A stretch of 64,000 nucleotides of DNA from Blastococcus sp. VKM Ac-2987 (GTDB lineage Bacteria; Actinomycetota; Actinomycetes; Mycobacteriales; Geodermatophilaceae). Every line of letters starts with the position of its first letter. Positions within the stretch are counted from its first letter, which is position 1. The notes beneath the pieces were generated by a model. That model saw only the letters and a list, made by a program, of their open reading frames with translations. It had not been told where the DNA came from and searched no databases. The stretch covers positions 1,116,001 through 1,180,000 of the forward strand of contig NZ_JAPVBG010000003.1 in NCBI RefSeq assembly GCF_026967805.1, read 5' to 3'. This document shows, piece by piece, positions 1 through 64,000 of the stretch. The translations under genes and the position numbers were made by a program.

Positions 1-672
1 GCGCTCAGCGCCAACTCGCCGTTCTGGCAGGGCCGGGACAGCTCGTACGCCAGCTTCCGCTCGGAGGTCTGGCACCGGTGGCCCTCGGCCGGGCCGAACG
101 CCCCCTTCGCCGATGCCGCCGAGTACCACGCCGTCGTCGACGCGGTATTGGCCACCGGCACGGTGCTGGACACGGGGATGGTCTACTTCGACGCCCGGCT
201 CTCGGCCACCTGGCCCACCGTGGAGGTCCGCACGGCCGACGTGGCGCTGCGGGTCGAGGACGCCGTCACCCTGGCCGGTGTGGTGCGCGGCCTGGTGGAG
301 ACCGCCGCCCGCGAGGCCCGGGCCGGGGTCGCCCCTCCGGAGATCCGGGCGGAGGTGCTGCGCCTGGCCACCTGGCGGGCCGGCCGCTCCGGCCTGTCCG
401 GCGACCTGGTGCATCCCCGCACCGGCCGTCCCGCACCCGCCGTCGACGTGCTCGGCGATCTCCTCGACCACGTCCGCCCCGCCCTCGCCGACGCCGGGGA
501 CGAGGCCCGGGTCGGCGAAGGGCTGGACGCCCTGCTGACCCGCGGCACCGGCGCCGACCTCCAGCGGCGCGTCCACCGGGAGACCGGGAGCCTCGCCGCC
601 GTCGTCCGCGCCGCGGTCGGGGTGACGGCCGGGGAGGACACCGCCCGGGCGGTCGCCGGGGCCAGCCGCTAG
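1..672 (+). CDS. Carboxylate-amine ligase, YbdK/GCS2 family (C-terminal part)
   Basis: The frame is open from the first base of the window, so the N-terminus lies outside it; 223 residues are present. The stretch LSANSPFWQGRDSSYASFR followed by EVWHRWP is the hallmark of the glutamate-cysteine ligase type 2 (YbdK) family, ATP-grasp-like enzymes that join an amine to the gamma-carboxyl of glutamate. In actinobacteria such genes may feed thiol or gamma-glutamyl metabolism, but the substrate cannot be told from sequence. The stop TAG is followed after 9 nt by the start of an acyltransferase on the same strand, so the two may be co-transcribed. Confidence 0.8.
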   Translation, partial: ALSANSPFWQGRDSSYASFRSEVWHRWPSAGPNAPFADAAEYHAVVDAVLATGTVLDTGMVYFDARLSATWPTVEVRTADVALRVEDAVTLAGVVRGLVETAAREARAGVAPPEIRAEVLRLATWRAGRSGLSGDLVHPRTGRPAPAVDVLGDLLDHVRPALADAGDEARVGEGLDALLTRGTGADLQRRVHRETGSLAAVVRAAVGVTAGEDTARAVAGASR

Positions 673-681
673 ATTCCGGCC

Positions 682-1545
682 ATGTACACCGCGAGCTGGC
701 GTGATGTCGTCCGCCAGGGGCTGTTCGGTGCCTCGCCCGACCCCCGGGACAAGCCCTACCGGTCGATCATCCGGCTCACGCTGGTGGTGTTCCGGCTCTT
801 CGGCTTCCGGTTCGACGTCCGCGGCTCGCAGCACGTCCCGCCCACCGGTGGCGCGATCATCTGCAGCAACCACGTCAGCTACTTCGACTTCACCTTCCTC
901 GGGCTCGGCGCGCTGCCGCAGCACCGGCTCGTGCGGTTCATGGCCAAGTCTGCGGTCTTCGGCCACTGGTTCGCCGGCCCCTTCATGCGGTCCATGAAGC
1001 ACATCCCGGTCGACCGCAGGGCCGGCTCGGCCGCGTTCGAGGCGGCGGTGAAGGCGCTCAAGGACGGCGAGGTCGTCGGGATCTTCCCCGAGGCGACGAT
1101 CAGCACCAGCTTCACCGTCAAGGAACTGAAGGCGGGGGTGGCCCGCATGGCCATCGACTCCGGCGTGCCGATCGTCCCCGCCGCCGTGTGGGGCGGGCAG
1201 CGGGTGGCCACGAGGAACCGCAAGGTCCACCTGCGGCGCGGCGTGCCGGTGACCGTCGTCCTGGGCGAGCCGATCACCGCCGAGCCGGGGGAGAAGATCC
1301 CGGCCCTCCTGGCACGGACGCGGGCCGCGATGGAGGTGCTGCTCGACGAGGCGCAGCGCGGCTACCCCGACCGGCCCGCCGGCGAGGACGACCGCTGGTG
1401 GCAGCCGGCCCACCTCGGCGGCACCGCCCCGACGCCCGTCGAGGCGGCCGTCACGGACAGCGAGCGCGCCGCCGGCCGGGGGACCAGGGCCCCGCGGACG
1501 CCGCTGGCCCGCCGCGTCACCGGGCTCGTGCGCCGCCGCCGCTGA
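682..1545 (+). CDS. Lysophospholipid acyltransferase (PlsC family)
   Basis: A 287-aa PlsC/LPLAT-type acyltransferase expected to transfer an acyl chain from acyl-CoA or acyl-ACP to a lysophospholipid or glycerol phosphate at the inner membrane face. The catalytic HX4D motif is visible as NHVSYFD near residue 74, and the substrate-binding FPEG-type motif as FPEATIS near residue 136, with Ala in place of Gly. A hydrophobic stretch at about residues 27-40 (LTLVVFRLFGF) may associate with the membrane. The C-terminal 50 residues are Arg/Pro-rich and probably disordered. A second PlsC-type gene lies at 10115-10996. The exact acyl acceptor is unknown. Confidence 0.85.
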   Translation: MYTASWRDVVRQGLFGASPDPRDKPYRSIIRLTLVVFRLFGFRFDVRGSQHVPPTGGAIICSNHVSYFDFTFLGLGALPQHRLVRFMAKSAVFGHWFAGPFMRSMKHIPVDRRAGSAAFEAAVKALKDGEVVGIFPEATISTSFTVKELKAGVARMAIDSGVPIVPAAVWGGQRVATRNRKVHLRRGVPVTVVLGEPITAEPGEKIPALLARTRAAMEVLLDEAQRGYPDRPAGEDDRWWQPAHLGGTAPTPVEAAVTDSERAAGRGTRAPRTPLARRVTGLVRRRR

Positions 1546-1555
1546 CCGGGACAGG

Positions 1556-2083
1556 TCACTCCACGACGGGCGGGGCCATCGACCGGAAGGCCTCCAGGTC
1601 GACGTCGTACCAGCGGCGCATGCGCCCGAGCGCCGTCATGCCCAGCCGCCGGCAGACGGCGATCGACGGCGCGTTGCCGGGCCGCACGACGGCGTAGACC
1701 TCGGGCAGCCCCAGCGCGAACCCGCGGTCGATGACCGCCCGCGCCGCCTCCGTGGCGTACCCGTGCCCCCAGGAGTCCGGGTGCAGGTGCCATCCCACCT
1801 CGACCTCGCCGACGCCGTGCGGCAGCGGCTTGAGCAGCACGGTGCCGGCCGGGACGCCGTCGGGCCGCTCGACGGCCCAGCACAGGAAGCGCGCGTCGAG
1901 CCGGTGGACCGCGGCCCACCGGGCGACCAGCTCGGCCGGGGCGACCGAGGGCGCGCCCCCCAGCCATCGGGTCACCTCCGGGCGGCCGTAGAGGTCGGTC
2001 AGCCGCGCGAGATCAGCAGGGCCGGTGGTCCAGGGCCGCAAGCGCAGCCGTTCGGTGCGCAGGTCCTCCTCCACCCCCGACAT
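1556..2083 (-). CDS. GNAT family N-acetyltransferase (RimJ/RimL-like)
   Basis: A 175-aa acetyltransferase. It starts with the typical RimJ-like opening TERLRLRPW, followed by the region around WHLHPDSWGHGYATEAARA, where the G-H-G-Y-A-T-E segment is the acetyl-CoA pyrophosphate-binding loop, and ends with the conserved V-Y-A-V-V-R-P-G-N-A-P-S-I-A-V-C strand-helix. The family moves an acetyl group from acetyl-CoA to an amine such as a protein N-terminus, an antibiotic or a small molecule. Its target cannot be inferred. It is convergent with the acyltransferase upstream and stands alone on its strand. Confidence 0.85.
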   Translation of the reverse strand: MSGVEEDLRTERLRLRPWTTGPADLARLTDLYGRPEVTRWLGGAPSVAPAELVARWAAVHRLDARFLCWAVERPDGVPAGTVLLKPLPHGVGEVEVGWHLHPDSWGHGYATEAARAVIDRGFALGLPEVYAVVRPGNAPSIAVCRRLGMTALGRMRRWYDVDLEAFRSMAPPVVE

Positions 2084-2272
2084 CGGTCCTGCCTACCGCC
2101 GCGACCGGGCGGCGGCCACCCGGACCGGCGACTCCGCCGCACCGCCGGCGCGCAGGTGCAGTTCCTGTACCGCCGGGCGCCGACGGCACCCGGGAGCGCC
2201 GCGGCCGGCTCGTGATCTGCTGGCCCCGGCGCCGCCAGCAGGCGGTGCCGGGAACGGAGAGGGTGGGCGACC

Positions 2273-3850
2273 GTGCGGATCGAGCGGGACACCGGTGCCG
2301 GCACGAGGCTGCTGCTCGCCGACGTCCGGGTGGGCGACCGCGCCGGGCGGTCGCTGCTCGTGGTCCACGGCCGGATCGCGTGGACCGGCGACGACGCCGA
2401 CGCACCGCCCGCGGACCGGGTGGTCGACGGGGGAGGCGCCCTGCTGACGCCGGCGTTCGTCGACGCCCACGTCCACGCCACCGCCACGGGTCTCGCGCTG
2501 ACCGGTCTCGACCTCCACTCGAGCTCGAGCGTTGCGCACGCCCTGTCGTCCGTCCGCGCCCACGTCGCCACGAGCCCCGACGGCATCGTGCTGGGCACCG
2601 GGTGGGACGAGACCGGCTGGCCGGAGCGCCGCGGTCTGACGCGGGACGACCTCGACGCGGTCGCCGGGGACCGGCCGGTCTACCTGGCTCGGGTCGACGT
2701 GCACTCCGCGACCGTCTCGACCGCCCTGCTCGACCGCATCCCCGGGATCGCCGGGCTGCCCGGGTTCTCGGCCGACGGGCAGCTGCGGCTGGACGCGCAC
2801 CACGCCGCCCGGAAGGCCGCCTACGGCGCCGTCGGTACCGCCCAGCGCCGCACCGCGCAGCAGGCCACCCGGGCTGCCGCGGCGGCACTGGGCATCGGCA
2901 GCCTGCACGAGATGGCCGGACCGGAGGTGTCGTCGGCCGACGACCTCCGTGAGCTGCTGGCGCTCGCCGCAGCGGTCCCGGGGCCGCGCGTCCTCGGGTA
3001 CTGGGGCGAGCTGGCGGAGCGGGGCGGGCTGGACCTGGTGCGCGAGCTCGGCCTCGCCGGCGCCGGCGGAGACCTGTTCTGCGACGGCGCCCTGGGCTCG
3101 CACACGGCCGCGCTGAGCACCCCGTACACCGACCGGCCGGAGACCTCGGGGGCGCTCCGCTTCGAGACGGCGTCGCTGGTCGAGCACGTCCGCGCCTGCA
3201 CGATCGCGGGGATCCAGGCGGGGTTCCACGTCATCGGCGACGCCGCCGTCGAGCAGGTGCTGGACGCCGTGGGCACCGTGGTGGCCGAGCTCGGCGTGGC
3301 CGCCGTCCGGGCCTGCCGGCACCGGCTGGAACACCTGGAGATGCCCTCGGCCGAGGTGATCGACCGGATGCGCGACTGGCACGTCGTGGCCAGCGTGCAG
3401 CCGGCGTTCGACGCGGCCTGGGGCGGGGACGCCGGGATGTACGCCGAGCGGCTGGGCCGGGAGCGCGCGCTGGCCACCAACCCGCTGGCCGAGCTCGCCG
3501 ACGGCGGCGTGGCGCTCGCCCTCGGCAGCGACGCCCCGGTGACCCCGCTGGACCCCTGGGGCGGGGTCCACGCCGCGGTGGACCACCGGACGCCGGCGTC
3601 CGGGCTGCGCCCGTTCGACGCCTTCGACGCCGCCACCCACGGTGGCTGGTACGCCGCCCGGGCCGAGCACCCGACCGGTCCGCTGGCCGTCGGTGCGCCC
3701 GCGGACCTCGCGCTGTGGGCCACGGAGGAGGGGCTCTCCCGCGTCCTGGCCGACCGCGGGCGCCCCGCCTGCCAGCTGCTCCTGGTCGGTGGCGAGCCGG
3801 TCAGCGCCCCGGCGGGACCGGCGGACCTCACGCCACGCGACGATCAGTAA
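2273..3850 (+). CDS. Amidohydrolase family 3 (YtcJ-like)
   Basis: A 525-aa metal-dependent amidohydrolase of the YtcJ type. The metal-binding DAHVHA motif is at about residue 63, the downstream metal ligands lie in GFHVIGDAAVEQ and CRHRLEHLEM, and the late Asp is in LALGSDAPVTPLDPW. The C-terminal dozen residues belong to the small beta-sandwich typical of the family. GTG at 2273 was chosen because a GGAGAGGG Shine-Dalgarno lies about 10 nt upstream. Members hydrolyse amides or N-formyl compounds, but substrates are rarely known. It has no operon partner: a 526-nt gap follows. Confidence 0.85.
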   Translation: MRIERDTGAGTRLLLADVRVGDRAGRSLLVVHGRIAWTGDDADAPPADRVVDGGGALLTPAFVDAHVHATATGLALTGLDLHSSSSVAHALSSVRAHVATSPDGIVLGTGWDETGWPERRGLTRDDLDAVAGDRPVYLARVDVHSATVSTALLDRIPGIAGLPGFSADGQLRLDAHHAARKAAYGAVGTAQRRTAQQATRAAAAALGIGSLHEMAGPEVSSADDLRELLALAAAVPGPRVLGYWGELAERGGLDLVRELGLAGAGGDLFCDGALGSHTAALSTPYTDRPETSGALRFETASLVEHVRACTIAGIQAGFHVIGDAAVEQVLDAVGTVVAELGVAAVRACRHRLEHLEMPSAEVIDRMRDWHVVASVQPAFDAAWGGDAGMYAERLGRERALATNPLAELADGGVALALGSDAPVTPLDPWGGVHAAVDHRTPASGLRPFDAFDAATHGGWYAARAEHPTGPLAVGAPADLALWATEEGLSRVLADRGRPACQLLLVGGEPVSAPAGPADLTPRDDQ

Positions 3851-4376
3851 CGATCCGATCACACTGCGCCTCGCAGCCCGTCGGGGTCTCGATTCTCCGG
3901 GCGGCGCTTCTTACAGTGCCTGCAGTTCCTGACCGGAAGCACCGCTGCGCGCTTCCTCCTCGGGCACGCCCGGTCCCCCCGGCCGGCGTGGACCGGCTCC
4001 GGCCGGCACGCCGCCAGGTCGAGGGGGAGCGGCGGGCCCGCCGGAGGACGTGGGGCGGGCATCCCGGCGGAGCCTCCGTGGACCCGCGCCATCAGACAAC
4101 GGTCGCGCCGATCGCCGCCAGCGACCGGCCGTCCGGCCCGAAGGCGCGTCGCCCCCGGAGGGCTGCCGCCGGCGCGTCCCGGCCGGGGAGTCCGGCGCCC
4201 GGCCGGGCGCCGTCGGGCGTACGCCCGCTCGCCCGCCGGGCCGGAATGGGATGCTGGGTCAGGACCGCGCGCGATCGCCGCGGTCCGGACCCCGTCCGAC
4301 CGGTGCGGGGAGGTGCCGCCCGTCGGGCGGCTGCACCTCGGGGAGGCGCTGCGTGCCCGCAGGCGATGGCGGGCCG
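3851..4376. other. Long gene-free interval upstream of lnt
   Basis: About 526 nt between the amidohydrolase and lnt. Frames that are open here read as Arg/Pro/Gly-rich low-complexity text and do not resemble proteins. The stretch has many GC-rich inverted repeats, for example CGGGCGTACGCCCG at about 4214-4227 and CCGCCCGTCGGGCGG near 4317. It presumably holds the terminator of the amidohydrolase gene and the promoter of the lnt-ppm1 operon, but no clear -10 or known RNA family could be identified. Confidence 0.4.
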
Positions 4377-6002
4377 GTGACGGGCACGCTGCCGCGTCCG
4401 GCCGGCCCCGGAGCACCCGCGCAGCCGCCGCCGAGCGCCGCCGACCGCTCGCGCCTCCCGTGGCGCACGCTGCTGGCCGCGGCCGGCGGGCTGTCGATGT
4501 TCCTCGCCTTCCCGGGCCACGACGTGATCGTCCTGGCCGTGGGTGGGCCGGCCGCCCTCGCGCTGGCCGTGCGCGGGCAGGGAGTCCGCGCCGGGCTCTG
4601 GCTGGGCCTGGTCACCGGGCTGGCGTTCTTCGTGCCGCTGCTGTCGTGGACCGGCGTCTACGTCGGCTCGTTCCCGTGGCTGGCCCTGGCGGTCAGCCAG
4701 GCGCTGTTCGTCGCGCTCCTGGGCGGCCTCACCGCCATGGTCTCCCGGCTGCCGCTGTGGCCGCTGTGGGCCGCGGCTCTCTGGGTGGCCGACGAGGCCG
4801 TCCGCGGCCGCTTCCCCTACGGCGGCTTCCCGTGGGGCCGCCTGGGCTTCTCCCAGACCGACGGGCCCCTGCTCGCGCTGGCCGCGTACGGCGGTGTGCC
4901 GCTGGTCAGCTTCGCCGTCGCCCTCACCGGCACGCTGCTGGCCGCCACCGTCCTCGCCCTCACCCGGGCGTGGCGGGCCGCCGGCGGTCCGGTGAGGGAG
5001 CGGCGCGCCGCATCCGGCCGGGCGCTGCGGACGGGCGCCGCCGCCCTGGCGGTCCCGCTGGTGGGCGGCATCGCCTGGCTGCCGCTGGCGGGCGGCTCCC
5101 TGACCGCCGGCGGCGAGACCGCCACCGTCGCGGTGATCCAGGGCGACGTGCCCCGCGCCGGGCTGGACTTCAACGCACAGCGCCGGGCGGTGCTCGACAA
5201 CCACGTCCAGCAGACGCTGAGGCTGGCCGCGGACGTCGCCGCGGGCCGGCGCGCGCAGCCCGACGTCGTCCTCTGGCCGGAGAACAGCTCCGACATCGAC
5301 CCCTACCGCAACGCCGACGCCGGCGCGCAGATCCAGCGCGCGGCCGACGCCGTGGGCGCCCCGGTGCTGGTCGGCGCGGTCGTCGAGGGCCCCGGGGAGT
5401 TCGTGAGCAACACCGCGATCGTCTGGGCGCCCGAGGACGGCCCCGGCGACACCTACGTCAAGCGCCACCCGGTGCCCTTCGCCGAGTACATCCCCGCCCG
5501 CGACTTCTTCCGGTTCTTCAGCGAGAAGGTCGACCTGGTCGGGCGGGACTTCGCCGCGGGCGACGAGGCGGGCGTGCTCGACGTGGGCGGCATCCGGCTG
5601 GGCGACCTCATCTGCTTCGAGGTGGTCTACGACGGGCTGGTGCGGGACGTGGTCGACGGCGGTGCCGGCATGCTCGTCGTCCAGACCAACAACGCCACCT
5701 TCGGCTACACCGACGAGAGCGCCCAGCAGCTGGCGCTGAGCCGGGTGCGCGCGGTCGAGTACGGCCGGACGGTCGCCGTCGCCGCGACCAGCGGCATCTC
5801 GGCGATCGTCGCCCCCGACGGCACCGTCGTCCGGTCCTCGGAGCTGTTCGAGCCCGACGTCTTCGTCGAGGAGATCGCCCAGCGCGACGACCGCACGGTG
5901 GCGCAGCGGCTCGGGGCGGCACCGGAGTGGCTGCTGAGCGCCGTCGCGCTCGGTGCGGTCGCCTGGGGCTGGAGCCGGCGTCGGGGGAGGGCGGCCGCGT
6001 GA
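4377..6002 (+). CDS. lnt: Apolipoprotein N-acyltransferase
   Basis: A 541-aa protein with a multi-helix membrane domain (about residues 30-240) followed by a nitrilase-type catalytic domain. The Glu-Lys-Cys triad is visible: Glu in LWPENSSD (about 301), Lys in VKRHPVPFAEY (about 361) and Cys in LICFEVVYDG (about 412). Lnt adds the third acyl chain to the N-terminal cysteine of lipoproteins, using phospholipid donors. The open frame extends further upstream, but that part is low-complexity; GTG 4377, which begins VTGTLPRP, fits the family length. It overlaps ppm1 by 4 bases. In mycobacteria Lnt and Ppm1 are domains of one protein; here they are separate, coupled genes. Confidence 0.92.
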   Translation: MTGTLPRPAGPGAPAQPPPSAADRSRLPWRTLLAAAGGLSMFLAFPGHDVIVLAVGGPAALALAVRGQGVRAGLWLGLVTGLAFFVPLLSWTGVYVGSFPWLALAVSQALFVALLGGLTAMVSRLPLWPLWAAALWVADEAVRGRFPYGGFPWGRLGFSQTDGPLLALAAYGGVPLVSFAVALTGTLLAATVLALTRAWRAAGGPVRERRAASGRALRTGAAALAVPLVGGIAWLPLAGGSLTAGGETATVAVIQGDVPRAGLDFNAQRRAVLDNHVQQTLRLAADVAAGRRAQPDVVLWPENSSDIDPYRNADAGAQIQRAADAVGAPVLVGAVVEGPGEFVSNTAIVWAPEDGPGDTYVKRHPVPFAEYIPARDFFRFFSEKVDLVGRDFAAGDEAGVLDVGGIRLGDLICFEVVYDGLVRDVVDGGAGMLVVQTNNATFGYTDESAQQLALSRVRAVEYGRTVAVAATSGISAIVAPDGTVVRSSELFEPDVFVEEIAQRDDRTVAQRLGAAPEWLLSAVALGAVAWGWSRRRGRAAA

Positions 6003-6772
6003 GCGAGCGGGTGCTGGTCATCATCCCGACGTACAACGAGCTGGAGAACCTGGAGCGGGTCCTCGAGCGGCTGCACGCCAGCGTGCCGGAGGCCCACGCC
6101 CTGGTCGTGGACGACGGCTCGCCCGATGGGACGGGGCAGCTCGCCGACGAGCTCGCCGCGGCCGACCCCCGCGTCCACGTGCTGCACCGCACCGCCAAGG
6201 CGGGTCTGGGCCGCGCCTACGTCGCGGGGTTCCGCTGGGCGAGGCAGCGTGGCTACGACGTGCTGGTGGAGATGGACGCCGACGGCTCCCACGCACCGGA
6301 GCAGCTGCCCGACCTGCTGGCCGCGCTGGCCGACGCCGACCTCGTGCTCGGCTCCCGGTACGTCGACGGCGGCCGGGTCGAGGACTGGCCGGTCCACCGG
6401 CTCCTGCTGTCCCGCATGGGGAACCGGTACACCCGGTGGGTGCTGCGGCTCCCGCTGCAGGACGCCACCGGCGGCTTCCGGGCCGCGCGGGCGGAGCTGA
6501 TCGACTCGCTGCCCTTCGACGAGGTCGCCAGCGCGGGCTACTGCTTCCAGGTCGACTGGGCCTGGCGGGCCCTGCGCTCCGGTGCCCGGATCACCGAGGT
6601 GCCGATCACCTTCACCGAACGCGAGTTCGGCCGGAGCAAGATGAGCGGTTCGATCGTTAGGGAGGCGTGGGCCCGGGTGACGGTGTGGGGCGTGCAGGAC
6701 CGGCTGGCCGACTGGCTGCCGGGCCGCGTTGCCCCGCCGGCGCCCGGTGCGGCCGGGAACTCCGGACGGTGA
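5999..6772 (+). CDS. ppm1: Polyprenol monophosphomannose synthase (GT2)
   Basis: A 257-aa family 2 glycosyltransferase that moves mannose from GDP-mannose to polyprenyl phosphate, making the lipid-linked donor for lipoglycan and protein mannosylation. The signature motifs are IIPTYNELENL at the N-terminus, VVDDGSPDGT, the metal-binding DAD in EMDADGSH and the QDATGGFRAAR acceptor loop. There are no obvious transmembrane helices, so it is a soluble enzyme that presumably works with the membrane-embedded Lnt. It starts with GTG at 5999, inside the lnt stop (GTGA overlap), which indicates translational coupling. Confidence 0.92.
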   Translation: MSERVLVIIPTYNELENLERVLERLHASVPEAHALVVDDGSPDGTGQLADELAAADPRVHVLHRTAKAGLGRAYVAGFRWARQRGYDVLVEMDADGSHAPEQLPDLLAALADADLVLGSRYVDGGRVEDWPVHRLLLSRMGNRYTRWVLRLPLQDATGGFRAARAELIDSLPFDEVASAGYCFQVDWAWRALRSGARITEVPITFTEREFGRSKMSGSIVREAWARVTVWGVQDRLADWLPGRVAPPAPGAAGNSGR

Positions 6773-6835
6773 CCCGCATCCGGCGGCACCGCCGCCGGAG
6801 GAACACGAGCAGGGTGACCTGGAGGAGGAACCGTC

Positions 6836-7333
6836 GTGGCTGATCTGGTGCGCCGACGGCTGCGCGTGGTGGTGGGGCTGGCCGCCCTGGCGGAACTGGT
6901 CGTCTTCGTCCTGGTGGCCGCCTGGATCGGCCTGGGCTGGACGATCGTGGCGACCGTGCTCACCAGCGCCCTGGGGTGGGTGCTGCTGGCCCGGCAGGGC
7001 CGGCGGGCCCTCGTGGACCTGCGGGAGCGGGCCCGGTCGCGGGAGAGCGCGGGTCGCGAGCTCGGCGACGCCGGGCTGGTCGCCGTCGGCGGGCTGCTCA
7101 TGGTGCTGCCGGGCTTCCTCGGCGACGTGCTGGGGTTGCTGTGCCTGCTGCCGGGCACCCGCGGCCTGGTGCGCCGGGCACTGATGCGCGTGGTGCTGGC
7201 CAGGCTGCCCGACCGCATGCGTGGTCCGGTGCGGGTCGGCAGCACCCGTGCCGCTCCGGTCGACCCGCACGGCTCCGGCGACCGGCTGGTCATCGAGGGT
7301 GAGGTCCTCCGGGATCCGGACAGCCGCGGCTGA
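6836..7333 (+). CDS. fxsA: FxsA family membrane protein
   Basis: A 165-aa FxsA-like protein with hydrophobic segments at about residues 10-25, 29-50 and 81-105, and the conserved LVAVGGLLMVLPGFLGDVLG block. FxsA is a cytoplasmic membrane protein known in E. coli for relieving F-plasmid exclusion of phage T7; its ordinary role is unclear. GTG 6836 has a good GGAGGAGG ribosome site about 7 nt upstream. It follows ppm1 by 63 nt and lies next to rbpA, a neighbourhood also seen in mycobacteria (fxsA, ppm1, rbpA). Confidence 0.88.
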   Translation: MADLVRRRLRVVVGLAALAELVVFVLVAAWIGLGWTIVATVLTSALGWVLLARQGRRALVDLRERARSRESAGRELGDAGLVAVGGLLMVLPGFLGDVLGLLCLLPGTRGLVRRALMRVVLARLPDRMRGPVRVGSTRAAPVDPHGSGDRLVIEGEVLRDPDSRG

Positions 7334-7360
7334 CCCGGTTCTCCGAGCACCCGGACGCGG

Positions 7361-7394
7361 AACGGCCCCGGTGGATCACTCCACCGGGGCCGTT
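7361..7394. terminator. Bidirectional hairpin between fxsA and rbpA
   Basis: A perfect 14-bp stem (7361-7374 with 7381-7394) closes a 6-nt loop, and AT-containing ends flank a GC-rich core. It lies exactly between two convergent genes, 27 nt after the fxsA stop and 16 nt beyond the rbpA stop, so it can serve as an intrinsic-type terminator for both strands. A long U-tract is missing, as is common in high-GC actinobacteria. Confidence 0.8.
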
Positions 7395-7410
7395 CGCGGT
7401 CGTGCTGAGA

Positions 7411-7755
7411 TCAGCTGGCTCGGGTGCGCCGGCCGCGGAGCACCTCGAGGCGCTCGGCGAGGACCTCCTCGAGGTCCTCGACGCTGCGGCGCTCGAGCAG
7501 CATGTCCCAGTGGGTCCGCGGGGGCTTGACCTTCTTGGGCGTCGGCTCGGTCCCACCGACCAGCTTCGCCGCGGAGCCGTCGAACTTGCACTCCCAGGTG
7601 TCGGGGAGCTCGGCGTCGTCGGCGAACGGCACCGTGAACAGGTGCCCCGACGGGCACCGGTACTCGGCGTACTGCCGCTCGATCGGCGCGGTGTTCCGCT
7701 CGGTCTCGTAGCTGACGCTGCCCAGTCGGCTGCCGCGCAGGGAACGCTCGCCCAT
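7411..7755 (-). CDS. rbpA: RNA polymerase-binding protein RbpA
   Basis: A 114-aa protein matching the actinobacterial transcription factor RbpA, which binds the primary sigma factor and core RNA polymerase and stabilises open complexes. The whole layout is visible: an N-terminal tail with GSRLGSVSYE, the zinc-type core beginning YRCPSGHLF and ending ELPDTWECK, the basic linker, and the C-terminal sigma-interaction domain HWDMLLERRSVEDLEEVL. The first Cys-Pro and the later Glu-Cys-Lys keep two zinc-ligand positions. It is a single-gene unit with a sigma-R-like promoter upstream (7844-7869), consistent with the stress induction of rbpA known in Streptomyces. Confidence 0.96.
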   Translation of the reverse strand: MGERSLRGSRLGSVSYETERNTAPIERQYAEYRCPSGHLFTVPFADDAELPDTWECKFDGSAAKLVGGTEPTPKKVKPPRTHWDMLLERRSVEDLEEVLAERLEVLRGRRTRAS

Positions 7756-7843
7756 GGCACACCGTCCTCTCGTGCTTGTGTCGGTCGGGGACTCGACGTC
7801 CGGTGCCCGGGCAGTACCCAGTCAACGGGGAGTCAGAGAGATG

Positions 7844-7869
7844 AACGACGGAAAAGGCGGAGAGATTCC
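7844..7869 (-). promoter_or_regulatory. Sigma-R-type promoter of rbpA
   Basis: On the minus strand GGAAT (7869-7865) and GTT (7846-7844) are separated by exactly 18 nt, the published sigma-R/SigH consensus GGAAT-N18-GTT. It lies about 90 nt upstream of the rbpA start. In Streptomyces coelicolor, rbpA is known to be transcribed by sigma-R during thiol-oxidative stress, so the match is both exact and functionally expected. A separate TTGACT further downstream could be part of a housekeeping promoter, but no good -10 was found for it. Confidence 0.7.
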
Positions 7870-7945
7870 GCCGAATCGGCTGTTCATCATCGCATGGGGT
7901 CAGATCCGGCGCTCCGCCGCCCCCTCGCACGGGTGAGGACGCCGC

Positions 7946-8710
7946 TCAGGGGAGAGCCAGCTGCCCCGGTCCGGCCGCGGTGGGCCCCAGCTCGCCGCGC
8001 ACGTGGTGCCGCCGGCACAGCACCTGGTAGCGGACGGCGGGGGAGGAGCCGGCGACCTCGCCGGGCAGCTCGGGCGGCGCGGTGTCGGCGACGACGACGG
8101 TCTCGCCGGAGCGCGCCATGACCCCGTCGACCACGCGGGCGTTCAGCAACCCGGGCAGGCCGCACCAGCACAGCACCTCGACCTGGATGCGCTGCACGTC
8201 GTCGGCCACCTCCAGCAGCCGCTGGGTGCCGGGGAACAGCCGCGCCCGGAAGTCGGTGGTCAGGCCGAAGGCGTACACGTCGACGTGCGACTCGTCCGCG
8301 AGCTCGGCGAGCTGGTCGACCTGGGCGGGGGAGAGGAACTGCGCCTCGTCGACGATCAGGTAGTCCACGCGGTGCCCGGCGGCCCACCGGTCGCGGACCA
8401 GCAGCCGCAGATCGGTGCCGCCGTCGATCTCGACCGCTGCCCGGCGCAGGCCCACCCGCGAGCTGATCTGCGGGGCCGCCGACCGGTCGCCCTGGGTCAC
8501 CAGCATCCCGTGCCGGCCCTGCCGGCTGTGGTTGTGGTCGACCTGCAGGGCGAGGGTGGACTTCCCGCAGTCCATGGGGCCGTGGAAGAAGCGCAGGTGC
8601 GCCGGTGCGGGGTGCCGCCGCCGGTCACCGGACGCGGGCACCACCGAGAGCGCCGGCGGAGCGGGGGAGCGGACGTCCTCCGCAGCTGGTGGGCCGCCGC
8701 CGGGGCTCAC
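7946..8710 (-). CDS. tdk: Thymidine kinase
   Basis: A 254-aa type II thymidine kinase that phosphorylates thymidine with ATP in nucleotide salvage. The P-loop GPMDCGKST is at about residues 44-52, the Walker B-like DEAQF at about 120, and the C-terminal Cys-containing zinc lasso at VLCWCGLPG and VLCRRHH. The N-terminal 35 residues are an extra Pro/Ala-rich extension. GTG 8710 overlaps the stop of the upstream MFS gene as GTGA, so translation is probably coupled. The open frame runs further upstream, but only as a shadow of the transporter. Confidence 0.9.
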   Translation of the reverse strand: MSPGGGPPAAEDVRSPAPPALSVVPASGDRRRHPAPAHLRFFHGPMDCGKSTLALQVDHNHSRQGRHGMLVTQGDRSAAPQISSRVGLRRAAVEIDGGTDLRLLVRDRWAAGHRVDYLIVDEAQFLSPAQVDQLAELADESHVDVYAFGLTTDFRARLFPGTQRLLEVADDVQRIQVEVLCWCGLPGLLNARVVDGVMARSGETVVVADTAPPELPGEVAGSSPAVRYQVLCRRHHVRGELGPTAAGPGQLALP

Positions 8711-10107
8711 AGGCGCTCCGGCGGCGTGTTCCCGGCGGCCAGGACCGCGCGCCGGATCGGCAGGGTCGCCAGGGCGACGAACCCGCCGACGAAGAAGACG
8801 ACCAGGCTGATGATCGCCAGCCGGTAGGACCCGGTCAGCTGGTAGGTCAGGCCGAAGGCCAGCGGGCCGAGCCAGCTGGTGCCGCGGTCGCTGATCTCGT
8901 AGAAGCCGTAGTACTCGGCCTCCTTGCCCGCCGGGATGAGCTGGCTGAACAACGACCGGGAGAGCGCCTGGGTGCCGCCCTGCACGAGGCCGATGACGGC
9001 GGCGAGGGCGTAGAACTGCGCCACCGCCCCGGTCTGCAGGAAGAAGGCGGCGAACAGCACGCCGATCCAGGCCAGAAGGGCTCCCAGGACCACCCGCCTG
9101 GCCCCGTAGCGGCCGGCGAGGCGGCCGAGCCCCAGGGCGCCGAAGATCGCCACCACCTGGACCATCAGGATCGCGCCGGTGAGCACGTCCTGGGCCAGGT
9201 CCAGCTCCTCGGTGGCGTAGACGGCCGACAGCGAGATGACGGTCTGCACGCCGTCGTTGAACAGCAGGTAGGCGCCGAGGAACCACAGCGTCAGCGGGAA
9301 GGCCCGCATCTCCCGGAACGTGGTGGCCAGCTGCCGGAAGCTGCTGCCGGACCGCACCGCCGAGGCCGCGACCGGGCGGTTGCGCAGCCGGGACACCGAG
9401 AACAGGGTGAACGCCCCCCACCACAGGCCCGCGGTGGCCAGGCAGATCCGCACCGCCTCACCGGTGGTCAGCCCGAGGTCCTCGGCGGCCACCACGAGGC
9501 CGAGGTGCACGGCCAGCAGCAGCGCCCCGCCGACATAGCCGAAGGCCCAGCCCCGGCTGGAGACCAGGTCGCGCTCGTCCGGCCCGGCCAGGTCCGGCAA
9601 CCAGGAGTAGTAGACGACGGTCGCGGCGCCGAAAGCGATGTTGGCCACGACGAACAGGACGGCGGCCAGCAGCCACCGGCCGTCCCCGGCGAAGAACAGC
9701 GCGGTCGTCGCCAGCGCCCCCAGGGCCGCGAAGCCCGCGAGCATCTCCCGCTTGCGGCCGGTGCGGTCGGCCACCGCGCCGGTCAGCGGCAGCACGAGCA
9801 CCTGCAGCACCACCGACGCCGACAGCACGTAGGAGAACCAGCTGCCGGCCGCGATCGAGAGGCCGAGGAACGACAGCCGCTCGTCCGGGCCGGCGGCGTC
9901 CCGGGCGATCGCCGTCAGGTACGGGCCGAGGAAGACGGTCGTCACCGAGGTGTTGAAGACCGACATCGCCCAGTCGTAGGAGTACCAGCCGAACCGCTCG
10001 CGCTTCAGGGCGCGGTCGGCCGGGGGCACGGCGGGGCCGGCCGTGGACGGGGCAGTGGTCACCGCGGCAGGGTTCCAGTCGGTTCGCGGCCGGTCCAGCA
10101 CCGGCAC
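8707..10107 (-). CDS. MFS transporter, UMF1/Atg22-like
   Basis: A 466-aa integral membrane protein with about twelve hydrophobic segments. The early motif FGWYSYDWAMSVFNTSVTTV is characteristic of the UMF1 (Atg22-related) branch of the major facilitator superfamily. The domain repeat near residue 90 (TGAVADRTGRKREML) carries the typical cytoplasmic-loop motif. Substrates are unknown; the yeast homologue exports amino acids from the vacuole. It is followed by tdk with a 4-nt overlap and preceded, 7 nt away, by an acyltransferase on the same strand. Confidence 0.88.
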   Translation of the reverse strand: MPVLDRPRTDWNPAAVTTAPSTAGPAVPPADRALKRERFGWYSYDWAMSVFNTSVTTVFLGPYLTAIARDAAGPDERLSFLGLSIAAGSWFSYVLSASVVLQVLVLPLTGAVADRTGRKREMLAGFAALGALATTALFFAGDGRWLLAAVLFVVANIAFGAATVVYYSWLPDLAGPDERDLVSSRGWAFGYVGGALLLAVHLGLVVAAEDLGLTTGEAVRICLATAGLWWGAFTLFSVSRLRNRPVAASAVRSGSSFRQLATTFREMRAFPLTLWFLGAYLLFNDGVQTVISLSAVYATEELDLAQDVLTGAILMVQVVAIFGALGLGRLAGRYGARRVVLGALLAWIGVLFAAFFLQTGAVAQFYALAAVIGLVQGGTQALSRSLFSQLIPAGKEAEYYGFYEISDRGTSWLGPLAFGLTYQLTGSYRLAIISLVVFFVGGFVALATLPIRRAVLAAGNTPPERL

Positions 10108-10114
10108 CGTTCGG

Positions 10115-10996
10115 TCACGGGATGTCGTCCGGGACGATCCCGCCGGGGAAGGCGGCGACGGCGGTCGTCGGGCGCGTCGGGTCGACGAAGGCCGGGGCGT
10201 CGAGCTCGCCGGCGCGCAGCGGGCGCAGCCCGCGGGTGAGCGCCGCCGCGATCCGGTAGCGCGCCCGGTTGGCGTCGCCGACCCGGCCCATCTGCAGGTC
10301 GTCGAGCACGACGGGCGGGCCGACGTGCACCTTCAGCGCCGGCCGGCGCACGACCGCACGGACCGCGGTGCGCAGCTTGCCCCGGTCGTTGCCGTACTGC
10401 AGCACCTCGTGGGCCCCCCACTGGCTGACCGGGACGACCGGCACCCGCAGGCCGAGCGCGAGACGCGCCATGCCGGTGCGGCCCCGCTCGGGCCAGAGGT
10501 CCGGCGCCAGACCCACCCGGCCCTCCGGATAGGCGACGACGTGACCCCCGTGGACGAGGGCCACCTCGGTCACCCGCACGGCGTGGCGGGCCAGCTCGGT
10601 GCCGCGCTGGACGCGGATGGCACCGGTCCGCTCCAGGAGGGGGCCGGCGACCGGCGCCGAGATGATCCCGCCGGTGGCCATGATCCGTGGCGAGATCCCG
10701 AGCCGGTGCAGGGCGACGGCGACCACGAACGGGTCGAAGTCACCGATGTGGTTGGCGGCCAGCAGCAGCGGCCCCCGCCGCAGCTCCTCCGGGATGGTCC
10801 CGGTGACCTCCACCCGGCCGAAGACGCCCACCAGCCAGGAGAGCCGGCGCAGCACGAACCGCCAGACCCACCACGGGGGCGCCACGGCGATGGCGAGCTC
10901 CCGGGCGAACCACTCGGGGTCGCCGGGCCGGACCAGCTGTGCGAGGTCCTCCGGCAGGGGAGGGGTGCGCGGCCGCCAGTCGCGCAGCCGCCTCAC
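10115..10996 (-). CDS. 1-acyl-glycerol-3-phosphate acyltransferase-like protein (PlsC family)
   Basis: A 293-aa second PlsC-type acyltransferase. The catalytic NHIGDFD motif lies at about residue 78 and the YPEGRVG substrate motif at about 155. There is an amphipathic/hydrophobic segment around FVLRRLSWLVGVFG. It presumably acylates lysophosphatidic acid or a related lipid. The start chosen is GTG 10996, which overlaps the GDPD stop as GTGA and gives the N-terminus VRRLRDWRPR; the longer open frame is only the shadow of the GDPD gene. The coupling with a glycerophosphodiester phosphodiesterase suggests a lipid turnover unit. Confidence 0.85.
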   Translation of the reverse strand: MRRLRDWRPRTPPLPEDLAQLVRPGDPEWFARELAIAVAPPWWVWRFVLRRLSWLVGVFGRVEVTGTIPEELRRGPLLLAANHIGDFDPFVVAVALHRLGISPRIMATGGIISAPVAGPLLERTGAIRVQRGTELARHAVRVTEVALVHGGHVVAYPEGRVGLAPDLWPERGRTGMARLALGLRVPVVPVSQWGAHEVLQYGNDRGKLRTAVRAVVRRPALKVHVGPPVVLDDLQMGRVGDANRARYRIAAALTRGLRPLRAGELDAPAFVDPTRPTTAVAAFPGGIVPDDIP

Positions 10997-11769
10997 CGCG
11001 GCGACCACTGGCCGCGCTTCTCCAGCACCTCGCGCAGCATGGCCGGCCGGTCGGTCATGATCCCGTCGACGCCGAGGTCGAGCATCGCCTCGGCCTCGGC
11101 GGCATCGTCGACGGTCCACACGTGCACCTGCAGGTCCCGGGCGTGCGCGGCGGCGATGAACCGCTCGTCGACCAGGGCGCGTCCGCCGAGCTGGAGGGGC
11201 ACCTGGGCGCAGCCGGCCGAGATGCGCACCAGCCCGGCCGCCCGGGGCGAGTAGGACGACAGGCGCAGGGCCGCCACCCCGCGGGGCCCCAGGGACGTGC
11301 AGACGGTCGGGCCGAACAGCCGCCGGGCGGCCGCGACCCGGGCGTCGGAGAACGAGCCGAGGCAGAGCCGGTCGGTGACCTTCATGCTCCGGACCAGCCG
11401 GACGAGCGGTGCCAGCACGCCCGCGGCCTTGATGTCGAGGTTGAAGCGGACGTCGGGCCACGCGCCGAGCAGGTCCTCCAGGCGCACGACCGGCTCGCGA
11501 CCTCCGATCCGCGCCTCGGAGATCTGCGCCCAGGTCAGGGAGTCGATCCGCCCGCTGCGGTCGGTGACCCGTTCCAGCGTCGGGTCGTGGAAGGCGACGA
11601 GCACGCCGTCGGCGGTCACCTGGACGTCGGTCTCCAGATACCGGTAGCCCAGCTCCACGCACGCCTCGAAGGCGGGCATGGTGTTCTCCAGGTGCTCGAT
11701 GGCACCGCCCCGGTGGGCCATGGCCAACGGTGTCGGCGCGTCGAGGTAGGCGAACCGCGCGGCAGGCAC
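10993..11769 (-). CDS. Glycerophosphodiester phosphodiesterase
   Basis: A 258-aa GDPD-family protein with a TIM-barrel fold, which hydrolyses glycerophosphodiesters to glycerol-3-phosphate and an alcohol. The catalytic and metal residues are clear: HRGG at about 19, ENTMPAF at about 28, ETDVQ at about 46 and HDPTLERVTD at about 60. There is no signal peptide, so it should act in the cytoplasm. The start is GTG. It lies 4 nt downstream of the aminotransferase and overlaps the acyltransferase, so aminotransferase, GDPD, acyltransferase, MFS and tdk may form one long minus-strand operon. Confidence 0.92.
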   Translation of the reverse strand: MPAARFAYLDAPTPLAMAHRGGAIEHLENTMPAFEACVELGYRYLETDVQVTADGVLVAFHDPTLERVTDRSGRIDSLTWAQISEARIGGREPVVRLEDLLGAWPDVRFNLDIKAAGVLAPLVRLVRSMKVTDRLCLGSFSDARVAAARRLFGPTVCTSLGPRGVAALRLSSYSPRAAGLVRISAGCAQVPLQLGGRALVDERFIAAAHARDLQVHVWTVDDAAEAEAMLDLGVDGIMTDRPAMLREVLEKRGQWSPR

Positions 11770-11773
11770 GCGT

Positions 11774-12997
11774 TCACGCTAGTGGCAGCCGTGCGGCCCC
11801 GTGCGGGCCCCCGTCCGGGCGGGAGAGGGCGGCGGCCATCCGGTCCACCAGTGCGGTCAGCACCGGGCGGGGCGTCGCGAAGTTGAGCCGCACGGAGCCT
11901 GCTCCCGGAGCACCGCACTCAGCGCCGTCGACCAGCGCGACGCCGGCGTGCTCGAGGAAGAACTCCCCGGCCGGCCCCGGCAGCCCGAGGTCCCGGCAGT
12001 CCAGCCAGGCCAGGTAGGTGCCCTCCGGCGGGTCGAACCGGATGCCGGGCGCGCGCTCCGCCAGCCGGTCCGCCAGCAGCCGGCGGTTGCCGTCGAGGTA
12101 GCCGAGGACCGAGTCGAGCCACGCCCGCCCGTCGTCGTAGGCGGCGGTGGCCGCCAGCACCCCGGGCGTCGCGGCGCCGTGACCGGCGAGGAAACCCACC
12201 CGGGACCAGTGCTCGGCGTCGGCCTCGTTCGCCAGGACGAGCTGCGCGGCCTTGAGGCCCGGCAGGTTCCAGGCCTTCGACGCCGACGTCGCGGTGACGG
12301 TGTGCCCCGCCGTGACGGGGGAGAGGGAGGCGTAGGGCCGGTGGACGGCGCCGGGCAGCACCAGGGGCGCATGGATCTCGTCGGCGAACACCCGGGCCCC
12401 CGCGCGGTCGACGACGTCGGCGAGCGCCAGCTGCTCCTCGGCCGAGAACACCCGTCCCAGCGGGTTGTGCGGGTTGCAGTGCACGACCAGGCGGCCACCC
12501 GACCCCAGCGCGCGGGCGATCCCGTCCAGGTCGTAGGTCGTCCGGCCGTCGCGGCGCACCATCGGCACCTGGAGGATCTCGCGGCCGAGCAGCCCGGGCA
12601 CCTGCAGGAACGGCATGTAGGCCGGCGTGGGCAGGACGACCGGGCTCCCGGGCGGGGTGAAGTGCTCGATCGCCGCCTGGAGGCCGGCCAGCACGTCGGC
12701 CAGCGGCGTCACCCACCCGGCGGGCACCGTCCACCCGTAGCGGTCGGCCTGCCACCGCGCGCAGGCGCGGGCCATGTCCGCGGCGGCCTCCGGGGTCAGG
12801 TAGCCGAACCGGCCGGCGGCCACGGCGGCGTGCAGGGCTTCCGTCACCGCCGGCGCCGTCCCGAAGTCCATCTCGGCCACGAAGGCGCCGATGGCCGGGC
12901 CGTACCGGGTCCACTTGAGGCTGCCGGCCGCGCGCAACCCTTCCTCGCTGAACGAGTCGAAGACCGGGGAGAGGTCCTCGGCGGTGCGGTCCTCCAT
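11774..12997 (-). CDS. MalY/PatB-type aminotransferase (C-S lyase)
   Basis: A 407-aa fold-type I PLP enzyme of the MalY/PatB subfamily, which commonly act as cystathionine beta-lyases. The cofactor lysine is in ATSASKAWNLPGLKAAQLV at about residue 235, the Asn/Asp ligands in VHCNPHNPLGRVF and FADEIHAPLV, and the phosphate-anchoring Arg near VRLNFATPRP. The opening VFDSFSEEGLR-KWTRYGP is typical of PatB. It is the first gene of the minus-strand run that continues with GDPD and the acyltransferase. Its true substrate could be cystathionine or another cysteine S-conjugate. Confidence 0.9.
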   Translation of the reverse strand: MEDRTAEDLSPVFDSFSEEGLRAAGSLKWTRYGPAIGAFVAEMDFGTAPAVTEALHAAVAAGRFGYLTPEAAADMARACARWQADRYGWTVPAGWVTPLADVLAGLQAAIEHFTPPGSPVVLPTPAYMPFLQVPGLLGREILQVPMVRRDGRTTYDLDGIARALGSGGRLVVHCNPHNPLGRVFSAEEQLALADVVDRAGARVFADEIHAPLVLPGAVHRPYASLSPVTAGHTVTATSASKAWNLPGLKAAQLVLANEADAEHWSRVGFLAGHGAATPGVLAATAAYDDGRAWLDSVLGYLDGNRRLLADRLAERAPGIRFDPPEGTYLAWLDCRDLGLPGPAGEFFLEHAGVALVDGAECGAPGAGSVRLNFATPRPVLTALVDRMAAALSRPDGGPHGAARLPLA

Positions 12998-13062
12998 CGC
13001 AGGCCCTTCCGTTCTGGCGTGTCACCCGGCGCTGTCGGTGGTGACGTCTACCGTGCGCAGAC

Positions 13063-13470
13063 GTGGCACAGCAGCACGCGTCCGGCAGTCTGACCTCCGT
13101 CCCCGTCGCCCCTCTCCCCAGCCGGGGGAGCGGCGAGCAGCGGCGGTGCGGCTGGTGCCGGCGGGTCCTCCCTCAGCAGGGCTCGGTCGGGCGGCCGCGG
13201 CTGTACTGCGGCCAGGCCTGCCGCCAGCGCGCGTACGAGCAGCGCTCGGCGACGGCGAAGGCGGGCCTGCCCGGGGACGTCGTCCTGGTGTCCCGGGCCG
13301 AGCTCGACGGGCTGCAGGACCGGTTGTTCCAGCTGCGCTGCGCGCTGGAGGACGTCCAGACGTTGCTGCAGGAGCGGCCGACGAAGGCCGAGCTGGAGCG
13401 CTCGCTGGCCGACCTCGTCCACTCGACGGGCCGGCTGGACCGGCTCTGGGTCACCGAACGCTCCAGCTGA
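13063..13470 (+). CDS. Small Cys-cluster protein with a C-terminal helix
   Basis: A 135-aa protein starting with GTG. After a low-complexity N-terminus it has a four-cysteine cluster, RRCGWCRRVL then RPRLYCGQACRQRAYEQR (residues about 29-57), a plausible treble-clef or ribbon zinc site. The remainder (about 65-130) is a charged, probably coiled-coil helix. I recognise this Cys pattern from unnamed actinobacterial proteins but know no function. A nucleic-acid-binding role is possible. It is divergent from the aminotransferase gene 65 nt away and stands alone. Confidence 0.75.
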   Translation: MAQQHASGSLTSVPVAPLPSRGSGEQRRCGWCRRVLPQQGSVGRPRLYCGQACRQRAYEQRSATAKAGLPGDVVLVSRAELDGLQDRLFQLRCALEDVQTLLQERPTKAELERSLADLVHSTGRLDRLWVTERSS

Positions 13471-13479
13471 TCTCCGCGG

Positions 13480-13707
13480 TCAGTCCGGGTCCTGGGTGTC
13501 CTCGTCGGTGTTCTGCCCGACCTCCGGGTCGCTGACGTCCGGGAAGTTCTCCCGGTCGGCGTCCTCGGGATCGAGCGTCTGGACCGTCTCGTCGGTCGAT
13601 CCGTCGTTCTGGGTGTCACCCGCCGCCTGGCAGGCGGTCGTCGTGGCGGCTCCGCCGATCAGTGCCAGCGAGGTCATCAGTGCGGCGAACGGTCGTCGGA
13701 TTCTCAT
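13480..13707 (-). CDS. Small secreted or lipoprotein-like acidic protein
   Basis: A 75-aa protein with an N-terminal MRIRR followed by a hydrophobic run FAALMTSLALIGGA, which is a signal peptide. It then has ATTTACQA, a weak lipobox-like cysteine (the -3 residue is Thr, not Leu). The mature part is extremely acidic and rich in Asp, Glu, Thr and Asn with no predicted fold. Codon bias is normal for the genome. The function is unknown; it could be a surface-attached acidic peptide. It is convergent with the preceding Cys-cluster gene, with a 9-nt gap. Confidence 0.6.
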   Translation of the reverse strand: MRIRRPFAALMTSLALIGGAATTTACQAAGDTQNDGSTDETVQTLDPEDADRENFPDVSDPEVGQNTDEDTQDPD

Positions 13708-14134
13708 GCACCGACCCTACGAACGCCGACCGCCAGCCGCCCGTCGAACGACCGACACCACGCTGCTTACGTCACAGTGACGTATTACGGGTGGTGTAGC
13801 TCGGTGGGGGAAGGAGTCCACTCGAGGATCCCCGAGGCTCCAGGGCAGGTCGTCGGTACTCCAGCAAGATCGACATGGCGAAGATCAACATCGGGGGAGT
13901 CGCGCCCGGAGGCGCGCCGGCCGACAGGATCGCCGGCCGGACCAGGTGGCCGGCCACCGGAGCCCGGCGGGAGCCGCTGAGCGGGAGGCGGAGTTCGTCA
14001 CGGCCGAGCTGTGACACGGCGGAACGACGGAGCGGGTGACCTGCGGCAGCCGACCCGCGCGGCGACATGCAGCCGTCACACCGCGGGCGCCCGGCGGCGC
14101 AGCAAGATCATCAACCCCTCTCCGCGCTCATGCA
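13708..14134. other. Gene-free interval with several dyads
   Basis: About 430 nt without a believable gene. It contains the perfect palindrome at 13768-13784 (listed separately). The word AGCAAGATC occurs twice (about 13862 and 14101), each followed within 20 nt by ATCAAC. A stretch starting near 13788 looks superficially like the D-arm of a tRNA but has no matching partner stems. It may hold control sites for the flanking genes, but nothing certain was identified. Confidence 0.35.
13768..13784. promoter_or_regulatory. Perfect 8+8 palindrome, operator candidate
   Basis: TACGTCAC-A-GTGACGTA: two perfect 8-nt arms around a single base. It lies 61 nt upstream of the start of the small acidic secreted protein (13707, minus strand). 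The size and symmetry fit a dimeric repressor of the GntR or TetR type. No regulator gene is adjacent, so this is a symmetry-based guess only. Confidence 0.45.
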
Positions 14135-14413
14135 GTGCGCGCCGATAATCGACGTTATGTCAACTCACTTGAGTCCGACAGCCTCCGTGCGGCGAGCTGG
14201 GTCGGCGGCACTCTGCTGCTGCCTTGCGGCGCCGCCCAGGTGCTGACCGCCGCGGCGGTCCTGTCCGGCGTGCTCCACACCGCAGGCCCGGTCGATCGCG
14301 CCCGCATGCTCGGGCACCTCCTGCTGAGGGATCCGCTGTTCGCCCTCTGCGGAGCGAGCCTGCTGGTGGGCCTGGCCCGCACTCGCCACCGGTCACCCCG
14401 GGTCAGCCCCTGA
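14135..14413 (+). pseudogene. Truncated DUF3995-like membrane protein
   Basis: The frame encodes two hydrophobic segments with the pattern SWVGGTLLLPCGAAQVL and then HLLLRDPLFALCGASLLVGLA. This matches, from memory, the C-terminal half of DUF3995 membrane proteins, which end in a helix after a (H-L)-(x)3-D-P-x-F motif. The upstream half with the first two helices is missing, and the available start (GTG 14135) gives only 92 residues without a clear ribosome site. I therefore read it as a decayed fragment, although a real short two-helix protein cannot be excluded. Confidence 0.4.
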
Positions 14414-14431
14414 GCCGATTGTTGCCTCACA

Positions 14432-14473
14432 GGAAACTCGGCGCTAGTGTTTCCGCTATGGAAACGCCTAGCG
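14432..14473. promoter_or_regulatory. Triple GGAAAC operator overlapping a start codon
   Basis: The word GGAAAC occurs three times in alternating orientation: 14432-14437 forward, 14449-14454 reversed and 14460-14465 forward. The last two belong to a longer imperfect dyad, with arms CGCTAG-T-GTTTCC (14442-14454) and GGAAAC-GC-CTAGCG (14460-14473) around a 5-nt centre. The ATG at 14458 sits inside it, so binding here would block both transcription and translation. The second gene of the pair is a winged-helix regulator, making autoregulation likely. Confidence 0.55.
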
Positions 14474-14901
14474 ACCGGCCTCCGTCGCCCCAGGAAGCCC
14501 GGGACACCCTCGCCCAGCTCGCGAAGGACGAGGACGCCGTCCGGTACCCGCCGATCCCCTGGTGGTTCTTCCTCGTGGGTGCCGCCGTCGTCGCGGGGGT
14601 CACGCTGGCGCAGCTGCTGCCGGCGAAGACCGCCGCCTTCGTGGTGCTGCCCCTGGTGGCGGTGATGGGCCTGCTCGCCCACCGGTACTGGTTCAACGCC
14701 GAGGGGGTCTCCGGCGCGTCGGTGAAGGTCACCGACATGGTCCCGTACCTGACCGTCGTCCTGGGGACGTTCGTGGTGTGCTGGCTCGTCGACGCGACCA
14801 CCGGCGCCTGGTGGATCTGGTTCCCCGGCGCAGCCGGCACCGCCGGCGCCGTCCTCGTCACCGGGTCCCGGTACGTGCGGGAGTACGGCCATGGCCGCTG
14901 A
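14458..14901 (+). CDS. Small multi-pass membrane protein of unknown function
   Basis: A 147-aa protein with an acidic, soluble N-terminus (to about residue 34), four hydrophobic segments (about 37-56, 59-78, 96-115, 118-138) and a short cationic tail. I do not recognise a family with certainty. It overlaps the downstream winged-helix regulator by 11 nt. This 'membrane protein plus MarR/ArsR-like regulator' arrangement is common for small transporters or sensors whose regulator controls the pair. The start codon is embedded in a large inverted repeat (14442-14473), so expression is probably controlled locally. Confidence 0.75.
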   Translation: METPSDRPPSPQEARDTLAQLAKDEDAVRYPPIPWWFFLVGAAVVAGVTLAQLLPAKTAAFVVLPLVAVMGLLAHRYWFNAEGVSGASVKVTDMVPYLTVVLGTFVVCWLVDATTGAWWIWFPGAAGTAGAVLVTGSRYVREYGHGR

Positions 14902-15193
14902 GGCTGCCGCGTTCGACGAGGTCGTCCACGCCCCGCACCGGTTGCGCATCTGCGCGATGCTCAGCGCCGCACAGAAGGTCGAGTTCGCGGCGCTGCAGGC
15001 GAAGCTGGACATTTCGAAGTCGGCGCTCAGCAAGCACCTCGCCCAGCTCGCCGACGCCGGTTACGTCACACAGGAAAAGGGGGTCCGCGATTCCCGCAGC
15101 CGGCTGTGGCTGGCCCTGACCCCCGAGGGCGCCCGCGCCTACCACGGGCACGTCCGGGCGCTGCAGGAGATCGTCGCCGCCGATCCCGGCTGA
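14891..15193 (+). CDS. Winged-helix transcriptional regulator (ArsR/MarR-like)
   Basis: A 100-aa wHTH protein. The order is a short helix HRLRICAMLSAA, the recognition region VEFAALQAKLDISKSALSKHLAQLADAGYV, and the wing QEKGVRDSRSRLWLALTPEG. This is the single-domain form (HTH_27 type) found next to small membrane-protein genes. It overlaps its upstream partner by 11 nt and very likely represses the pair through the inverted repeat at 14442-14473. No metal-binding cysteine motif is present, so it is unlikely to be a metal sensor. The inducer is unknown. Confidence 0.85.
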   Translation: MAAEAAAFDEVVHAPHRLRICAMLSAAQKVEFAALQAKLDISKSALSKHLAQLADAGYVTQEKGVRDSRSRLWLALTPEGARAYHGHVRALQEIVAADPG

Positions 15194-15195
15194 GA

Positions 15196-16278
15196 TCACC
15201 CGCTCACCGCCAGGCCGAGCCAGCCGGCGAGGTCCTCGATCTCCGCCTGCACCGCCTCCCGGACGCCTGCGGTGAACCGGACGTCCTCGTGGATGGCGTT
15301 GATCACCAGCCGACCACCCGTGCGGTCGGCGGTGACGTCGAGCTTCCCGATCAGCCGGTCGCCGTGCAGGACCGGGAGGGCGAAGTACCCCCAGCGCCGC
15401 CGGGCCCTGGGCTCGTACATCTCCAGCACGTACTCGAAGCCGAAGAGCTCCCGCGCGCGCAACCGGTCGTGCACCAGGCGGTCGAACGGGGACAGCAGCG
15501 CCGTCCGCCCCCGGGACGACCGGCCGAGGGCCGCGGGGTCGACCCGCCACGTACCCGGCAAGCCCTCGACGACGGCGGGCTCCCCCGCGTCCCCGACGTC
15601 CACCGGCTCGACCGGCACGGAGGCACCCTTCCCCCGGGCGATGCCCAGGGCCCGCAGCCGCCGTTCGTCCCGGATGCGCCGGGCCTCGTCCACCGGGACG
15701 ACGGGGATCCCCGCCGGGTAGACCCGGTCGGCGACGTCCCCCAGGCGCTGCCGACCGCGCCGGCCGGAGACGGCGACCTCGCCCCGCATCCCGAGGAACT
15801 CGAGCATCTGGGTGACGTTCCGGTCGTGCGTCCAGCCCGTCGAGGCCCACGGGACTGCGCTGGTGTCGGGGATCTCCCGGGAGAGCAGCGGGCCCGACGA
15901 GCGCAGCCGGGCGAGGACGTCCCGCCGGAACGACTCGTTCGCCCGCAGCCACTGCCGGGGCGCGTCCCGGCCGGGCCAGCGGGCCATCGCGTCGCCGAGG
16001 GAGAGCCCGATGTCCTCCATCGGCCGGATCAGCGCGTTGTGCTCCACCAGGCGGCGGTCCGCCAGCGCCCGGGTCAGGTGCTCGGGCCGGTCACCGCTCC
16101 CCAGCCGGCTCCAGGCCACCAGGTCCGCGCTCGGTGCGACCGCCGCCGTGGGGTCGATCTGCAGGAGCGTGAGGTGCCGGACCGTCTCCACCAGGGATCC
16201 GGGACGGCGGGCGTCCAGCAGCTGGGCGCGCACCGCGATCGCCCGCGCCTCGTCCTGGCTCAGCCGGTGCACCGACAC
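15196..16278 (-). CDS. HTH_42 family protein, AlkZ/YcaQ-like DNA glycosylase
   Basis: A 360-aa member of the winged-helix HTH_42 (DUF1006) family, whose characterised members AlkZ and YcaQ are DNA glycosylases that remove bulky or cross-linked bases. The catalytic Q-phi-D motif is visible as LQIDP at about residue 41, followed by SADLVAWSRLG and RRLVEHNALIRP. The C-terminal half has the expected winged-helix pieces, including LLSPFDRLVHDRLRARELFGFEY and GDRLIGKLD. Its stop lies 2 nt from the regulator on the other strand. In actinobacteria some members protect against natural-product DNA alkylators. Confidence 0.85.
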   Translation of the reverse strand: MSVHRLSQDEARAIAVRAQLLDARRPGSLVETVRHLTLLQIDPTAAVAPSADLVAWSRLGSGDRPEHLTRALADRRLVEHNALIRPMEDIGLSLGDAMARWPGRDAPRQWLRANESFRRDVLARLRSSGPLLSREIPDTSAVPWASTGWTHDRNVTQMLEFLGMRGEVAVSGRRGRQRLGDVADRVYPAGIPVVPVDEARRIRDERRLRALGIARGKGASVPVEPVDVGDAGEPAVVEGLPGTWRVDPAALGRSSRGRTALLSPFDRLVHDRLRARELFGFEYVLEMYEPRARRRWGYFALPVLHGDRLIGKLDVTADRTGGRLVINAIHEDVRFTAGVREAVQAEIEDLAGWLGLAVSG

Positions 16279-16328
16279 GGTGCGGACGGTAGCCGCGGCC
16301 GCTCGCCGGTGGGGACGATGATCGGACC

Positions 16329-16919
16329 ATGCCCCGCACCTGGACCCACGTCGGCCGCTGCTGGACCAACGGCGAGCCGTTCCTCGCCCTCGACGGCGAG
16401 CTGCTCCCCTCCTGGCGCGGCCTCACCGACGAGGCGTACGAGGCGCTGGTTCCGCTGCTGGACTACTCGCTCACCGGCGTCCCGGTGGGTGCCGGCACCG
16501 CGGCGCTGGTCCTGACCGACCCGGAGATCGGCGACGAGGGCTGGCTGGAGGTGTTCCGGGCCGACGACGGCAGCATCGCCGTCGTCCAGGCGAGCGCCGG
16601 CGACTACCGGGGCACGCTGGACGCCGCCCTCGCCTTCCCGGCGGGCGACGAGCAGGTCGGCGACGTGGTGACCGTGCCCAGCGGCCGGCTGGCGTTCATC
16701 AGCGCGGCGCTGGACGGCACCGGTGAGGACGGCGCCTTCCTCCTGCCCGAGTCCCCCGGCCCGACGCCGGACTCCGATGTGCTCGACGACGGCGCGGCCA
16801 CCGACGCCAGCCCGCTGCTGGTCGTGCCCCCGGGCGCGTTCCGGCTCTCGGTGCGCTGGCGCACGGAGCTCTACGAGGACGCCGTCTTCGCCCGCTGGCT
16901 GTTCACCCGCGAGGGCTGA
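16329..16919 (+). CDS. Hypothetical protein, possibly Imm21-like
   Basis: A 196-aa acidic protein, with codon use normal for this genome. The opening (GRCWTNGEPFLALDGELLP) and the later VPVGAGTAALVLTDPE loosely recall the Imm21 immunity-protein family, which starts with a GGP-x-L motif and has a G-x-G-x-ALVL motif. The match is from memory and weak. No toxin gene is adjacent, so a toxin-immunity role is unsupported by context. It lies divergently from the AlkZ-like gene with a 50-nt gap, which must contain both promoters. Confidence 0.6.
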   Translation: MPRTWTHVGRCWTNGEPFLALDGELLPSWRGLTDEAYEALVPLLDYSLTGVPVGAGTAALVLTDPEIGDEGWLEVFRADDGSIAVVQASAGDYRGTLDAALAFPAGDEQVGDVVTVPSGRLAFISAALDGTGEDGAFLLPESPGPTPDSDVLDDGAATDASPLLVVPPGAFRLSVRWRTELYEDAVFARWLFTREG

Positions 16920-16988
16920 CCGCTCAGTTCCCGCGGTCCCGGCGGTCCACCCCGCAGCAGCAGCGAACGCCGACCTCAGGGAGCCCGC

Positions 16989-17351
16989 ATGTCCCCCACC
17001 GTCCGCCCGATCCTCGTCACGCCCGACCTCGAGCGGCTGCGCTCGTTCTACGTCGGCCTGCTCGACGCGGAGGAGACCGACCGGTTCCCCGAGGAGGGCC
17101 CGCTGTTCTACCTGGGCCTGCGCGTGGGGAACTCCGAGCTCGGTCTCACCGCCGACGGCGACGCCGGCCCCGGCGCACCGGGCCGGGTGCTGCTGAGCAT
17201 CGAGGTGCCCGACGTCGACGGGGTCCTCCCCCGCGTCACCGAGCTCGGCGGCTCTGCGCCGTCCGGGTCGAACGACATGCCCTGGGGCCAGCGCGTCGCC
17301 CACGTCACCGACCCCGACGGCAACGCCGTCAACCTGACGCAGCAGCTGTGA
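16989..17351 (+). CDS. VOC superfamily protein (glyoxalase/bleomycin-resistance type)
   Basis: A 120-aa vicinal-oxygen-chelate protein with two beta-alpha-beta-beta-beta halves: PILVTPDLERLRSFYVGLL and the later EVPDVDGVLPRVTELGG ending in VAHVTDPDGNAVNLTQQ. The terminal TDPDGN motif with the preceding His-Val is typical of the family, which includes glyoxalases, dioxygenases and antibiotic-binding proteins. A metal-ligand Glu near the C-terminus is replaced here, so catalysis is uncertain. AGGGAG gives a good ribosome site upstream of ATG 16989. Confidence 0.85.
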   Translation: MSPTVRPILVTPDLERLRSFYVGLLDAEETDRFPEEGPLFYLGLRVGNSELGLTADGDAGPGAPGRVLLSIEVPDVDGVLPRVTELGGSAPSGSNDMPWGQRVAHVTDPDGNAVNLTQQL

Positions 17352-17422
17352 GCGCTCGCCCGGTTCCGCCGCCGGTCCACGGGTAGCGCCCCGGTGCAGG
17401 ACGCCCGAGACCAGGAGGACCC

Positions 17423-17611
17423 ATGACCGAGGCCCGACCCGACACCGACGACCGCCGCGAGCCGGGTGGCACGCCCGCACCCGGCCCGGGGAACCTGACC
17501 GACCGCCCCGTGGGGCCCGGTGACGACGGCGCCGCGCGAGCCGTGCCGGGCGCCTACCAGGCCGACGAGGCCGAGCAGGAGCGCGGCAAGGCGGTCAAGC
17601 CGGGCAACTGA
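17423..17611 (+). CDS. Small disordered hypothetical protein
   Basis: A 62-aa protein preceded by AGGAGG at a suitable distance from ATG 17423. It is rich in Pro, Gly, Asp and Glu and looks disordered; no motif is recognised. The very good ribosome site makes it more believable than most short frames here. It follows the VOC gene by about 70 nt and may be co-transcribed with it. Function unknown. Confidence 0.55.
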   Translation: MTEARPDTDDRREPGGTPAPGPGNLTDRPVGPGDDGAARAVPGAYQADEAEQERGKAVKPGN

Positions 17612-17647
17612 CGGAGCGGCGGTGCCGGGCATCCCGGCACCGCTCCG

Positions 17648-18244
17648 CTACCGGTCGCGCCGGCGCCGGCCCTGCAGCCACCACTGCAGCCGCGCGGTGA
17701 TCCACGGCAGCAGCAGGTAGGTCATCACCGGCGTCAGGGCCAGGGTGATGGCGAAGACCCGGAGCACCACGTGCACGTCGTCGAGCGCCGCCCCGAGGGT
17801 GACGGTGGCGAGCAGGTTCACCGGGAAGAAGACCAGCCAGATGGTGACCGCCTGCTTCCACCGCGGTGGGGCGGCGACGGGCGGAGCGGCGTCCACCTCC
17901 TCGGCCACCGGCGAGTCGAACCAGCCCTCGATGCCGGTGCGCCGCTCGGTGCGGGTCACCTCGGCCAAGCCCTGTGCCGACCGGAGCCACCACTGCCGCT
18001 CCGGGGACGCCTCCCACGCGGCCAGGGTCGGCTGGTCGGCGAAGCGGGCGAGCATGTGCCACTCGTCGGCGTCGCGCCGGGAGCGGACCCAGCCGGCTCC
18101 GAGGAACCCGGGGAAGCTCTCCGCCATGCTGAGGCCGGCGCGGATCCACGCCGTCATCTCCCGGGCGTGCGCCGGGTCGGCCCGGCGCGTGAAGGACACC
18201 GTCACCGGGAGGTCGTCCCGGGTGACGGAGGCTGACGTCGTCAT
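17648..18244 (-). CDS. Antibiotic-biosynthesis-monooxygenase-domain membrane protein
   Basis: A 198-aa protein in two parts. Residues 10-105 form an ABM (dimeric alpha-beta barrel) domain with VTVSFTRRADPAH and EWHMLARFADQPTLAAWEASPERQWW. Residues 125-190 hold two hydrophobic segments (AVTIWLVFFPVNLLATVTLG and AITLALTPVMTYLLLPWI) ending in an Arg-rich tail. ABM proteins bind or oxidise heme-like or polyketide substrates, but this 'ABM plus two TM' fusion is a common, uncharacterised actinobacterial type. It is convergent with the small protein on the other strand. Confidence 0.8.
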   Translation of the reverse strand: MTTSASVTRDDLPVTVSFTRRADPAHAREMTAWIRAGLSMAESFPGFLGAGWVRSRRDADEWHMLARFADQPTLAAWEASPERQWWLRSAQGLAEVTRTERRTGIEGWFDSPVAEEVDAAPPVAAPPRWKQAVTIWLVFFPVNLLATVTLGAALDDVHVVLRVFAITLALTPVMTYLLLPWITARLQWWLQGRRRRDR

Positions 18245-18364
18245 GCCTCCAGGATCCGGCCTCCACCGCTCCGCCGCGTCCCCCGTGCCGGTGTGAGACC
18301 TGCCTCCTCCGACACCCCGCGCGCTCCCCGGGAGCTACCAGGTGCGTGCGGTTGACTGCCGGGC

Positions 18365-19069
18365 GTGGAGGTCCTCGCCCGCTTCTGGGCCCGCGTGACG
18401 ACGACCGTCCCGGACCTCTCGACCGGGGTGCTGCTCGCCACTGCGGCCGCCGCCGCCCTCCTGGTCCTCTCCCCCGCCCTCTGGCGTCCGGCCCGCAACG
18501 TCGTGACGATCGCCCACGAAGGCGCCCACGGCCTGGTGGCGCTGGCCGCCGGACGGCGGCTGTCCGGCATCCGGCTGCACTCGGACACCTCCGGCCTGAC
18601 GGTCTCCGCGGGGCGGCCGACCGGACTGGGCATGGTGCTCACCTGCGCCGCCGGCTACACCGGGCCGGCCATCTTCGGGCTCGGCGCCGCAGCCCTGCTG
18701 GCCGCCGGTCACGCCGTCGGGCTGCTCTGGGCGCTGCTGCTCCTGCTGGCCCTCCTGCTGGTGCAGATCCGCAACTGGTTCGGCTTGTGGTCGGTGCTGG
18801 TCACCGGCGGGATCGTCTTCGCCGCGACCTGGTGGCTGCCACCGGCAGGCCAGTCGGTGTTCGCCGCGCTGGCCACGTGGTTCCTGCTGCTGGCCGCGCC
18901 CCGCGCCGTGCTCGAGCTGCAGACCGCCCGCCGGCGCCGGGGCGCCCGCGACTCCGACGCCGACCAGCTGGCCCGGCTGACCCCGTTCCCCGCACTCGTC
19001 TGGGTGGGCGTCTTCCTGCTCGTCGACGTCGGTGCCCTCGTTCTGGGCGCGAGGTGGCTGCTCGGCTGA
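18365..19069 (+). CDS. M50-like membrane metallopeptidase
   Basis: A 234-aa protein with about five hydrophobic segments and the zinc-binding motif HEGAHG at about residue 51, followed by a second conserved DxxG-like region near GYTGPAIFG. This architecture matches the M50B (site-2 protease-like) family, intramembrane metalloproteases. It lacks an obvious PDZ domain, so it may instead be a small sporulation-type or housekeeping form. The LRNWFGLW-like segment fits the family's conserved Asn region. The start GTG 18365 has no strong ribosome site, so the exact N-terminus is uncertain. Confidence 0.75.
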   Translation: MEVLARFWARVTTTVPDLSTGVLLATAAAAALLVLSPALWRPARNVVTIAHEGAHGLVALAAGRRLSGIRLHSDTSGLTVSAGRPTGLGMVLTCAAGYTGPAIFGLGAAALLAAGHAVGLLWALLLLLALLLVQIRNWFGLWSVLVTGGIVFAATWWLPPAGQSVFAALATWFLLLAAPRAVLELQTARRRRGARDSDADQLARLTPFPALVWVGVFLLVDVGALVLGARWLLG

Positions 19070-19090
19070 GGCACGGTTCCAGCCGGTGGG

Positions 19091-19107
19091 TTGTTGGGGA
19101 TAACGGT
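19091..19107. repeat. 17-nt repeated motif, copy 1
   Basis: TTGTTGGGGATAACGGT. The same 17-mer occurs at 39578-39594 with one substitution (A to G at the twelfth or thirteenth base). This copy lies between convergent genes (M50 peptidase and GH65), so a promoter for a plus-strand gene is unlikely. A GGATA...TATCC pair can fold a short stem here. A chance match of this length is unlikely but possible; meaning unknown. Confidence 0.35.
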
Positions 19108-19159
19108 CGTATCCGCGACGCACGCGACGGACCCCGCACCGGGGCGGCGGCGGGCCGGC

Positions 19160-21520
19160 TCAGCCGCGCGAGCGCCGCCGGGGACCGAGGCCCGGGGGCT
19201 GACGCACCGGCTCCACCTGCGGAGGCGGTGGCACGTCCAGCACCACGTCGTCGTGGTCGATCCGGACCTGCCGGCCGTGGTGCCGGATGTCCAGCGGGTC
19301 GCCGTCGACCAGCCGGTAGACAGCCCGGTCCCGCGTCACGGTCACGGTCAGCTTGCGGCCGCGGTAGACCACCCGGAAGCGCAGCCGGCTGATCCGCTGG
19401 GGCAGCCGCGGCGCGAAGGCCAGCTGCCCACCGTGGTCGCGCAGCCCGCCGAACCCGGCGACCGCGACGGTCCAGCCCCCCGCGAGCGAGGCGATGTGCA
19501 GCCCGTGCCCGGAGTTGGAGTGCAGGTTCTGCAGGTCGGTCAGCGCCGCCTCGGCCCAGTACTCGTAGGCCAGCTGCAGGTGCCCGGTCTCGGCGGCGAC
19601 GACGGCCTGCTGGGTGGCCGACAGCGACGAGTCACGGGTGGTGCGGGCCTCGTAGTAGGCGAAGTCGGCGATCTTCTCCTCGAGGGTGAACGCGTCCCCC
19701 CGCAGGTGCAGCGCCATCACCAGGTCGGCCTGCTTGACCACCTGGGTCCGGTAGATCTCGAAGTAGGGGTAGTGCAGCAGCAGCGGGTACTTCTCCGGCG
19801 GCGTGGCGGCGAAATCCCACTCCTCGTGGTGGGTGAACCCGTCGGACTGCATGTGCACGCCGCGCTGGGTGTCGTAGGGCACCGCCATCAGCGACGCCGC
19901 CCGCAGCCACACCTCGACCTCTTCCTCGGTCACCGACAACCGGGCGGCGACCTCGGGCTGCCGGCGCACCGCCGCGGCGGCCTCGCGCAGGTTCCGCTGC
20001 GCCATGAGGTTGGTGTAGACGTTGTTGTCGACCACGGCCGTGTACTCGTCCGGCCCGGTCACGCCGTCGATGCGGAAGCCGTGCTCGGGGTCGAAGTGCC
20101 CCAGCGAGGCCCACAGCCGGCCCGTCTCCACGAGCAGCTCCGCCCCGTAGTCGCGGTCGAAGGCCTCGTCCAGGGTGGCGTCGTGGTAGCGGACGACGGC
20201 GTCGGCGATGTCGGCGTTGATGTGGAAGGCGGCGGTGCCCGCCGGCCAGTAGCCGGAGGTCTCCTCGCCGCGGATGGTGCGCCACGGGAAGGCCGCCCCG
20301 CGCAGACCCAGCACCCGCGCCCGCTCCCGGGCCAGCGCCAGGGTGGTGTGCCGCCACACCAGCGCGTCGCGTGCGGCCTGCGGCGCGGTGTAGGTGAGCA
20401 CCGGGAGCACGTAGGTCTCGGTGTCCCAGAACGTGTGGCCGTCGTAGCCGGGCCCGGTGAGCCCCTTGGCGGGGATCGCCTGCCGCTCGCCGCGCAGCCC
20501 GGCCTGCAGGACGTGGAACATCCCGACCCGCACGGCCTGCTGGAGCTCGTCGTCGCCCTCGATCTCGACGTCGGCCTCCTCCCAGTGCTGGTCCAGCAGC
20601 TCCCGCTGCTCGCGCAGCAGCCGCTCGAAGCCGGCCAGCTTCGCCGTCGCGAGCGCGGCCTCCACCTGGTCGCGCAGCGCCGCGCCCGACCGGCGCGAGG
20701 ACCACCCGTAGGCCAGGAACTTGACCAGCTTCAGCGAGCCACCGGGCGGGATGCGCGCGGCGAGGGTGTAGCGGGCGAGGTCCCCGGCGGCCTCGATGTC
20801 CTCGGTGCAGGTGTCGGGGATCTGGATGACGTGGTCCATGCCGGCCGCCATGCGCAGCCGGCTGCGCTTCGTCCGGTGCACCAGCACGGCACGCCGGCCC
20901 CGGCCGGCGGCCAGCTCGCACTCCAGCGGCCGGGCGAGCGCGGCGGCCGCGCGGGGGTCGCCGTCGTCGGAGGGTGCGCCGTCGTCGTTGGCCAGCAGGT
21001 CCGACTGCAGGGCGACGTAGAGGTCGCCGAGGTCGTCGGTGACCTCGACCTGGTACTCGATCGCCGCGATGGACCGCCGCGCCAGCGACACCAGGCGGGT
21101 GCTGGTCACCCGCACCGTGCGCCCGCTCGGGGACCGCCACTCGGTCGACCGCCGCAGCACCCCGGCGCGCAGGTCCAGCGTCCGGCGGTGGTCGATCACC
21201 TCGCCGTAGTTCAGGTCCAGCGGCGAGTCCTTGACCAGCAGCCGGATGAGCTTGCCGTCGGTCACGTTGACGACGGTCTGCCCCATCTCCGGGAAGCCGT
21301 ACCCGGCCTCGGCGTAGGGCAGCGGCCGCTCCTCGAAGAAGCCGTTGAGGTAGGTGCCCGGCACGACGACGGGCTCACCCTCCTCGAGCGAGCCGCGCAT
21401 GCCCAGGTGCCCGTTGGCCAGGGCGAACACCGACTCGTGCACGCCCAGGCTGGCGTGGTCCAGGCCGACCTCGGTCAGCGACCACGGCTCGACCGGGAAG
21501 ACGGCCCGGCCTTCGGTCAT
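19160..21520 (-). CDS. Glycoside hydrolase family 65 phosphorylase
   Basis: A 786-aa GH65 enzyme. Most GH65 members phosphorolyse alpha-glucosides (maltose, trehalose or kojibiose) to give beta-glucose 1-phosphate. The catalytic acid region is visible as GVTGPDEYTAVVDNNVYTNLMA at about residue 490, where the Glu is the expected catalytic residue. The central alpha-barrel and the C-terminal beta-sandwich are both present. The ATG overlaps the upstream HAD gene as ATGA. Pairing with a beta-phosphoglucomutase-type HAD fits the idea that the product beta-glucose 1-phosphate is converted to glucose 6-phosphate. The exact disaccharide cannot be told. Confidence 0.92.
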   Translation of the reverse strand: MTEGRAVFPVEPWSLTEVGLDHASLGVHESVFALANGHLGMRGSLEEGEPVVVPGTYLNGFFEERPLPYAEAGYGFPEMGQTVVNVTDGKLIRLLVKDSPLDLNYGEVIDHRRTLDLRAGVLRRSTEWRSPSGRTVRVTSTRLVSLARRSIAAIEYQVEVTDDLGDLYVALQSDLLANDDGAPSDDGDPRAAAALARPLECELAAGRGRRAVLVHRTKRSRLRMAAGMDHVIQIPDTCTEDIEAAGDLARYTLAARIPPGGSLKLVKFLAYGWSSRRSGAALRDQVEAALATAKLAGFERLLREQRELLDQHWEEADVEIEGDDELQQAVRVGMFHVLQAGLRGERQAIPAKGLTGPGYDGHTFWDTETYVLPVLTYTAPQAARDALVWRHTTLALARERARVLGLRGAAFPWRTIRGEETSGYWPAGTAAFHINADIADAVVRYHDATLDEAFDRDYGAELLVETGRLWASLGHFDPEHGFRIDGVTGPDEYTAVVDNNVYTNLMAQRNLREAAAAVRRQPEVAARLSVTEEEVEVWLRAASLMAVPYDTQRGVHMQSDGFTHHEEWDFAATPPEKYPLLLHYPYFEIYRTQVVKQADLVMALHLRGDAFTLEEKIADFAYYEARTTRDSSLSATQQAVVAAETGHLQLAYEYWAEAALTDLQNLHSNSGHGLHIASLAGGWTVAVAGFGGLRDHGGQLAFAPRLPQRISRLRFRVVYRGRKLTVTVTRDRAVYRLVDGDPLDIRHHGRQVRIDHDDVVLDVPPPPQVEPVRQPPGLGPRRRSRG

Positions 21521-22260
21521 GACGGCCCCAGCAGCTCGGCGAGGTCGGTGACGACGACGTCGGCCCCCGCCTCCCGGAGACCGTCGGCCTGCCCGACCCG
21601 GTCGACGCCGACGACGGAGGCGAAGTTCCCGGCGCGCCCGGCGGCCACCCCGGCGATGGCGTCCTCGAAGACCACCGCCTCGCCGGGCTCCACGCCGAGC
21701 GCCCGCGCGCCGGCGAGGAAGGTGTCCGGGGCGGGCTTGCCGCGCAGGCCGTCGCGCTTGGCGGTCACGCCGTCGACCCGTGCGTCGACGAGGTCGGCGA
21801 AGCCTGCGACCGACACCACGTGCTCGCCGTTGGCCGACGCGGTGACGACGGCCGTCGCCAACCCGGCCTCCCGCGCCGCCCGCAGGTAGCGGACCGACCC
21901 CTCGTAGACCTCGACGCCGTGCTCGTCGAGCTCGGCCAGCACCAGCTCGTTCTTCCGGCCGGCGACCGCCTGCACGGTCGCCGCGTCCGGCGGGTCCCCC
22001 GGCTCCCCCTCGGGCAGGGTGATGCCACGGCTGGCCAGGAAGTCACGGACGCCGTCGGCGCGCGGCTTGCCGTCGACGTGGCGGTTGTAGTCCTCCTGCG
22101 AGAACTCCGGCGCCGCCGGGTCGCGGGTGCGGAGGAACTCGTCGAAGGTGCGCTTCCAGGCCGCCATGTGCACCGTCGCCGTCCGCGTGAGGACGCCGTC
22201 GAGGTCGAACAGGCACGCCCGGACGCCGTCGGGGAGGCCGACCGATCGCGGTGAGGACAC
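21517..22260 (-). CDS. HAD hydrolase, beta-phosphoglucomutase family
   Basis: A 247-aa haloacid-dehalogenase-fold protein. Motif I is [10 protein letters not shown] (the nucleophile and acid Asp), motif II VVTAS near residue 136, motif III with the Lys in LRGKPAPD, and motif [14 protein letters not shown]. The helical cap is of the beta-phosphoglucomutase subclass. Together with the downstream GH65 phosphorylase (4-nt overlap) it should convert beta-glucose 1-phosphate to glucose 6-phosphate in disaccharide breakdown. The GTG start gives MSSPRSVG. Confidence 0.88.
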
Positions 22261-22425
22261 GCCGCGACGCTACCGGCGCGGCGCGCCGAGCACGTGTCGG
22301 GACGACGGCGGACCTGTGTCCGGACCACCGACGGGCGCCGCCGGGCACCGCTGCCTAGGGTCCGGGAAGGAACGCTCCGGCGGATCGGACCGGCCGGTGC
22401 ACCGCTACCGAGGGAGAGGACCCCC

Positions 22426-22971
22426 ATGGCCGACCGGCCCACCCCGCCGAACCCGTACGACTTCCTGCCGCAGGTGCCCGGCTTCGTCGTCACCAGCAGC
22501 GACGTCTCCGACGGGCAGGCGCTGCCGATGCCGCACGTCAGCGGCGTCATGGGCGCCGGCGGCGAGGACCGCTCGCCCCAGCTGTCCTGGTCCGGCTTCC
22601 CGGAGGGCACCCGCAGCTTCGCCGTCACCGTGTACGACCCCGATGCCCCCACCGTCAGCGGGTTCTGGCACTGGGCCGTGGCCAACATCCCGGCCTCGGT
22701 CACCGAGCTGCCCTCCGGCGCCGGCGACAAGGACTCCCCGCAGCTCCCCGACGGCGCGGTGCAGCTGCGCAACGACGGCGGCTTCGCCGGCTTCGTGGGC
22801 GCCGCTCCCCCGGCCGGGCACGGCCCGCACCGCTACTTCGTGGTGGTGCACGCCGTCGACACCGACCGGCTCGACGTCGACCCCGACGCCACGCCGGCGG
22901 TGCTCGGGTTCAACCTGTTCTTCCACACGCTGGCGCGGGCCACCCTGGTCGCCACGTACGAGCAGCAGTGA
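22426..22971 (+). CDS. YbhB/YbcL family PEBP (Raf kinase inhibitor-like)
   Basis: A 181-aa phosphatidylethanolamine-binding-protein family member. The ligand-pocket motifs are [26 protein letters not shown] (residues about 46-71), [11 protein letters not shown] and [13 protein letters not shown]. The family binds small anionic ligands, and in bacteria its role is not defined. ATG 22426 follows an AGGGAGAGGA ribosome site; the longer open frame upstream has no such support. It appears monocistronic. Confidence 0.9.
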
Positions 22972-23083
22972 CGTGCTGCCGCTGCGCAGCCACGCGGCTG
23001 CGCAGCGGCAGGCCACCCCGCCGCCCCCGTGATGCCGGCCCGGTCGGGGTGAGCACCGGCCCGGTGCGTGGCATCACCACGGG

Positions 23084-24001
23084 GTGCCCCATCCGGTCGT
23101 CCGACACCGATCCGGTTTCCTCGCCGTCCCGCTGGTCACCGCCCTGCTCACCATCGCGCAGCTGCTGACGCTGGAGGCGCTCCGGCCCGGACGTGCCGCC
23201 GCCGGTGGACCGCCACCGGCCGCCGTCGTGGCCGACGCGGTGCAGGCCTACGGGGCGGCCGGCACGCTCGCGGTCGTGGTCGCCCGCCAGCAGACCCCCA
23301 TCACCGAAGGCAGCATCCGCGCCGCCGAGGCCCGCGCGGACCGCCGGGCTTCGTACCGCTCGGACAACGGCCCGGTTGCCGACCGGCCCTTCCCGACCGC
23401 GTCGATGGTCAAGCTGTTCATGGCCGAGGACATCCTCGGCCGGGCGCGGGACGGCAGCATCACCCTCACGCCCGACGACCGGCAGCTGCTGCAGGAGATG
23501 ATCCGCCGCTCCGACGATCCGGCGGCCTCCGCCCTGTGGGTGCGCTTCGGCGGCGGGCAGATGGTTCGCGACGTGGCGGCCCGCTACGGCCTGGCGGGCA
23601 CCGGTCCCCCGCCGGCGGCCATCCCGGGGCAGTGGGGACAGGCGGTGACGACGGCGCAGGACCTGGCCCGGTTCCTCGCCCGGCTGCCCGTGGTCGCCCA
23701 TCCGGCGGACGCGGCGGACCTGCTCCACTGGATGCGGACGGCGACGCCCGAGGCCGCCGACGGCTTCGACCAGCAGTTCGGGCTCTTCGGCACGCTGCCC
23801 GGCACCCCGGCGGTGAAGCAGGGGTGGATGTGCTGCGTCGACGGCCAGCGGCACCTGCACTCGGTCGCGGTGGTCGGCTCGCGGGTGGTCGTGCTGCTCA
23901 GCGAGGTCCCGCGGTCGGTGGACTACGACGCCGCACGCTCCGCCCTCACCGCGGCGGGCGCCGCGGTGGCCGCCACGACGCGGACCCCCGGCGGCAGGTG
24001 A
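23084..24001 (+). CDS. Secreted serine hydrolase, class A beta-lactamase-like
   Basis: A 305-aa protein with an N-terminal hydrophobic segment (FLAVPLVTALLTIAQLLTL), a signal peptide or membrane anchor. It is followed by a penicillin-binding/beta-lactamase-like domain with the SxxK motif as TASMVKLF at about residue 105 and a GG-x-M block near 151. The SDN element appears as RRSDDPAAS; the KTG-type motif is replaced by VKQGWM near residue 245. Such proteins are usually beta-lactamase-fold peptidoglycan or ester hydrolases of unknown target. The GTG start was chosen for the signal peptide. Confidence 0.78.
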   Translation: MPHPVVRHRSGFLAVPLVTALLTIAQLLTLEALRPGRAAAGGPPPAAVVADAVQAYGAAGTLAVVVARQQTPITEGSIRAAEARADRRASYRSDNGPVADRPFPTASMVKLFMAEDILGRARDGSITLTPDDRQLLQEMIRRSDDPAASALWVRFGGGQMVRDVAARYGLAGTGPPPAAIPGQWGQAVTTAQDLARFLARLPVVAHPADAADLLHWMRTATPEAADGFDQQFGLFGTLPGTPAVKQGWMCCVDGQRHLHSVAVVGSRVVVLLSEVPRSVDYDAARSALTAAGAAVAATTRTPGGR

Positions 24002-24029
24002 GCCGGCGGCCGGTGCGACGGCGGCCGGG

Positions 24030-24848
24030 TCACTCCGGGAGCGGGAGCTCCGCGACGCCCGTGGTCGCCACCCGGGCGAAGCCGATCCGCTCGTAGACCC
24101 GCGCCACGTCGTCGTCACCGGCGGCCAGGAACACCAGGTCGGCAGTCTCCCGGGCGTGCGCGGCCAGCGCCGAGGCGATGCCGGCGCCCAGGCCGCGGCC
24201 GCGCAGCCGGGGCAGCGTGGCCACCCCGACGATCTCGCTCACCTCGGTGCCGTCGACGACCAGCGGCTGGTGCGAGCCGACCGCGACCGGGGTGCCGTGG
24301 TCGATGGCCACCATCATCACGGTGCGCCCCTCGGCGATCCGCTCCCGGAGGACGGCGGTGCGCGCCGCGGCCTCGGGCGAGGTGTCGGCCGGCACCTCGT
24401 GCACGTCCGCCGGTCCGCCGGGGTGCGCGAAGGCCAGGACGGCCAGCTGCTGGTAGTGCGGCAGCTCCGGGTCCTCGGCGCCGACCAGGAACAGCCGCAC
24501 GCCCGCGGGCAGCACCACGTCCACCGGGTCGTCGGCCACCAGCAGCGGCAGCTCCTCGACCGTCATCCCCGCGGCGCGGGCGGCGGCGGCCACCCCGGGC
24601 GAGCACTCGGGGATCCACTCCAGCGCCGCCGGGAGGCCCGCGGCCTGCTGGAGGGCGATCGCGCCGCGGACGTCGTCGGCGGTGACCGTCCCGGCGTCCT
24701 TCCGCGGCCGGGCCGGGTACGGCCAGGTGGGATCGGCGATCGGGACGTCCAGGGCCCCGGCGCTCTCGATCCGCGCGTCCGGCAGGGGCGCGGCGGTGAA
24801 GTACCGCTCGATGCACTCGAGCAGTCCCGGGCGGGGAGGCACGGGCAA
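24030..24848 (-). CDS. GNAT family N-acetyltransferase
   Basis: A 272-aa protein with an unusual N-terminal half (residues 1-130, no clear motif) and a C-terminal GNAT domain. The acetyl-CoA loop is in LPRLRGRGLGAGIASALAAHA and the final strand-helix in VYERIGFARVATT. The N-terminal half could be a second, degenerate GNAT domain, as occurs in double-domain acetyltransferases. It is divergent from coaA, with 108 nt between the starts. Substrate unknown. Confidence 0.82.
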   Translation of the reverse strand: MPVPPRPGLLECIERYFTAAPLPDARIESAGALDVPIADPTWPYPARPRKDAGTVTADDVRGAIALQQAAGLPAALEWIPECSPGVAAAARAAGMTVEELPLLVADDPVDVVLPAGVRLFLVGAEDPELPHYQQLAVLAFAHPGGPADVHEVPADTSPEAAARTAVLRERIAEGRTVMMVAIDHGTPVAVGSHQPLVVDGTEVSEIVGVATLPRLRGRGLGAGIASALAAHARETADLVFLAAGDDDVARVYERIGFARVATTGVAELPLPE

Positions 24849-24956
24849 ACCCTAGACGGGTGGCGTGCCGGCGGGGCGCCTCCCCGCCCGCGCGCGCGGC
24901 CTCCCCACCCGCCCGGGTGACCCCGCGCGCAGGTCGCTCCCGGGCAGGACGGCACG

Positions 24957-25919
24957 ATGGGGCGCGTGACGGCTGGTACGCGTGGCTCCATCTCGCCCTA
25001 CGCGGTGTTCGACCGCGACTCGTGGCGAGCGCTCGCGGCCGGCTCGAGCCTGCCGCTGGACGCGGCGGAGCTGGACACCCTCGCCTCCCTCGGTGACCGC
25101 ATCGACCTGGACGAGGTCGCCACGGTCTACCTCCCGCTGGCCCGGCTGCTGAGCCTGCACGTCACGGCCAGCCGCCGGTTGTGGGCCGCGCAGAGCGAGT
25201 TCCTCGGGGACACGACGGCCAAGGTGCCGTTCGTCATCGCCGTGGCCGGCAGCGTCGCCGTGGGCAAGAGCACCACCGCCCGCCTGCTGCAGACGCTGCT
25301 GGCGGCCACCCCGGGCGCCCCCCGGGTCGACCTGGTGACCACCGACGGCTTCCTGTGGCCCAACGCGGTGCTGGAGGAGCGGTCACTGCTGGGCCGCAAG
25401 GGGTTCCCGGAGAGCTACGACCGCCGGGCGCTGCTGCGCTTCCTGGCCGACGTGAAGTCCGGCCGCGAGGTGGTGTTCGCGCCGGTGTACGACCACCAGT
25501 CCTACGACATCGTGCCCGGGCGGCTGCAGGCGGTCGACCGCCCCGACATCCTCGTGCTGGAGGGGCTCAACGTGCTGCAGGCCGGGCGCCGCACGGACGG
25601 CTCGGCCCCGGAGATCTTCCTGTCGGACTTCTTCGACTTCTCGGTCTACGTCGACGCCGCCGAGTCCGACATCCAGCGGTGGTACGTCGACCGGTTCCGG
25701 GCGCTGCGGCAGACGGCGTTCCAGGACACCACCGCCTACTTCCACCGCTTCGCCGCCTTCACCGACGAGCAGGCCCGGGAGACGGCGCTGGGGATCTGGT
25801 CGGCGGTGAACGGCCCGAACCTGCGCGACAACATCGCCCCCACGCGGTCGCGCGCCCGGCTGGTGCTGCAGAAGTCGGCCGACCACTCGGTGCGCCGGGT
25901 GCTGCTGCGCAAGCTCTGA
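24957..25919 (+). CDS. coaA: Type I pantothenate kinase
   Basis: A 320-aa bacterial pantothenate kinase (CoaA), the first and regulated step of coenzyme A synthesis: pantothenate plus ATP to 4'-phosphopantothenate. The Walker A is [11 protein letters not shown] at about residue 99. The motifs [41 protein letters not shown] and EGLNVLQ are all typical of the family. The actinobacterial opening [13 protein letters not shown] also fits. Soluble and cytoplasmic; monocistronic. Confidence 0.95.
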
Positions 25920-26034
25920 CCCGGCCGCGCCCCGCCGCCGGCACCGGCCCGCCGACGCGGCCGCCGGCACACCATGGCAGGACCTGACGACCCGGACGGG
26001 TGATCCTGTGATGCGCCTCACGTGACGAACCGGG

Positions 26035-26078
26035 GTGCTCGTGCCGACACTGAGAGAGTCCGGTGATCGGACGAGCAC
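26035..26078. promoter_or_regulatory. Inverted repeat in the leader of the DUF5999 gene
   Basis: GTGCTCGT (26035-26042) pairs perfectly with ACGAGCAC (26071-26078), and TCCGGTGATCGGA (26059-26071) is an inner short dyad. The structure ends about 46 nt before the ATG of the DUF5999 gene. It could be an RNA hairpin in the leader or an operator. No RNA family was recognised. Confidence 0.3.
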
Positions 26079-26124
26079 TGCCAGCGACTGCCGGCTTCCC
26101 CCGGCGTAACGGATGAGAGCCGCC

Positions 26125-26328
26125 ATGTGCACCCACCGCACCACCTGCCCCGAGCCCACCAGCGAGGCCCGCGACCTGGCCGCGGTGGTCCGGAGCCACC
26201 CCGAGCAGGGGTGGCGCCTGCTCTGCAACGGCGTCGTCCTGTTCGACGACGACGGCGAGCTGCTTCCCGACGGCCGGGCGGTCGCCGACCACCACGTGTG
26301 GCTGGCCCCGGAGCTCGTCAGCGCCTGA
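26125..26328 (+). CDS. DUF5999 family protein
   Basis: A 67-aa actinobacterial protein. The layout MCTHRTTCPEP, HPEQGWRLLCNGVVLFDDDGELLPDGR and the closing VWLAPELV is the DUF5999 pattern known from Streptomyces and relatives. The two N-terminal Cys residues and the His are conserved in the family, hinting at metal binding, but the function is unknown. The second in-frame ATG (26125) was chosen because family members begin with Met-Cys and a GAGAG ribosome site lies 6 nt upstream; an earlier ATG exists at 26113. Confidence 0.8.
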   Translation: MCTHRTTCPEPTSEARDLAAVVRSHPEQGWRLLCNGVVLFDDDGELLPDGRAVADHHVWLAPELVSA

Positions 26329-26343
26329 CGGCGGGGCCGGGCG

Positions 26344-26937
26344 CTACTCCCCCGCCGCCGCCCGGGCGGTCTGCTCCAGCCGGTCCCGGTACGCCCGCCA
26401 CCACCGGTCGTCGCGCTCGGGCAGGTTGTCGCCGACCCACTGGTTGCCCACCGAGCCGTCGACCAGCTCCCGGACGATGTCGGCGTGGCCGGCGTGCCGG
26501 TGGGTCTCGCCGATCACGTGCACCAGCACCCGGTGCAGGGTGACCTCCTCCCCGCCCTGCCCCCACCACGGCACGCGGCCGACGGTGTCCAGCGGCAGCT
26601 CCGCGACGGCCGCGTCGGTCTGCGCCCAGGCGCGGCGGTAGCCGGCGACGACGTCGTCGCGGGGCTCCCGCGCCGTCGCCCACATGTCGGCGTTGTCCTC
26701 CGCGTCGTCGGCGAACCAGGGGTGGTCCAGACCGACCGGGCGGCCGAACGGGACGCTGAAGTAGCCGACCTCCACCAGGGCCAGGTGCTTGACCAGGCCC
26801 AGCAGGTTCGTGCCGGTCGGCGTCAGCGGCCGCCGGACGTCGTACTCCGACAGCCCCTCGGTCTTGAGCAGGACGACGTCCCGCGCCTCCTGGAGGTACT
26901 GCGCGAGATCGGCTCGGCACCCGGCTGCATCGGTCAT
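26344..26937 (-). CDS. DinB family protein (DUF664-like)
   Basis: A 197-aa protein of the DinB/YfiT four-helix-bundle superfamily. The metal-binding histidines are expected in LVKHLALVEVGYF (about residue 52) and HVIGETHRHAGHADIVREL (about residue 150), which together form the three-His site. Members often act as thiol-dependent S-transferases with mycothiol or bacillithiol, and mycothiol is the actinobacterial thiol, but no specific substrate is evident. The start ATG 26937 was chosen by the conserved N-terminus. Confidence 0.88.
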   Translation of the reverse strand: MTDAAGCRADLAQYLQEARDVVLLKTEGLSEYDVRRPLTPTGTNLLGLVKHLALVEVGYFSVPFGRPVGLDHPWFADDAEDNADMWATAREPRDDVVAGYRRAWAQTDAAVAELPLDTVGRVPWWGQGGEEVTLHRVLVHVIGETHRHAGHADIVRELVDGSVGNQWVGDNLPERDDRWWRAYRDRLEQTARAAAGE

Positions 26938-26978
26938 GGCGCCGACCCTGCCACCGACCACCGACACCGCGGGCGCTG

Positions 26979-30032
<3,054 letters not shown>

Positions 30033-30156
30033 TGCTCGGACGGTACCAGCGGGGCCACGGGCTCCTCGACGGGCGCTGTGGGGGCGTTCCTCGCGCTCCC
30101 GGGGCCCTGCAGCGGTCCGGCAGCACGAGGGAGGCTGCCGGAGCGGGCGACTGGGC

Positions 30157-30210
30157 CCGGACAGCGCAGAGCCCCGTCCGCGGATGCGGACGGGGCTCTG
30201 CGCTGTCCGG
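30157..30210 (-). terminator. Perfect 25-bp hairpin after the MerR gene
   Basis: Positions 30157-30181 pair perfectly with 30186-30210 around a 4-nt loop. The base of the stem is 1 nt from the stop codon of the MerR-type regulator at 30212, so the transcript would end right there. The hairpin separates that gene from gcvP, 125 nt downstream. The 25-nt uninterrupted stem is unusually long for an actinobacterial terminator. Confidence 0.85.
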
Positions 30211-30211
30211 T

Positions 30212-30787
30212 CTACGCGGTCGCGGCCCGGCGACGACGGCGCATGGACAGCTCGTCATCCGACGGCACGACCTGGCCGCCGTCGATGCGCTCGGCCGGCA
30301 GCTCGGCGAGCTCGCCGGAGAGCTCGCGCAGCGCGCCGGAGACGGCGATGCCGAAGACGCCCTGGCCACCGGCCAGCAGGTCGACGACCTCCTCGGCGGA
30401 GGTGCACTCGTAGACCGTCGCGCCGTCGGAGAAGAGCGTGACGTTGGCCAGCTCCTTCACCCCGCGCTGGCGGAGGTGGTCGACGGCCTTGCGGATGTTC
30501 TGCAGCGAGACGCCGGTGTCCAGCAGCCGCTTGACGACCTTGAGCACCAGGATGTCGCGGAAGGAGTAGAGCCGCTGGGTGCCCGATCCGGTGGCGCTGC
30601 GCACCGACGGAGAGACCAGGCCGGTGCGGGCCCAGTAGTCCAGCTGGCGGTAGGTGATCCCGGCAGCGGCGCAGGCGGTCGGTCCGCGGTAGCCGACGAG
30701 GTCGGTGTCGACCTCGTCGTACTGCGGCACTCCGACGGCGGCGTCGCTGAACAGCTGACCCTGCGAGCCGTCACTTCGGTCGCTCAC
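30212..30787 (-). CDS. MerR family transcriptional regulator (Rv1830-like)
   Basis: A 191-aa MerR-family protein. The DNA-binding helix-turn-helix is [29 protein letters not shown] (about residues 32-60) with the wing [19 protein letters not shown] and the dimerisation helix [14 protein letters not shown]. The C-terminal half ([16 protein letters not shown]) replaces the usual metal- or drug-binding domain. In mycobacteria the matching gene sits next to the bifunctional nuclease and another MerR gene, and it does here too. Ligand unknown. GTG 30787 gives MSDRSDG; a strong hairpin follows its stop. Confidence 0.88.
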
Positions 30788-31015
30788 GTCCAGCGTCCTC
30801 CTCAGTCCCGCCACGGCTGCGGCAGGTCGACGGCTTCCGCACCCGTGATCCCAGGTGTCACACCGCTGTTGTTCGCCGACGGTAAGCCGGGCCAGGGGGC
30901 CGGTCAACTGAGCGGGGCGGCGTGTCGCTCTCCTCATCATTTCGAGTGGAGGTTCGGCGGCCACCTGCCGATGCTCCCCGGATGGGCCCGCGACGGGCCG
31001 TCCGGCGCAGCACGG

Positions 31016-31507
31016 TCAGGTGGGGCCGCCCCCCGAGCCGGAGCCGGCGCCGAAGTCCTCGGGCGAGATCTGGTCGAGGAACTCGCGGAACTTCTCCACC
31101 TCGTCCTCCTGCTCGTCGGGGATCTCGATGCCCACCTCGTCGAGGAGGTCGTCGGCACCGAAGATCGGCGCCCCGGTGCGGACGGCCAGGGCCACGGCGT
31201 CCGACGGCCGGGCGCTGACGATGCGGTCGTCGCCGAACACCAGCTCGGCGATGTAGATGCCGTCGCGCATCTCGGTGATGTTGACCGCCTCCAGCTCCGC
31301 GCCCAGCGTGCGGACGACCTCGCGCAGCAGGTCGTGGGTCATGGGACGGGCCGGGCGCACGCCCTGCTGCTCGAAGGCGATCGCCGCAGCCTCCACGGCG
31401 CCGATCCAGATCGGCAGGTAGCGCTCGCCCTGCGTCTCCTTCAGCAGCAGGATCGGCTGGTTGCCGGGCAGTTCGACGCGGACGCCGACGACTCGAAGCT
31501 CCTGCAC
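31016..31507 (-). CDS. Bifunctional nuclease family protein (DUF151)
   Basis: A 163-aa DUF151 protein. The conserved core PILLLKETQGERYLPIWIG and ARPSDAVALAVRTGAPIF match the family, first described as bifunctional nuclease in plants; the bacterial role is poorly known. It lies between two MerR genes in the same order as Rv1828-Rv1829-Rv1830, so regulation by one of them is plausible. The acidic C-terminal tail is probably flexible. Confidence 0.9.
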   Translation of the reverse strand: MQELRVVGVRVELPGNQPILLLKETQGERYLPIWIGAVEAAAIAFEQQGVRPARPMTHDLLREVVRTLGAELEAVNITEMRDGIYIAELVFGDDRIVSARPSDAVALAVRTGAPIFGADDLLDEVGIEIPDEQEDEVEKFREFLDQISPEDFGAGSGSGGGPT

Positions 31508-31622
31508 GGTGCGGCTCCCTCGGCTGCGGCCCGGGTTCGGGCGGGACGGTCTGGTCAGGCGGCCGGTGACTGCTCGGCCCCTCGGACGCGCGCGGGCGGC
31601 GACGGGTCCACGGTACGCCCGC

Positions 31623-32357
31623 TCAGGGGCGCAGGAGTTCCCGCAAGCGCGTCTCGAGCAGGGCCGTGTGCAGCTGCGCGGAGAGCCCCGCGAGCTCCTG
31701 GAGCTTCTCGGTGGCCCGGGTGCGGGCCTCCTCGGACCGGGCCCGCAGGACGGGGGCGACGAGCTGCTCGACGAGCCCGGCCTCCCGCTCCACGGCGCTG
31801 CGGTAGACCCGCAGGTGCCGCGGCTCGATGCCGTGCCGGGCCAGCCCGGCCGCCGCCCGCGCGATCGGCAGGTCCCCCGCCGGGTGCCGGCCGTCGGCGT
31901 CGGTGGTCAGCAGACCGAACTGCACGCAGTCGGCCAGCTGCCCGGGCTCCAGGCCGGCGGCCCGGGCGAACTGCTCGGCGGTCAGCGGGGCCACCGCCCC
32001 CTCCTCCGTGGAGGCGGGGGGCAGCGGCGCCGAGCCGCTGCCGGTGCCGGGCAGCGGCTCACCGCGGTCCAGGGCATCCAGGTGGTCCTTGATCACCCGC
32101 AACGGCAGGTAGTGGTCCCGCTGGGCGGTGAGCACGTACCGCAGCCGGCTGACGTCGGCCCGCGAGAACTTCCGGTAGCCCGACGGCGTGCGCTGCGGGT
32201 GGACGAGGTCCTCGGACTCCAGGTAGCGGATCTTGCTGATCGTCACGTCGGGGAAGTCGTCGCGCAGCACCGCCAGCACCTCACCGATGGTCAGGCGCGG
32301 CGCGTGCTGGTCGCCGGCGTCCCCGAGCGCCGGCTCGCGCTCGGGCACGGCGGTCAC
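31623..32357 (-). CDS. ftsR: MerR family regulator FtsR-like (Rv1828 type)
   Basis: A 244-aa protein with a MerR-type wHTH at its N-terminus (LTIGEVLAVLRDDFPDVTISKIRYLESEDLVHPQRTPSGYRKF, about residues 20-65) and a C-terminal helical domain. It sits directly upstream of garA in the order known for Rv1828, the FtsR regulator that activates ftsZ in corynebacteria. This orthology is inferred from position and domain layout, not from alignment. The start is ambiguous: GTG 32357 has GAGAGG close upstream; an earlier GTG at 32378 is also in frame. Confidence 0.82.
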   Translation of the reverse strand: MTAVPEREPALGDAGDQHAPRLTIGEVLAVLRDDFPDVTISKIRYLESEDLVHPQRTPSGYRKFSRADVSRLRYVLTAQRDHYLPLRVIKDHLDALDRGEPLPGTGSGSAPLPPASTEEGAVAPLTAEQFARAAGLEPGQLADCVQFGLLTTDADGRHPAGDLPIARAAAGLARHGIEPRHLRVYRSAVEREAGLVEQLVAPVLRARSEEARTRATEKLQELAGLSAQLHTALLETRLRELLRP

Positions 32358-32433
32358 GCCCCTCTCTCGCCGGGGCACCGTCGCGGTGTCCCCCGCTGCG
32401 GTCCCCGCAGGCGGGGGACGACCGGTCGGTGCA

Positions 32434-32949
32434 CTAGCGAGCGGCCGGCTCGCCCGTGCGCGGGCCGGTCAGGTACACGAGCCGGAACTTCCCGATCTGC
32501 ACCTCGTCACCACCGGCGAGGTTGGCGACGTCGACCGGCTCCCGGTTGACGTAGGTGCCGTTGAGGCTGCCGACGTCGTGCACCGAGAAGCCACCGCCCT
32601 CGCGGTGGAACTCGACGTGCCGGCGGCTGACCGTGACGTCGTCCAGGAAGATGTCGCTGTCGGGGTGCCGGCCGGCCGTCGTGACGTCCTGGTCGAGCAG
32701 AAAGCGGCTCCCGGCGTTGGGGCCGCGCTTGACCACCAGCAGGGCCGAACCCGCCGGCAGCGACTCGACGGCGCCCGCGTGCGCGTCGGCCGGCTCGGTG
32801 ACCTCGGGCTGGTCGCCGGAGTCCTCACCGCCGACCTTCGGGATCACGCTGGTGGCCTCGCCGATGCGCTCGGGGGACAGCGCCGCACCGCACTGCGCGC
32901 AGAAGCGACTGCCCTCGGGGTTCTCGTGGCCACATCGAGTGCAGTGCAC
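32434..32949 (-). CDS. garA: FHA-domain regulator GarA with N-terminal zinc ribbon
   Basis: A 171-aa protein. Residues 1-25 form a zinc ribbon, CTRCGHENPEGSRFCAQCG, that is absent from M. tuberculosis GarA. The next stretch, GEATSVIP, resembles the GarA phosphorylation motif (T-T-S-V), with one threonine replaced by Ala. The FHA domain covers about residues 85-165, including GRHPDSDIF, SRRHVEFH and GSLNGTYVN. GarA binds and inhibits TCA-cycle and glutamate enzymes and is switched off by PknB/PknG phosphorylation. The start is GTG; 254 nt separate it from gcvH. Confidence 0.93.
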   Translation of the reverse strand: MHCTRCGHENPEGSRFCAQCGAALSPERIGEATSVIPKVGGEDSGDQPEVTEPADAHAGAVESLPAGSALLVVKRGPNAGSRFLLDQDVTTAGRHPDSDIFLDDVTVSRRHVEFHREGGGFSVHDVGSLNGTYVNREPVDVANLAGGDEVQIGKFRLVYLTGPRTGEPAAR

Positions 32950-33160
32950 GTTGCGTCTCCTCCGGTGCGAGGGGCCCGCCGCGGCCCTCGAACGGGCCGC
33001 GAGCGGCCGGCGGACGGTGGGCCGGGTGGCCCGCCGTGGGTCGGCCGCCGCGGGAGCGCGGCGGACCGTGGGTCATGGAACCAGCCGGTCGGCCCGAGGG
33101 TCAACCGGACGTGCAGGGCCGGGGCCGGCGGGCTGCCCCGCTGTTCTGCGCCCCAGCGCG

Positions 33161-33166
33161 ATCATA
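33161..33166 (-). promoter_or_regulatory. Likely -10 element of the garA promoter, inside a dyad
   Basis: TATGAT on the minus strand, embedded in the perfect palindrome GATCA-CTA-TGATC (33160-33172). A CTGACT lies 15 nt upstream as a poor -35. It is the only good -10 in the 254-nt interval between gcvH and garA and would start transcription roughly 205 nt upstream of the garA start codon. The dyad makes an operator here likely; one of the neighbouring MerR-type regulators could bind it. Confidence 0.45.
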
Positions 33167-33203
33167 GTGATCGATGCCAGGAGTCAGCCTCCCGGCGACC
33201 CGG

Positions 33204-33608
33204 TCACGAGCCGTCGACCAGGGCCTGGTAGGCGTCCGCGTCGAGCAGCTGCCCGATGGGGTCGCCGCCCTCCCCCGGCACGGCGATGTCGACCAGCCAG
33301 CCCTCGCCGTAGGGGTCGCCGTTGATGGTCTCGGGCGCGTCGGCGAGGCGCTCGTTCACCGCCGCCACGACCCCGGTGACGGGCGCGTAGACATCGGACA
33401 CCGACTTGGTCGACTCGACCTCGCCGATGGCGGTCCCCGGGCTCACCTCCTGGCCGACCTCGGGGAGCTGCACGAAGACGATGTCCCCCAGCGCGTCCTG
33501 CGCGTGGTCGGTGATGCCGACCCGGACGACGGTCGACGTGCCGTCGGTGCCCTGCACCAGCGCCCACTCGTGCTGGTCGGTGTAGCGGCGGTCGTCGGGG
33601 GTGCTCAT
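33204..33608 (-). CDS. gcvH: Glycine cleavage system H protein
   Basis: A 134-aa lipoyl-carrier protein that shuttles the aminomethyl group between the P-, T- and L-proteins. The lipoylation lysine is in GEVESTKSVSDVYAPVTG at about residue 71. The DQHEW start motif, GITDHAQDALGDIVFVQLP and the NGDPYGEGWL block are all characteristic. ATG 33608 was chosen because MSTPDDRRYTDQHEW is the normal N-terminus; the longer frame adds only low-complexity residues. Confidence 0.97.
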   Translation of the reverse strand: MSTPDDRRYTDQHEWALVQGTDGTSTVVRVGITDHAQDALGDIVFVQLPEVGQEVSPGTAIGEVESTKSVSDVYAPVTGVVAAVNERLADAPETINGDPYGEGWLVDIAVPGEGGDPIGQLLDADAYQALVDGS

Positions 33609-33663
33609 GCGGCGGTCGTCTCCAAGGCTGGTTGGGGCAGGGGCGGTGCGGTCCGCGGCGGGT

Positions 33664-34464
33664 TCAGCCACCGGGCCCGGGCGAAGCGTATTGAGGGCGG
33701 TCCAGGGGCCGCAACGCGTCCACGACGAGGCCGGGCGACTGGGCGATCCGGACGGTGCCGCCGCGGCGCTCGATGCGCTGCACCACCCCGCCCGGGATGT
33801 TCATCGCCGTCTCCATGCCCTGCGGGTCGCCGAGGACCACGAACTCGTACGGCGAGCGCAGCGGCGTGCCGTCGACCCGCAGGTTCCCGGCGGTGCCGGT
33901 GACGGCGGTCGACAGGCCGATGCGGACGTCGTCGACCTGCATGGTCTCCGCCCCCGCCCCGCGCAGCTCCTGGATCACGTCGATGACGTCGGAGACCCGG
34001 ACCTCGCCCGAGGGGTCGTCGATCGCGAGCGTCAGGCCCGGTCCCTGGGCCGGCAGGGTGCCGTTGAGGATCCCGAGGGCCTCGGCGCGCCCTCGCGCAT
34101 CCTCCAGCGCGGTCCCCGTCCGGCTGCCGGAGCCACCGAGCTCGCGCAGGGCCGCCCGCTGCTCGGCGAGCTGGGCCCGCAGCCGCTCCTCGCGGCTGGC
34201 CAGCTCGTCGAGGATCCGGACCAGGTCCTCCTCCCGCGCGCCGGCCAGCATCTGCGCCTCGTCGGAGTTGCGGACCTGCACGGCGAGGGCGAACCCGAGC
34301 AGCATCGTGAGGACGCCGATGAGCGCGGCCGCCACGAGGTTCCGGCGCCTCCGCACCGCGGCGGGAGGCCGGGCCGGCGGACCGGCCGCGCCCCCGTCGG
34401 CCGGCGACGCGCCGGCCGGCGACTGGCCAGGCGGCGGGGTGCCGGGCGGCGGCGCGTCGCTCAT
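33664..34464 (-). CDS. DUF881 family membrane protein (Rv1825-like)
   Basis: A 266-aa protein with a Pro/Gly-rich N-terminus (about 40 residues), one transmembrane segment (LVAAALIGVLTMLLGFALAV, about residues 45-65), a coiled-coil helix and a C-terminal DUF881 domain (GLTLAIDDP and the closing SPYEFVVLGDPQGMETA). DUF881 proteins are envelope proteins of unknown role, often in pairs around the small basic protein, exactly as here. ATG 34464 overlaps the sbp stop as ATGA, so the two are coupled. Confidence 0.88.
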   Translation of the reverse strand: MSDAPPPGTPPPGQSPAGASPADGGAAGPPARPPAAVRRRRNLVAAALIGVLTMLLGFALAVQVRNSDEAQMLAGAREEDLVRILDELASREERLRAQLAEQRAALRELGGSGSRTGTALEDARGRAEALGILNGTLPAQGPGLTLAIDDPSGEVRVSDVIDVIQELRGAGAETMQVDDVRIGLSTAVTGTAGNLRVDGTPLRSPYEFVVLGDPQGMETAMNIPGGVVQRIERRGGTVRIAQSPGLVVDALRPLDRPQYASPGPGG

Positions 34465-34793
34465 GCGCGGAACACGTGCCGCCGGATGGCCGCGGCGTTG
34501 CCGAAGATCCGGATGCCGAGGACGACGACGACCGCCGTGGACAGCTGCGCGCCGACGCCCAGCTGGTCGCCGAGGAAGACGATCAGCCCGGCCACCACCA
34601 CGTTCGACACGAAGGAGATCACGAAGACCTTCGCGTCGAAGATGCCGTCCAGGCGGGCGCGGAAGCCACCGAAGACGGCGTCCAGGGCCGCGACGACGGC
34701 GATCGGCAGGTAGGGCTGGAGCCACAGCGGGACGGTCGGGTCGAAGACGAGACCGAGGAGCACGCCCGCCGCGAGGCCGAGGATCGGGATCAC
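34461..34793 (-). CDS. sbp: Small basic family membrane protein (DUF1290)
   Basis: A 110-aa protein with three hydrophobic segments (LGLAAGVLLGLV, LPIAVVAALDAVFGG and VFVISFVSNVVVAGLIVFLG), matching the Sbp/DUF1290 family that is found between DUF881 genes near pgsA2 in actinobacteria. Its role is unknown, probably in the cell envelope or division. It starts 4 nt after the upstream DUF881 stop and overlaps the next DUF881 gene, so the three proteins are likely made together. Confidence 0.9.
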   Translation of the reverse strand: MIPILGLAAGVLLGLVFDPTVPLWLQPYLPIAVVAALDAVFGGFRARLDGIFDAKVFVISFVSNVVVAGLIVFLGDQLGVGAQLSTAVVVVLGIRIFGNAAAIRRHVFRA

Positions 34794-34797
34794 GGCG

Positions 34798-35688
34798 TCA
34801 GCCTCCGGGGGTCGGATCGGTGCGGCCGGTGCTGACCGGCTCGGCGGCGCGGAGCTCGGGCGGGCCCGCGGCGGGCAGGGACAGCTCCTCCTCCTTGGCG
34901 AAGTCGAATCGCAGCCCCGCGGACGCGGCGAACCGCGCGAGGGACACCACCTCGGGGTTGGCGAGGAAGGCGTTGGCCAGCGCGTCGGGCTCGCCGATGG
35001 CCCGGACCTCGTAGGGGTTGGTGACCGGGCGGAAGTCCACGAGCACCGCCTCGCCGGCGAACCGGATGGCGCTGGTCGGGCCCAGCCGCTGGCCGTTGAT
35101 GCTGATGGCCTCCGCACCGGCCGCCCAGAGGGCGTTCACCACCAGCTGCAGGTCGCCGTCGGCCACCCGCACCTCCTGCGCGTCCCCCGCCGTCCCGCCC
35201 AGCGGGTCGTCGTCGGCGGCGGCCTCCGCGTTGCCCAGCGTGACGAGCAGGCCCGGCCCGGTGACGGGCACGGCGGCGCTGCCCTGCTCGGCCCGCGCGA
35301 GGGCGTCCCGCGCCCGCTGGCCCACCGCGGTGGCGGCGAGCAGCTCGTCGCTGGTCCGGCTGACCTCGGCGCGCAGCGTCTCCAGCTGCGCGGCCAGGTC
35401 GTCGCTGACGGCGGACTCGTCCTGGATGTCGCGGACCAGCGCCTCCCGGATCTCCTGCCGGCCCTGCGCCCGGTCGGCCGCCTGGCCGTAGGTCACCGCG
35501 GCCAGCAGCCCGGCGGCGGCCATCGTGAGCGCGACGATGACCTGGCCGCGGCCGCGCCGGGGCTCCTCGCCCCGGGCCTCGCGTGCGGCGGCGGCCTGCG
35601 CGTACGCGGGGTCGAGGGTCTCGGCGAGGACGTCGTCGAGCAGCGAGGCGCCCAGCGAGCGCACGCCCCCGGGCGGCGTCCGGGTCAC
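34798..35688 (-). CDS. DUF881 family membrane protein (Rv1823-like)
   Basis: A 296-aa protein: N-terminal cytoplasmic helix (SLLDDVLAETLDPAYAQ), one membrane segment (VIVALTMAAAGLLAAVTYG, about residues 57-75), a long coiled-coil (QLETLRAEVSRTSDELLA) and a DUF881 domain ending in NPYEVRAIGEPDALANAF. It is the second DUF881 gene of the block. GTG 35688 overlaps the upstream pgsA stop (GTGA), placing it in the same operon as pgsA, sbp and the other DUF881 gene. Confidence 0.88.
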   Translation of the reverse strand: MTRTPPGGVRSLGASLLDDVLAETLDPAYAQAAAAREARGEEPRRGRGQVIVALTMAAAGLLAAVTYGQAADRAQGRQEIREALVRDIQDESAVSDDLAAQLETLRAEVSRTSDELLAATAVGQRARDALARAEQGSAAVPVTGPGLLVTLGNAEAAADDDPLGGTAGDAQEVRVADGDLQLVVNALWAAGAEAISINGQRLGPTSAIRFAGEAVLVDFRPVTNPYEVRAIGEPDALANAFLANPEVVSLARFAASAGLRFDFAKEEELSLPAAGPPELRAAEPVSTGRTDPTPGG

Positions 35689-36353
35689 CGCCGGCGCCCC
35701 GTGCGTGCCGACCGCTCGGCAGCCAGCAGCCCCACGACCTGGATGACGTAGAAGACGGCGGCGAGCAGGTACAGCGCCGTGCCCCAGATGGTGAGCGCCC
35801 AGGCGAACGGAGCGGCGAGGGTGGCCAGCGTGCCGGCCCCGTCGGCCAGGAGGAGCCCCGGGAAGGCGTAGAGCAGCAGCAGCGTGGCCGCCTTGCCCAG
35901 GTAGTGCACCTGCAGCGGCGGGTAGCCGTGCGCCCGCAGCACCAGCAGCATGACGCCGAGCACCAGCTCGCGGCCGACGAGCAGCGCGACCAGCCACACG
36001 GGCACGACCTCGCGCAGCGCGAGCGCGACCAGGGTGGAGACGATGTAGAGCCGGTCGGCGGCCGGGTCCAGCAGCGCACCCAGCTTGCTGCCCTGGTCCA
36101 GCCACCGGGCGAGCTTCCCGTCCAGCCAGTCGGTGAAGCCGGAGACCATGAGGACGACCACCGCCCAGCCGTCCTCCTCGGGGCCCAGCAGCAGCCAGAG
36201 GAAGAGCGGCACGCCGAGCAGGCGGAGCACCGAGAGCGCGTTCGGCAGGGTCCAGATGCGCTCCGGGAGGTCCTCCCGGTCGCTGACGGCCGGGGTCGGG
36301 GGGCCGGCCCGGGGCACGGGTGCGGCAGCCGACGGCCCGTTCGACGACGTCAC
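35685..36353 (-). CDS. CDP-alcohol phosphatidyltransferase (PgsA2-like)
   Basis: A 222-aa integral membrane phosphatidyltransferase. The catalytic motif D-x2-DG-x2-AR-x8-G-x3-D-x3-D is complete as TDWLDGKLARWLDQG followed by SKLGALLDPAAD (about residues 75-100), surrounded by about five hydrophobic segments. Enzymes of this family make phosphatidylglycerol phosphate or phosphatidylinositol phosphate; the position next to the DUF881/Sbp block matches Rv1822. GTG 36353 has GGAGGGG 3 nt upstream; an earlier GTG (36374) is weaker. Confidence 0.85.
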   Translation of the reverse strand: MTSSNGPSAAAPVPRAGPPTPAVSDREDLPERIWTLPNALSVLRLLGVPLFLWLLLGPEEDGWAVVVLMVSGFTDWLDGKLARWLDQGSKLGALLDPAADRLYIVSTLVALALREVVPVWLVALLVGRELVLGVMLLVLRAHGYPPLQVHYLGKAATLLLLYAFPGLLLADGAGTLATLAAPFAWALTIWGTALYLLAAVFYVIQVVGLLAAERSARTGRRR

Positions 36354-36477
36354 GTTCCCCTCCAGCCCCTGCACCCGACCGTGCCCGAGGCTAGTGTCCC
36401 GGTCCGACGCCCCCGACGGCGGCGCACCGCCGTCCCCGTCCCGGGCCGGCGGGCACCCGCCGGACGGGGTCCCCGCC

Positions 36478-38568
36478 TCAGGCGGTGACCGCCATCGCCG
36501 CCGGTGCGGGCTCGTGGCCGAGGGGACGCCGGTCGAAGGTGGCCGTGCCGTGGGTGACCGAGCGCAGGACCCCGGGATACCCGAGCAGCTCCACCTCGGG
36601 GACCTCCGCGCGCACCGTGGTCCGGTCCCGGTCCGGCTCGGCCTCGCTGCCGGTGACCCGCGCCCGCCGGGACGACAGGTCGCTCATCACCGCGCCCACG
36701 TACTCCCCCGGCACGTGGACGTCGACCTCGCACCACGGCTCGAGCACGCGGGTGCCCACCGCCGCGACCAGCTCGCGCAGCGCCAGCGCCCCGGCGGCCT
36801 GGAAGGCGGCGTCGGAGGAGTCGACCGAGTGGGCCTTGCCGTCGACCAGGGTCACCCGGAGGTCGACGAGCGGGCGGTCCTGGTTGACCCCGCGCTGCGC
36901 CTGCGCACGGATGCCCTTCTCCACGCTGCCGTGGAACTGGCCGGGCACCGTCCCGCCGACGATGCGCTGCTCGAAGACGATGCCCGACCCCGGCGGCCCG
37001 GGCTCGCCCTCCACCACGACGACGGCGTACTGCCCGTGGCCGCCGGACTGCTTGACGTGCCGGCCGGTCACCCGGGCCGGGCCGCAGAGGGTCTCCACGA
37101 GCGGTACCCGGACCGGCACGGTGGTGACGGCGACCCCGTGGCGGGTGCGCAGCCGCTCGAGCAGCACCTCCGCGTGCGCGTCCCCGACGCACCACAGCAG
37201 CAGCTGTCCGGTGTCGGCGCGCCGCTCGAGCCGGACCGTGGGGTCCTCGGCGACGAGCCGGGTCAGCGCGGTGGCCATGCGGTCCTCGTCGGACCGCGAG
37301 GCCGCCTCGACCGCGACCGGCAGCTGCGGGACGGGGAGGTCCCACGGGGGCACGAGGCGAGGGTCCTCCGGGGCGCTGAGGGTGTCGCCGGTCTCGGCGG
37401 TCGACAGCCGGCTGACGGCGCAGACGTCCCCCGCCGGGCACGCGGCCACCGGCCGCAGGGCGGCGCCGAGCGGAGCGGAGAGGACGCCGATCCGCTCGTC
37501 GGCGTCGTGGTCGGGGTGGCCCCGCTCGGCCATCCCGTGGCCGGACACGTGCACCGCGGCATCCGGCTGCAGGGTGCCGGAGAAGACCCGGACCAGCGAG
37601 ACCCGGCCGACGTAGGGGTCGGTGGTGGTCTTCACGACCTCGGCCACCAGCGGGCCCGCCGGGTCGCAGGTCAACGCGGGGGCCGCGGAGCCGTCGGGAC
37701 GGGTCACCGGCGGGCAGCTGTGCTCGAGCGGAGACGGTAAGGCGGAGACCAGCAGGTCGAGCAGCTCGCCGACGCCGACCCCGGTCAGCGGCGAGACGCA
37801 CAGCACCGGGTGGAAGTGGCCGCGGGCGACGGCGGTCTCCAGGTCGGCGACGAGGTCGTCGACGGCCAGCTGCTCGCCGGCGAGGTAGCGCTCCATGAGC
37901 GTCTCGTCCTCGCTCTCGCCGATGATCCCCTCGATGAGCTCGGCCCGGAGCCGGTCGGCATCGCCGTTTCCCGCCCGCGTCGCGTCCACGTCGGGCTCCA
38001 GCAGGGACACCAGCCCGCGGGCCGCGCCGTCGGGCCCGCGGTCGACCAGGTGCAGGGGGTACACCCCCTCCCCCAGCATCAGCTGGCAGAGCCGGACGGC
38101 CTCGTCGACGTCGGCCCGCGGCCGGTCGATCTGGGTGAGGACGACGGCTCGCGGCATCCCGACCGCGGCGCACTCCTCCCACAGCTGCACGGTCGCGGCG
38201 TCGACCCCGCTCAGCGCGGAGACGACGAACAGCGCCGAGTCGGCGGCGCGCAGGCCGGCCCGCAGCTCTCCGACGAAGTCCGGCGACCCGGGGGTGTCCA
38301 GGAGGGTGAGCCGGTGCCCGGCGTGCTCGACGGCCGCCACGCCGAGCGACACCGACCGCTGCTGGCGGACCTCCACCTCCTCGCTGTCCAGGCAGGTGGT
38401 GCCCTCCTCCACCCGGCCGGCGCGCGGCACCGCGCCGGTGGCGGCGAGCAGCGCCTCGGCGAGCGTCGTCTTCCCCGCCCCGGTCCGGCCGACCAGGGCC
38501 ACGTTGCGCACCTGCGCGGCCGGTCGCGGCGCCGGGGCGGGCGTCTCCTTCCCCGTCGCCCGGCTCAC
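36478..38568 (-). CDS. fusA2: Elongation factor G-like protein (EF-G2)
   Basis: A 696-aa translation GTPase of the EF-G2/FusA2 type. G1 is ALVGRTGAGKTTLAEA, G3 DTPGSPDFVGEL, and G4 reads VLTQIDRPRAD instead of the NKxD of canonical EF-G, so nucleotide affinity or specificity may differ. Domains II-V follow in normal order: FSGTLQPDAAVHV, RLVAEDPTVRLERR, and the C-terminal GVVGTRVLEPWCEVDVHVP region (domain IV/V). Canonical fusA is expected elsewhere. The protein stands alone; neither strand has a coupled neighbour. Confidence 0.9.
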   Translation of the reverse strand: MSRATGKETPAPAPRPAAQVRNVALVGRTGAGKTTLAEALLAATGAVPRAGRVEEGTTCLDSEEVEVRQQRSVSLGVAAVEHAGHRLTLLDTPGSPDFVGELRAGLRAADSALFVVSALSGVDAATVQLWEECAAVGMPRAVVLTQIDRPRADVDEAVRLCQLMLGEGVYPLHLVDRGPDGAARGLVSLLEPDVDATRAGNGDADRLRAELIEGIIGESEDETLMERYLAGEQLAVDDLVADLETAVARGHFHPVLCVSPLTGVGVGELLDLLVSALPSPLEHSCPPVTRPDGSAAPALTCDPAGPLVAEVVKTTTDPYVGRVSLVRVFSGTLQPDAAVHVSGHGMAERGHPDHDADERIGVLSAPLGAALRPVAACPAGDVCAVSRLSTAETGDTLSAPEDPRLVPPWDLPVPQLPVAVEAASRSDEDRMATALTRLVAEDPTVRLERRADTGQLLLWCVGDAHAEVLLERLRTRHGVAVTTVPVRVPLVETLCGPARVTGRHVKQSGGHGQYAVVVVEGEPGPPGSGIVFEQRIVGGTVPGQFHGSVEKGIRAQAQRGVNQDRPLVDLRVTLVDGKAHSVDSSDAAFQAAGALALRELVAAVGTRVLEPWCEVDVHVPGEYVGAVMSDLSSRRARVTGSEAEPDRDRTTVRAEVPEVELLGYPGVLRSVTHGTATFDRRPLGHEPAPAAMAVTA

Positions 38569-38738
38569 GCCGCGTCCTCTGCCGAGCGGGGCCCGCGGAG
38601 CGGTGGACGGCGCGGGGACCGGGCGACCGCCCGGTCCGGGTGGTGGGCTTCCACGGGGCCTCCCCGGTATCGATCTGTGATCTGACTCACAGCGTGCCCG
38701 CGCGACCCCGGGCGATCAAGGGGCCTGCGCCCCCTCCC

Positions 38739-39266
38739 TCAGCGGGCGTCGACCGCACCCCGGCGGGCGAGGTCCCGCACGCCGCGCCGGTGCAGCAGCC
38801 AGCCGACCGCGATCAGCAGCACCCCCGACGCCAGGAAGCCCAGGTCCCAGCTCAGCGGGCCGCCGAGGTCGTCGCGCACGTGGTGGATGCCGAGGACCTG
38901 GTGGTTGATCAGCCCCTCGACCAGGTTGAACAGCCCCCACCCGGCGAGCACGAGGCCGAAGTGGAAGCTCCAGCTGGGCGCCAGCCGGTCCTGCCGCCAC
39001 GCCACCAGCGCGGTGATGGTCCCGGCGAAGGCGAGCACCCAGGCGCCGACGTGGAAGAAGCCGTCGGCCAGCGTGTTGGCCTCGAGGCCGGCCAGCGTGG
39101 TCGGCTCCTGGCCCTCCACGGCGCTCACCATGTGGTGCCACTGGAGGATCTGGTGCAGCACGATCCCGTCGACGAAGCCGCCGAAGCCGAGCCCGTACAG
39201 CAGGCCGGTCGCCCGGGTGGGCATCCGCCGGGAGCTGCGGCTGGGCGTCTCGCGCGCGGTGGCCAT
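38739..39266 (-). CDS. DUF2243 family membrane protein
   Basis: A 175-aa DUF2243 protein with about five hydrophobic segments. The family fingerprint FGGFVDGIVLHQILQWHHMVS at about residues 28-48, and the later LFNLVEGLINHQVLGIHHV with its several histidines, are clear. These conserved His residues could bind heme or copper, but the function is unproven. It is followed divergently by a small unknown gene and an ornithine cyclodeaminase homologue. Confidence 0.88.
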   Translation of the reverse strand: MATARETPSRSSRRMPTRATGLLYGLGFGGFVDGIVLHQILQWHHMVSAVEGQEPTTLAGLEANTLADGFFHVGAWVLAFAGTITALVAWRQDRLAPSWSFHFGLVLAGWGLFNLVEGLINHQVLGIHHVRDDLGGPLSWDLGFLASGVLLIAVGWLLHRRGVRDLARRGAVDAR

Positions 39267-39321
39267 GGCCGCTGGCTACCCGCTCGCTCCGGGCGCACGC
39301 GTTGGTCGCATGCTGGGCGGC

Positions 39322-39522
39322 ATGAGCAGGGACGCCGCGGCCGGCCGCGACCAGGAGACCGGGCGGTCGCACGCCGTCCTGCGCAGCACGGCGGATCTGC
39401 CGGCCCCGTGGGCCGCCGTCTGCGGCGCCTCGGTGGGCGTGGTCCAGGGCCGCTGGGACGGCCCCCGGGGTCTGGGCTCGGCCGACCCGTGCCCGGACTG
39501 CCGGCGGATCACGGAGTCCTGA
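39322..39522 (+). CDS. Small C-terminal CPDC protein
   Basis: A 66-aa hypothetical protein with one central Cys (AAVCGASVGVVQGRW) and the terminal CPDCRRITES, three cysteines in all. Small actinobacterial zinc-binding proteins with this kind of end exist, but none is named. It starts at ATG 39322, 55 nt from the divergent DUF2243 start, so promoter space is short. The coding status rests on codon bias and this motif only. Confidence 0.45.
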   Translation: MSRDAAAGRDQETGRSHAVLRSTADLPAPWAAVCGASVGVVQGRWDGPRGLGSADPCPDCRRITES

Positions 39523-39577
39523 GGGGGGCTGCTCCCCTCGTCGTGGCGGTTCGTCGTGGTCGTCGGTGTGCACCCAG

Positions 39578-39594
39578 TTGTTGGGGATAGCGGT
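39578..39594. repeat. 17-nt repeated motif, copy 2
   Basis: TTGTTGGGGATAGCGGT, one substitution away from the copy at 19091-19107. It lies 157 nt upstream of the ornithine cyclodeaminase gene. Here GGGGAT and a downstream ATCCC (about 39608-39612) could pair around a 20-nt loop. Whether it is a shared regulatory site or a dispersed short repeat is unknown. Confidence 0.35.
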
Positions 39595-39750
39595 ACGACG
39601 ACGCGTCCGGATCCCGTCGCTCTCCGGATGCCGCCGGGCGGAGCGGCCCGCACGCCAGCTGTCGGTGGCAAGCTGCGCTACGACACCTACAGCCGCGCCG
39701 GTCGCCGTTCGCACCGGTGCCGCCACCGCAGACCGGGGAGGACGCACGGG

Positions 39751-40782
39751 ATGACCGAGTTCGTGGGCGTCGGCAACATGGTCCGCTGGGTGGCCGCGAC
39801 GGGGGTCGAGGCCGCCGTCGCCGGGATCGCCGGCTACGTGCGCGAGGACTTCTGCCGCTGGCAGTCCTTCCACAAGACGCCGCGGACGGCCAGCCACACG
39901 CCCTTCGGCGTCATCGAGCTCATGCCCACCAGCGACTCGGTGACCTACGCCTTCAAGTACGTCAACGGCCACCCGTCCAACCCGGCCCGGGGCTTCCAGA
40001 CCGTCACCGCCTTCGGTGCGCTGGCCGACGTGTCGAACGGCTACCCGGTCTTCCTCGCCGAGATGACGCTGCTGACCGCGCTGCGGACGGCGGCCGTCTC
40101 CGCGGTCGCGGCCGCGGCCCTGGCCCGCCCGGACTCCCGGCGGCTGGCCCTGATCGGAGCCGGCAGCCAGGCGGAGTTCCAGGCGCTGGCGATGCGCCAC
40201 GCGCTGGGCATCGACCGGGTCACCGCCTGGGACACCGACCCCGCGGCGCTGGTGAAGCTCGCGCGCAACCTCGGGCCGCTGGGGTTCGACGTCACCCTGG
40301 CCGGCTCCGGACGCGAGGCGGTCCGCGGCGCCGACGTGGTCACCACCTGCACCGCGGACAAGGCGCTGGCCACCGTGCTGCCCGACGCGTGGGTCGAGCC
40401 CGGCATGCACGTCAACGCGATCGGCGGCGACTGCCCGGGCAAGACAGAGCTCGACCCGGCGATCCTGCGCCGGGCCGGCGTCTTCGTGGAGTACACCCCG
40501 CAGACCCGCGTCGAGGGCGAGATCCAGGCCCTCGGGCCCGACTTCCCCGTCACCGAGCTGTGGGAGGTGCTGACCGGTCGCCGTCCGGGGCGCACCTCGG
40601 CCGGGCAGGTGACGGTTTTCGACTCGGTCGGCTTCGCCGTGGAGGACTTCTCGGCGCTGCGCTACCTGCGCGACGCCGTCCGCGGGACGCCGTGGGTGGA
40701 GCGGATCGACCTGGTGGCCGAGCCCGAGGACCCCAAGGACCTCTTCGGGATGGTCACCGCCCCCTCGCCGATCGGCGCCTGA
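39751..40782 (+). CDS. Ornithine cyclodeaminase / mu-crystallin family protein
   Basis: A 343-aa NAD-dependent enzyme of the ornithine cyclodeaminase family. The N-terminal part has VAAVAGIAGYVREDFCRWQSF and the FGVIELMPTSDSVTYAFKYVNGHP substrate region. The Rossmann motif is LALIGAGSQAEFQALAMRH at about residue 133, and the DVVTTCTADKA block follows. The family includes ornithine cyclodeaminase, alanine dehydrogenase-like and N-alkyl amino acid dehydrogenases, so the substrate is open; the Phe/Tyr-rich substrate loop differs from classical forms. ATG 39751 has GGGGAGGA upstream. Confidence 0.85.
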   Translation: MTEFVGVGNMVRWVAATGVEAAVAGIAGYVREDFCRWQSFHKTPRTASHTPFGVIELMPTSDSVTYAFKYVNGHPSNPARGFQTVTAFGALADVSNGYPVFLAEMTLLTALRTAAVSAVAAAALARPDSRRLALIGAGSQAEFQALAMRHALGIDRVTAWDTDPAALVKLARNLGPLGFDVTLAGSGREAVRGADVVTTCTADKALATVLPDAWVEPGMHVNAIGGDCPGKTELDPAILRRAGVFVEYTPQTRVEGEIQALGPDFPVTELWEVLTGRRPGRTSAGQVTVFDSVGFAVEDFSALRYLRDAVRGTPWVERIDLVAEPEDPKDLFGMVTAPSPIGA

Positions 40783-40841
40783 AGGGGGAGCCGGTCCCGA
40801 CCACCCGGCCGGGCAACTGGCTCCCCGGGCCGCGGCCCGGC

Positions 40842-42245
40842 CTAGTGCCCGGTGGTCGCCCGGCGGTGGACCCGCCGGTCGAACCGGTCGGGCTTCCCGC
40901 CGAGGGGCCGGCCGAAGTACCTGCCCAGCACGACACCGGCGGCGAGGGCGAGCCCGATCGCCGCGGCCCCGACGAGGCCGTTCAGCCCGTCGGCGACGTC
41001 GGCCTCCACGACGATGGCGAACAGACCGCGGTAGATCGACAGCCCGGGCAGCAGCGGGACGATGCCGCAGACCGCGACCAGCAGCGGCGGGATCCGCAGC
41101 CGCTCGGTCAGGGCCTCCCCGCAGAACCCGACGACGACGGCCGCGACCGCGGTCGCCACCGCGGGGCCTGCGCCGAGCACGCCGGCGGCCCAGTACGTCG
41201 TCCAGGCCACCGCACCGGTCACGGTGGCGACGCCGACGGCCCGCGCCCGGGCGTAGGACGCCAGGGCCCACGACCCCGCCATCCCGGCCGCCGCGGCCAG
41301 CGCCACGGCGAACGGCACGCTGAACGTCGCCGGGTCGGCCACCCGCAGCGGGACCTGCGCGCGCTGGGCCAGGTCCAGCACACCGGCGATGCCGACGACG
41401 ATGCCGGTCGTCAGGGTGAGCACCTCGAAGGCCCGCGCGGCGGCGGTCACCGGGAACCCGCTGATCGCGTCCTCGGCGGCACCCACGAAGGAGAGCCCGG
41501 CCAGCAGCACCACGATCCCCGCGGCCACGACCAGCGAGCTGCGGACCCCGACGTCCCAGACGACGAGCAGGACGGCCACCCCCGTCGCCACCGCGGCACC
41601 CGCCGCCTGCTGGAAGAAGCTGGGGAGCCCGCGCCGGTCCAGGGCCCGGATGACCCGCTCGATGGTGGCCGTGGTCAGCGCCGCCACCAGGGCCACCAGC
41701 CAGCTGCCGCCGAGCTGGAAGGCGACGGCGCCTGCCACGCCGGCCCAGCCCAGCGCGTGCACGCGGCGGCGGTACGGGTTCGGGGCGGACACGACCCGGT
41801 CCAGCCGGCGGTGTGCGACCTCGACGTCCAGGCGCTCCACCACCACCGCCCGGGCCAGGTCGGTGATCCCCTGCAGGCGGGTGTAGTCGAGCCCACGCGG
41901 GCGCACGATCCGCATCAGGGTCATCGGCGGGGCGTCGTCCGGGTCGTGGCTGATCGTCAGCGACGTGTGCGTGATGTCCACCTGGCAGGCGGTGAGCCCG
42001 TAGGCCGCCGCCACGCGCAGCACGGTGGCGTTGACGTCGGCCGCCGAGGCCCCGACGGCCATCATGGACTCCCCCAGGCGGAGTGCCAGACCGACCGCTG
42101 CTCGTGCGGTGGGCTCGTCCACGCCGCTCGGCTGGGAGCGCAGCGCGAAGGGAGCCGTCGGCGGGCCGGAGCCGGAGACCGCCCACCGCGCCCGGTCCGG
42201 AAGTCGACTCAGCCGCCGCCCCCAGCCCTGGTTCACGAGTCGCAC
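40842..42245 (-). CDS. ThrE family threonine/serine exporter
   Basis: A 467-aa protein with a soluble N-terminal domain (residues 1-165, the cytoplasmic part that resembles a hydrolase-like fold) and about ten membrane helices. The early motif GESMMAVGASAADVNATVLRVAAAYG and the middle LMRIVRPRGLDYTRL are typical of ThrE, the threonine exporter of Corynebacterium. Its stop is 60 nt from the ornithine cyclodeaminase stop, convergently. Amino-acid specificity is not deducible. Confidence 0.88.
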   Translation of the reverse strand: MRLVNQGWGRRLSRLPDRARWAVSGSGPPTAPFALRSQPSGVDEPTARAAVGLALRLGESMMAVGASAADVNATVLRVAAAYGLTACQVDITHTSLTISHDPDDAPPMTLMRIVRPRGLDYTRLQGITDLARAVVVERLDVEVAHRRLDRVVSAPNPYRRRVHALGWAGVAGAVAFQLGGSWLVALVAALTTATIERVIRALDRRGLPSFFQQAAGAAVATGVAVLLVVWDVGVRSSLVVAAGIVVLLAGLSFVGAAEDAISGFPVTAAARAFEVLTLTTGIVVGIAGVLDLAQRAQVPLRVADPATFSVPFAVALAAAAGMAGSWALASYARARAVGVATVTGAVAWTTYWAAGVLGAGPAVATAVAAVVVGFCGEALTERLRIPPLLVAVCGIVPLLPGLSIYRGLFAIVVEADVADGLNGLVGAAAIGLALAAGVVLGRYFGRPLGGKPDRFDRRVHRRATTGH

Positions 42246-42363
42246 CTCTCCACGTTACGGAGGCAGGGCGAACGCCACGGCCGCCCTGCGCCGGTGTCGT
42301 CATGACCTTCGCCACCCGGCCGGACGCGCACCCACCCGCGGCGTCGACCGGGGTCGGTCGCGC

Positions 42364-42382
42364 ATGAGATAATGATTCTCAT
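42364..42382 (+). promoter_or_regulatory. Zur box overlapping the znuA start
   Basis: ATGAGATAATGATTCTCAT, a 19-nt site with perfect 6-nt outer arms and a GATAATGAT core of the Fur/Zur type. The znuA ATG is its last two bases plus the next, so a bound repressor would cover the translation start. The fourth gene of the operon encodes a Fur-family regulator of the Zur type, which makes zinc-dependent autorepression of the operon very probable. Confidence 0.75.
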
Positions 42383-43373
42383 GGACAACTCGGTTACGCG
42401 CCGATCCGCGATCGCAGCGGCCACGGCTTCCCTGCTCCTCCTGGCCGGCTGCGGCGGCTCTGCCGGCTCCGACGCCGCCGACGCCGCCACCGGGAACGCC
42501 GAGGGCCTCGACCTCGTCGCCGGCTTCTACCCGCTGGAGTGGGCCGCTGCCCGGGTCGGCGGGGACCGAGTCTCGGTCTCGTCGCTGACCGCGCCCGGCG
42601 CCGAGCCGCACGACCTCGAGCTGACCCCCCAGGACGTCGCCGGGATCTCCGATGCCGATCTGCTCGTCTACCTCAGCGGCTTCCAGGCCGCGGTGGACGA
42701 AGCCGCCGGGTCCCAGGCGGGCGACCACTCGTGGGACGCCGCCGAGGTCGCGGACCTCACGCTCACCACGACCGGTCACGACCACGAGCACGCCGAGGAA
42801 GAGCACGCCGACGAGGAGCACGCGGAGGGCGAGCACGCGGAGGGCGAGGAGGTCCCCGACCCGCACTTCTGGCTGGACCCGACCCGGCTGGCCGACGTGG
42901 GTGACGCACTCGCCGCCCAGCTGACCGAGCTGGACCCCGACGGCGCGGACACCTACGAGCAGAACGCCGCCGCCCTGCGGGAGGACCTCCAGGCGCTGGA
43001 CGAGGAGATGACCGACGGGCTGCAGAACTGCGCCGTCGACACCCTGGTCACCAGCCACGACGCCTTCGGCTACCTGGCCGACAGGTACGGTTTCGAGGTG
43101 ATCGGCATCTCCGGTCTCGACCCCACCACCGAGCCCTCGCCGGCTGCGCTGGCCGAGATCTCCGACCTCGTCGCCGAGCGCGACGTCACGACCGTCTACA
43201 CCGAGGTCCTGATCGACCCGGCCATCGCCGAGACCGTCGCCGCGGAGGCGGGCGTGCAGACCGCCGTCCTCGATCCGCTCGAGGGCCTCACCGACGAGTC
43301 GGCCGGCGACGACTACCTCGCCGTCATGCAGGCCAACCTGGCGGCCCTGCAGGAGGGCCAGTCCTGCTCATGA
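42381..43373 (+). CDS. znuA: Zinc ABC transporter substrate-binding lipoprotein
   Basis: A 330-aa cluster A-I solute-binding protein for zinc. It begins with a lipoprotein signal, ATASLLLLAGCGG, where Cys is the lipidation site. A His/Glu-rich loop (HDHEHAEEEHADEEHAEGEH, about residues 131-150) lies between the lobes. Metal-ligand candidates are His in GAEPHDLELT, His in DPHFWLDP, His in TSHDAFGYLADRYG and the late Glu/Asp of YTEVLIDPAIAE. ATG 42381 sits at the Zur box end; an in-frame ATG at 42372 is also possible. It overlaps znuC by 4 nt. Confidence 0.94.
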   Translation: MDNSVTRRSAIAAATASLLLLAGCGGSAGSDAADAATGNAEGLDLVAGFYPLEWAAARVGGDRVSVSSLTAPGAEPHDLELTPQDVAGISDADLLVYLSGFQAAVDEAAGSQAGDHSWDAAEVADLTLTTTGHDHEHAEEEHADEEHAEGEHAEGEEVPDPHFWLDPTRLADVGDALAAQLTELDPDGADTYEQNAAALREDLQALDEEMTDGLQNCAVDTLVTSHDAFGYLADRYGFEVIGISGLDPTTEPSPAALAEISDLVAERDVTTVYTEVLIDPAIAETVAAEAGVQTAVLDPLEGLTDESAGDDYLAVMQANLAALQEGQSCS

Positions 43374-44191
43374 CCGACTCCCCGCCGACCGGACCCGCCG
43401 CCGTCAGGCTCCGGCACGCCACCATCGGCTACGGCGACGTGGCCGTGGTGCGCGACGTCGACCTGACGGTCGGCACCGGTGAGGCGGTCGCCGTGCTGGG
43501 GTCCAACGGCTCGGGCAAGACCACGCTGGCCCGCGGCCTGCTGGGCCTGGCCAACGTGCTCGGCGGTGAGGTCGACGTGCTGGGCGCCCCCGTCGGCGGC
43601 CTGCGCGAGCGGGGCCGGGTCGGGTACGTCCCCCAGCGGCACTCCATCAGCGGCGCCGTCCCCGCCACGGTCCGGGAGGTCGTCGGGGTCGGGCGGCTGG
43701 CGCGGCTGGGACTGCTCCGCCGGCTCCGGCCGGCCGACCGCACCGCCGTCACCGAGGCGGTGGCGGCGGTCGGCCTGGCCGATCGGCTGGACGACCCGGT
43801 CGCCTCGCTGTCCGGCGGGCAGCAGCGGCGGGTGCTGGTCGCCCGCGCGCTGGCCGCCGACCCGGAGCTGCTGATCATGGACGAACCCACGGCCGGCGTG
43901 GACGCCGCGAACCAGGAGGCGCTGGCCGGGGTGCTGGCGCGCATCTCGGCGACCGGCACCACCCTGATCGTCGTGACCCACGAGACCGCCCCGCTGGCCG
44001 GCGTCCTGTCCCGGGCGATCGTGGTCGACCACGGCCTGGTGGCCTACGACGGACCGCTGGAGCAGGCTGCGGCGCACGAGGAGCCCGGCCTCCACCACCA
44101 CCACCCGCCCGGCCGCCGGCCGTCCGGTTACCGCCAGGACCAGCCGACCGTGACCACCGGGCCACGCCGCCGCGGCGACGAGGAGCACTGA
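43370..44191 (+). CDS. znuC: Zinc ABC transporter ATP-binding protein
   Basis: A 273-aa ATPase component. Walker A is GSNGSGKTTLARG at about residue 41, the Q-loop VPQRHSISG near 86, the signature LSGGQQRRVLVA at about 146, and Walker B LLIMDEPTAG at about 168, followed by the switch His in VTHETAPL. The C-terminus carries an unusual HEEPGLHHHHPPG tail and then a basic, disordered end, which is not part of the usual ATPase fold. It overlaps znuA by 4 nt and is followed by znuB after 1 nt. Confidence 0.95.
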   Translation: MTDSPPTGPAAVRLRHATIGYGDVAVVRDVDLTVGTGEAVAVLGSNGSGKTTLARGLLGLANVLGGEVDVLGAPVGGLRERGRVGYVPQRHSISGAVPATVREVVGVGRLARLGLLRRLRPADRTAVTEAVAAVGLADRLDDPVASLSGGQQRRVLVARALAADPELLIMDEPTAGVDAANQEALAGVLARISATGTTLIVVTHETAPLAGVLSRAIVVDHGLVAYDGPLEQAAAHEEPGLHHHHPPGRRPSGYRQDQPTVTTGPRRRGDEEH

Positions 44192-44192
44192 C

Positions 44193-45218
44193 GTGGGCAT
44201 CCTGGACTACGACTTCATGCAGCGGGCGCTGCTCGCCTCGCTGATGGTCGGGCTCGTCGCGCCTGCCGTCGGCGTCTTCCTGGTGCAGCGCCGGCTGTCG
44301 CTGCTGGGCGACGGCCTGGGGCACGTCGCGCTCACCGGCGTCGCCGTGGGCGTCCTGACCGCCAACAGCCCGGTGTGGACGGCGCTCGTGGCCGCGGTCC
44401 TCGGAGCGGCGGTCATCGAACTGGTCCGCGCCCGCGGCCGCACCAGCGGCGACGTCGCACTGGCGGTCCTCTTCTACGGCGGCATCGCCGGTGGTGTGGT
44501 GCTGCTCGGCCTGGCCCCCCGCGGCCAGGCGACGAACCTCGACGCGTACCTCTTCGGCGCCATCACGACGACGAGCCCGCAGGACGTCGGGGTCTTCGCG
44601 GTCATCGCGGTCGTCGTGCTGGCCACGGTGGCCCTGCTGGGTCAGCGGCTGTACGCGGTCAGCGACGACGAGGAGTACGCCCGGGCCGTCGGCCTGCCGG
44701 TCCTCGGTCTCAACCTCGTCCTGGCCACGCTCGTCGCCTGCACCGTCGTCCTGTCGATGCGGGTCGTCGGCCTGCTGCTGATCAGCGCCCTGATGATCGT
44801 GCCCAGTGCGATCGCCCAGCTGCTGGCCCGCAGCTTCCGCGAGACCGTCGGGCTGGCCTGCGTCATCGGGCTGGTGGTGAGCGTCTCCGGGACCACCACG
44901 TCCTTCTACGCCGGAACGCCGTCGGGCGGCACCATCGTGCTGCTGGCCATCGCCCTCTTCCTGCTCGTGTCCGCGGCCGTGGCCCTGCAGGAGGCGACGG
45001 CCCGGCGACGGCACCGGCGTAGGGTCGACGTCCACGACGCGCACCCCCACGACCACGGTGCGGACTGCGGCCACGTGGCGGTGCCGCACGACGACCACGT
45101 CGACTACGACCACGACGGGCACCTCCACGCACCGCACCGGACCGACCGGGGCGTGCACTACGACGAGCACGGGGAACACGCGGTCGGCGTTCCCCCCAGC
45201 AGCGGAAGAACGGGGTGA
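44193..45218 (+). CDS. znuB: Zinc ABC transporter permease with His-rich C-terminal tail
   Basis: A 341-aa ABC-3 family permease with about eight membrane helices up to about residue 270, including LLASLMVGLVAPAVGVFLVQRRLSLLGDGLGHVALTG and RVVGLLLISALMIVPSAIAQLLA. The last 65 residues are strikingly His/Asp-rich (VHDAHPHDHGADCGHV, PHDDHVDYDHDGHLHAPH), which is not standard for ZnuB and could bind zinc near the pore. GTG 44193 follows the znuC stop by 1 nt. Confidence 0.93.
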   Translation: MGILDYDFMQRALLASLMVGLVAPAVGVFLVQRRLSLLGDGLGHVALTGVAVGVLTANSPVWTALVAAVLGAAVIELVRARGRTSGDVALAVLFYGGIAGGVVLLGLAPRGQATNLDAYLFGAITTTSPQDVGVFAVIAVVVLATVALLGQRLYAVSDDEEYARAVGLPVLGLNLVLATLVACTVVLSMRVVGLLLISALMIVPSAIAQLLARSFRETVGLACVIGLVVSVSGTTTSFYAGTPSGGTIVLLAIALFLLVSAAVALQEATARRRHRRRVDVHDAHPHDHGADCGHVAVPHDDHVDYDHDGHLHAPHRTDRGVHYDEHGEHAVGVPPSSGRTG

Positions 45219-45220
45219 CC

Positions 45221-45640
45221 ATGACCGAGCCGGCGTCCACGGAGGTCCCCGGCCGTCGCACCACGCGGCAGCGGAGCGCGCTCGTCGCGCTGCTCGACGA
45301 GCTGGACGGCTTCCGCAGCGCCCAGGACCTGCACGCCCTGCTGCGCCAGCGCGGCGAGTCCGTGGGCCTGGCGACGGTCTACCGGGCGCTCCAGGCGCTG
45401 GTGGACGACGGACAGCTGGACATCCTCCGCGGAAACGACGGCGAGGCCTCCTACCGCCGCTGCTCCCCCGTCCACCACCACCACCTCGTCTGCCGTTCCT
45501 GCGGACGCACGGTGGAGGTCGCCGACCCTCCGGTCGAACGGTGGGCGGCGCGGATCGCCACTGAGCACGGCTTCGCCGACGTCCAGCACCAGGTCGAGGT
45601 CTTCGGCACCTGCGCCGCGTGCACCGCGGCGCACACCTGA
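45221..45640 (+). CDS. zur: Zinc uptake regulator, Fur family
   Basis: A 139-aa Fur-family repressor. The winged helix spans TRQRSALVALLDELDGFRSAQDLHALL and GLATVYRALQALVDDGQLDIL. The regulatory zinc site has HHHHLVCRSCGRTVEV at about residue 87, and the structural site has the Cys pair in FGTCAACTAAH near the C-terminus. It is translated last in the znu operon and should repress it through the box at 42364-42382. A GTG at 45215 overlapping the znuB stop is an alternative start; ATG 45221 was preferred. Confidence 0.92.
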   Translation: MTEPASTEVPGRRTTRQRSALVALLDELDGFRSAQDLHALLRQRGESVGLATVYRALQALVDDGQLDILRGNDGEASYRRCSPVHHHHLVCRSCGRTVEVADPPVERWAARIATEHGFADVQHQVEVFGTCAACTAAHT

Positions 45641-45772
45641 CCCGCACGGACGGCTGAGCCGCTCACCGCCGGCCGCACGAGGCCACACCGCCGCCGGTCG
45701 AACCCCTGCTACGCGTTCCGGGGTCCGACTCCGGTCGCCGCGCAGGGCGCCCCACTGTACCGTCGAGAGTTA

Positions 45773-45786
45773 GTTGAGCGCACAAC
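45773..45786. promoter_or_regulatory. Near-palindrome upstream of wrbA
   Basis: GTTGAGCGCACAAC reads GTTG-n-GCGC-n-CAAC on both strands with two symmetric substitutions. It lies 53 nt upstream of the wrbA ATG. Similar sites control quinone-stress genes through MarR- or HxlR-type repressors, so it may be the operator of wrbA. No regulator gene is adjacent. Confidence 0.45.
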
Positions 45787-45838
45787 GATCCGTGCCTCAC
45801 CCCGTCGTCCACCGACGCCACATGCACCGGGAGCAACC

Positions 45839-46438
45839 ATGGCCAAGATCGCCGTCGTCTACTACTCGTCCACGGGCAACACCCACCAGCTGGCCCAGGC
45901 CGTCGCGGAGGGCGCCGAGGAGGCCGGGGCCGAGGTCCGGCTGCGCCGGGTCGCCGAGACCGCACCGGATGCCGCCATCGACAGCAACCCGGCCTGGCGG
46001 GCGCACCTCGACGCCGTCGCCGACGTCCAGATCGCCGCACCGGAGGACCTGGAGTGGGCCGACGGGTACGCCCTGGGCACCCCGACCCGGTTCGGGACGC
46101 CGTCCGCGCAGCTGAAGTCCTACCTCGACACCCTCGGCGGGCTCTGGGCCACCGGCAAGCTGGCCAACCGCGGCGCGACGGCGTTCACCAGCGCGCAGAA
46201 CACCCACGGTGGCAACGAGTCGACGATCCTGACGCTGTTCAACGTCTTCTCGCACTTCGGCGCCGTCATCGTCCCGCCGGGTTACACCGACCCGCTGCTG
46301 TTCGACGCCGGCGGCAACCCCTACGGCGCCTCCGTCGCCTCGGGCGGCGACGCCAACGCCGCCTCGGACAAGGTCCTCGCCGCTGCCCGGTACCAGGGTC
46401 GCCGGCTCGCCGAGATCAGCGCAAAGCTCGTCGCCTGA
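45839..46438 (+). CDS. wrbA: NAD(P)H:quinone oxidoreductase WrbA
   Basis: A 199-aa flavodoxin-like protein that uses FMN and NAD(P)H for two-electron reduction of quinones, avoiding semiquinone radicals. The FMN phosphate loop is VYYSSTGNTHQLAQ at the N-terminus; the characteristic PTRFGTPSAQLKSYLDTLGGLW and the TSAQNTHGGNESTIL block follow. ATG 45839 has a GGGAGCA ribosome site. It is monocistronic: a strong hairpin (46454-46495) follows. Confidence 0.94.
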   Translation: MAKIAVVYYSSTGNTHQLAQAVAEGAEEAGAEVRLRRVAETAPDAAIDSNPAWRAHLDAVADVQIAAPEDLEWADGYALGTPTRFGTPSAQLKSYLDTLGGLWATGKLANRGATAFTSAQNTHGGNESTILTLFNVFSHFGAVIVPPGYTDPLLFDAGGNPYGASVASGGDANAASDKVLAAARYQGRRLAEISAKLVA

Positions 46439-46453
46439 CCCGGCCCCGCACAG

Positions 46454-46495
46454 CAGCAGGGGCCGTGTCCGGAGAACCGGACACGGCCCCTGCTG
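46454..46495 (+). terminator. Perfect 19-bp hairpin after wrbA
   Basis: Positions 46454-46472 pair perfectly with 46477-46495 around an AGAA loop, 15 nt after the wrbA stop. The stem is GC-rich with no U-tract. It marks the end of the wrbA transcript and lies only about 10 nt from the truncated tRNA-Pro copy that opens the island. Confidence 0.85.
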
Positions 46496-46504
46496 TCCTG
46501 CTGC

Positions 46505-46548
46505 CGGGCTGACAGGTTTCGAACCTGCGACCCCTTGACCCCCGGTCA
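46505..46548 (-). pseudogene. 3'-half remnant of tRNA-Pro (probable attachment site)
   Basis: On the minus strand this reads as the anticodon loop, T-arm and 3' acceptor strand of tRNA-Pro, matching the intact gene at 54712-54669 at 41 of 44 positions. The differences are at 46517, 46520 and 46544. A block of 23 nt (46521-46543) is fully identical to 54685-54707. The 5' half of the tRNA is absent. Such a tail in the same orientation as an intact tRNA is the classic product of integrase-mediated insertion into a tRNA gene. Confidence 0.85.
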
Positions 46549-46750
46549 CATTCGCCGGGTTCGCCATCGTCCGCGGTCGTGCCACTTGCGCAGGTCACGA
46601 GCCCCAGCGTCCGCTGTCGTTCGGCTGTGTCCGGGCTCGTCCGGACCGCGTTGCTGTACGGGTTCCTGTAGCCCATCAGCCCGCGTATGCCCCTGCTACC
46701 CGACCTCTCGCAGCAGGTACTCGAAGCGTTGGACGAGCCACCTGCCCTGC

Positions 46751-47740
46751 TCACCCGTGACCGTCAGCGTGGGCGCTCTGCCCTTGTCCAGAAGCCTGCT
46801 GATTGCACCCGGGGTGGACGAAGGTCGGCCCTTGCTCGCCGCCGCCGCGCCAGATGAACTCGGTCAGCCGGACCCCGGTCACCTTCTCGGCGGCGGCGTC
46901 GTCGGGCGGCTGGAGACGCAGCGCGGCGTAGAGGTCGAACCGGTGCACGTCGTACGCGGCCTCGAACAGGTCGGCGTAGTCCGAGCCGGCGGGGAGCAGC
47001 CAGAACCGGTAGGCGGCGAACGCGGCGAGCAACGCCAGCGGCACGCTCCACCAGGCGATCCACCCGAAGGCCACGCCGAGCAGGCACCAGATCAGCCCGC
47101 TGGCAGCGCTGTCCAGCCGGCCTCGTGCGGCGATCAGTTCCTGCCGGACGGCGTCCGGGAGCACCAACCACGTGACCGGCCACAGCTTGACGGGCTCGAG
47201 GCGGTACTTGTCCCACGGCCGGGTCTCGGCCGACCTGAGGACGTTGCCCAGCCGGGTGGGCAGCATCCACACCTCCCGCGACGGCAGCCGGCTGCGCCGA
47301 CCGTCGGCCGCGACGTACCTCCGCTCCTCATCGGGGGTCGCGGTGCCCGCGTGGATCGCCGGCGCCAGCTCCCGGACGACCTCCACCGCCTCCTTCCGCC
47401 TCTCCCACGCCCGTCCGGCCCCGCGGTCGGCCAGTCGCCGGAGACCCGGTGGCCAGTACCCCTCGAGGAGCGGGATGACCCTGGGCACGAACTGCCGGAC
47501 GACCGCGCCCGCCGCCGCGATGACCAGCAGGCCGGCCACGACCCACGCCAGCAGCTGCGGGGACTCCTGGCCGGAGACCCAGTTCGTCAGCCGGCTCCAG
47601 CCCGTGCCTGGACCGACGGTGACCAGCCAGAGCGCGAGACCAGATGCCGCATACGCCACCGGCGCGGTGGTGAGGACCCCCGCCGCCCGCTCACCCAGCT
47701 TGGAGCCGGCGGACTCGGTGAACTTGTCGAGCACCATCAC
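46751..47740 (-). CDS. Four-helix membrane protein of the CHAT operon
   Basis: A 329-aa protein with hydrophobic segments at about residues 20-45 and 62-87 (LLAWVVAGLLVIAAAGAVV), a central basic cytoplasmic region, and a second pair at about 225-265 (LIWCLLGVAFGWIAWWSVPLALLAAFAAYRFWLL). No family was recognised. The ending looks broken: the frame closes in CNQQASGQGQSAHADGHG, while the next frame continues for 36 residues of normal composition to a stop at 46696. A frameshift near 46807 would explain this. GTG 47740 overlaps the stop of the 129-aa gene; ATG 47737 is also possible. Confidence 0.65.
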   Translation of the reverse strand: MMVLDKFTESAGSKLGERAAGVLTTAPVAYAASGLALWLVTVGPGTGWSRLTNWVSGQESPQLLAWVVAGLLVIAAAGAVVRQFVPRVIPLLEGYWPPGLRRLADRGAGRAWERRKEAVEVVRELAPAIHAGTATPDEERRYVAADGRRSRLPSREVWMLPTRLGNVLRSAETRPWDKYRLEPVKLWPVTWLVLPDAVRQELIAARGRLDSAASGLIWCLLGVAFGWIAWWSVPLALLAAFAAYRFWLLPAGSDYADLFEAAYDVHRFDLYAALRLQPPDDAAAEKVTGVRLTEFIWRGGGEQGPTFVHPGCNQQASGQGQSAHADGHG

Positions 47741-48126
47741 ACCCGGACCAGCTGTTCGTCCGGGTGGTCGGGGCACACCGAGATCTCCTCGCCGGGGTCG
47801 ACCCGGTACCAGACGAAGAGGTGGTCGACCGGGCACTCGAACCGAGGCGGCGGCTGGGCGATCCCGGATCCCAGCAACGGCTGGTAGCCGGCCCCGCGTT
47901 CCCGCAGTGGCGCGACCTCGGGCGGCAGACCCGTCTCGACGAAGCCCGCCAGCCAGTCCAGCAGGGAGTCCGCCGACCCGAACAGTTCCTCCAGCCCTTC
48001 GCGGTCCCCTGCTCGCAGCAGCGCGACCAGCCGCGCGTCGACCTCCTGCGCCCGCTCCTCGACCAGGTCCGGCAGATAGCGGCGGACCGCTCGCGCGGCC
48101 TCGATCAGCGGATCGGTCCCGTCCAT
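47737..48126 (-). CDS. Small Cys/His protein of the CHAT operon
   Basis: A 129-aa protein whose N-terminal three quarters are helical and charged (LVEERAQEVDARLVALLRAGDREGLEELFG). The C-terminal part has a possible zinc site: Cys98-x3-His102 and Cys118-x2-His121 in FECPVDHLFVWYRVDPG and ISVCPDHPDE. I do not know the family. It sits 42 nt after the CHAT gene and overlaps the membrane-protein gene, so it is made together with both and could be an adaptor or an inhibitor of the protease. Confidence 0.7.
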   Translation of the reverse strand: MDGTDPLIEAARAVRRYLPDLVEERAQEVDARLVALLRAGDREGLEELFGSADSLLDWLAGFVETGLPPEVAPLRERGAGYQPLLGSGIAQPPPRFECPVDHLFVWYRVDPGEEISVCPDHPDEQLVRV

Positions 48127-48168
48127 GCCTGTCCCTTCGACGACGGCGGTGCTGGCCAGCGCGCCCGT

Positions 48169-51159
48169 TCACCCGCCGAGGTAGGTGAACGCGGCCCAGT
48201 GCTGCGGGTGGCGGTGGGTCCGCCCGGAGGCCCAGAGGGAGCGCAGCCGCCCGGTCCCGACCCGCGCGGCGACGTCGGCGAGCGCGTCGGGGAACGTGGC
48301 GAGCTTCTCGCCGGACGAGGCGTCGCGGACCCAGAGCTGGGCCTGCCGGAGTGCCTCCTCGGGAGGCCGCCCTGAGGCCAGCTCCTGGTGGAACCGCAGC
48401 ATGAGGAGGCCGGTCGCCTGATCCGGCACGGACCACAGCGAGGCGACCACGCCGGCCGCGCCGGCCTGCAGGAAGCCGCTCGCCAGGTGCACGGCCTCGT
48501 CGGGCAGCTCCGTCCCGGCGATCCCTGTCTGGCAGGCGGAGAGGACGGCGAGCCGGGCGCGCGTGCCGCCTCGCTCGAGCAGGTCACGCAGGCTGAGCTC
48601 GTCCTCACCGGCCAGCAGGAGCGCGCTGCGCAGGGGTGCACCGAGTTCCGCCCGGCCGTGACAGGCCAGGTGCAGCAACCCGGCGGAGGCGAAGGCGTCG
48701 AGGACGCGGTCCCGGGTCACCTGCTCGCCGGTCAGCGGTGTCCCGCCGAACAGCGCCGCCACCGCACGGGCCTCGACCTCCGCGTGCGGGATCGGCGGGG
48801 CCGTCGCCGTGGCGGCGACGCCGATGACCAGGGCGGGCCGGAGGTCGCGGGCCGCAGCGGCCGCCCGGCAGGTGGCCGCGACGCGGGCGCTGGGCGCGTA
48901 CGTCACGGTCACCCGGTCGAGGACGTGGTGGCGCCCACCGTCGCCGTCTGCCCAGGACGCCGCGTGCAGCGGCAGCAGGGTGAGCGCGCCCAGCGGGACG
49001 AGCGTGAGGGACCCGACGTCCCCCAGGTCCTCGAGCAGCGGCCGCATGGCGACCTCCCCGAGCCAGTCGAGCACCGCCGGGAGCTGGTCCCGCCGGGCGT
49101 CGGCCCCGCCGACGACGCCGAGCAGCGGGCCCCCGGCCACGACCACCGACCAGTGGGTGAGGTCGGGCAGCCAGGTCACCGTCGTACTCCCGTCGGCGCG
49201 CACGGTCACGGCCACGCCGCCGACGTCCGTGGCGGCCAGGAAGGTCACCGGACCAGTGCGGGCGACCGCTGCCACGTCCGCGAAGGTCGTGCCGACGAGG
49301 AACCCGGCTAATCCGGGCACGGCCCGGACGGCGGCGGTGGCCCGGTCCAGCTCGGCGCGGGCGTCGCGCCGCGCGCGGTCACGCTCCTCGCCCGACCCAC
49401 CGGCGTCCTCGCCGTCGAGCTCGAGAGCGGTGACGCGGGCAGCGCAGTCGACGAAGCGGTCCGCCAGGTCGGCATGCCCGGCTGCGGCGAGCGTGCCCAG
49501 CTCGGCGCGCTCCCGGTCCAGCGCATCACCGAGCAGCCGCGCGCGGCCGCGCTCCATCACCACGACCGCATCCTGCGGCCGGCCCACTTGGGCCAGGGCG
49601 TACCCGGCGTTGGCGGCGACCAGGCGCGCCTCGGCGAGGGTGGCGGTCTTGCGGTCCCGTCCGAGCTGCAACGGGTACAGGCGGTCAGCCGCCTCTGCGG
49701 CCGCCGTCCAGGCCTCCGCGGCGTCGTCGTCCGCGCCTTCCTCGAACGCCCAGCTGCCCCAGTCCGAGCCGGCGAGCAGGGCGGACCGCACGTTGCCACG
49801 GGCGCCCTCGGCGCACGCGTCGCGGAACGTGGCGGTCGCTGCTGCGGCGTCCGCCGGGTCCCCGGACGCGGCCGCCTGCAACGACAGCGCGAGCCCCAGG
49901 TTGTGCAGCAGCTCCGCGCGCTCCCACGATCCCGGTCGGACGCCGGCGACCGCCTCCCGAGCCAGCGTCACGGCGCGTCGGAGGTCCTCGGGGGCGCCGG
50001 ACTCGACGTGGCGTTCCAGGTGGACCAGGCCGAGGTCGCTGAGCAGGCTCGGCCGCCAGTCGTGACCCGGGCCGGCCTCGGCCAACGCCCGTTCCAGGAC
50101 GGTGGCCGCCTCCGGCAGCAGATCCCTGCGCCCCGCCCCGCGCGCGGCCGCGAACAGAGCCCGCCCAAGCGTCGCGAGCGCCAGGACCCGCCGCCGGGTG
50201 CCCGCAGGCGCCGCCCCGACCAGCCGGCGGGCCGCTGCGACCGCCTCACCGGGGACGGCGGCCCGCGACACCGCCATCTGTTCCACGCGGTGCCGGTCCG
50301 GCATGCCGGCCGGCAGCGACCCGAGCGCCGCATCGATCAGCCGGGTGGCCCGCTCGGCGTCGCTGCGGTCGCCGGTGGTGCGCGCGCGGGCGCTGAGCCC
50401 GGCGGCGAGGTTGGCGCGGTGCCAGGGCGACGGATCGAGCGAGACCGCCTCCTCGAACGCGGTCACGGCCGCGGCGACGTCGCCGGCTCCAACGCCGAGC
50501 TCGGCGCGCGCGAGGAGCACGCACCCCCGGGCGTCGAGCAGGACCCCGCGCAGCGGACCGCCGGGCAACGCGAGTGCGGCGTCGAGCGCCGCGATGGCCC
50601 GGTCGGCGTCCTCGCGGGCGCCCCGCGCCTTGACCCGCAGCAGCAACGCCGCCGCGAGGTCGCGGCTGGCCGCGGCGCGCCACGGGGGCGGTGCGTCGGG
50701 GACGCCGGCGAGCGCCGCCTCCAGCGCCGTGGCCGCCTCGTCGAGGACGGCGTCGTCCGCCTGCACCTCGTAGTCGGCGGTGAGCACGCTCCCGAGCGTC
50801 CGGGAGGCCTGCGCCCGGTTCTCGTCCGATCCGGCCGCCGCGGCGGTGACGCCTGCCCGGGCGGCCGCGAGGGCGTCCTGGACGTCGGCGGCACGGCCGT
50901 GCCGCTCGTACCGCTCCCGGAGCATCGTGGCGGCCTTCGTGGTCAGCGCCACGGTGAGGCCCGCCGGCAGCGCAGGCCAGGCCGGATGCCCGCGCAGCTC
51001 CCGCCAGGCGTCCGCTGCCGCATCGAGCGCTGCGTCGGAGGGGTCCCGGTCGTAGTCGTCCTCGGCCTGCTGCAGCCGCACGGCGAGCGGCGCGATGGAC
51101 AGCAACCGCTGCGGATCCGCGTCCCGGGGAGCGGGCCACCGGAGCGGCCGGCCGGTCAC
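48169..51159 (-). CDS. TPR-CHAT domain protease
   Basis: A 996-aa protein. About residues 20-600 are tetratricopeptide-like helical repeats (for example SVLTADYEVQADDAVLDEAATALEAAL). About residues 680-996 are a CHAT (caspase/separase-like) domain. The catalytic dyad is visible: His at about 834 in LLHLACHGRAELG and Cys at about 876 in LAVLSACQTGIAGTEL, followed by the typical VASLWSVPDQATGLLMLRFHQEL. GTG 51159 overlaps the Sel1 gene stop as GTGA; a GTG at 51168 is another option. CHAT proteases work in conflict systems such as TPR-CHAT (Craspase) and bacterial gasdermin loci. Confidence 0.93.
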   Translation of the reverse strand: MTGRPLRWPAPRDADPQRLLSIAPLAVRLQQAEDDYDRDPSDAALDAAADAWRELRGHPAWPALPAGLTVALTTKAATMLRERYERHGRAADVQDALAAARAGVTAAAAGSDENRAQASRTLGSVLTADYEVQADDAVLDEAATALEAALAGVPDAPPPWRAAASRDLAAALLLRVKARGAREDADRAIAALDAALALPGGPLRGVLLDARGCVLLARAELGVGAGDVAAAVTAFEEAVSLDPSPWHRANLAAGLSARARTTGDRSDAERATRLIDAALGSLPAGMPDRHRVEQMAVSRAAVPGEAVAAARRLVGAAPAGTRRRVLALATLGRALFAAARGAGRRDLLPEAATVLERALAEAGPGHDWRPSLLSDLGLVHLERHVESGAPEDLRRAVTLAREAVAGVRPGSWERAELLHNLGLALSLQAAASGDPADAAAATATFRDACAEGARGNVRSALLAGSDWGSWAFEEGADDDAAEAWTAAAEAADRLYPLQLGRDRKTATLAEARLVAANAGYALAQVGRPQDAVVVMERGRARLLGDALDRERAELGTLAAAGHADLADRFVDCAARVTALELDGEDAGGSGEERDRARRDARAELDRATAAVRAVPGLAGFLVGTTFADVAAVARTGPVTFLAATDVGGVAVTVRADGSTTVTWLPDLTHWSVVVAGGPLLGVVGGADARRDQLPAVLDWLGEVAMRPLLEDLGDVGSLTLVPLGALTLLPLHAASWADGDGGRHHVLDRVTVTYAPSARVAATCRAAAAARDLRPALVIGVAATATAPPIPHAEVEARAVAALFGGTPLTGEQVTRDRVLDAFASAGLLHLACHGRAELGAPLRSALLLAGEDELSLRDLLERGGTRARLAVLSACQTGIAGTELPDEAVHLASGFLQAGAAGVVASLWSVPDQATGLLMLRFHQELASGRPPEEALRQAQLWVRDASSGEKLATFPDALADVAARVGTGRLRSLWASGRTHRHPQHWAAFTYLGG

Positions 51160-52625
51160 GGCGACCACCAGCGGCGGCGCTTCCGCTGTCGCAGCGCAGC
51201 GAGGTTCTGCACCGCTCGCTGATCACCGCCGGCGGCCGCCTCCTCCCACCACCTGACCGCCTCGTCGAACCGGTTCGCGCGGAACGCGAGCAGCCCGAGG
51301 GAGAAGGCGGCCCGCTCGTGACCAGCCTCGTGGGCCCGGCGGAACCAGGCCTCGGCGACCGCGGTGTCCTGGGCCTTGTCGAACAGCAGCCCGAGGTTGA
51401 ACATGGCGCTCCGCTCGCCGGCAGCGGCCGCCCGCTCGTACCAGGAGATCGCGCCGGCCTTGTCGTCGACGCGCTCGCGGAGCATGGCCAGCTTGTGCGC
51501 CGCCCGGCCGTCGCCCGCGTCGGCGGCGCGGCGGAAGGCACGCTCCGCAGCCGCCGTGTTGCCCCGCTGGTCCTCGAGGATGCCGAGAAGGAGCCCGGCG
51601 TCGGGGACGTACGCCGCCGCGGGGCCGTCGAGCCAGGCGGCAGCCTCGTCGTCCGCGCGCCGGACCAGCAGCAGCCGGCCGAGCTCCACCGCCGCGCGGG
51701 GTTCACGGTCGGCCACCAGCCGGAGGAACCGCTCGGCTGCGTCCGGCTCGCCGATCGCGGAGAGGTACTCCGCGTACGAGGTGACCAGCTCGGTCCGGTC
51801 GGTGCCCGCGAGCTGCTCGACAAGACGGTCGGCGGTCGCACGATCGCCGTCCTGGAGTGCGAGTGCGGACAGGCCGCCCAGCGCTCGCGCGCTCCCCGCC
51901 GCCGCCGCGGCCCGCAGGAGCGACCGCGCTTCCTCGAAGCGCTTCTCCTCCAGCTGGGCGAGGCCGAGCGCCGCGGCGGCGTCCACGGAGCCGCTCGTCA
52001 TGCCCCGCAGCAGGATCTCCTTGCCGAGCGCGCGCGCACCGAGTTCCAGGGCACTCTCGCCGGCGTACACGGCGACGTCAGGTGCACCGTCGAAGGCGGC
52101 CAGCCACGACCGGGCCTCGTCGGCGCGGCCCTGTCTCAGGAGCAGCCGGACGAGGTTCGCCGCACCGAGAGGCTCGCCCGCCTCGGCGGCGGCTCGGTAG
52201 TGGGACTCGGCGCCACTCTGGTCGCCGCGAGCCAGGAGGAGGGCGCCGAGGTTGATGTGCGCGCTGACGACGCCGCCGTCCGCGGCGCCCGCGTGCCAGA
52301 CGGCGGCTTCGTCCTCGTGTCCGGTGGCGGCCAGCGACACGCCCAGGTGGAACGCCGCCTCCGCGTTGCCCCGCTCGGCCGCCGGGCGGAAGGCCTCCGC
52401 GGCCGCGGCCTCGTCCCCGCGGTCGGCCAGGCTGATGCCCAGGGCGAGGGAGGCCTGGTCGTCGCCGGTCGCCCCGGCATGTCGGGCGACTCGATCCGCC
52501 CGGGCCGCCGCCCGCCGGGCCGCGATGCCGATCAGCGGCGCGGGCCCGGCGGACGGAACCGTCCCCGCGGAGTCAGTGGGCGGCCGCACGACCCCCGCCT
52601 CTCGTCGCTCGCGGTGGGCTCCCAC
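51156..52625 (-). CDS. Sel1-like repeat protein of the CHAT operon
   Basis: A 489-aa protein made almost entirely of Sel1-like (TPR-type) repeats of about 36 residues, for example AEAFRPAAERGNAEAAFHLGVSLAATG and ISWYERAAAAGERSAMFNLGLLFDKAQD. Roughly twelve repeats run from residue 55 to 475. There is no signal peptide or membrane segment. It probably scaffolds protein contacts, perhaps presenting something to the CHAT protease made from the next gene, which it overlaps by 4 nt. GTG 52625 lies 12 nt after the stop of the 327-aa gene. Confidence 0.85.
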   Translation of the reverse strand: MGAHRERREAGVVRPPTDSAGTVPSAGPAPLIGIAARRAAARADRVARHAGATGDDQASLALGISLADRGDEAAAAEAFRPAAERGNAEAAFHLGVSLAATGHEDEAAVWHAGAADGGVVSAHINLGALLLARGDQSGAESHYRAAAEAGEPLGAANLVRLLLRQGRADEARSWLAAFDGAPDVAVYAGESALELGARALGKEILLRGMTSGSVDAAAALGLAQLEEKRFEEARSLLRAAAAAGSARALGGLSALALQDGDRATADRLVEQLAGTDRTELVTSYAEYLSAIGEPDAAERFLRLVADREPRAAVELGRLLLVRRADDEAAAWLDGPAAAYVPDAGLLLGILEDQRGNTAAAERAFRRAADAGDGRAAHKLAMLRERVDDKAGAISWYERAAAAGERSAMFNLGLLFDKAQDTAVAEAWFRRAHEAGHERAAFSLGLLAFRANRFDEAVRWWEEAAAGGDQRAVQNLAALRQRKRRRWWSP

Positions 52626-52637
52626 GGCGCAGCGGGT

Positions 52638-53621
52638 TCATGTCCCGGTGCTCGGTCGGAGGCTGCCGTAGGCGAGTGCCTGCTGGACCCACACCAGGGC
52701 CGGGTGGTCCCGCGGGAGGTCCGTCGCAGCCTGGACCAGGGACGCCCGGGCCCGGGCGAGGTCGCCGGGTGCGCCGGTGCGCCGGTAGCGGACGTGCAGT
52801 GCCCGGCCGAGGTTGGCGCGGGCAACGGCCCCGTTGACCGAACCCGGCGCTGCCCGGGCGATCAGATTGCCGTACCCGGCGATCGCCCGGTCCAGGTCGG
52901 CCGGATCCCCGTTGGCGTCGAATCGCACCATCAGCCAGTTGGCCGACGCCAGCCTCAGCAGGGTCTCGTTGTCCGAGCCCGGTTCGACGTGGTGCTGCGC
53001 CGAACGCAGCAGGTCGAAGGCACGCTCCAGGTCGGCCGGGCGGCCGTCGATCTCGAAGCGCCGCGCATACAGCATCGCCACGGTGAGATGGGCCTCGACC
53101 AGCGACTCGGGCGGGAACTCGGCCAGCAAGCCGGTGACCGCGAGCTGTTCCCAGACCTCGATCCCCCGACGCAGGTCGCTGGCATCCCGCGTGCGCGCAT
53201 AGGTCTTGTCGGCGTTGACCGCCGCCGCGACGAAGTGCCCGAGTATCTCCCGCGGCGCCGTGTCGATGCCGAGGTGGGCGGGTGGTCGCGCCGGTGTGGC
53301 CTCGCGCCGTCCGCGCAACCAGGCCTGCAGCTCCTGCAGGTCCGGAAGCGACACGACGAGTCCGGCCATGACCGCGAAGGACACGACCAGCTCCAGAGCT
53401 CGCCCAGCAGGCTCCGTGGCGAGTTGCGGATGGCGGTCGACGACCGCAGCTCTGGCCGCGGGACTGTCGGCGAACACGAGTTCGGCGACTCCCTGGAAGA
53501 TCGGTTCGATACGCGCATAGCTGGTGAGCAGGTCGCGGAGCGACTCGCGCTCGTGCTCGATCAACTCCCGCGGCGGAGGAGAGCCGGTCCCGCTCTCACG
53601 TCGCCGGCGCCTGAGACCCAT
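52638..53621 (-). CDS. TPR-like helical protein, first gene of the CHAT operon
   Basis: A 327-aa protein. The N-terminus is basic (MGLRRRRRESGTG). A hydrophobic stretch at about residues 78-100 (LELVVSFAVMAGLVVSLP) may contact the membrane. The C-terminal half has TPR-like repeats of the type found in CHAT proteins, such as ADLERAFDLLRSAQHHVEPGS and ADLDRAIAGYGNLIARAAPGS. ATG 53621 was taken as start; the longer frame reaches into low-complexity DNA. No catalytic motif is seen. It is probably the sensor or regulatory partner of the CHAT protein. Confidence 0.72.
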   Translation of the reverse strand: MGLRRRRRESGTGSPPPRELIEHERESLRDLLTSYARIEPIFQGVAELVFADSPAARAAVVDRHPQLATEPAGRALELVVSFAVMAGLVVSLPDLQELQAWLRGRREATPARPPAHLGIDTAPREILGHFVAAAVNADKTYARTRDASDLRRGIEVWEQLAVTGLLAEFPPESLVEAHLTVAMLYARRFEIDGRPADLERAFDLLRSAQHHVEPGSDNETLLRLASANWLMVRFDANGDPADLDRAIAGYGNLIARAAPGSVNGAVARANLGRALHVRYRRTGAPGDLARARASLVQAATDLPRDHPALVWVQQALAYGSLRPSTGT

Positions 53622-53851
53622 GGTGATCGACCCCTCGCGTGCCCGTGCGCGTCCGCCGGTCTCGTCGTGGCGAGACTGCGTCGGGCCGGACGGCTTCCGC
53701 TGTGCTGATGACGCCGGAGGCCGTGGCAGAACTCCACGACGACAGGACCCTAGGCAGGTGGACGTCACCGCGTTGTCACCGCAGGGGTACTGCTGCGCGA
53801 GTACGGGAAATTGATCCTTGGTGCCGACAGGCGCCGCTGAGGACGTCCATC

Positions 53852-53990
53852 GTGCCCAAGCCCGACCCCCGGAAGTTCCACGACGTCGTCGTGAACGTCG
53901 CCCGCGACCGTGAGCCGGGCCAGCATCTGAAGCAGATCGGCGGCCGACGTTGCGGTCGGCTCCGGCCAATGCGTCGGGCATCGAGGGCTT
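53852..53990 (+). pseudogene. IS3-family OrfA transposase remnant
   Basis: The first 29 codons from GTG 53852, beginning PKPDPRKFHDVVVNVARDRE and ending in HLKQI, match the N-terminus of IS3-type OrfA proteins of the PKPYP-E-F-DDVV-ARNREPG type. After HLKQI the frame breaks, and the neighbouring frame continues as AADVAVGSGQ, corresponding to the AADFGVS helix of the family. The remaining HTH is lost. No inverted repeats were found. It marks past mobile-element activity just inside the tRNA end of the island. Confidence 0.6.
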
Positions 53991-54667
53991 CCCGCTCGAC
54001 CTGGCGCTCGCCGGACAGCTGCGGCCACCCCGTCATCAGCGCTCCGACCTCGATCTGCGCCGGCCCACGCTGTTCCGAGGCACGCTGGAGCAGGTGGTGG
54101 CCGCCGGGGCCGAGTGCCGGCGGGGTGAGATACCACAGGATCCGCCGTGGACGGCGACCGTCATGTCGGCCGACCCGGCCGGCCCTGCGAGCGCACGGCA
54201 ACGAGGCCAGCCCGCCGGCGCCTGAGGGCGACATGTGCGTCGGAGGGTCAGAGCGAGGGACTGCGGCGACGGCCTGCGGCTGGTGCGGGGCCAATCCAGG
54301 CCTCGAGGCTGGGGATCGATCCCGAAGTGGTGTTCGGCCACCTGCCGGCACCGTGCCTGGGAGCTGGCGAGGGCCGCGGCCTCGGGCCTACCGCCGTGGA
54401 GCTCGTCGAGCGGCGCGTCGAGGTCCAGGTTCCTCTTCGTTCCCACCCGCCGCGACTGGCCCAGGCTGCTCGGTGAGCTCGGCGGTCAGCTGAATCACGG
54501 GCGGGTCCACGACCGCGCCCTGCCCGGCTTGGCGCGTGCACTACAGCCCCTACTGGAGGCCAACCGGAGACGCGCCCACCTCACCGGTCCCCCGGACGTG
54601 CGCTGACCACAAGCCTGAGGCGGGCCGGCCTTTACGGCCGACCCGCCCCTGACCTGCGGTTCCACTG
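53991..54667. other. Degenerate stretch between IS3 remnant and tRNA-Pro
   Basis: About 680 nt with overlapping open frames on both strands but none convincing. One plus-strand frame ends in RRDWPRLLGELGGQLNHG, and a minus-strand frame reads MGTKRNLDLDAPLDELHGG; either could be a scrap of a former island gene. No family was recognised. The usual location for an integrase gene, next to the tRNA, is therefore occupied by decayed sequence. Confidence 0.4.
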
Positions 54668-54741
<74 letters not shown>

Positions 54742-54828
54742 CGTGCCGCCCGCGCGCCGGGGCTTCCCGGACCGCGTGATGGCCGCCCCGGAAGATTACC
54801 GCACGGCCGTCGCCGGCCTCGACGGTGG

Positions 54829-56175
54829 TCAGCCCCGCTTGCCGTCCTTCTCCCGGCCCTCGCGCACCTTCACCGAGATCTCGATCGGCGTGCCGTGGAA
54901 GCCGAACTGCTCGCGCAGCTTCCGCTCCAGGAAGCGGCGGTAGCCGGCCTCCAGGAACCCGGTGGAGAAGACGACGAACCGCGGCGGGCGGACGTCGGCC
55001 TGCGTGACGTACTTGATCTTCGGGGCACGGCCACCCCGCGCCGGCGGCGGGGTCTCCTGCACCAGCGCCCGCACGAACGTGTTGAGCTCGGCCGTGGGCA
55101 CCCGGGTCTCCCAGGAGGCCAGCGCCGCGCGCAGGTGGTCGGCCAGCTTGCTCACGCCCCGGCCGGTGGCCGCGGAGATGTTCACCCGCGTCGCCCACCG
55201 GACCCGCGCCAGCTCGCGCTCGATCTCCCGCTCCAGCAGGTAGTGCCGGTCCTCGTCGAGGGTGTCCCACTTGTTGATCGCGATGACCAGCGCCCGGCCG
55301 GCGTCCACGACCTGGCTGATCACCCGCTGGTCCTGCTCGCTGATCACCTCGTCGGCGGCGAGCAGGACGACGGCGACCTCCGCGGCCTGGATGGCGGCCT
55401 CGGTGCGCAGGCTGGCGTAGTACTCCATGCCGCTGGCGGTGTTGACCTTGCGCCGCAGCCCGGCGGTGTCGACGAACCGCCACTCCTCGCCGCCCAGGGT
55501 CACGATCGAGTCGACCGGGTCGACGGTGGTGCCGGCCACGGAGTCGACGACCGAGCGCTCCTCCTTGGCCAGCCGGTTGATCAGGCTGGACTTGCCCACG
55601 TTCGGCCGGCCGACCAGGGCGACGCGCCGCGGCCCGCCCTCCTCCTCCTGCTCGCGCGGCGCCTCGGGCATCGCGTCGAGGATGAGGTCGAGCAGGTCGC
55701 CGCTGGCCCGGCCGTGCAGCGCGCTGACCGCGACCGGCTCGCCGACGCCCAGCGACCACAGCTCGGCGGCGTTGGCCTCGCTGCGCTCGTCGTCGACCTT
55801 GTTCGCCACCAGGATCACCGGGCGGTCGCTGCGGCGGAGCACGCGGGCGGCCGCGAGGTCGGTCTCGGTGGCGCCCACCTGGCTGTCGACGACGAGGACG
55901 ATGACGTCGGCGGTCTTCATGGCGTAGTCGGCCTGCCGGGTGATGGAGGCACCCAGGCCGGCGGCCTTGGGGTCCCAGCCACCGGTGTCGACCACGGTGA
56001 ACCGCTTGCCGTTCCACAGCGCCTCGTAGGCGATGCGGTCCCGGGTCACGCCCGGGGTGTCCTGCACGACGGCCGCCCGGCGGCCGAGGATGCGGTTGAC
56101 CAGCGTCGACTTGCCGACGTTGGGCCGGCCGACGATGGCGACGACGGGCAGCGGCCCGGTGCTCTCCTCGGTCAT
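54829..56175 (-). CDS. der: Ribosome biogenesis GTPase Der (EngA)
   Basis: A 448-aa protein with two tandem GTPase domains and a KH-like C-terminus, essential for 50S ribosome assembly. The first G1 is [16 protein letters not shown] (residues about 13-28), G3 VVDTGGWDP and G4 VANKVD. The second G1 is [16 protein letters not shown] (about 190), G3 FVDTAGLR and G4 AINKWD. The C-terminal KH-like part covers about residues 365-440 ([21 protein letters not shown]). It overlaps cmk by 4 nt, the usual cmk-der operon. Confidence 0.98.
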
Positions 56176-56873
56176 GCCCGCTCCCCCGCCGGCACGGCGC
56201 TGCCGACCAGGGCGACGACCCGGTCGACGACGCCCTGCTGGTCCAGCTCGGTGCTGTCGACGACGACGGCGTCGGCGGCCGGCCGCAGCGGGCTGTCGGC
56301 GCGGCTGCTGTCGAACTCGTCCCGGCGGCGCAGGTCCGCGGCGAGCGCGGCCACCTCGTCCGGGTCCGTGATGCCCAGCTGGGCGGCCCGGCGCTGGGCG
56401 CGGGCCTCCGGGGCGGCGGTCAGGTAGATCTTCACCGCGGCCCCGGGCAGCACGACGGTGCCGATGTCCCGCCCCTCGACGACGACCGCCCCGGCCGCGG
56501 CGACCAGCGCGCGCTGCTGCTCGACCAGCTGGCGGCGGACGGCCGGCACCGCCGAGACCGCGGACACCGCGCGGGTGACCTCGGCGCCCCGGATGCGGAC
56601 CGCGACGTCGGCGCCGTCGACGCGGACGGTCTCGGTGGCCGCGTCGGTGCCCACCTCGATGCGCGCACCGCCCACCGTCCGGGCCACGGCGTCGGCGTCG
56701 GCGGGGTCGACCCCGGCGTCGAGCACCGCGACCGTGGCCGCCCGGTACATCGCGCCGGTGTCGAGGTAGGCGGCGCCCAGGCGGGCGGCGACGCCGCGCG
56801 CCACGCTGGACTTGCCGGTGCCCGACGGTCCGTCGAGGGTCACCTGGCCTCGGAATGTCATCTGCTCACTCAC
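56172..56873 (-). CDS. cmk: Cytidylate kinase
   Basis: A 233-aa nucleotide kinase that phosphorylates CMP and dCMP. The P-loop is [17 protein letters not shown] at about residues 10-26, followed by [20 protein letters not shown] and the CMP-binding [16 protein letters not shown]. The lid region contains RRAAQLG and the NMP-binding [17 protein letters not shown]. It starts with GTG (MSEQMTF) and overlaps der by 4 nt. aroH lies 88 nt upstream on the same strand. Confidence 0.96.
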
Positions 56874-56960
56874 TGCTCTCCGTGCCCGGGTCCCCGGGCA
56901 CTGTCGTCACGCTGCGCGGGTCCGCCCCGCCGCTGCGCGGCGGGGTCGGCCCACGGGTGC

Positions 56961-57323
56961 TCACTGGGCGATGTCGCGGCGGAGCGCGGCTGCGCCCCGG
57001 AGGTAGACGTGCTGGATCTCCGCGCGCGGCCGGTCGGTCTCCGCGTGCGCCATGAGCCGCAGGACCCGCGGCAGCGCGTGCGGCACGGCGATCTCGGTGG
57101 CGCACATCAGCGGCACGCCCCCGAGCCCCAGCTCCCGCGCGGCCAGCGCCGGGAACTCCGACACCAGGTCGGGCGTGGCCGTGAACAGGATGCTGATCAG
57201 GTCCTCGGCGGCCAGCTGGTTGCGCTCCATGACCGTGGCGACCAGCTCGCGGGTCGCCGCGAGGACCTCGTCGCGGTCGTCGGCGTCGACCTGGGTGGCT
57301 CCCCGGACGGCTCGGACGGCCAT
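56961..57323 (-). CDS. aroH: Chorismate mutase AroH type
   Basis: A 120-aa chorismate mutase of the Bacillus AroH (trimeric, barrel) class, which converts chorismate to prephenate for Phe/Tyr synthesis. The active-site residues are visible: Arg in VRAVRGATQ at residue 7, Glu in MCATEIAVPHALPRVLRLM near 78 and Arg near 90, with the FTATPDLVSEFPA stretch between. Its ATG at 57323 has GGAGGAGAGC as ribosome site. It sits between rluB and cmk in the same direction. Confidence 0.95.
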   Translation of the reverse strand: MAVRAVRGATQVDADDRDEVLAATRELVATVMERNQLAAEDLISILFTATPDLVSEFPALAARELGLGGVPLMCATEIAVPHALPRVLRLMAHAETDRPRAEIQHVYLRGAAALRRDIAQ

Positions 57324-57583
57324 GCGCTCTCCTCCTTCGGCTGGGCTCCCGGCGCCGCCGCGGTCGGTCCGCCACCCGCCCGTCGCGCACGGGCGGAGCG
57401 CACGTCCGGCCGGCTCCGTGGGCACACCGGTGCCCGGTCGCCCCGGACGAGTCTAGGGAGGCCCCGCCACCACGCCTCCGATCGCTGCCCCGGGGCACCG
57501 TGCGTGGCCGTCGGACCCGTCGCCGAGGCGCACGCCGGACCTCCGCCCCCAGCCCGGATGTGCCCTCGGTGGCTACGGTCCCT

Positions 57584-58429
57584 TCAGAGCCCGACGAGCT
57601 CCTCGAGGGCGCCGATCTCCTGCCGGCTGAGCCTGCGGATGGTGCCCGAGCGCATGGCCCGCAGCTCGATGGGGCCGACCGCCGTGCGGGTCAGCCGCGA
57701 GACCGGCAGGTGCACCGCCGCCAGCAGCCGGCGGACGATGTGCTTGCGACCCTCGTGCAGCACGACCTCGACCACCGACTGGCCGGCGTGGGTGTCGACC
57801 ACGCGGAACGAGTCGACCTTCACCGGCCCGTCCTCCAGGTCGATGCCCGACCGCAGCCGCCGCGCGAGGTCGCGGGGCACCGACCCCGACACCTGGGCCA
57901 GGTAGGTCTTGCGCACCTCGTAGCTCGGGTGCGCCAGGCGGTGGGCCAGCTCGCCGTCGTTGGTGACCAGCAGCAGCCCCTCGGTGTCCTGGTCGAGCCG
58001 GCCGACGTGCACCAGGCCCTTGGCCAGGTCGCCCACCATGTCGCCGACGGTCGGGCGGTTGCGGTCGTCGCTCATCGCGGTGATCACGCCCGGCGGCTTG
58101 TTCACCGCGTAGGTGACCCGGTCGTCCCGGATCTCCAGGCGCACGCCGTCGACGGCGATCTTGTCGTGCTGGGCGTCGACCCGCATGCCCTGCACGCGCA
58201 CCTGCTCGCCGTTCACCGCGATGCGGCCGGCGTCGATCATGTCCTCGACCACGCGGCGCGACGCGACCCCGGCACGGGCCAGCACCTTCTGCAGCCGCTC
58301 CCCCTGCCGGTCGTCGCGGGGGTCGCCGGCCGGCCGGTCGCCCGGGTGCGCCGGGGCCAGTTCCATGTCCTCGGACCAGCCGTCGCCGGCTGCGGTGGTG
58401 CTCTCGTCGTTCGGGGTCGCGTCGCTCAT
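57584..58429 (-). CDS. rluB: 23S rRNA pseudouridine synthase RluB
   Basis: A 281-aa pseudouridine synthase of the RluB/RsuA type. After an acidic disordered N-terminus (to about residue 40) there is an S4 RNA-binding domain (RLQKVLARAGVASRRVVEDMIDAGRIAVNG) and the catalytic domain. The catalytic Asp is in VGRLDQDTEGLLLVTNDGEL at about residue 143. The KTYLAQVSG and GRKHIVRRLL motifs complete the family pattern. It modifies 23S rRNA near helix 80. It lies downstream of scpB, separated by the small plus-strand gene. Confidence 0.93.
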   Translation of the reverse strand: MSDATPNDESTTAAGDGWSEDMELAPAHPGDRPAGDPRDDRQGERLQKVLARAGVASRRVVEDMIDAGRIAVNGEQVRVQGMRVDAQHDKIAVDGVRLEIRDDRVTYAVNKPPGVITAMSDDRNRPTVGDMVGDLAKGLVHVGRLDQDTEGLLLVTNDGELAHRLAHPSYEVRKTYLAQVSGSVPRDLARRLRSGIDLEDGPVKVDSFRVVDTHAGQSVVEVVLHEGRKHIVRRLLAAVHLPVSRLTRTAVGPIELRAMRSGTIRRLSRQEIGALEELVGL

Positions 58430-58603
58430 CGCCCTCCAGTCTCCCACCCGCCCCCCGGCCGTCCCGCCACGCGCTGCCGCACGCGTGTGCCACCTCACGG
58501 GGGCACCCCGGACGGCAGGCTGGTGCCGGCGGCTCCGGCCGTCCCGGGATGCGTCCATGAGCAGCACGCGCAAGGTCGCCCTGGTCCTGGCCGCGGGCGC
58601 GAC

Positions 58604-58783
58604 GTGCGGTTCGGGGCGCCGCTGGCGGTGGTCTCGCTCCTGCTGCTCGGCGCGTTCTGGATCGGCAGCGCCTCGGCCTCCGACGCGTCGGGAACCGTCC
58701 TGCGCGCCGCGCTCGGCGCCGGGATCGTCGGCTTCGTGGCCGCGGCCGCCTGCTTCCTGCCCTCCCGCCGTCCGCGCCCCTGA
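58604..58783 (+). CDS. Small two-helix membrane protein
   Basis: A 59-aa frame starting with GTG: an N-terminal hydrophobic segment (FGAPLAVVSLLLLGAFWIGSA) and a second one (LRAALGAGIVGFVAAAACFLP), ending in an Arg/Pro tail. There is no strong ribosome site, and an overlapping frame from ATG 58557 also exists. The hydrophobic pattern and position in the gap between convergent-divergent genes make it plausible. Function unknown. Confidence 0.45.
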   Translation: MRFGAPLAVVSLLLLGAFWIGSASASDASGTVLRAALGAGIVGFVAAAACFLPSRRPRP

Positions 58784-58798
58784 CCGGGGCGGCCGGGG

Positions 58799-59623
58799 TC
58801 AGGCGTCCGGGTGCTCGTCGAGCACCGTGGCGGTCTCCGGGAGCAGCGGCGCGAGCTCGGGCAGCTGGTCCAGGCCGGTGAGGCCCAGCCGCTCGAGGAA
58901 CAGCGGCGTCGTCGCGTAGAGCCCCCCGCCGCTGTCGGGGTCGCTGCCCACCTCGTGCACCAGCCCGCGCGTGATCAGCGTGCGCATCACGCCGTCCACC
59001 CCGACGCCGCGGATCGCCGACACCCGGGCGCGGGTCACCGGCTGCCGGTAGGCGATGACCGCCAGCGTCTCCAGGGCGGCCTGGGTGAGCCGGCTGCGCT
59101 GGCCGTCCACCAGGTGCCGCTCGACGACGGCGGCGTGCTCCTCGCGGGTGTAGAGCCGCCACCCCTCCCCCGCCCGGCGCAGCACGATCCCGGCCGACCG
59201 CGCGTCGTAGCCCGCCGCCAGCTCCGCCAGCCCCCGGCGCACCTGGCCGGGCGGGCAGCGCAGCGCGGCGGCGAGGGTGTCCTCGTCGACCGGGTCGTCC
59301 ATCACGAACAGCAGCGCCTCCAGCCCACCGAGCAGCTCGACTGGGTCCAGCAGCTCCGGCGGCTCCGGCTCGGGTTCCGGCTCCGGTTCGAGCGCGGGCT
59401 CGGCGGACCGGACCGGCTCGTCGTCGACCGGGACGGCGGGCACCGGCTGCTCCTCCACCGGGCGCACGGCGACCCGCGCCGCGAGCTCCGCGGCCACGGC
59501 GTCCCAGGCGGCGGGGTCGTCGTCGCCGCGCCGGGCCGCCTCCTCGCGGGTCGCGGCCAGCTCGGCGGCGAGCGCGTCCCACGAGATGGGGGCGCGGTCG
59601 GTGTCGGGGCGCTCGTCGCTCAC
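58799..59623 (-). CDS. scpB: Segregation and condensation protein B
   Basis: A 274-aa protein containing two winged helices that dimerise and bind ScpA in the SMC condensin complex. The core is LGGLEALLFVMDDPVDEDTLA, RLTQAALETLAVIAYRQPVTRARVSAIRGVGVDGVMRTL and the terminal YATTPLFLERLGL. It is preceded by an unusually long acidic/Pro-rich linker with a (Pro-Glu)-repeat (about residues 80-92) that is not part of the normal fold. GTG 59623 overlaps the scpA stop as GTGA. Confidence 0.95.
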   Translation of the reverse strand: MSDERPDTDRAPISWDALAAELAATREEAARRGDDDPAAWDAVAAELAARVAVRPVEEQPVPAVPVDDEPVRSAEPALEPEPEPEPEPPELLDPVELLGGLEALLFVMDDPVDEDTLAAALRCPPGQVRRGLAELAAGYDARSAGIVLRRAGEGWRLYTREEHAAVVERHLVDGQRSRLTQAALETLAVIAYRQPVTRARVSAIRGVGVDGVMRTLITRGLVHEVGSDPDSGGGLYATTPLFLERLGLTGLDQLPELAPLLPETATVLDEHPDA

Positions 59624-60462
59624 CCGTACTCCTCGTCGGCATCGGGGGCCGGCGGACCGGCCGGGTCGGGGACGGCGTCGCCGGTCCACCGCACGTGCAG
59701 CTCACCCAGCGGCGTGAGCTGCTCGAACACCACGCGCTGCTGCCGGTACAGCTCCAGCAGCGCGAGGAAGCGGGCCACCACCTCGAGCGTGTGCCCGCAG
59801 TCGGCGGTCAGCGCCCGGAAGCTGGCGGTGCCCGACCGGACCAGCTGGTTGCGGACCAGCAGCAGCTGCTCGGTGACGCTGACCGGCGGTGCGTGCAGGT
59901 GGGAGACGCTCACCGTCTCGGGGACCCTGGGGGCCAGCGCGCGGGCGGCCAGGGCGGCGAACTGCTCGGGGGTCAGGTCCAGCGAGACCTCGGGCACCAG
60001 CTCGGCGAACCGCGGCTCGAGCCCCGCCTGCCGCGGGAACCGCCGCGCCGCCTCCGCCTCGCGGTCCCGCAGGAACGCTGCCGCCTGCTTGTAGGCCTTG
60101 TACTGCAGCAGCCGGGCGAACAGCAGGTCGCGCGCCTCGAGCAGCTCCAGGTCCTCCTCGTCGTCGACCTCGGCGGCCGGCAGCAGCCGGGCGGCCTTGA
60201 GGTCGAGCAGCGTGGAGGCGACCACCAGGAACTCGCTGGCCTGGTCGAGGTCGAGCTCGTCGCCCAGCGCCCGCAGGTGGGCGATGAACTCGTCGGTGAC
60301 CGTCGACAGGGCGATCTCGGTGACGTCGAGCTTGTGCTTGCCGATCAGCTGCAGCAGCAGGTCGAACGGGCCCTCGAAGTTGGTGAGCCGGACGGTGAAC
60401 CGAGCCGGAGCGGCTCCGGCGGCCTCGTCGGCCGGCGGAACCGCTCCGGTGCTCTGGCTCAC
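59620..60462 (-). CDS. scpA: Segregation and condensation protein A
   Basis: A 280-aa kleisin that bridges the SMC heads and binds ScpB. The N-terminal signature FEGPFDLLLQLIGKHKLDVTEIALSTVTDEFIAHL (about residues 29-63) is diagnostic. The C-terminal part contains the winged helix that binds the SMC head (VEVVARFLALLELYRQQRVVFEQ). It starts with GTG (MSQSTGA) and is coupled with scpB by a 4-nt overlap. A ribbon-helix-helix-type gene and parA lie upstream. Confidence 0.95.
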   Translation of the reverse strand: MSQSTGAVPPADEAAGAAPARFTVRLTNFEGPFDLLLQLIGKHKLDVTEIALSTVTDEFIAHLRALGDELDLDQASEFLVVASTLLDLKAARLLPAAEVDDEEDLELLEARDLLFARLLQYKAYKQAAAFLRDREAEAARRFPRQAGLEPRFAELVPEVSLDLTPEQFAALAARALAPRVPETVSVSHLHAPPVSVTEQLLLVRNQLVRSGTASFRALTADCGHTLEVVARFLALLELYRQQRVVFEQLTPLGELHVRWTGDAVPDPAGPPAPDADEEYG

Positions 60463-60487
60463 GGACGCCGAGGGTAGGCGCCCGGGC

Positions 60488-61000
60488 TCACCGTCCCTGG
60501 AGGCGGCGGACCAGGACCGCGTCCTCGCCGCGCTCGGTGAGGTCGGCCAGCAGCACCGTGATCGCCTCGCGCACGATCCGGCCGCGGTCGGCGGCCAGCC
60601 CGTGGTGGGCGCGCAGCGTCAGCCGGGCGGACTCGAGCGCCAGCAGCTCGTCGGCGGAGATGTAGACGGTGATCTTCTCGTCGTGCTTGGTGCGCTCGGC
60701 GCGCCCGCGGGCGGGCCGGCCGCGGGTGGCGACCCTCGGCTGCAGGACCGGGGCCGGCGCCGGCTCGGCGGACGCGCCGCGGAAGGCCGCGAGGTCGTCG
60801 GCCGGCTGCGCGCCGCCCGGGACGAGGGTCAGCGACGCGGCCGCCTCGGCGGCGGACTCGCCGCCGCGGCGGGCGCTGCGCAGCGCCGGGGAGCTGGCCG
60901 GCGTCGGCAGGCTGGGCAGCTCGGTGACCTCCGCGGCGGACGCGGTGTCGGTGCGGCGGAACAGCTCCGAGGCACCCGGGAGAACAGGCCGGCGAGTCAT
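60488..61000 (-). CDS. Ribbon-helix-helix-like DNA-binding protein next to parA
   Basis: A 170-aa protein. Residues 1-100 are low-complexity and positively charged. Residues 105-155 (KHDEKITVYISADELLALES, LAADRGRIVREAITVLLADL) resemble a ribbon-helix-helix domain: a beta-strand with alternating residues followed by two helices, as in plasmid partition proteins. It lies between parA and scpA, where a ParB-like or RHH partner would be expected. The RHH call rests on pattern, not on a database match. Confidence 0.65.
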   Translation of the reverse strand: MTRRPVLPGASELFRRTDTASAAEVTELPSLPTPASSPALRSARRGGESAAEAAASLTLVPGGAQPADDLAAFRGASAEPAPAPVLQPRVATRGRPARGRAERTKHDEKITVYISADELLALESARLTLRAHHGLAADRGRIVREAITVLLADLTERGEDAVLVRRLQGR

Positions 61001-61076
61001 GCCGACACCTCCTCGCTGGCGCTCGTCGGCAGCATGACCTGAGTCGCTGCACCCATGAGTGATCTCGCACGCTCGA

Positions 61077-61982
61077 TCACAGTGCGAGCACCTCCTTGGC
61101 GAGGTCGCGGTACGCCGCGGCGCCCGTCGACGTGGGGGCCCACGTGGTGATCGGCTGACCGGCGACCGTGGTCTCCGGGAACCGCACGGTGCGCTGGATG
61201 ACGGTCTGGAAGACGGTGTCGCCGAACGCCTCGACGACGCGGCTGAACACCTCCCGGCAGTGCACGGTCCGGGAGTCGTACATGGTGGCGAGGATGCCGT
61301 TGATCTCCAGCGACGGGTTGAGCCGCTCCTTGACCTTGTCGATCGTGTCGACCAGCAGGGCGACGCCGCGCAGCGAGAAGAACTCGCACTCCAGCGGGAT
61401 CACCACGCCCTGGGCGGCGGTGAGGGCGTTGACCGTCAGCAGGCCCAGGGAAGGCTGGCAGTCGATGAGGATGTAGTCGTACTCGTCGACGACGTCGGCG
61501 AGCACGCGCAGCAGGGTCTGCTCGCGGGCGACCTCGCTGACCAGCTGCACCTCGGCGGCGGACAGGTCGATGTTGCTGGGCACCAGGTCCAGGCCCGGGA
61601 TGTCGGTGGACACCCGGACGTCGCGCAGGCTCGTCCGCCGCTCCATGAGGACGTTGTAGATCGTCCGGTCCAGGTTCTGCGCCGGCACGCCCAGCCCCAC
61701 CGACAGCGCCCCCTGGGGATCGAGGTCGATGAGCAGCACCTTGCGGCCGAACTCCACCAGCGCGGCGCCCAGGTTGATGGTGGACGTCGTCTTGCCGACG
61801 CCGCCCTTCTGGTTGCACATCGCGATGACGCGGGCCGGGCCGTGCTGGGTCAGCGGCTTGGGGTCCGGCAGCCGGCGCTGACGCGCCCGTGCCGGGTCCA
61901 GCCGCAGCGCGGCCGCCCCCATCTCGGGGCCGGTGTCGTGCGGGCGCGCGACGGCAGAGGCCGCGTCCGCTCGGATCGCCAT
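61077..61982 (-). CDS. parA: ParA family ATPase
   Basis: A 301-aa MinD/ParA ATPase. The deviant Walker A is MCNQKGGVGKTTSTINLGAAL at about residue 57, Walker A' LLIDLDPQGALSVGLG and Walker B YILIDCQPSLGLLTVNAL. The N-terminal 50 residues are a charged extension. It is the locus of the scpA-scpB cluster, not the chromosomal parABS at the origin, and the downstream RHH-like protein could be its partner. ATG 61982 fits the family N-terminus MAIRADAAS. Confidence 0.94.
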   Translation of the reverse strand: MAIRADAASAVARPHDTGPEMGAAALRLDPARARQRRLPDPKPLTQHGPARVIAMCNQKGGVGKTTSTINLGAALVEFGRKVLLIDLDPQGALSVGLGVPAQNLDRTIYNVLMERRTSLRDVRVSTDIPGLDLVPSNIDLSAAEVQLVSEVAREQTLLRVLADVVDEYDYILIDCQPSLGLLTVNALTAAQGVVIPLECEFFSLRGVALLVDTIDKVKERLNPSLEINGILATMYDSRTVHCREVFSRVVEAFGDTVFQTVIQRTVRFPETTVAGQPITTWAPTSTGAAAYRDLAKEVLAL

Positions 61983-62191
61983 GGGTAGTCGCCTCCAGCT
62001 CGTGCCCGGCCCGGACGTTCCGGGTGCGGTCAGCCGTCTGTCCGCTCGGGTAGGGCAGACGCTAGGGAGAGGCGCAGAAGTTCCCAAGGCGGCACGCCGT
62101 CGACGTGTCGACATGGCGACGAATGCCAACCAGAGTGACTGGTCAAGCCGAGCGATTCCCAACAAGTGCCGAAGAAACGGTCGGGCTCCTG
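61983..62191. other. Interval between xerD and parA
   Basis: About 210 nt that must contain the parA promoter. The palindromic word GTCGACGTGTCGAC occurs near 62099-62112. A short string ATTCCCAACAA near 62156 is close to the reverse complement of the 17-nt repeat at 19091 and 39578. No parS-like site was found. Confidence 0.35.
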
Positions 62192-63160
62192 TCAGGTCAG
62201 GGCGCGTGGGTGACTGGTGGCGTAGACCTCGCGGAGGCGCTCCACGGTCACCAGCGTGTACACCTGCGTGGTCGTCACCGAGGCGTGGCCGAGCAGTTCC
62301 TGGACGACACGGACGTCGGCGCCACCGTCGAGCAGGTGCGTCGCGAAGCAGTGCCGCAGGGTGTGCGGGGAGATCGCGGTCGGGTCCAGCCCGCCGGCAC
62401 CGGCGGCCCGCTCCGCCGCCGTCCGCAGGATGGACCACGCGCTCTGCCGGGACAGCGGCCCACCCCGCACGTTGAGGAACAGCGCACCGCCCCGGCCCCC
62501 GGCCCGGGCGCCGGCCGCCAGGGCGGGGCGGGCGCGCACCAGGTACTCCTCGACGGCGCGCAGCGCGTAGCTGCCGACCGGCACCACCCGCTCCTTGCCG
62601 CCCTTGCCCGCCAGCCGGACGGTGCTCTGCCCGCGGTCGAGGTCGTCGACGGCGAGGCCCACCGCCTCCGAGATGCGCGCGCCGGTCCCGTACAGCACCT
62701 CGAGCAGCGCCCGGTCGCGGAGCCCGCGGGGCCCCTCCAGCGCACCGGCCGCCTCGATCAGCGCCACCACCGACTCCACCGGGACGGCCTTCGGCAGCCG
62801 ACGGGCCGGCGTGGGCGGGCGCACCTCGTGCGCGACGTCGTCGGGCACCAGCCCGTCGAGCAGCGCGAACCTGTGCAGCCCGCGCACGGCCACGACGGCA
62901 CGGGCCGCCGAGGTCGCCGACAGCGGCGGGTGGGCGTCGTCGCCCCGGCGCAGCGCGGCCAGGAAGCCGGCGACGTCGGACTCGGCGATCTCCCGCAGCC
63001 CGCCGACCCCGGCGGCCGCGAGGTACTCGGTGTAGCGCCGCAGGTCCCGCCGGTAGGAGGCGATGGTGTTCGCCGCCAGGCCCCGCTCGACGGTCAGGTG
63101 GTCCAGGTAACCGGTCACCACCCGCTCGACGTCGGGACCGGCGGACAGCGCGCTCGTCAG
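62192..63160 (-). CDS. xerD: Site-specific tyrosine recombinase XerD
   Basis: A 322-aa tyrosine recombinase that resolves chromosome dimers at dif together with XerC. The SAM-like N-terminus is [28 protein letters not shown]. The catalytic residues are Arg in [12 protein letters not shown], Lys/His in the [11 protein letters not shown] and SPHTLRHC blocks, and the terminal [13 protein letters not shown] with the nucleophile Tyr. The frame gives no GTG/ATG before the core, but CTG 63160 has AGGAGGT at the right distance and overlaps the ald stop (CTGA); GTG 63121 would cut the first helix. Confidence 0.92.
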
Positions 63161-64000
63161 GGGAGCACCTCCTGCAGGGGAACGGCGTCCAGGCCGTGGG
63201 CGTCGGCCACCTCCTGCAGCACGACCTGGCCGGCCACCACGTTCACCCCGTGCGCGAGCGCGGGGTCGCGCCGCACGGCGGCCGGGGTGCCCTCGGCCGC
63301 GAGCGCGAGCACGTAGGGCAGCGTGACGTTGGTGAGCGCGTGCGTGGAGGTGTTGGGCACCGCGCCCGGCATGTTGGCCACGCAGTAGAACACCGAGTCG
63401 TGCACGCGGAAGGTCGGCTCGTCGTGCGTGGTGGGCCGGGTGTCCTCGAAGCACCCTCCCTGGTCGACGGCGATGTCGACGAGCACCGAGCCGGGCCTCA
63501 TCCGGGAGACCAGCTCGTTGGCCACCAGGGTGGGGGCCTTGGCGCCGGGCACGAGCACCGCGCCGATCACCAGGTCGGCGTCGAGCACGGCGCGCTCCAC
63601 CTCGTAGGCGTTGGAGGCGACGGTCTGCAGGTGCCCCTGGTAGATCCGGTCGGCGGCGCGCAGCTTGTCGATGTCCCGGTCCATGACGACGACCTCGGCC
63701 TGCATGCCGAGCGCGATCGCCGCGGCGTTCATGCCGGAGACCCCGGCGCCGATGACGACCACCTTGCCGGCGTGCACCCCCGAGACACCGCCGAGCAGGA
63801 CCCCGCGTCCGCCGTGCGCCCGCTCCAGGCAGTGCGCGCCGACCTGCGGCGCCATGCGGCCGGCCACCTCCGACATCGGGGCCAGCAGCGGCAGCGCGCC
63901 GTCGGCGGTCTGCACCGTCTCGTAGGCGATCGCGGTGGTGCCGGAGGCGACGAGCGCGTCCGTGCACTCCTGCGACGCGGCCAGGTGGAGGTAGGTGAAC
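63157..64000 (-). CDS. ald: Alanine dehydrogenase (C-terminal part)
   Basis: 281 residues of an NAD-dependent alanine dehydrogenase; the gene continues past the window edge. The Rossmann fold is [35 protein letters not shown], and the family motifs [25 protein letters not shown] and [19 protein letters not shown] are perfect. The visible upstream part begins [17 protein letters not shown], inside the N-terminal domain. It deaminates alanine to pyruvate and ammonia. Its stop overlaps the xerD start region, so the two are probably co-transcribed. Confidence 0.95.

Follow-up and report, generated by a model that had tools for sequence, protein, structure and literature searches.

A CHAT protease cluster at a variable tRNA-Pro site in Blastococcus carries a recurrent zinc-ribbon and membrane protein pair, a candidate conflict module

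Background

Caspase relatives are numerous in prokaryotes and, to our knowledge, most of them have no known substrate. Bacterial gasdermin systems place a protease beside a membrane-acting protein. The EACC1-caspase pair is a two-gene conflict system, common among actinobacteria of multicellular habit (Kaur et al. 2020, PMC7159879), and the part of that paper available to us proposes EACC1 as a membrane sensor that activates its caspase. In the type III-E CRISPR system (Craspase), the TPR-CHAT protease Csx29 cleaves Csx30 upon target RNA binding, according to the available passages of PMC10028731. There are also the MoxR-vWA ternary systems (Kaur et al. 2020); a GxxxTAKS P-loop is noted for two of their subsystems in the same part of PMC7159879.

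The locus described here encodes a TPR-CHAT protease together with a small zinc-ribbon-like protein, a membrane protein (MEM) and two repeat proteins. It lies in the window, by which we mean the whole stretch of 64,000 nucleotides of Blastococcus sp. VKM Ac-2987 that was analysed (contig NZ_JAPVBG010000003.1, positions 1,116,001 to 1,180,000). Pfam presumably includes an EACC1 model, and no match to one was listed for the five proteins or for 16 members of the MEM family; MEM, moreover, has more than one hydrophobic segment. The likeness to the EACC1-caspase system described in the passages of PMC7159879 lies in a constant membrane component adjoining a caspase-superfamily gene; EACC1 has a single conserved helix, whereas the component here is a polytopic protein of about 310 residues, accompanied by a separate zinc-ribbon protein and by several protease architectures. 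With Craspase the locus shares a TPR-CHAT protease, which matches in the catalytic part of CHAT, but the window's protein scores 46 bits against a cut-off of 300 for the Csx29 model NF041237. Apart from this weak match, neither Cas7-11 nor any other Cas protein was matched by the five proteins, and no CRISPR-like array was found in 45.4-55.0 kb. The resemblance to gasdermin systems is a functional analogy, a protease adjoining a membrane-acting candidate; the difference is that MEM is a hydrophobic, probably helical polytopic protein, and no gasdermin family was listed in Pfam for the five proteins or the 16 MEM members. In the sequence-only reading of the window, no gasdermin or type III-E name was thought to fit the accompanying genes. 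Pfam searches of the five proteins likewise gave no MoxR or vWA match, and no CATRA match at E <=1 was listed (Pfam presumably has CATRA models).

The zinc-ribbon/MEM pair is not described in the literature searched, which comprised PMC-licensed papers only, nor in the available passages of PMC7159879, PMC8195603, PMC10907252 and PMC10028731. The nearest published idea that we found is the EACC1-caspase membrane system of multicellular bacteria, as presented in the part of PMC7159879 available to us. The locus would work like a caspase-type conflict system and, by the features tested, falls outside the EACC1, type III-E and gasdermin systems.

The five-gene cluster and its CHAT protease

The sequence-only reading had listed five minus-strand genes for a TPR-like, a Sel1-repeat, a TPR-CHAT, a small Cys/His and a membrane protein. 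Checking the ORFs confirms the list: all five are open and closely packed between 46751 and 53621 (Table 1), and GTG starts at 51159 and 47740 reproduce the intergenic gaps of 12, -4, 42 and -4 nt. The boundary proposed at 46696 lies 55 nt past the last stop codon. Above the Pfam cut-offs, CHAT was matched in the 996-999-aa protein (7.2e-59; 200 bits against a cut-off of 24) and TPR families in the 489-aa protein. The 327-, 129- and 328-aa proteins had nothing above a Pfam cut-off, at most weak Pfam or PADLOC matches, and none in NCBIfam.

Table 1. Features of the cluster and its surroundings, in window coordinates
Feature	Position	Strand	Basis or remark
tRNA-Pro(GGG), intact, upstream end of inserted segment	54667..54741	-	
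Direct repeat copy over tRNA-Pro 3' half, attachment-site-like	54653..54719	.	
Second direct repeat copy, far end, diverged (84%)	46489..46555	.	8164 bp from first copy
TPR-like accessory protein, 327 aa	52638..53621	-	ORF; 46% identical relative directly 5' of CHAT in L102
Sel1/TPR repeat accessory protein, 489 aa	51156..52625	-	ORF, Pfam; same-position relative in L106
TPR-CHAT caspase-fold protease, 996 aa, catalytic H834/C876	48169..51159 (51168 with earlier GTG)	-	ORF, Pfam, alignment
129-aa protein (constant component): N-terminal part, LPG-like linker, C-terminal zinc ribbon	47737..48126	-	
Membrane protein MEM, 328 aa (constant component), probably four helices and a conserved positive central loop	46751..47737 (or 47740)	-	

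Membership of the protease in the CHAT family (PF12770) follows from a domain score above the curated cut-off and the presence of the catalytic His and Cys. These residues, seen already in the letters as His834 and Cys876, lie in the motifs HLACHG and LSACQTG; the numbering assumes the start with a 4-nt overlap into the Sel1 gene, and becomes H837/C879 under the longer start. Both are intact, and identical in 71 of 71 aligned CHAT domains (the window's and those of 70 relatives with a match longer than 200 aa, taken from 78 matching proteins, with some loci present twice). CHAT genes are uncommon in the class, any being found in 63 of 118 genomes. The source genome has a second one elsewhere (G000 C6:800125-800877).

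Location at a variable tRNA-Pro site

The cluster lies next to a tRNA-Pro gene, whose 3' half is part of a 67-nt direct repeat; the displaced copy of this repeat falls just past the last gene of the cluster, that for MEM. The linkage to a tRNA that had been suggested for the cluster is therefore found, and the spot is variable among congeners. DNA from the der side of the site is present in all 23 genomes of the genus. Of the 23 fetched loci, 17 have the tRNA beside der; for the remaining ones (L148, L149, L151-L154; L numbers denote individual loci), six in number, it is outside the fetched stretch, and the tRNA-side match sits separately, some kb off. A block that occupies about 35.7-39.3 kb of the window, 15.4 kb from its tRNA-Pro, begins 0.4-4.7 kb after the tRNA in 7 of 16 congeners (L164, L167-L172); in the other nine it is absent from the first 10 kb after the tRNA, where few genes are held in common. 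An uninterrupted site running from tRNA-Pro to wrbA was found neither within about 1.5 kb in the 23 genus genomes nor in stretches of 8-15 kb from the 16 congeners; the sequence after the tRNA varies instead. MEM itself is patchy, with a relative in 3 of the 23 genus genomes (one of them in pieces) and in 6 of 112 family genomes.

The tRNA-Pro with its displaced 3' copy, the varying layout in congeners and the patchy occurrence of MEM indicate that the cluster is gained DNA at a variable tRNA site. The exact ends of the element are unproven, because the repeat copies have diverged, no integrase was found, and the wrbA, zur and znu genes (the wrbA-znu block) may be arrivals or rearranged as well. 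The search for an integrase or its remnant covered nine ORFs, eight in 53.6-54.6 kb and one at the downstream end, none of which had a Pfam match at E <=0.1.

The stretch after tRNA-Pro (window 39266-54667) is much longer than in congeners such as L164, in which the block lies about 0.4 kb from the tRNA. The roughly 1 kb between the first gene and tRNA-Pro (window 53622-54660), with its tested ORFs free of Pfam matches, is perhaps decayed mobile DNA.

A conserved unit of three genes

MEM relatives occur in 45 of 394 genomes of the class at E <=0.001, weak matches included, and the order CHAT, small protein, MEM recurs among the first 20 loci. A scan of the genome collection with a MEM profile gave at least 80 loci in six phyla, including a few cases of two loci in one strain and several Frankia loci that coincide with places among the first 20. 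The 80 loci listed comprise 44 from Actinomycetota, 21 from Cyanobacteriota plus one from an untyped filamentous cyanobacterium, seven from Chloroflexota, five from Pseudomonadota and one each from Thermodesulfobacteriota and Acidobacteriota. Many of the actinomycete and cyanobacterial hosts are, we take it, filamentous.

In six-frame profile searches, 71 of the 80 loci listed had a zinc-ribbon gene on MEM's strand no more than 1 kb away, and 63 had a CHAT domain within 6 kb, in 56 of them on the same strand. CHAT had played no part in the selection of loci, which were found by the MEM profile, and even in the genome richest in CHAT genes among those listed (18 in 10 Mb), a randomly chosen point would lie within 6 kb of one only about 2% of the time. 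The zinc-ribbon and MEM genes are tightly spaced (median gap 4 nt; at most 20 nt in 45 of 53 adjacent called pairs from the loci listed). The association is more than chance, since the neighbourhood recurs in other phyla. The earlier expectation of a conserved neighbourhood is thus upheld, but for three genes rather than five: CHAT, zinc ribbon and MEM form the conserved unit, and the TPR and Sel1 genes are accessory.

In a MEM tree built by a quick method from 67 of the 80 loci listed and the window (two rows without a label), the phyla stay mostly together with some mixing, and there are 8 label changes against a least possible 4. This fits an old spread with some transfer, although the tree does not prove transfer.

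A CHAT/zinc-ribbon fusion that appeared to be present in Frankia sp. QA3 (L027, the same as L085) turned out not to be one: the CHAT reading ceases to make sense, and the zinc-ribbon gene simply follows in the same frame. In that strain (L085:8577-8993 and upstream), the CHAT gene is apparently broken ahead of an intact zinc-ribbon and MEM pair.

The zinc-ribbon protein and the membrane protein

The small Cys/His protein of the sequence-only reading does carry a zinc-ribbon-like motif at its C-terminus, with two cysteines that are invariant across 62 rows; its N-terminal part is probably helical. A single-sequence query of 97 genomes had matched only the window's own copy, a query of the genome collection had matched nothing, and the protein was at that point considered absent elsewhere; this was abandoned when a later profile was positive in 72 of the 80 loci listed, the early absence being due at least partly to the insensitivity of single-sequence search. 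In L075 (about 8155-8979, computed from the ORF length) the N-terminal domain is present in three copies. In L069 (about 7406-8833, likewise from the ORF length) the zinc-ribbon frame is open into a preceding ATPase gene, which we take to be ParA-like, and this is perhaps a fusion.

MEM has hydrophobic cores near residue 28 (weak), at 63-82 (strong) and at 217-245 (long). The stretch between the last two is positively charged (K+R 21.5 versus D+E 14.3, summed over 83-217) and contains the invariant residues G164, Y178, W186 and P187. The probable arrangement is one of four helices, the conserved loop facing the cytoplasm, where a protease could reach it. The cores bear out the proposal of a membrane protein, while the count of four helices is a reading of the sequence. 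No Pfam model matched the zinc-ribbon or the MEM family; PDB profile searches gave no match for MEM and weak ones only for the zinc-ribbon protein (best E 0.0096).

Accessory genes

The N-terminal part of the 327-aa protein bears a weak likeness, in a profile that included one misframed row, to an 'HPELL'-like stretch found close to where some CHAT proteins begin; the TPRs that follow are similar to the ones in CHAT proteins. The 46% identical relative in Actinoplanes palleronii (L102), which aligns over residues 16-316, belongs to a locus with the order TPR, CHAT, zinc ribbon, membrane protein. The five-gene order of the window was seen in one further locus, that of Streptomyces phaeochromogenes (L106), which has a short relative of the 327-aa N-terminal part (34%, E 2e-5) followed by Sel1/TPR, CHAT, zinc ribbon and MEM. 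The relative of the 489-aa protein in L106 matches at E 7.7e-37, and weaker matches follow MEM in L074, L084 and L093. The MEMs of L102 and L106 are not the nearest kin of the window's MEM, so the accessory genes are old or recurrent. The TPR and Sel1 proteins are probably extra sensor arms.

Interchangeable proteases and a possible mechanism

CHAT is not the only protease that accompanies the pair. In L047 and L048, a Peptidase_C14 domain fused to nSTAND1 stands in its place. On a conjugative plasmid of Nostoc sp. C052, the zinc ribbon and MEM are joined by a 1557-aa protein annotated as caspase family, with NA-iREase1 (NACHT-associated) and WD40 among the best 25 of 61 rows and the C14 model absent from those 25. 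Five loci (L117, L118, L121, L122 and L123) combine a MoxR ATPase, a second protein (with an AAA lid in the one scanned) and a CHAT-like protein, and L120 has the MoxR gene, but its contig ends. The CHAT-like proteins of L117, L118, L121 and L122 (L123 was not read) keep RCHG or RAHG and NAC or SAC motifs; of the two that were scanned, Pfam calls CHAT in L117 and not in L118. This sub-branch (L117, L118, L120-L123) resembles the MoxR-vWA ternary systems in that MEM is joined to a MoxR ATPase, and the GxxxTAKS P-loop is present in two of the four MoxR proteins read. The vWA motif is DxSxS, and the sub-branch differs in that four adjacent proteins of 572-649 aa lack it.

In all, a caspase-fold gene is nearby in 70 of the 80 loci listed, five of them on weaker evidence (two on position and motif alone); none was seen in the other ten, three of which (L096, L115, L120) are cut short by a nearby contig end. 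MEM was matched in five annotated plasmid records, and in every one of them a gene annotated as CHAT or caspase lies only a few genes away; the CHAT protein of a Rhodococcus plasmid has TPR-S repeats, which Pfam names a sensor. Because caspase-STAND, MoxR with CHAT-like and caspase-WD40 proteins take the place of CHAT beside it, the zinc-ribbon/MEM pair is a constant partner of interchangeable, receptor-type proteases of caspase fold.

We put at about even the chances that the cluster is a horizontally moving conflict module, for immunity or cell suicide, with a sensor-protease that licenses a protein acting on the membrane. A trigger would be sensed by TPR/Sel1 arrays, those of the CHAT protein as well as those of its two helpers, upon which the protease would be switched on; the active protease may then cleave or release the zinc-ribbon adaptor, MEM or both, and the freed MEM could disturb the cytoplasmic membrane, such that the infected cell stops growing or dies. 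Of the conflict-type layout that had been proposed from the letters, the conserved neighbourhood, the tRNA-Pro site and the plasmid relatives are borne out; we infer the role in defence, the direction from protease to membrane, and likewise which proteins are sensor, adaptor and effector.

The reverse logic deserves consideration: MEM and the zinc ribbon would act as sensor or anchor at the membrane and activate the protease, which would itself be the effector through cleavage of host proteins, as proposed for the single-helix EACC1. The constancy of MEM and the zinc ribbon beside a variable protease-receptor would suit this, as would the proposal, in the available part of PMC7159879, that EACC1 is a membrane sensor activating its caspase. 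MEM, however, has no large non-hydrophobic stretch besides its central loop and C-terminal tail. Recognition usually resides in variable repeat arrays or NTPase domains, and these (TPR, WD40, STAND, TPR-S) lie on the protease side; we regard the reverse logic as somewhat unlikely. Many hosts of the module presumably differentiate, which could point to a housekeeping or developmental regulator of the envelope or of division, similar to HetF, a CHAT-domain protein of cyanobacteria that form heterocysts. HetF is described as a divisome component in Anabaena (PMC8406250), but the patchy presence, the carriage on plasmids, the variable position at a tRNA and the exchange of proteases make such a regulator improbable.

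The zinc-ribbon/MEM pair may, as we tentatively suggest, be an unrecognised and widespread executioner cassette of bacterial caspase-type immunity, placed behind unrelated receptor-proteases (TPR-CHAT, caspase-STAND, caspase with NACHT-associated domain and WD40, MoxR-linked CHAT-like) and forming a polytopic counterpart of the soluble gasdermin pore former. A two-gene partner that is constant from Frankia to cyanobacteria and large sulphur bacteria, and that is kept while the protease is exchanged, offers a concrete candidate for both substrate and effector. The pair can also serve as a marker for finding further receptor-proteases.

Exceptions and neighbouring conflict genes

The caspase link is not universal. 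Profiles detected a CHAT or C14 gene beside none of the five further MEM matches in the window's own family, and a zinc-ribbon neighbour beside one. The neighbours there are a Tle1-like phospholipase (L212), a Fic protein (L209), HerA and methyltransferase genes (L211), or nothing recognised. Such loci would suit a reading in which there is no single system and MEM serves many conflict genes as a general partner at the membrane, its coupling to CHAT being one of several uses; this seems very improbable to us, as the loci that bear a zinc ribbon are tightly tied to caspase-fold proteases. In L212 (3291-5494), the MEM relative directly follows the phospholipase gene (T6SS_Tle1-like_cat, 3e-83). 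The MEM-like genes L036:5563-6549 and L039:6177-7142 have neither CHAT nor a zinc ribbon in the fetched 19 kb; they are close to what we take to be succinate-dehydrogenase genes.

MEM had no match in phage records or in viral contigs. The PADLOC models gave 57 model matches in 125 neighbours and 11 in 125 controls, counts that we do not take as enrichment; many are several models of one protein (PD-T4-6 and PDC-S68, among the matches listed). The neighbours were 125 of 145 eligible proteins, from 19 of the 20 first-round loci, and the controls 125 of 384 proteins from elsewhere in ten of the same genomes. The comparison of neighbours for known defence genes is at most suggestive.

On the Rhodococcus plasmid (L197), a DUF2235 gene precedes the zinc-ribbon/MEM pair.
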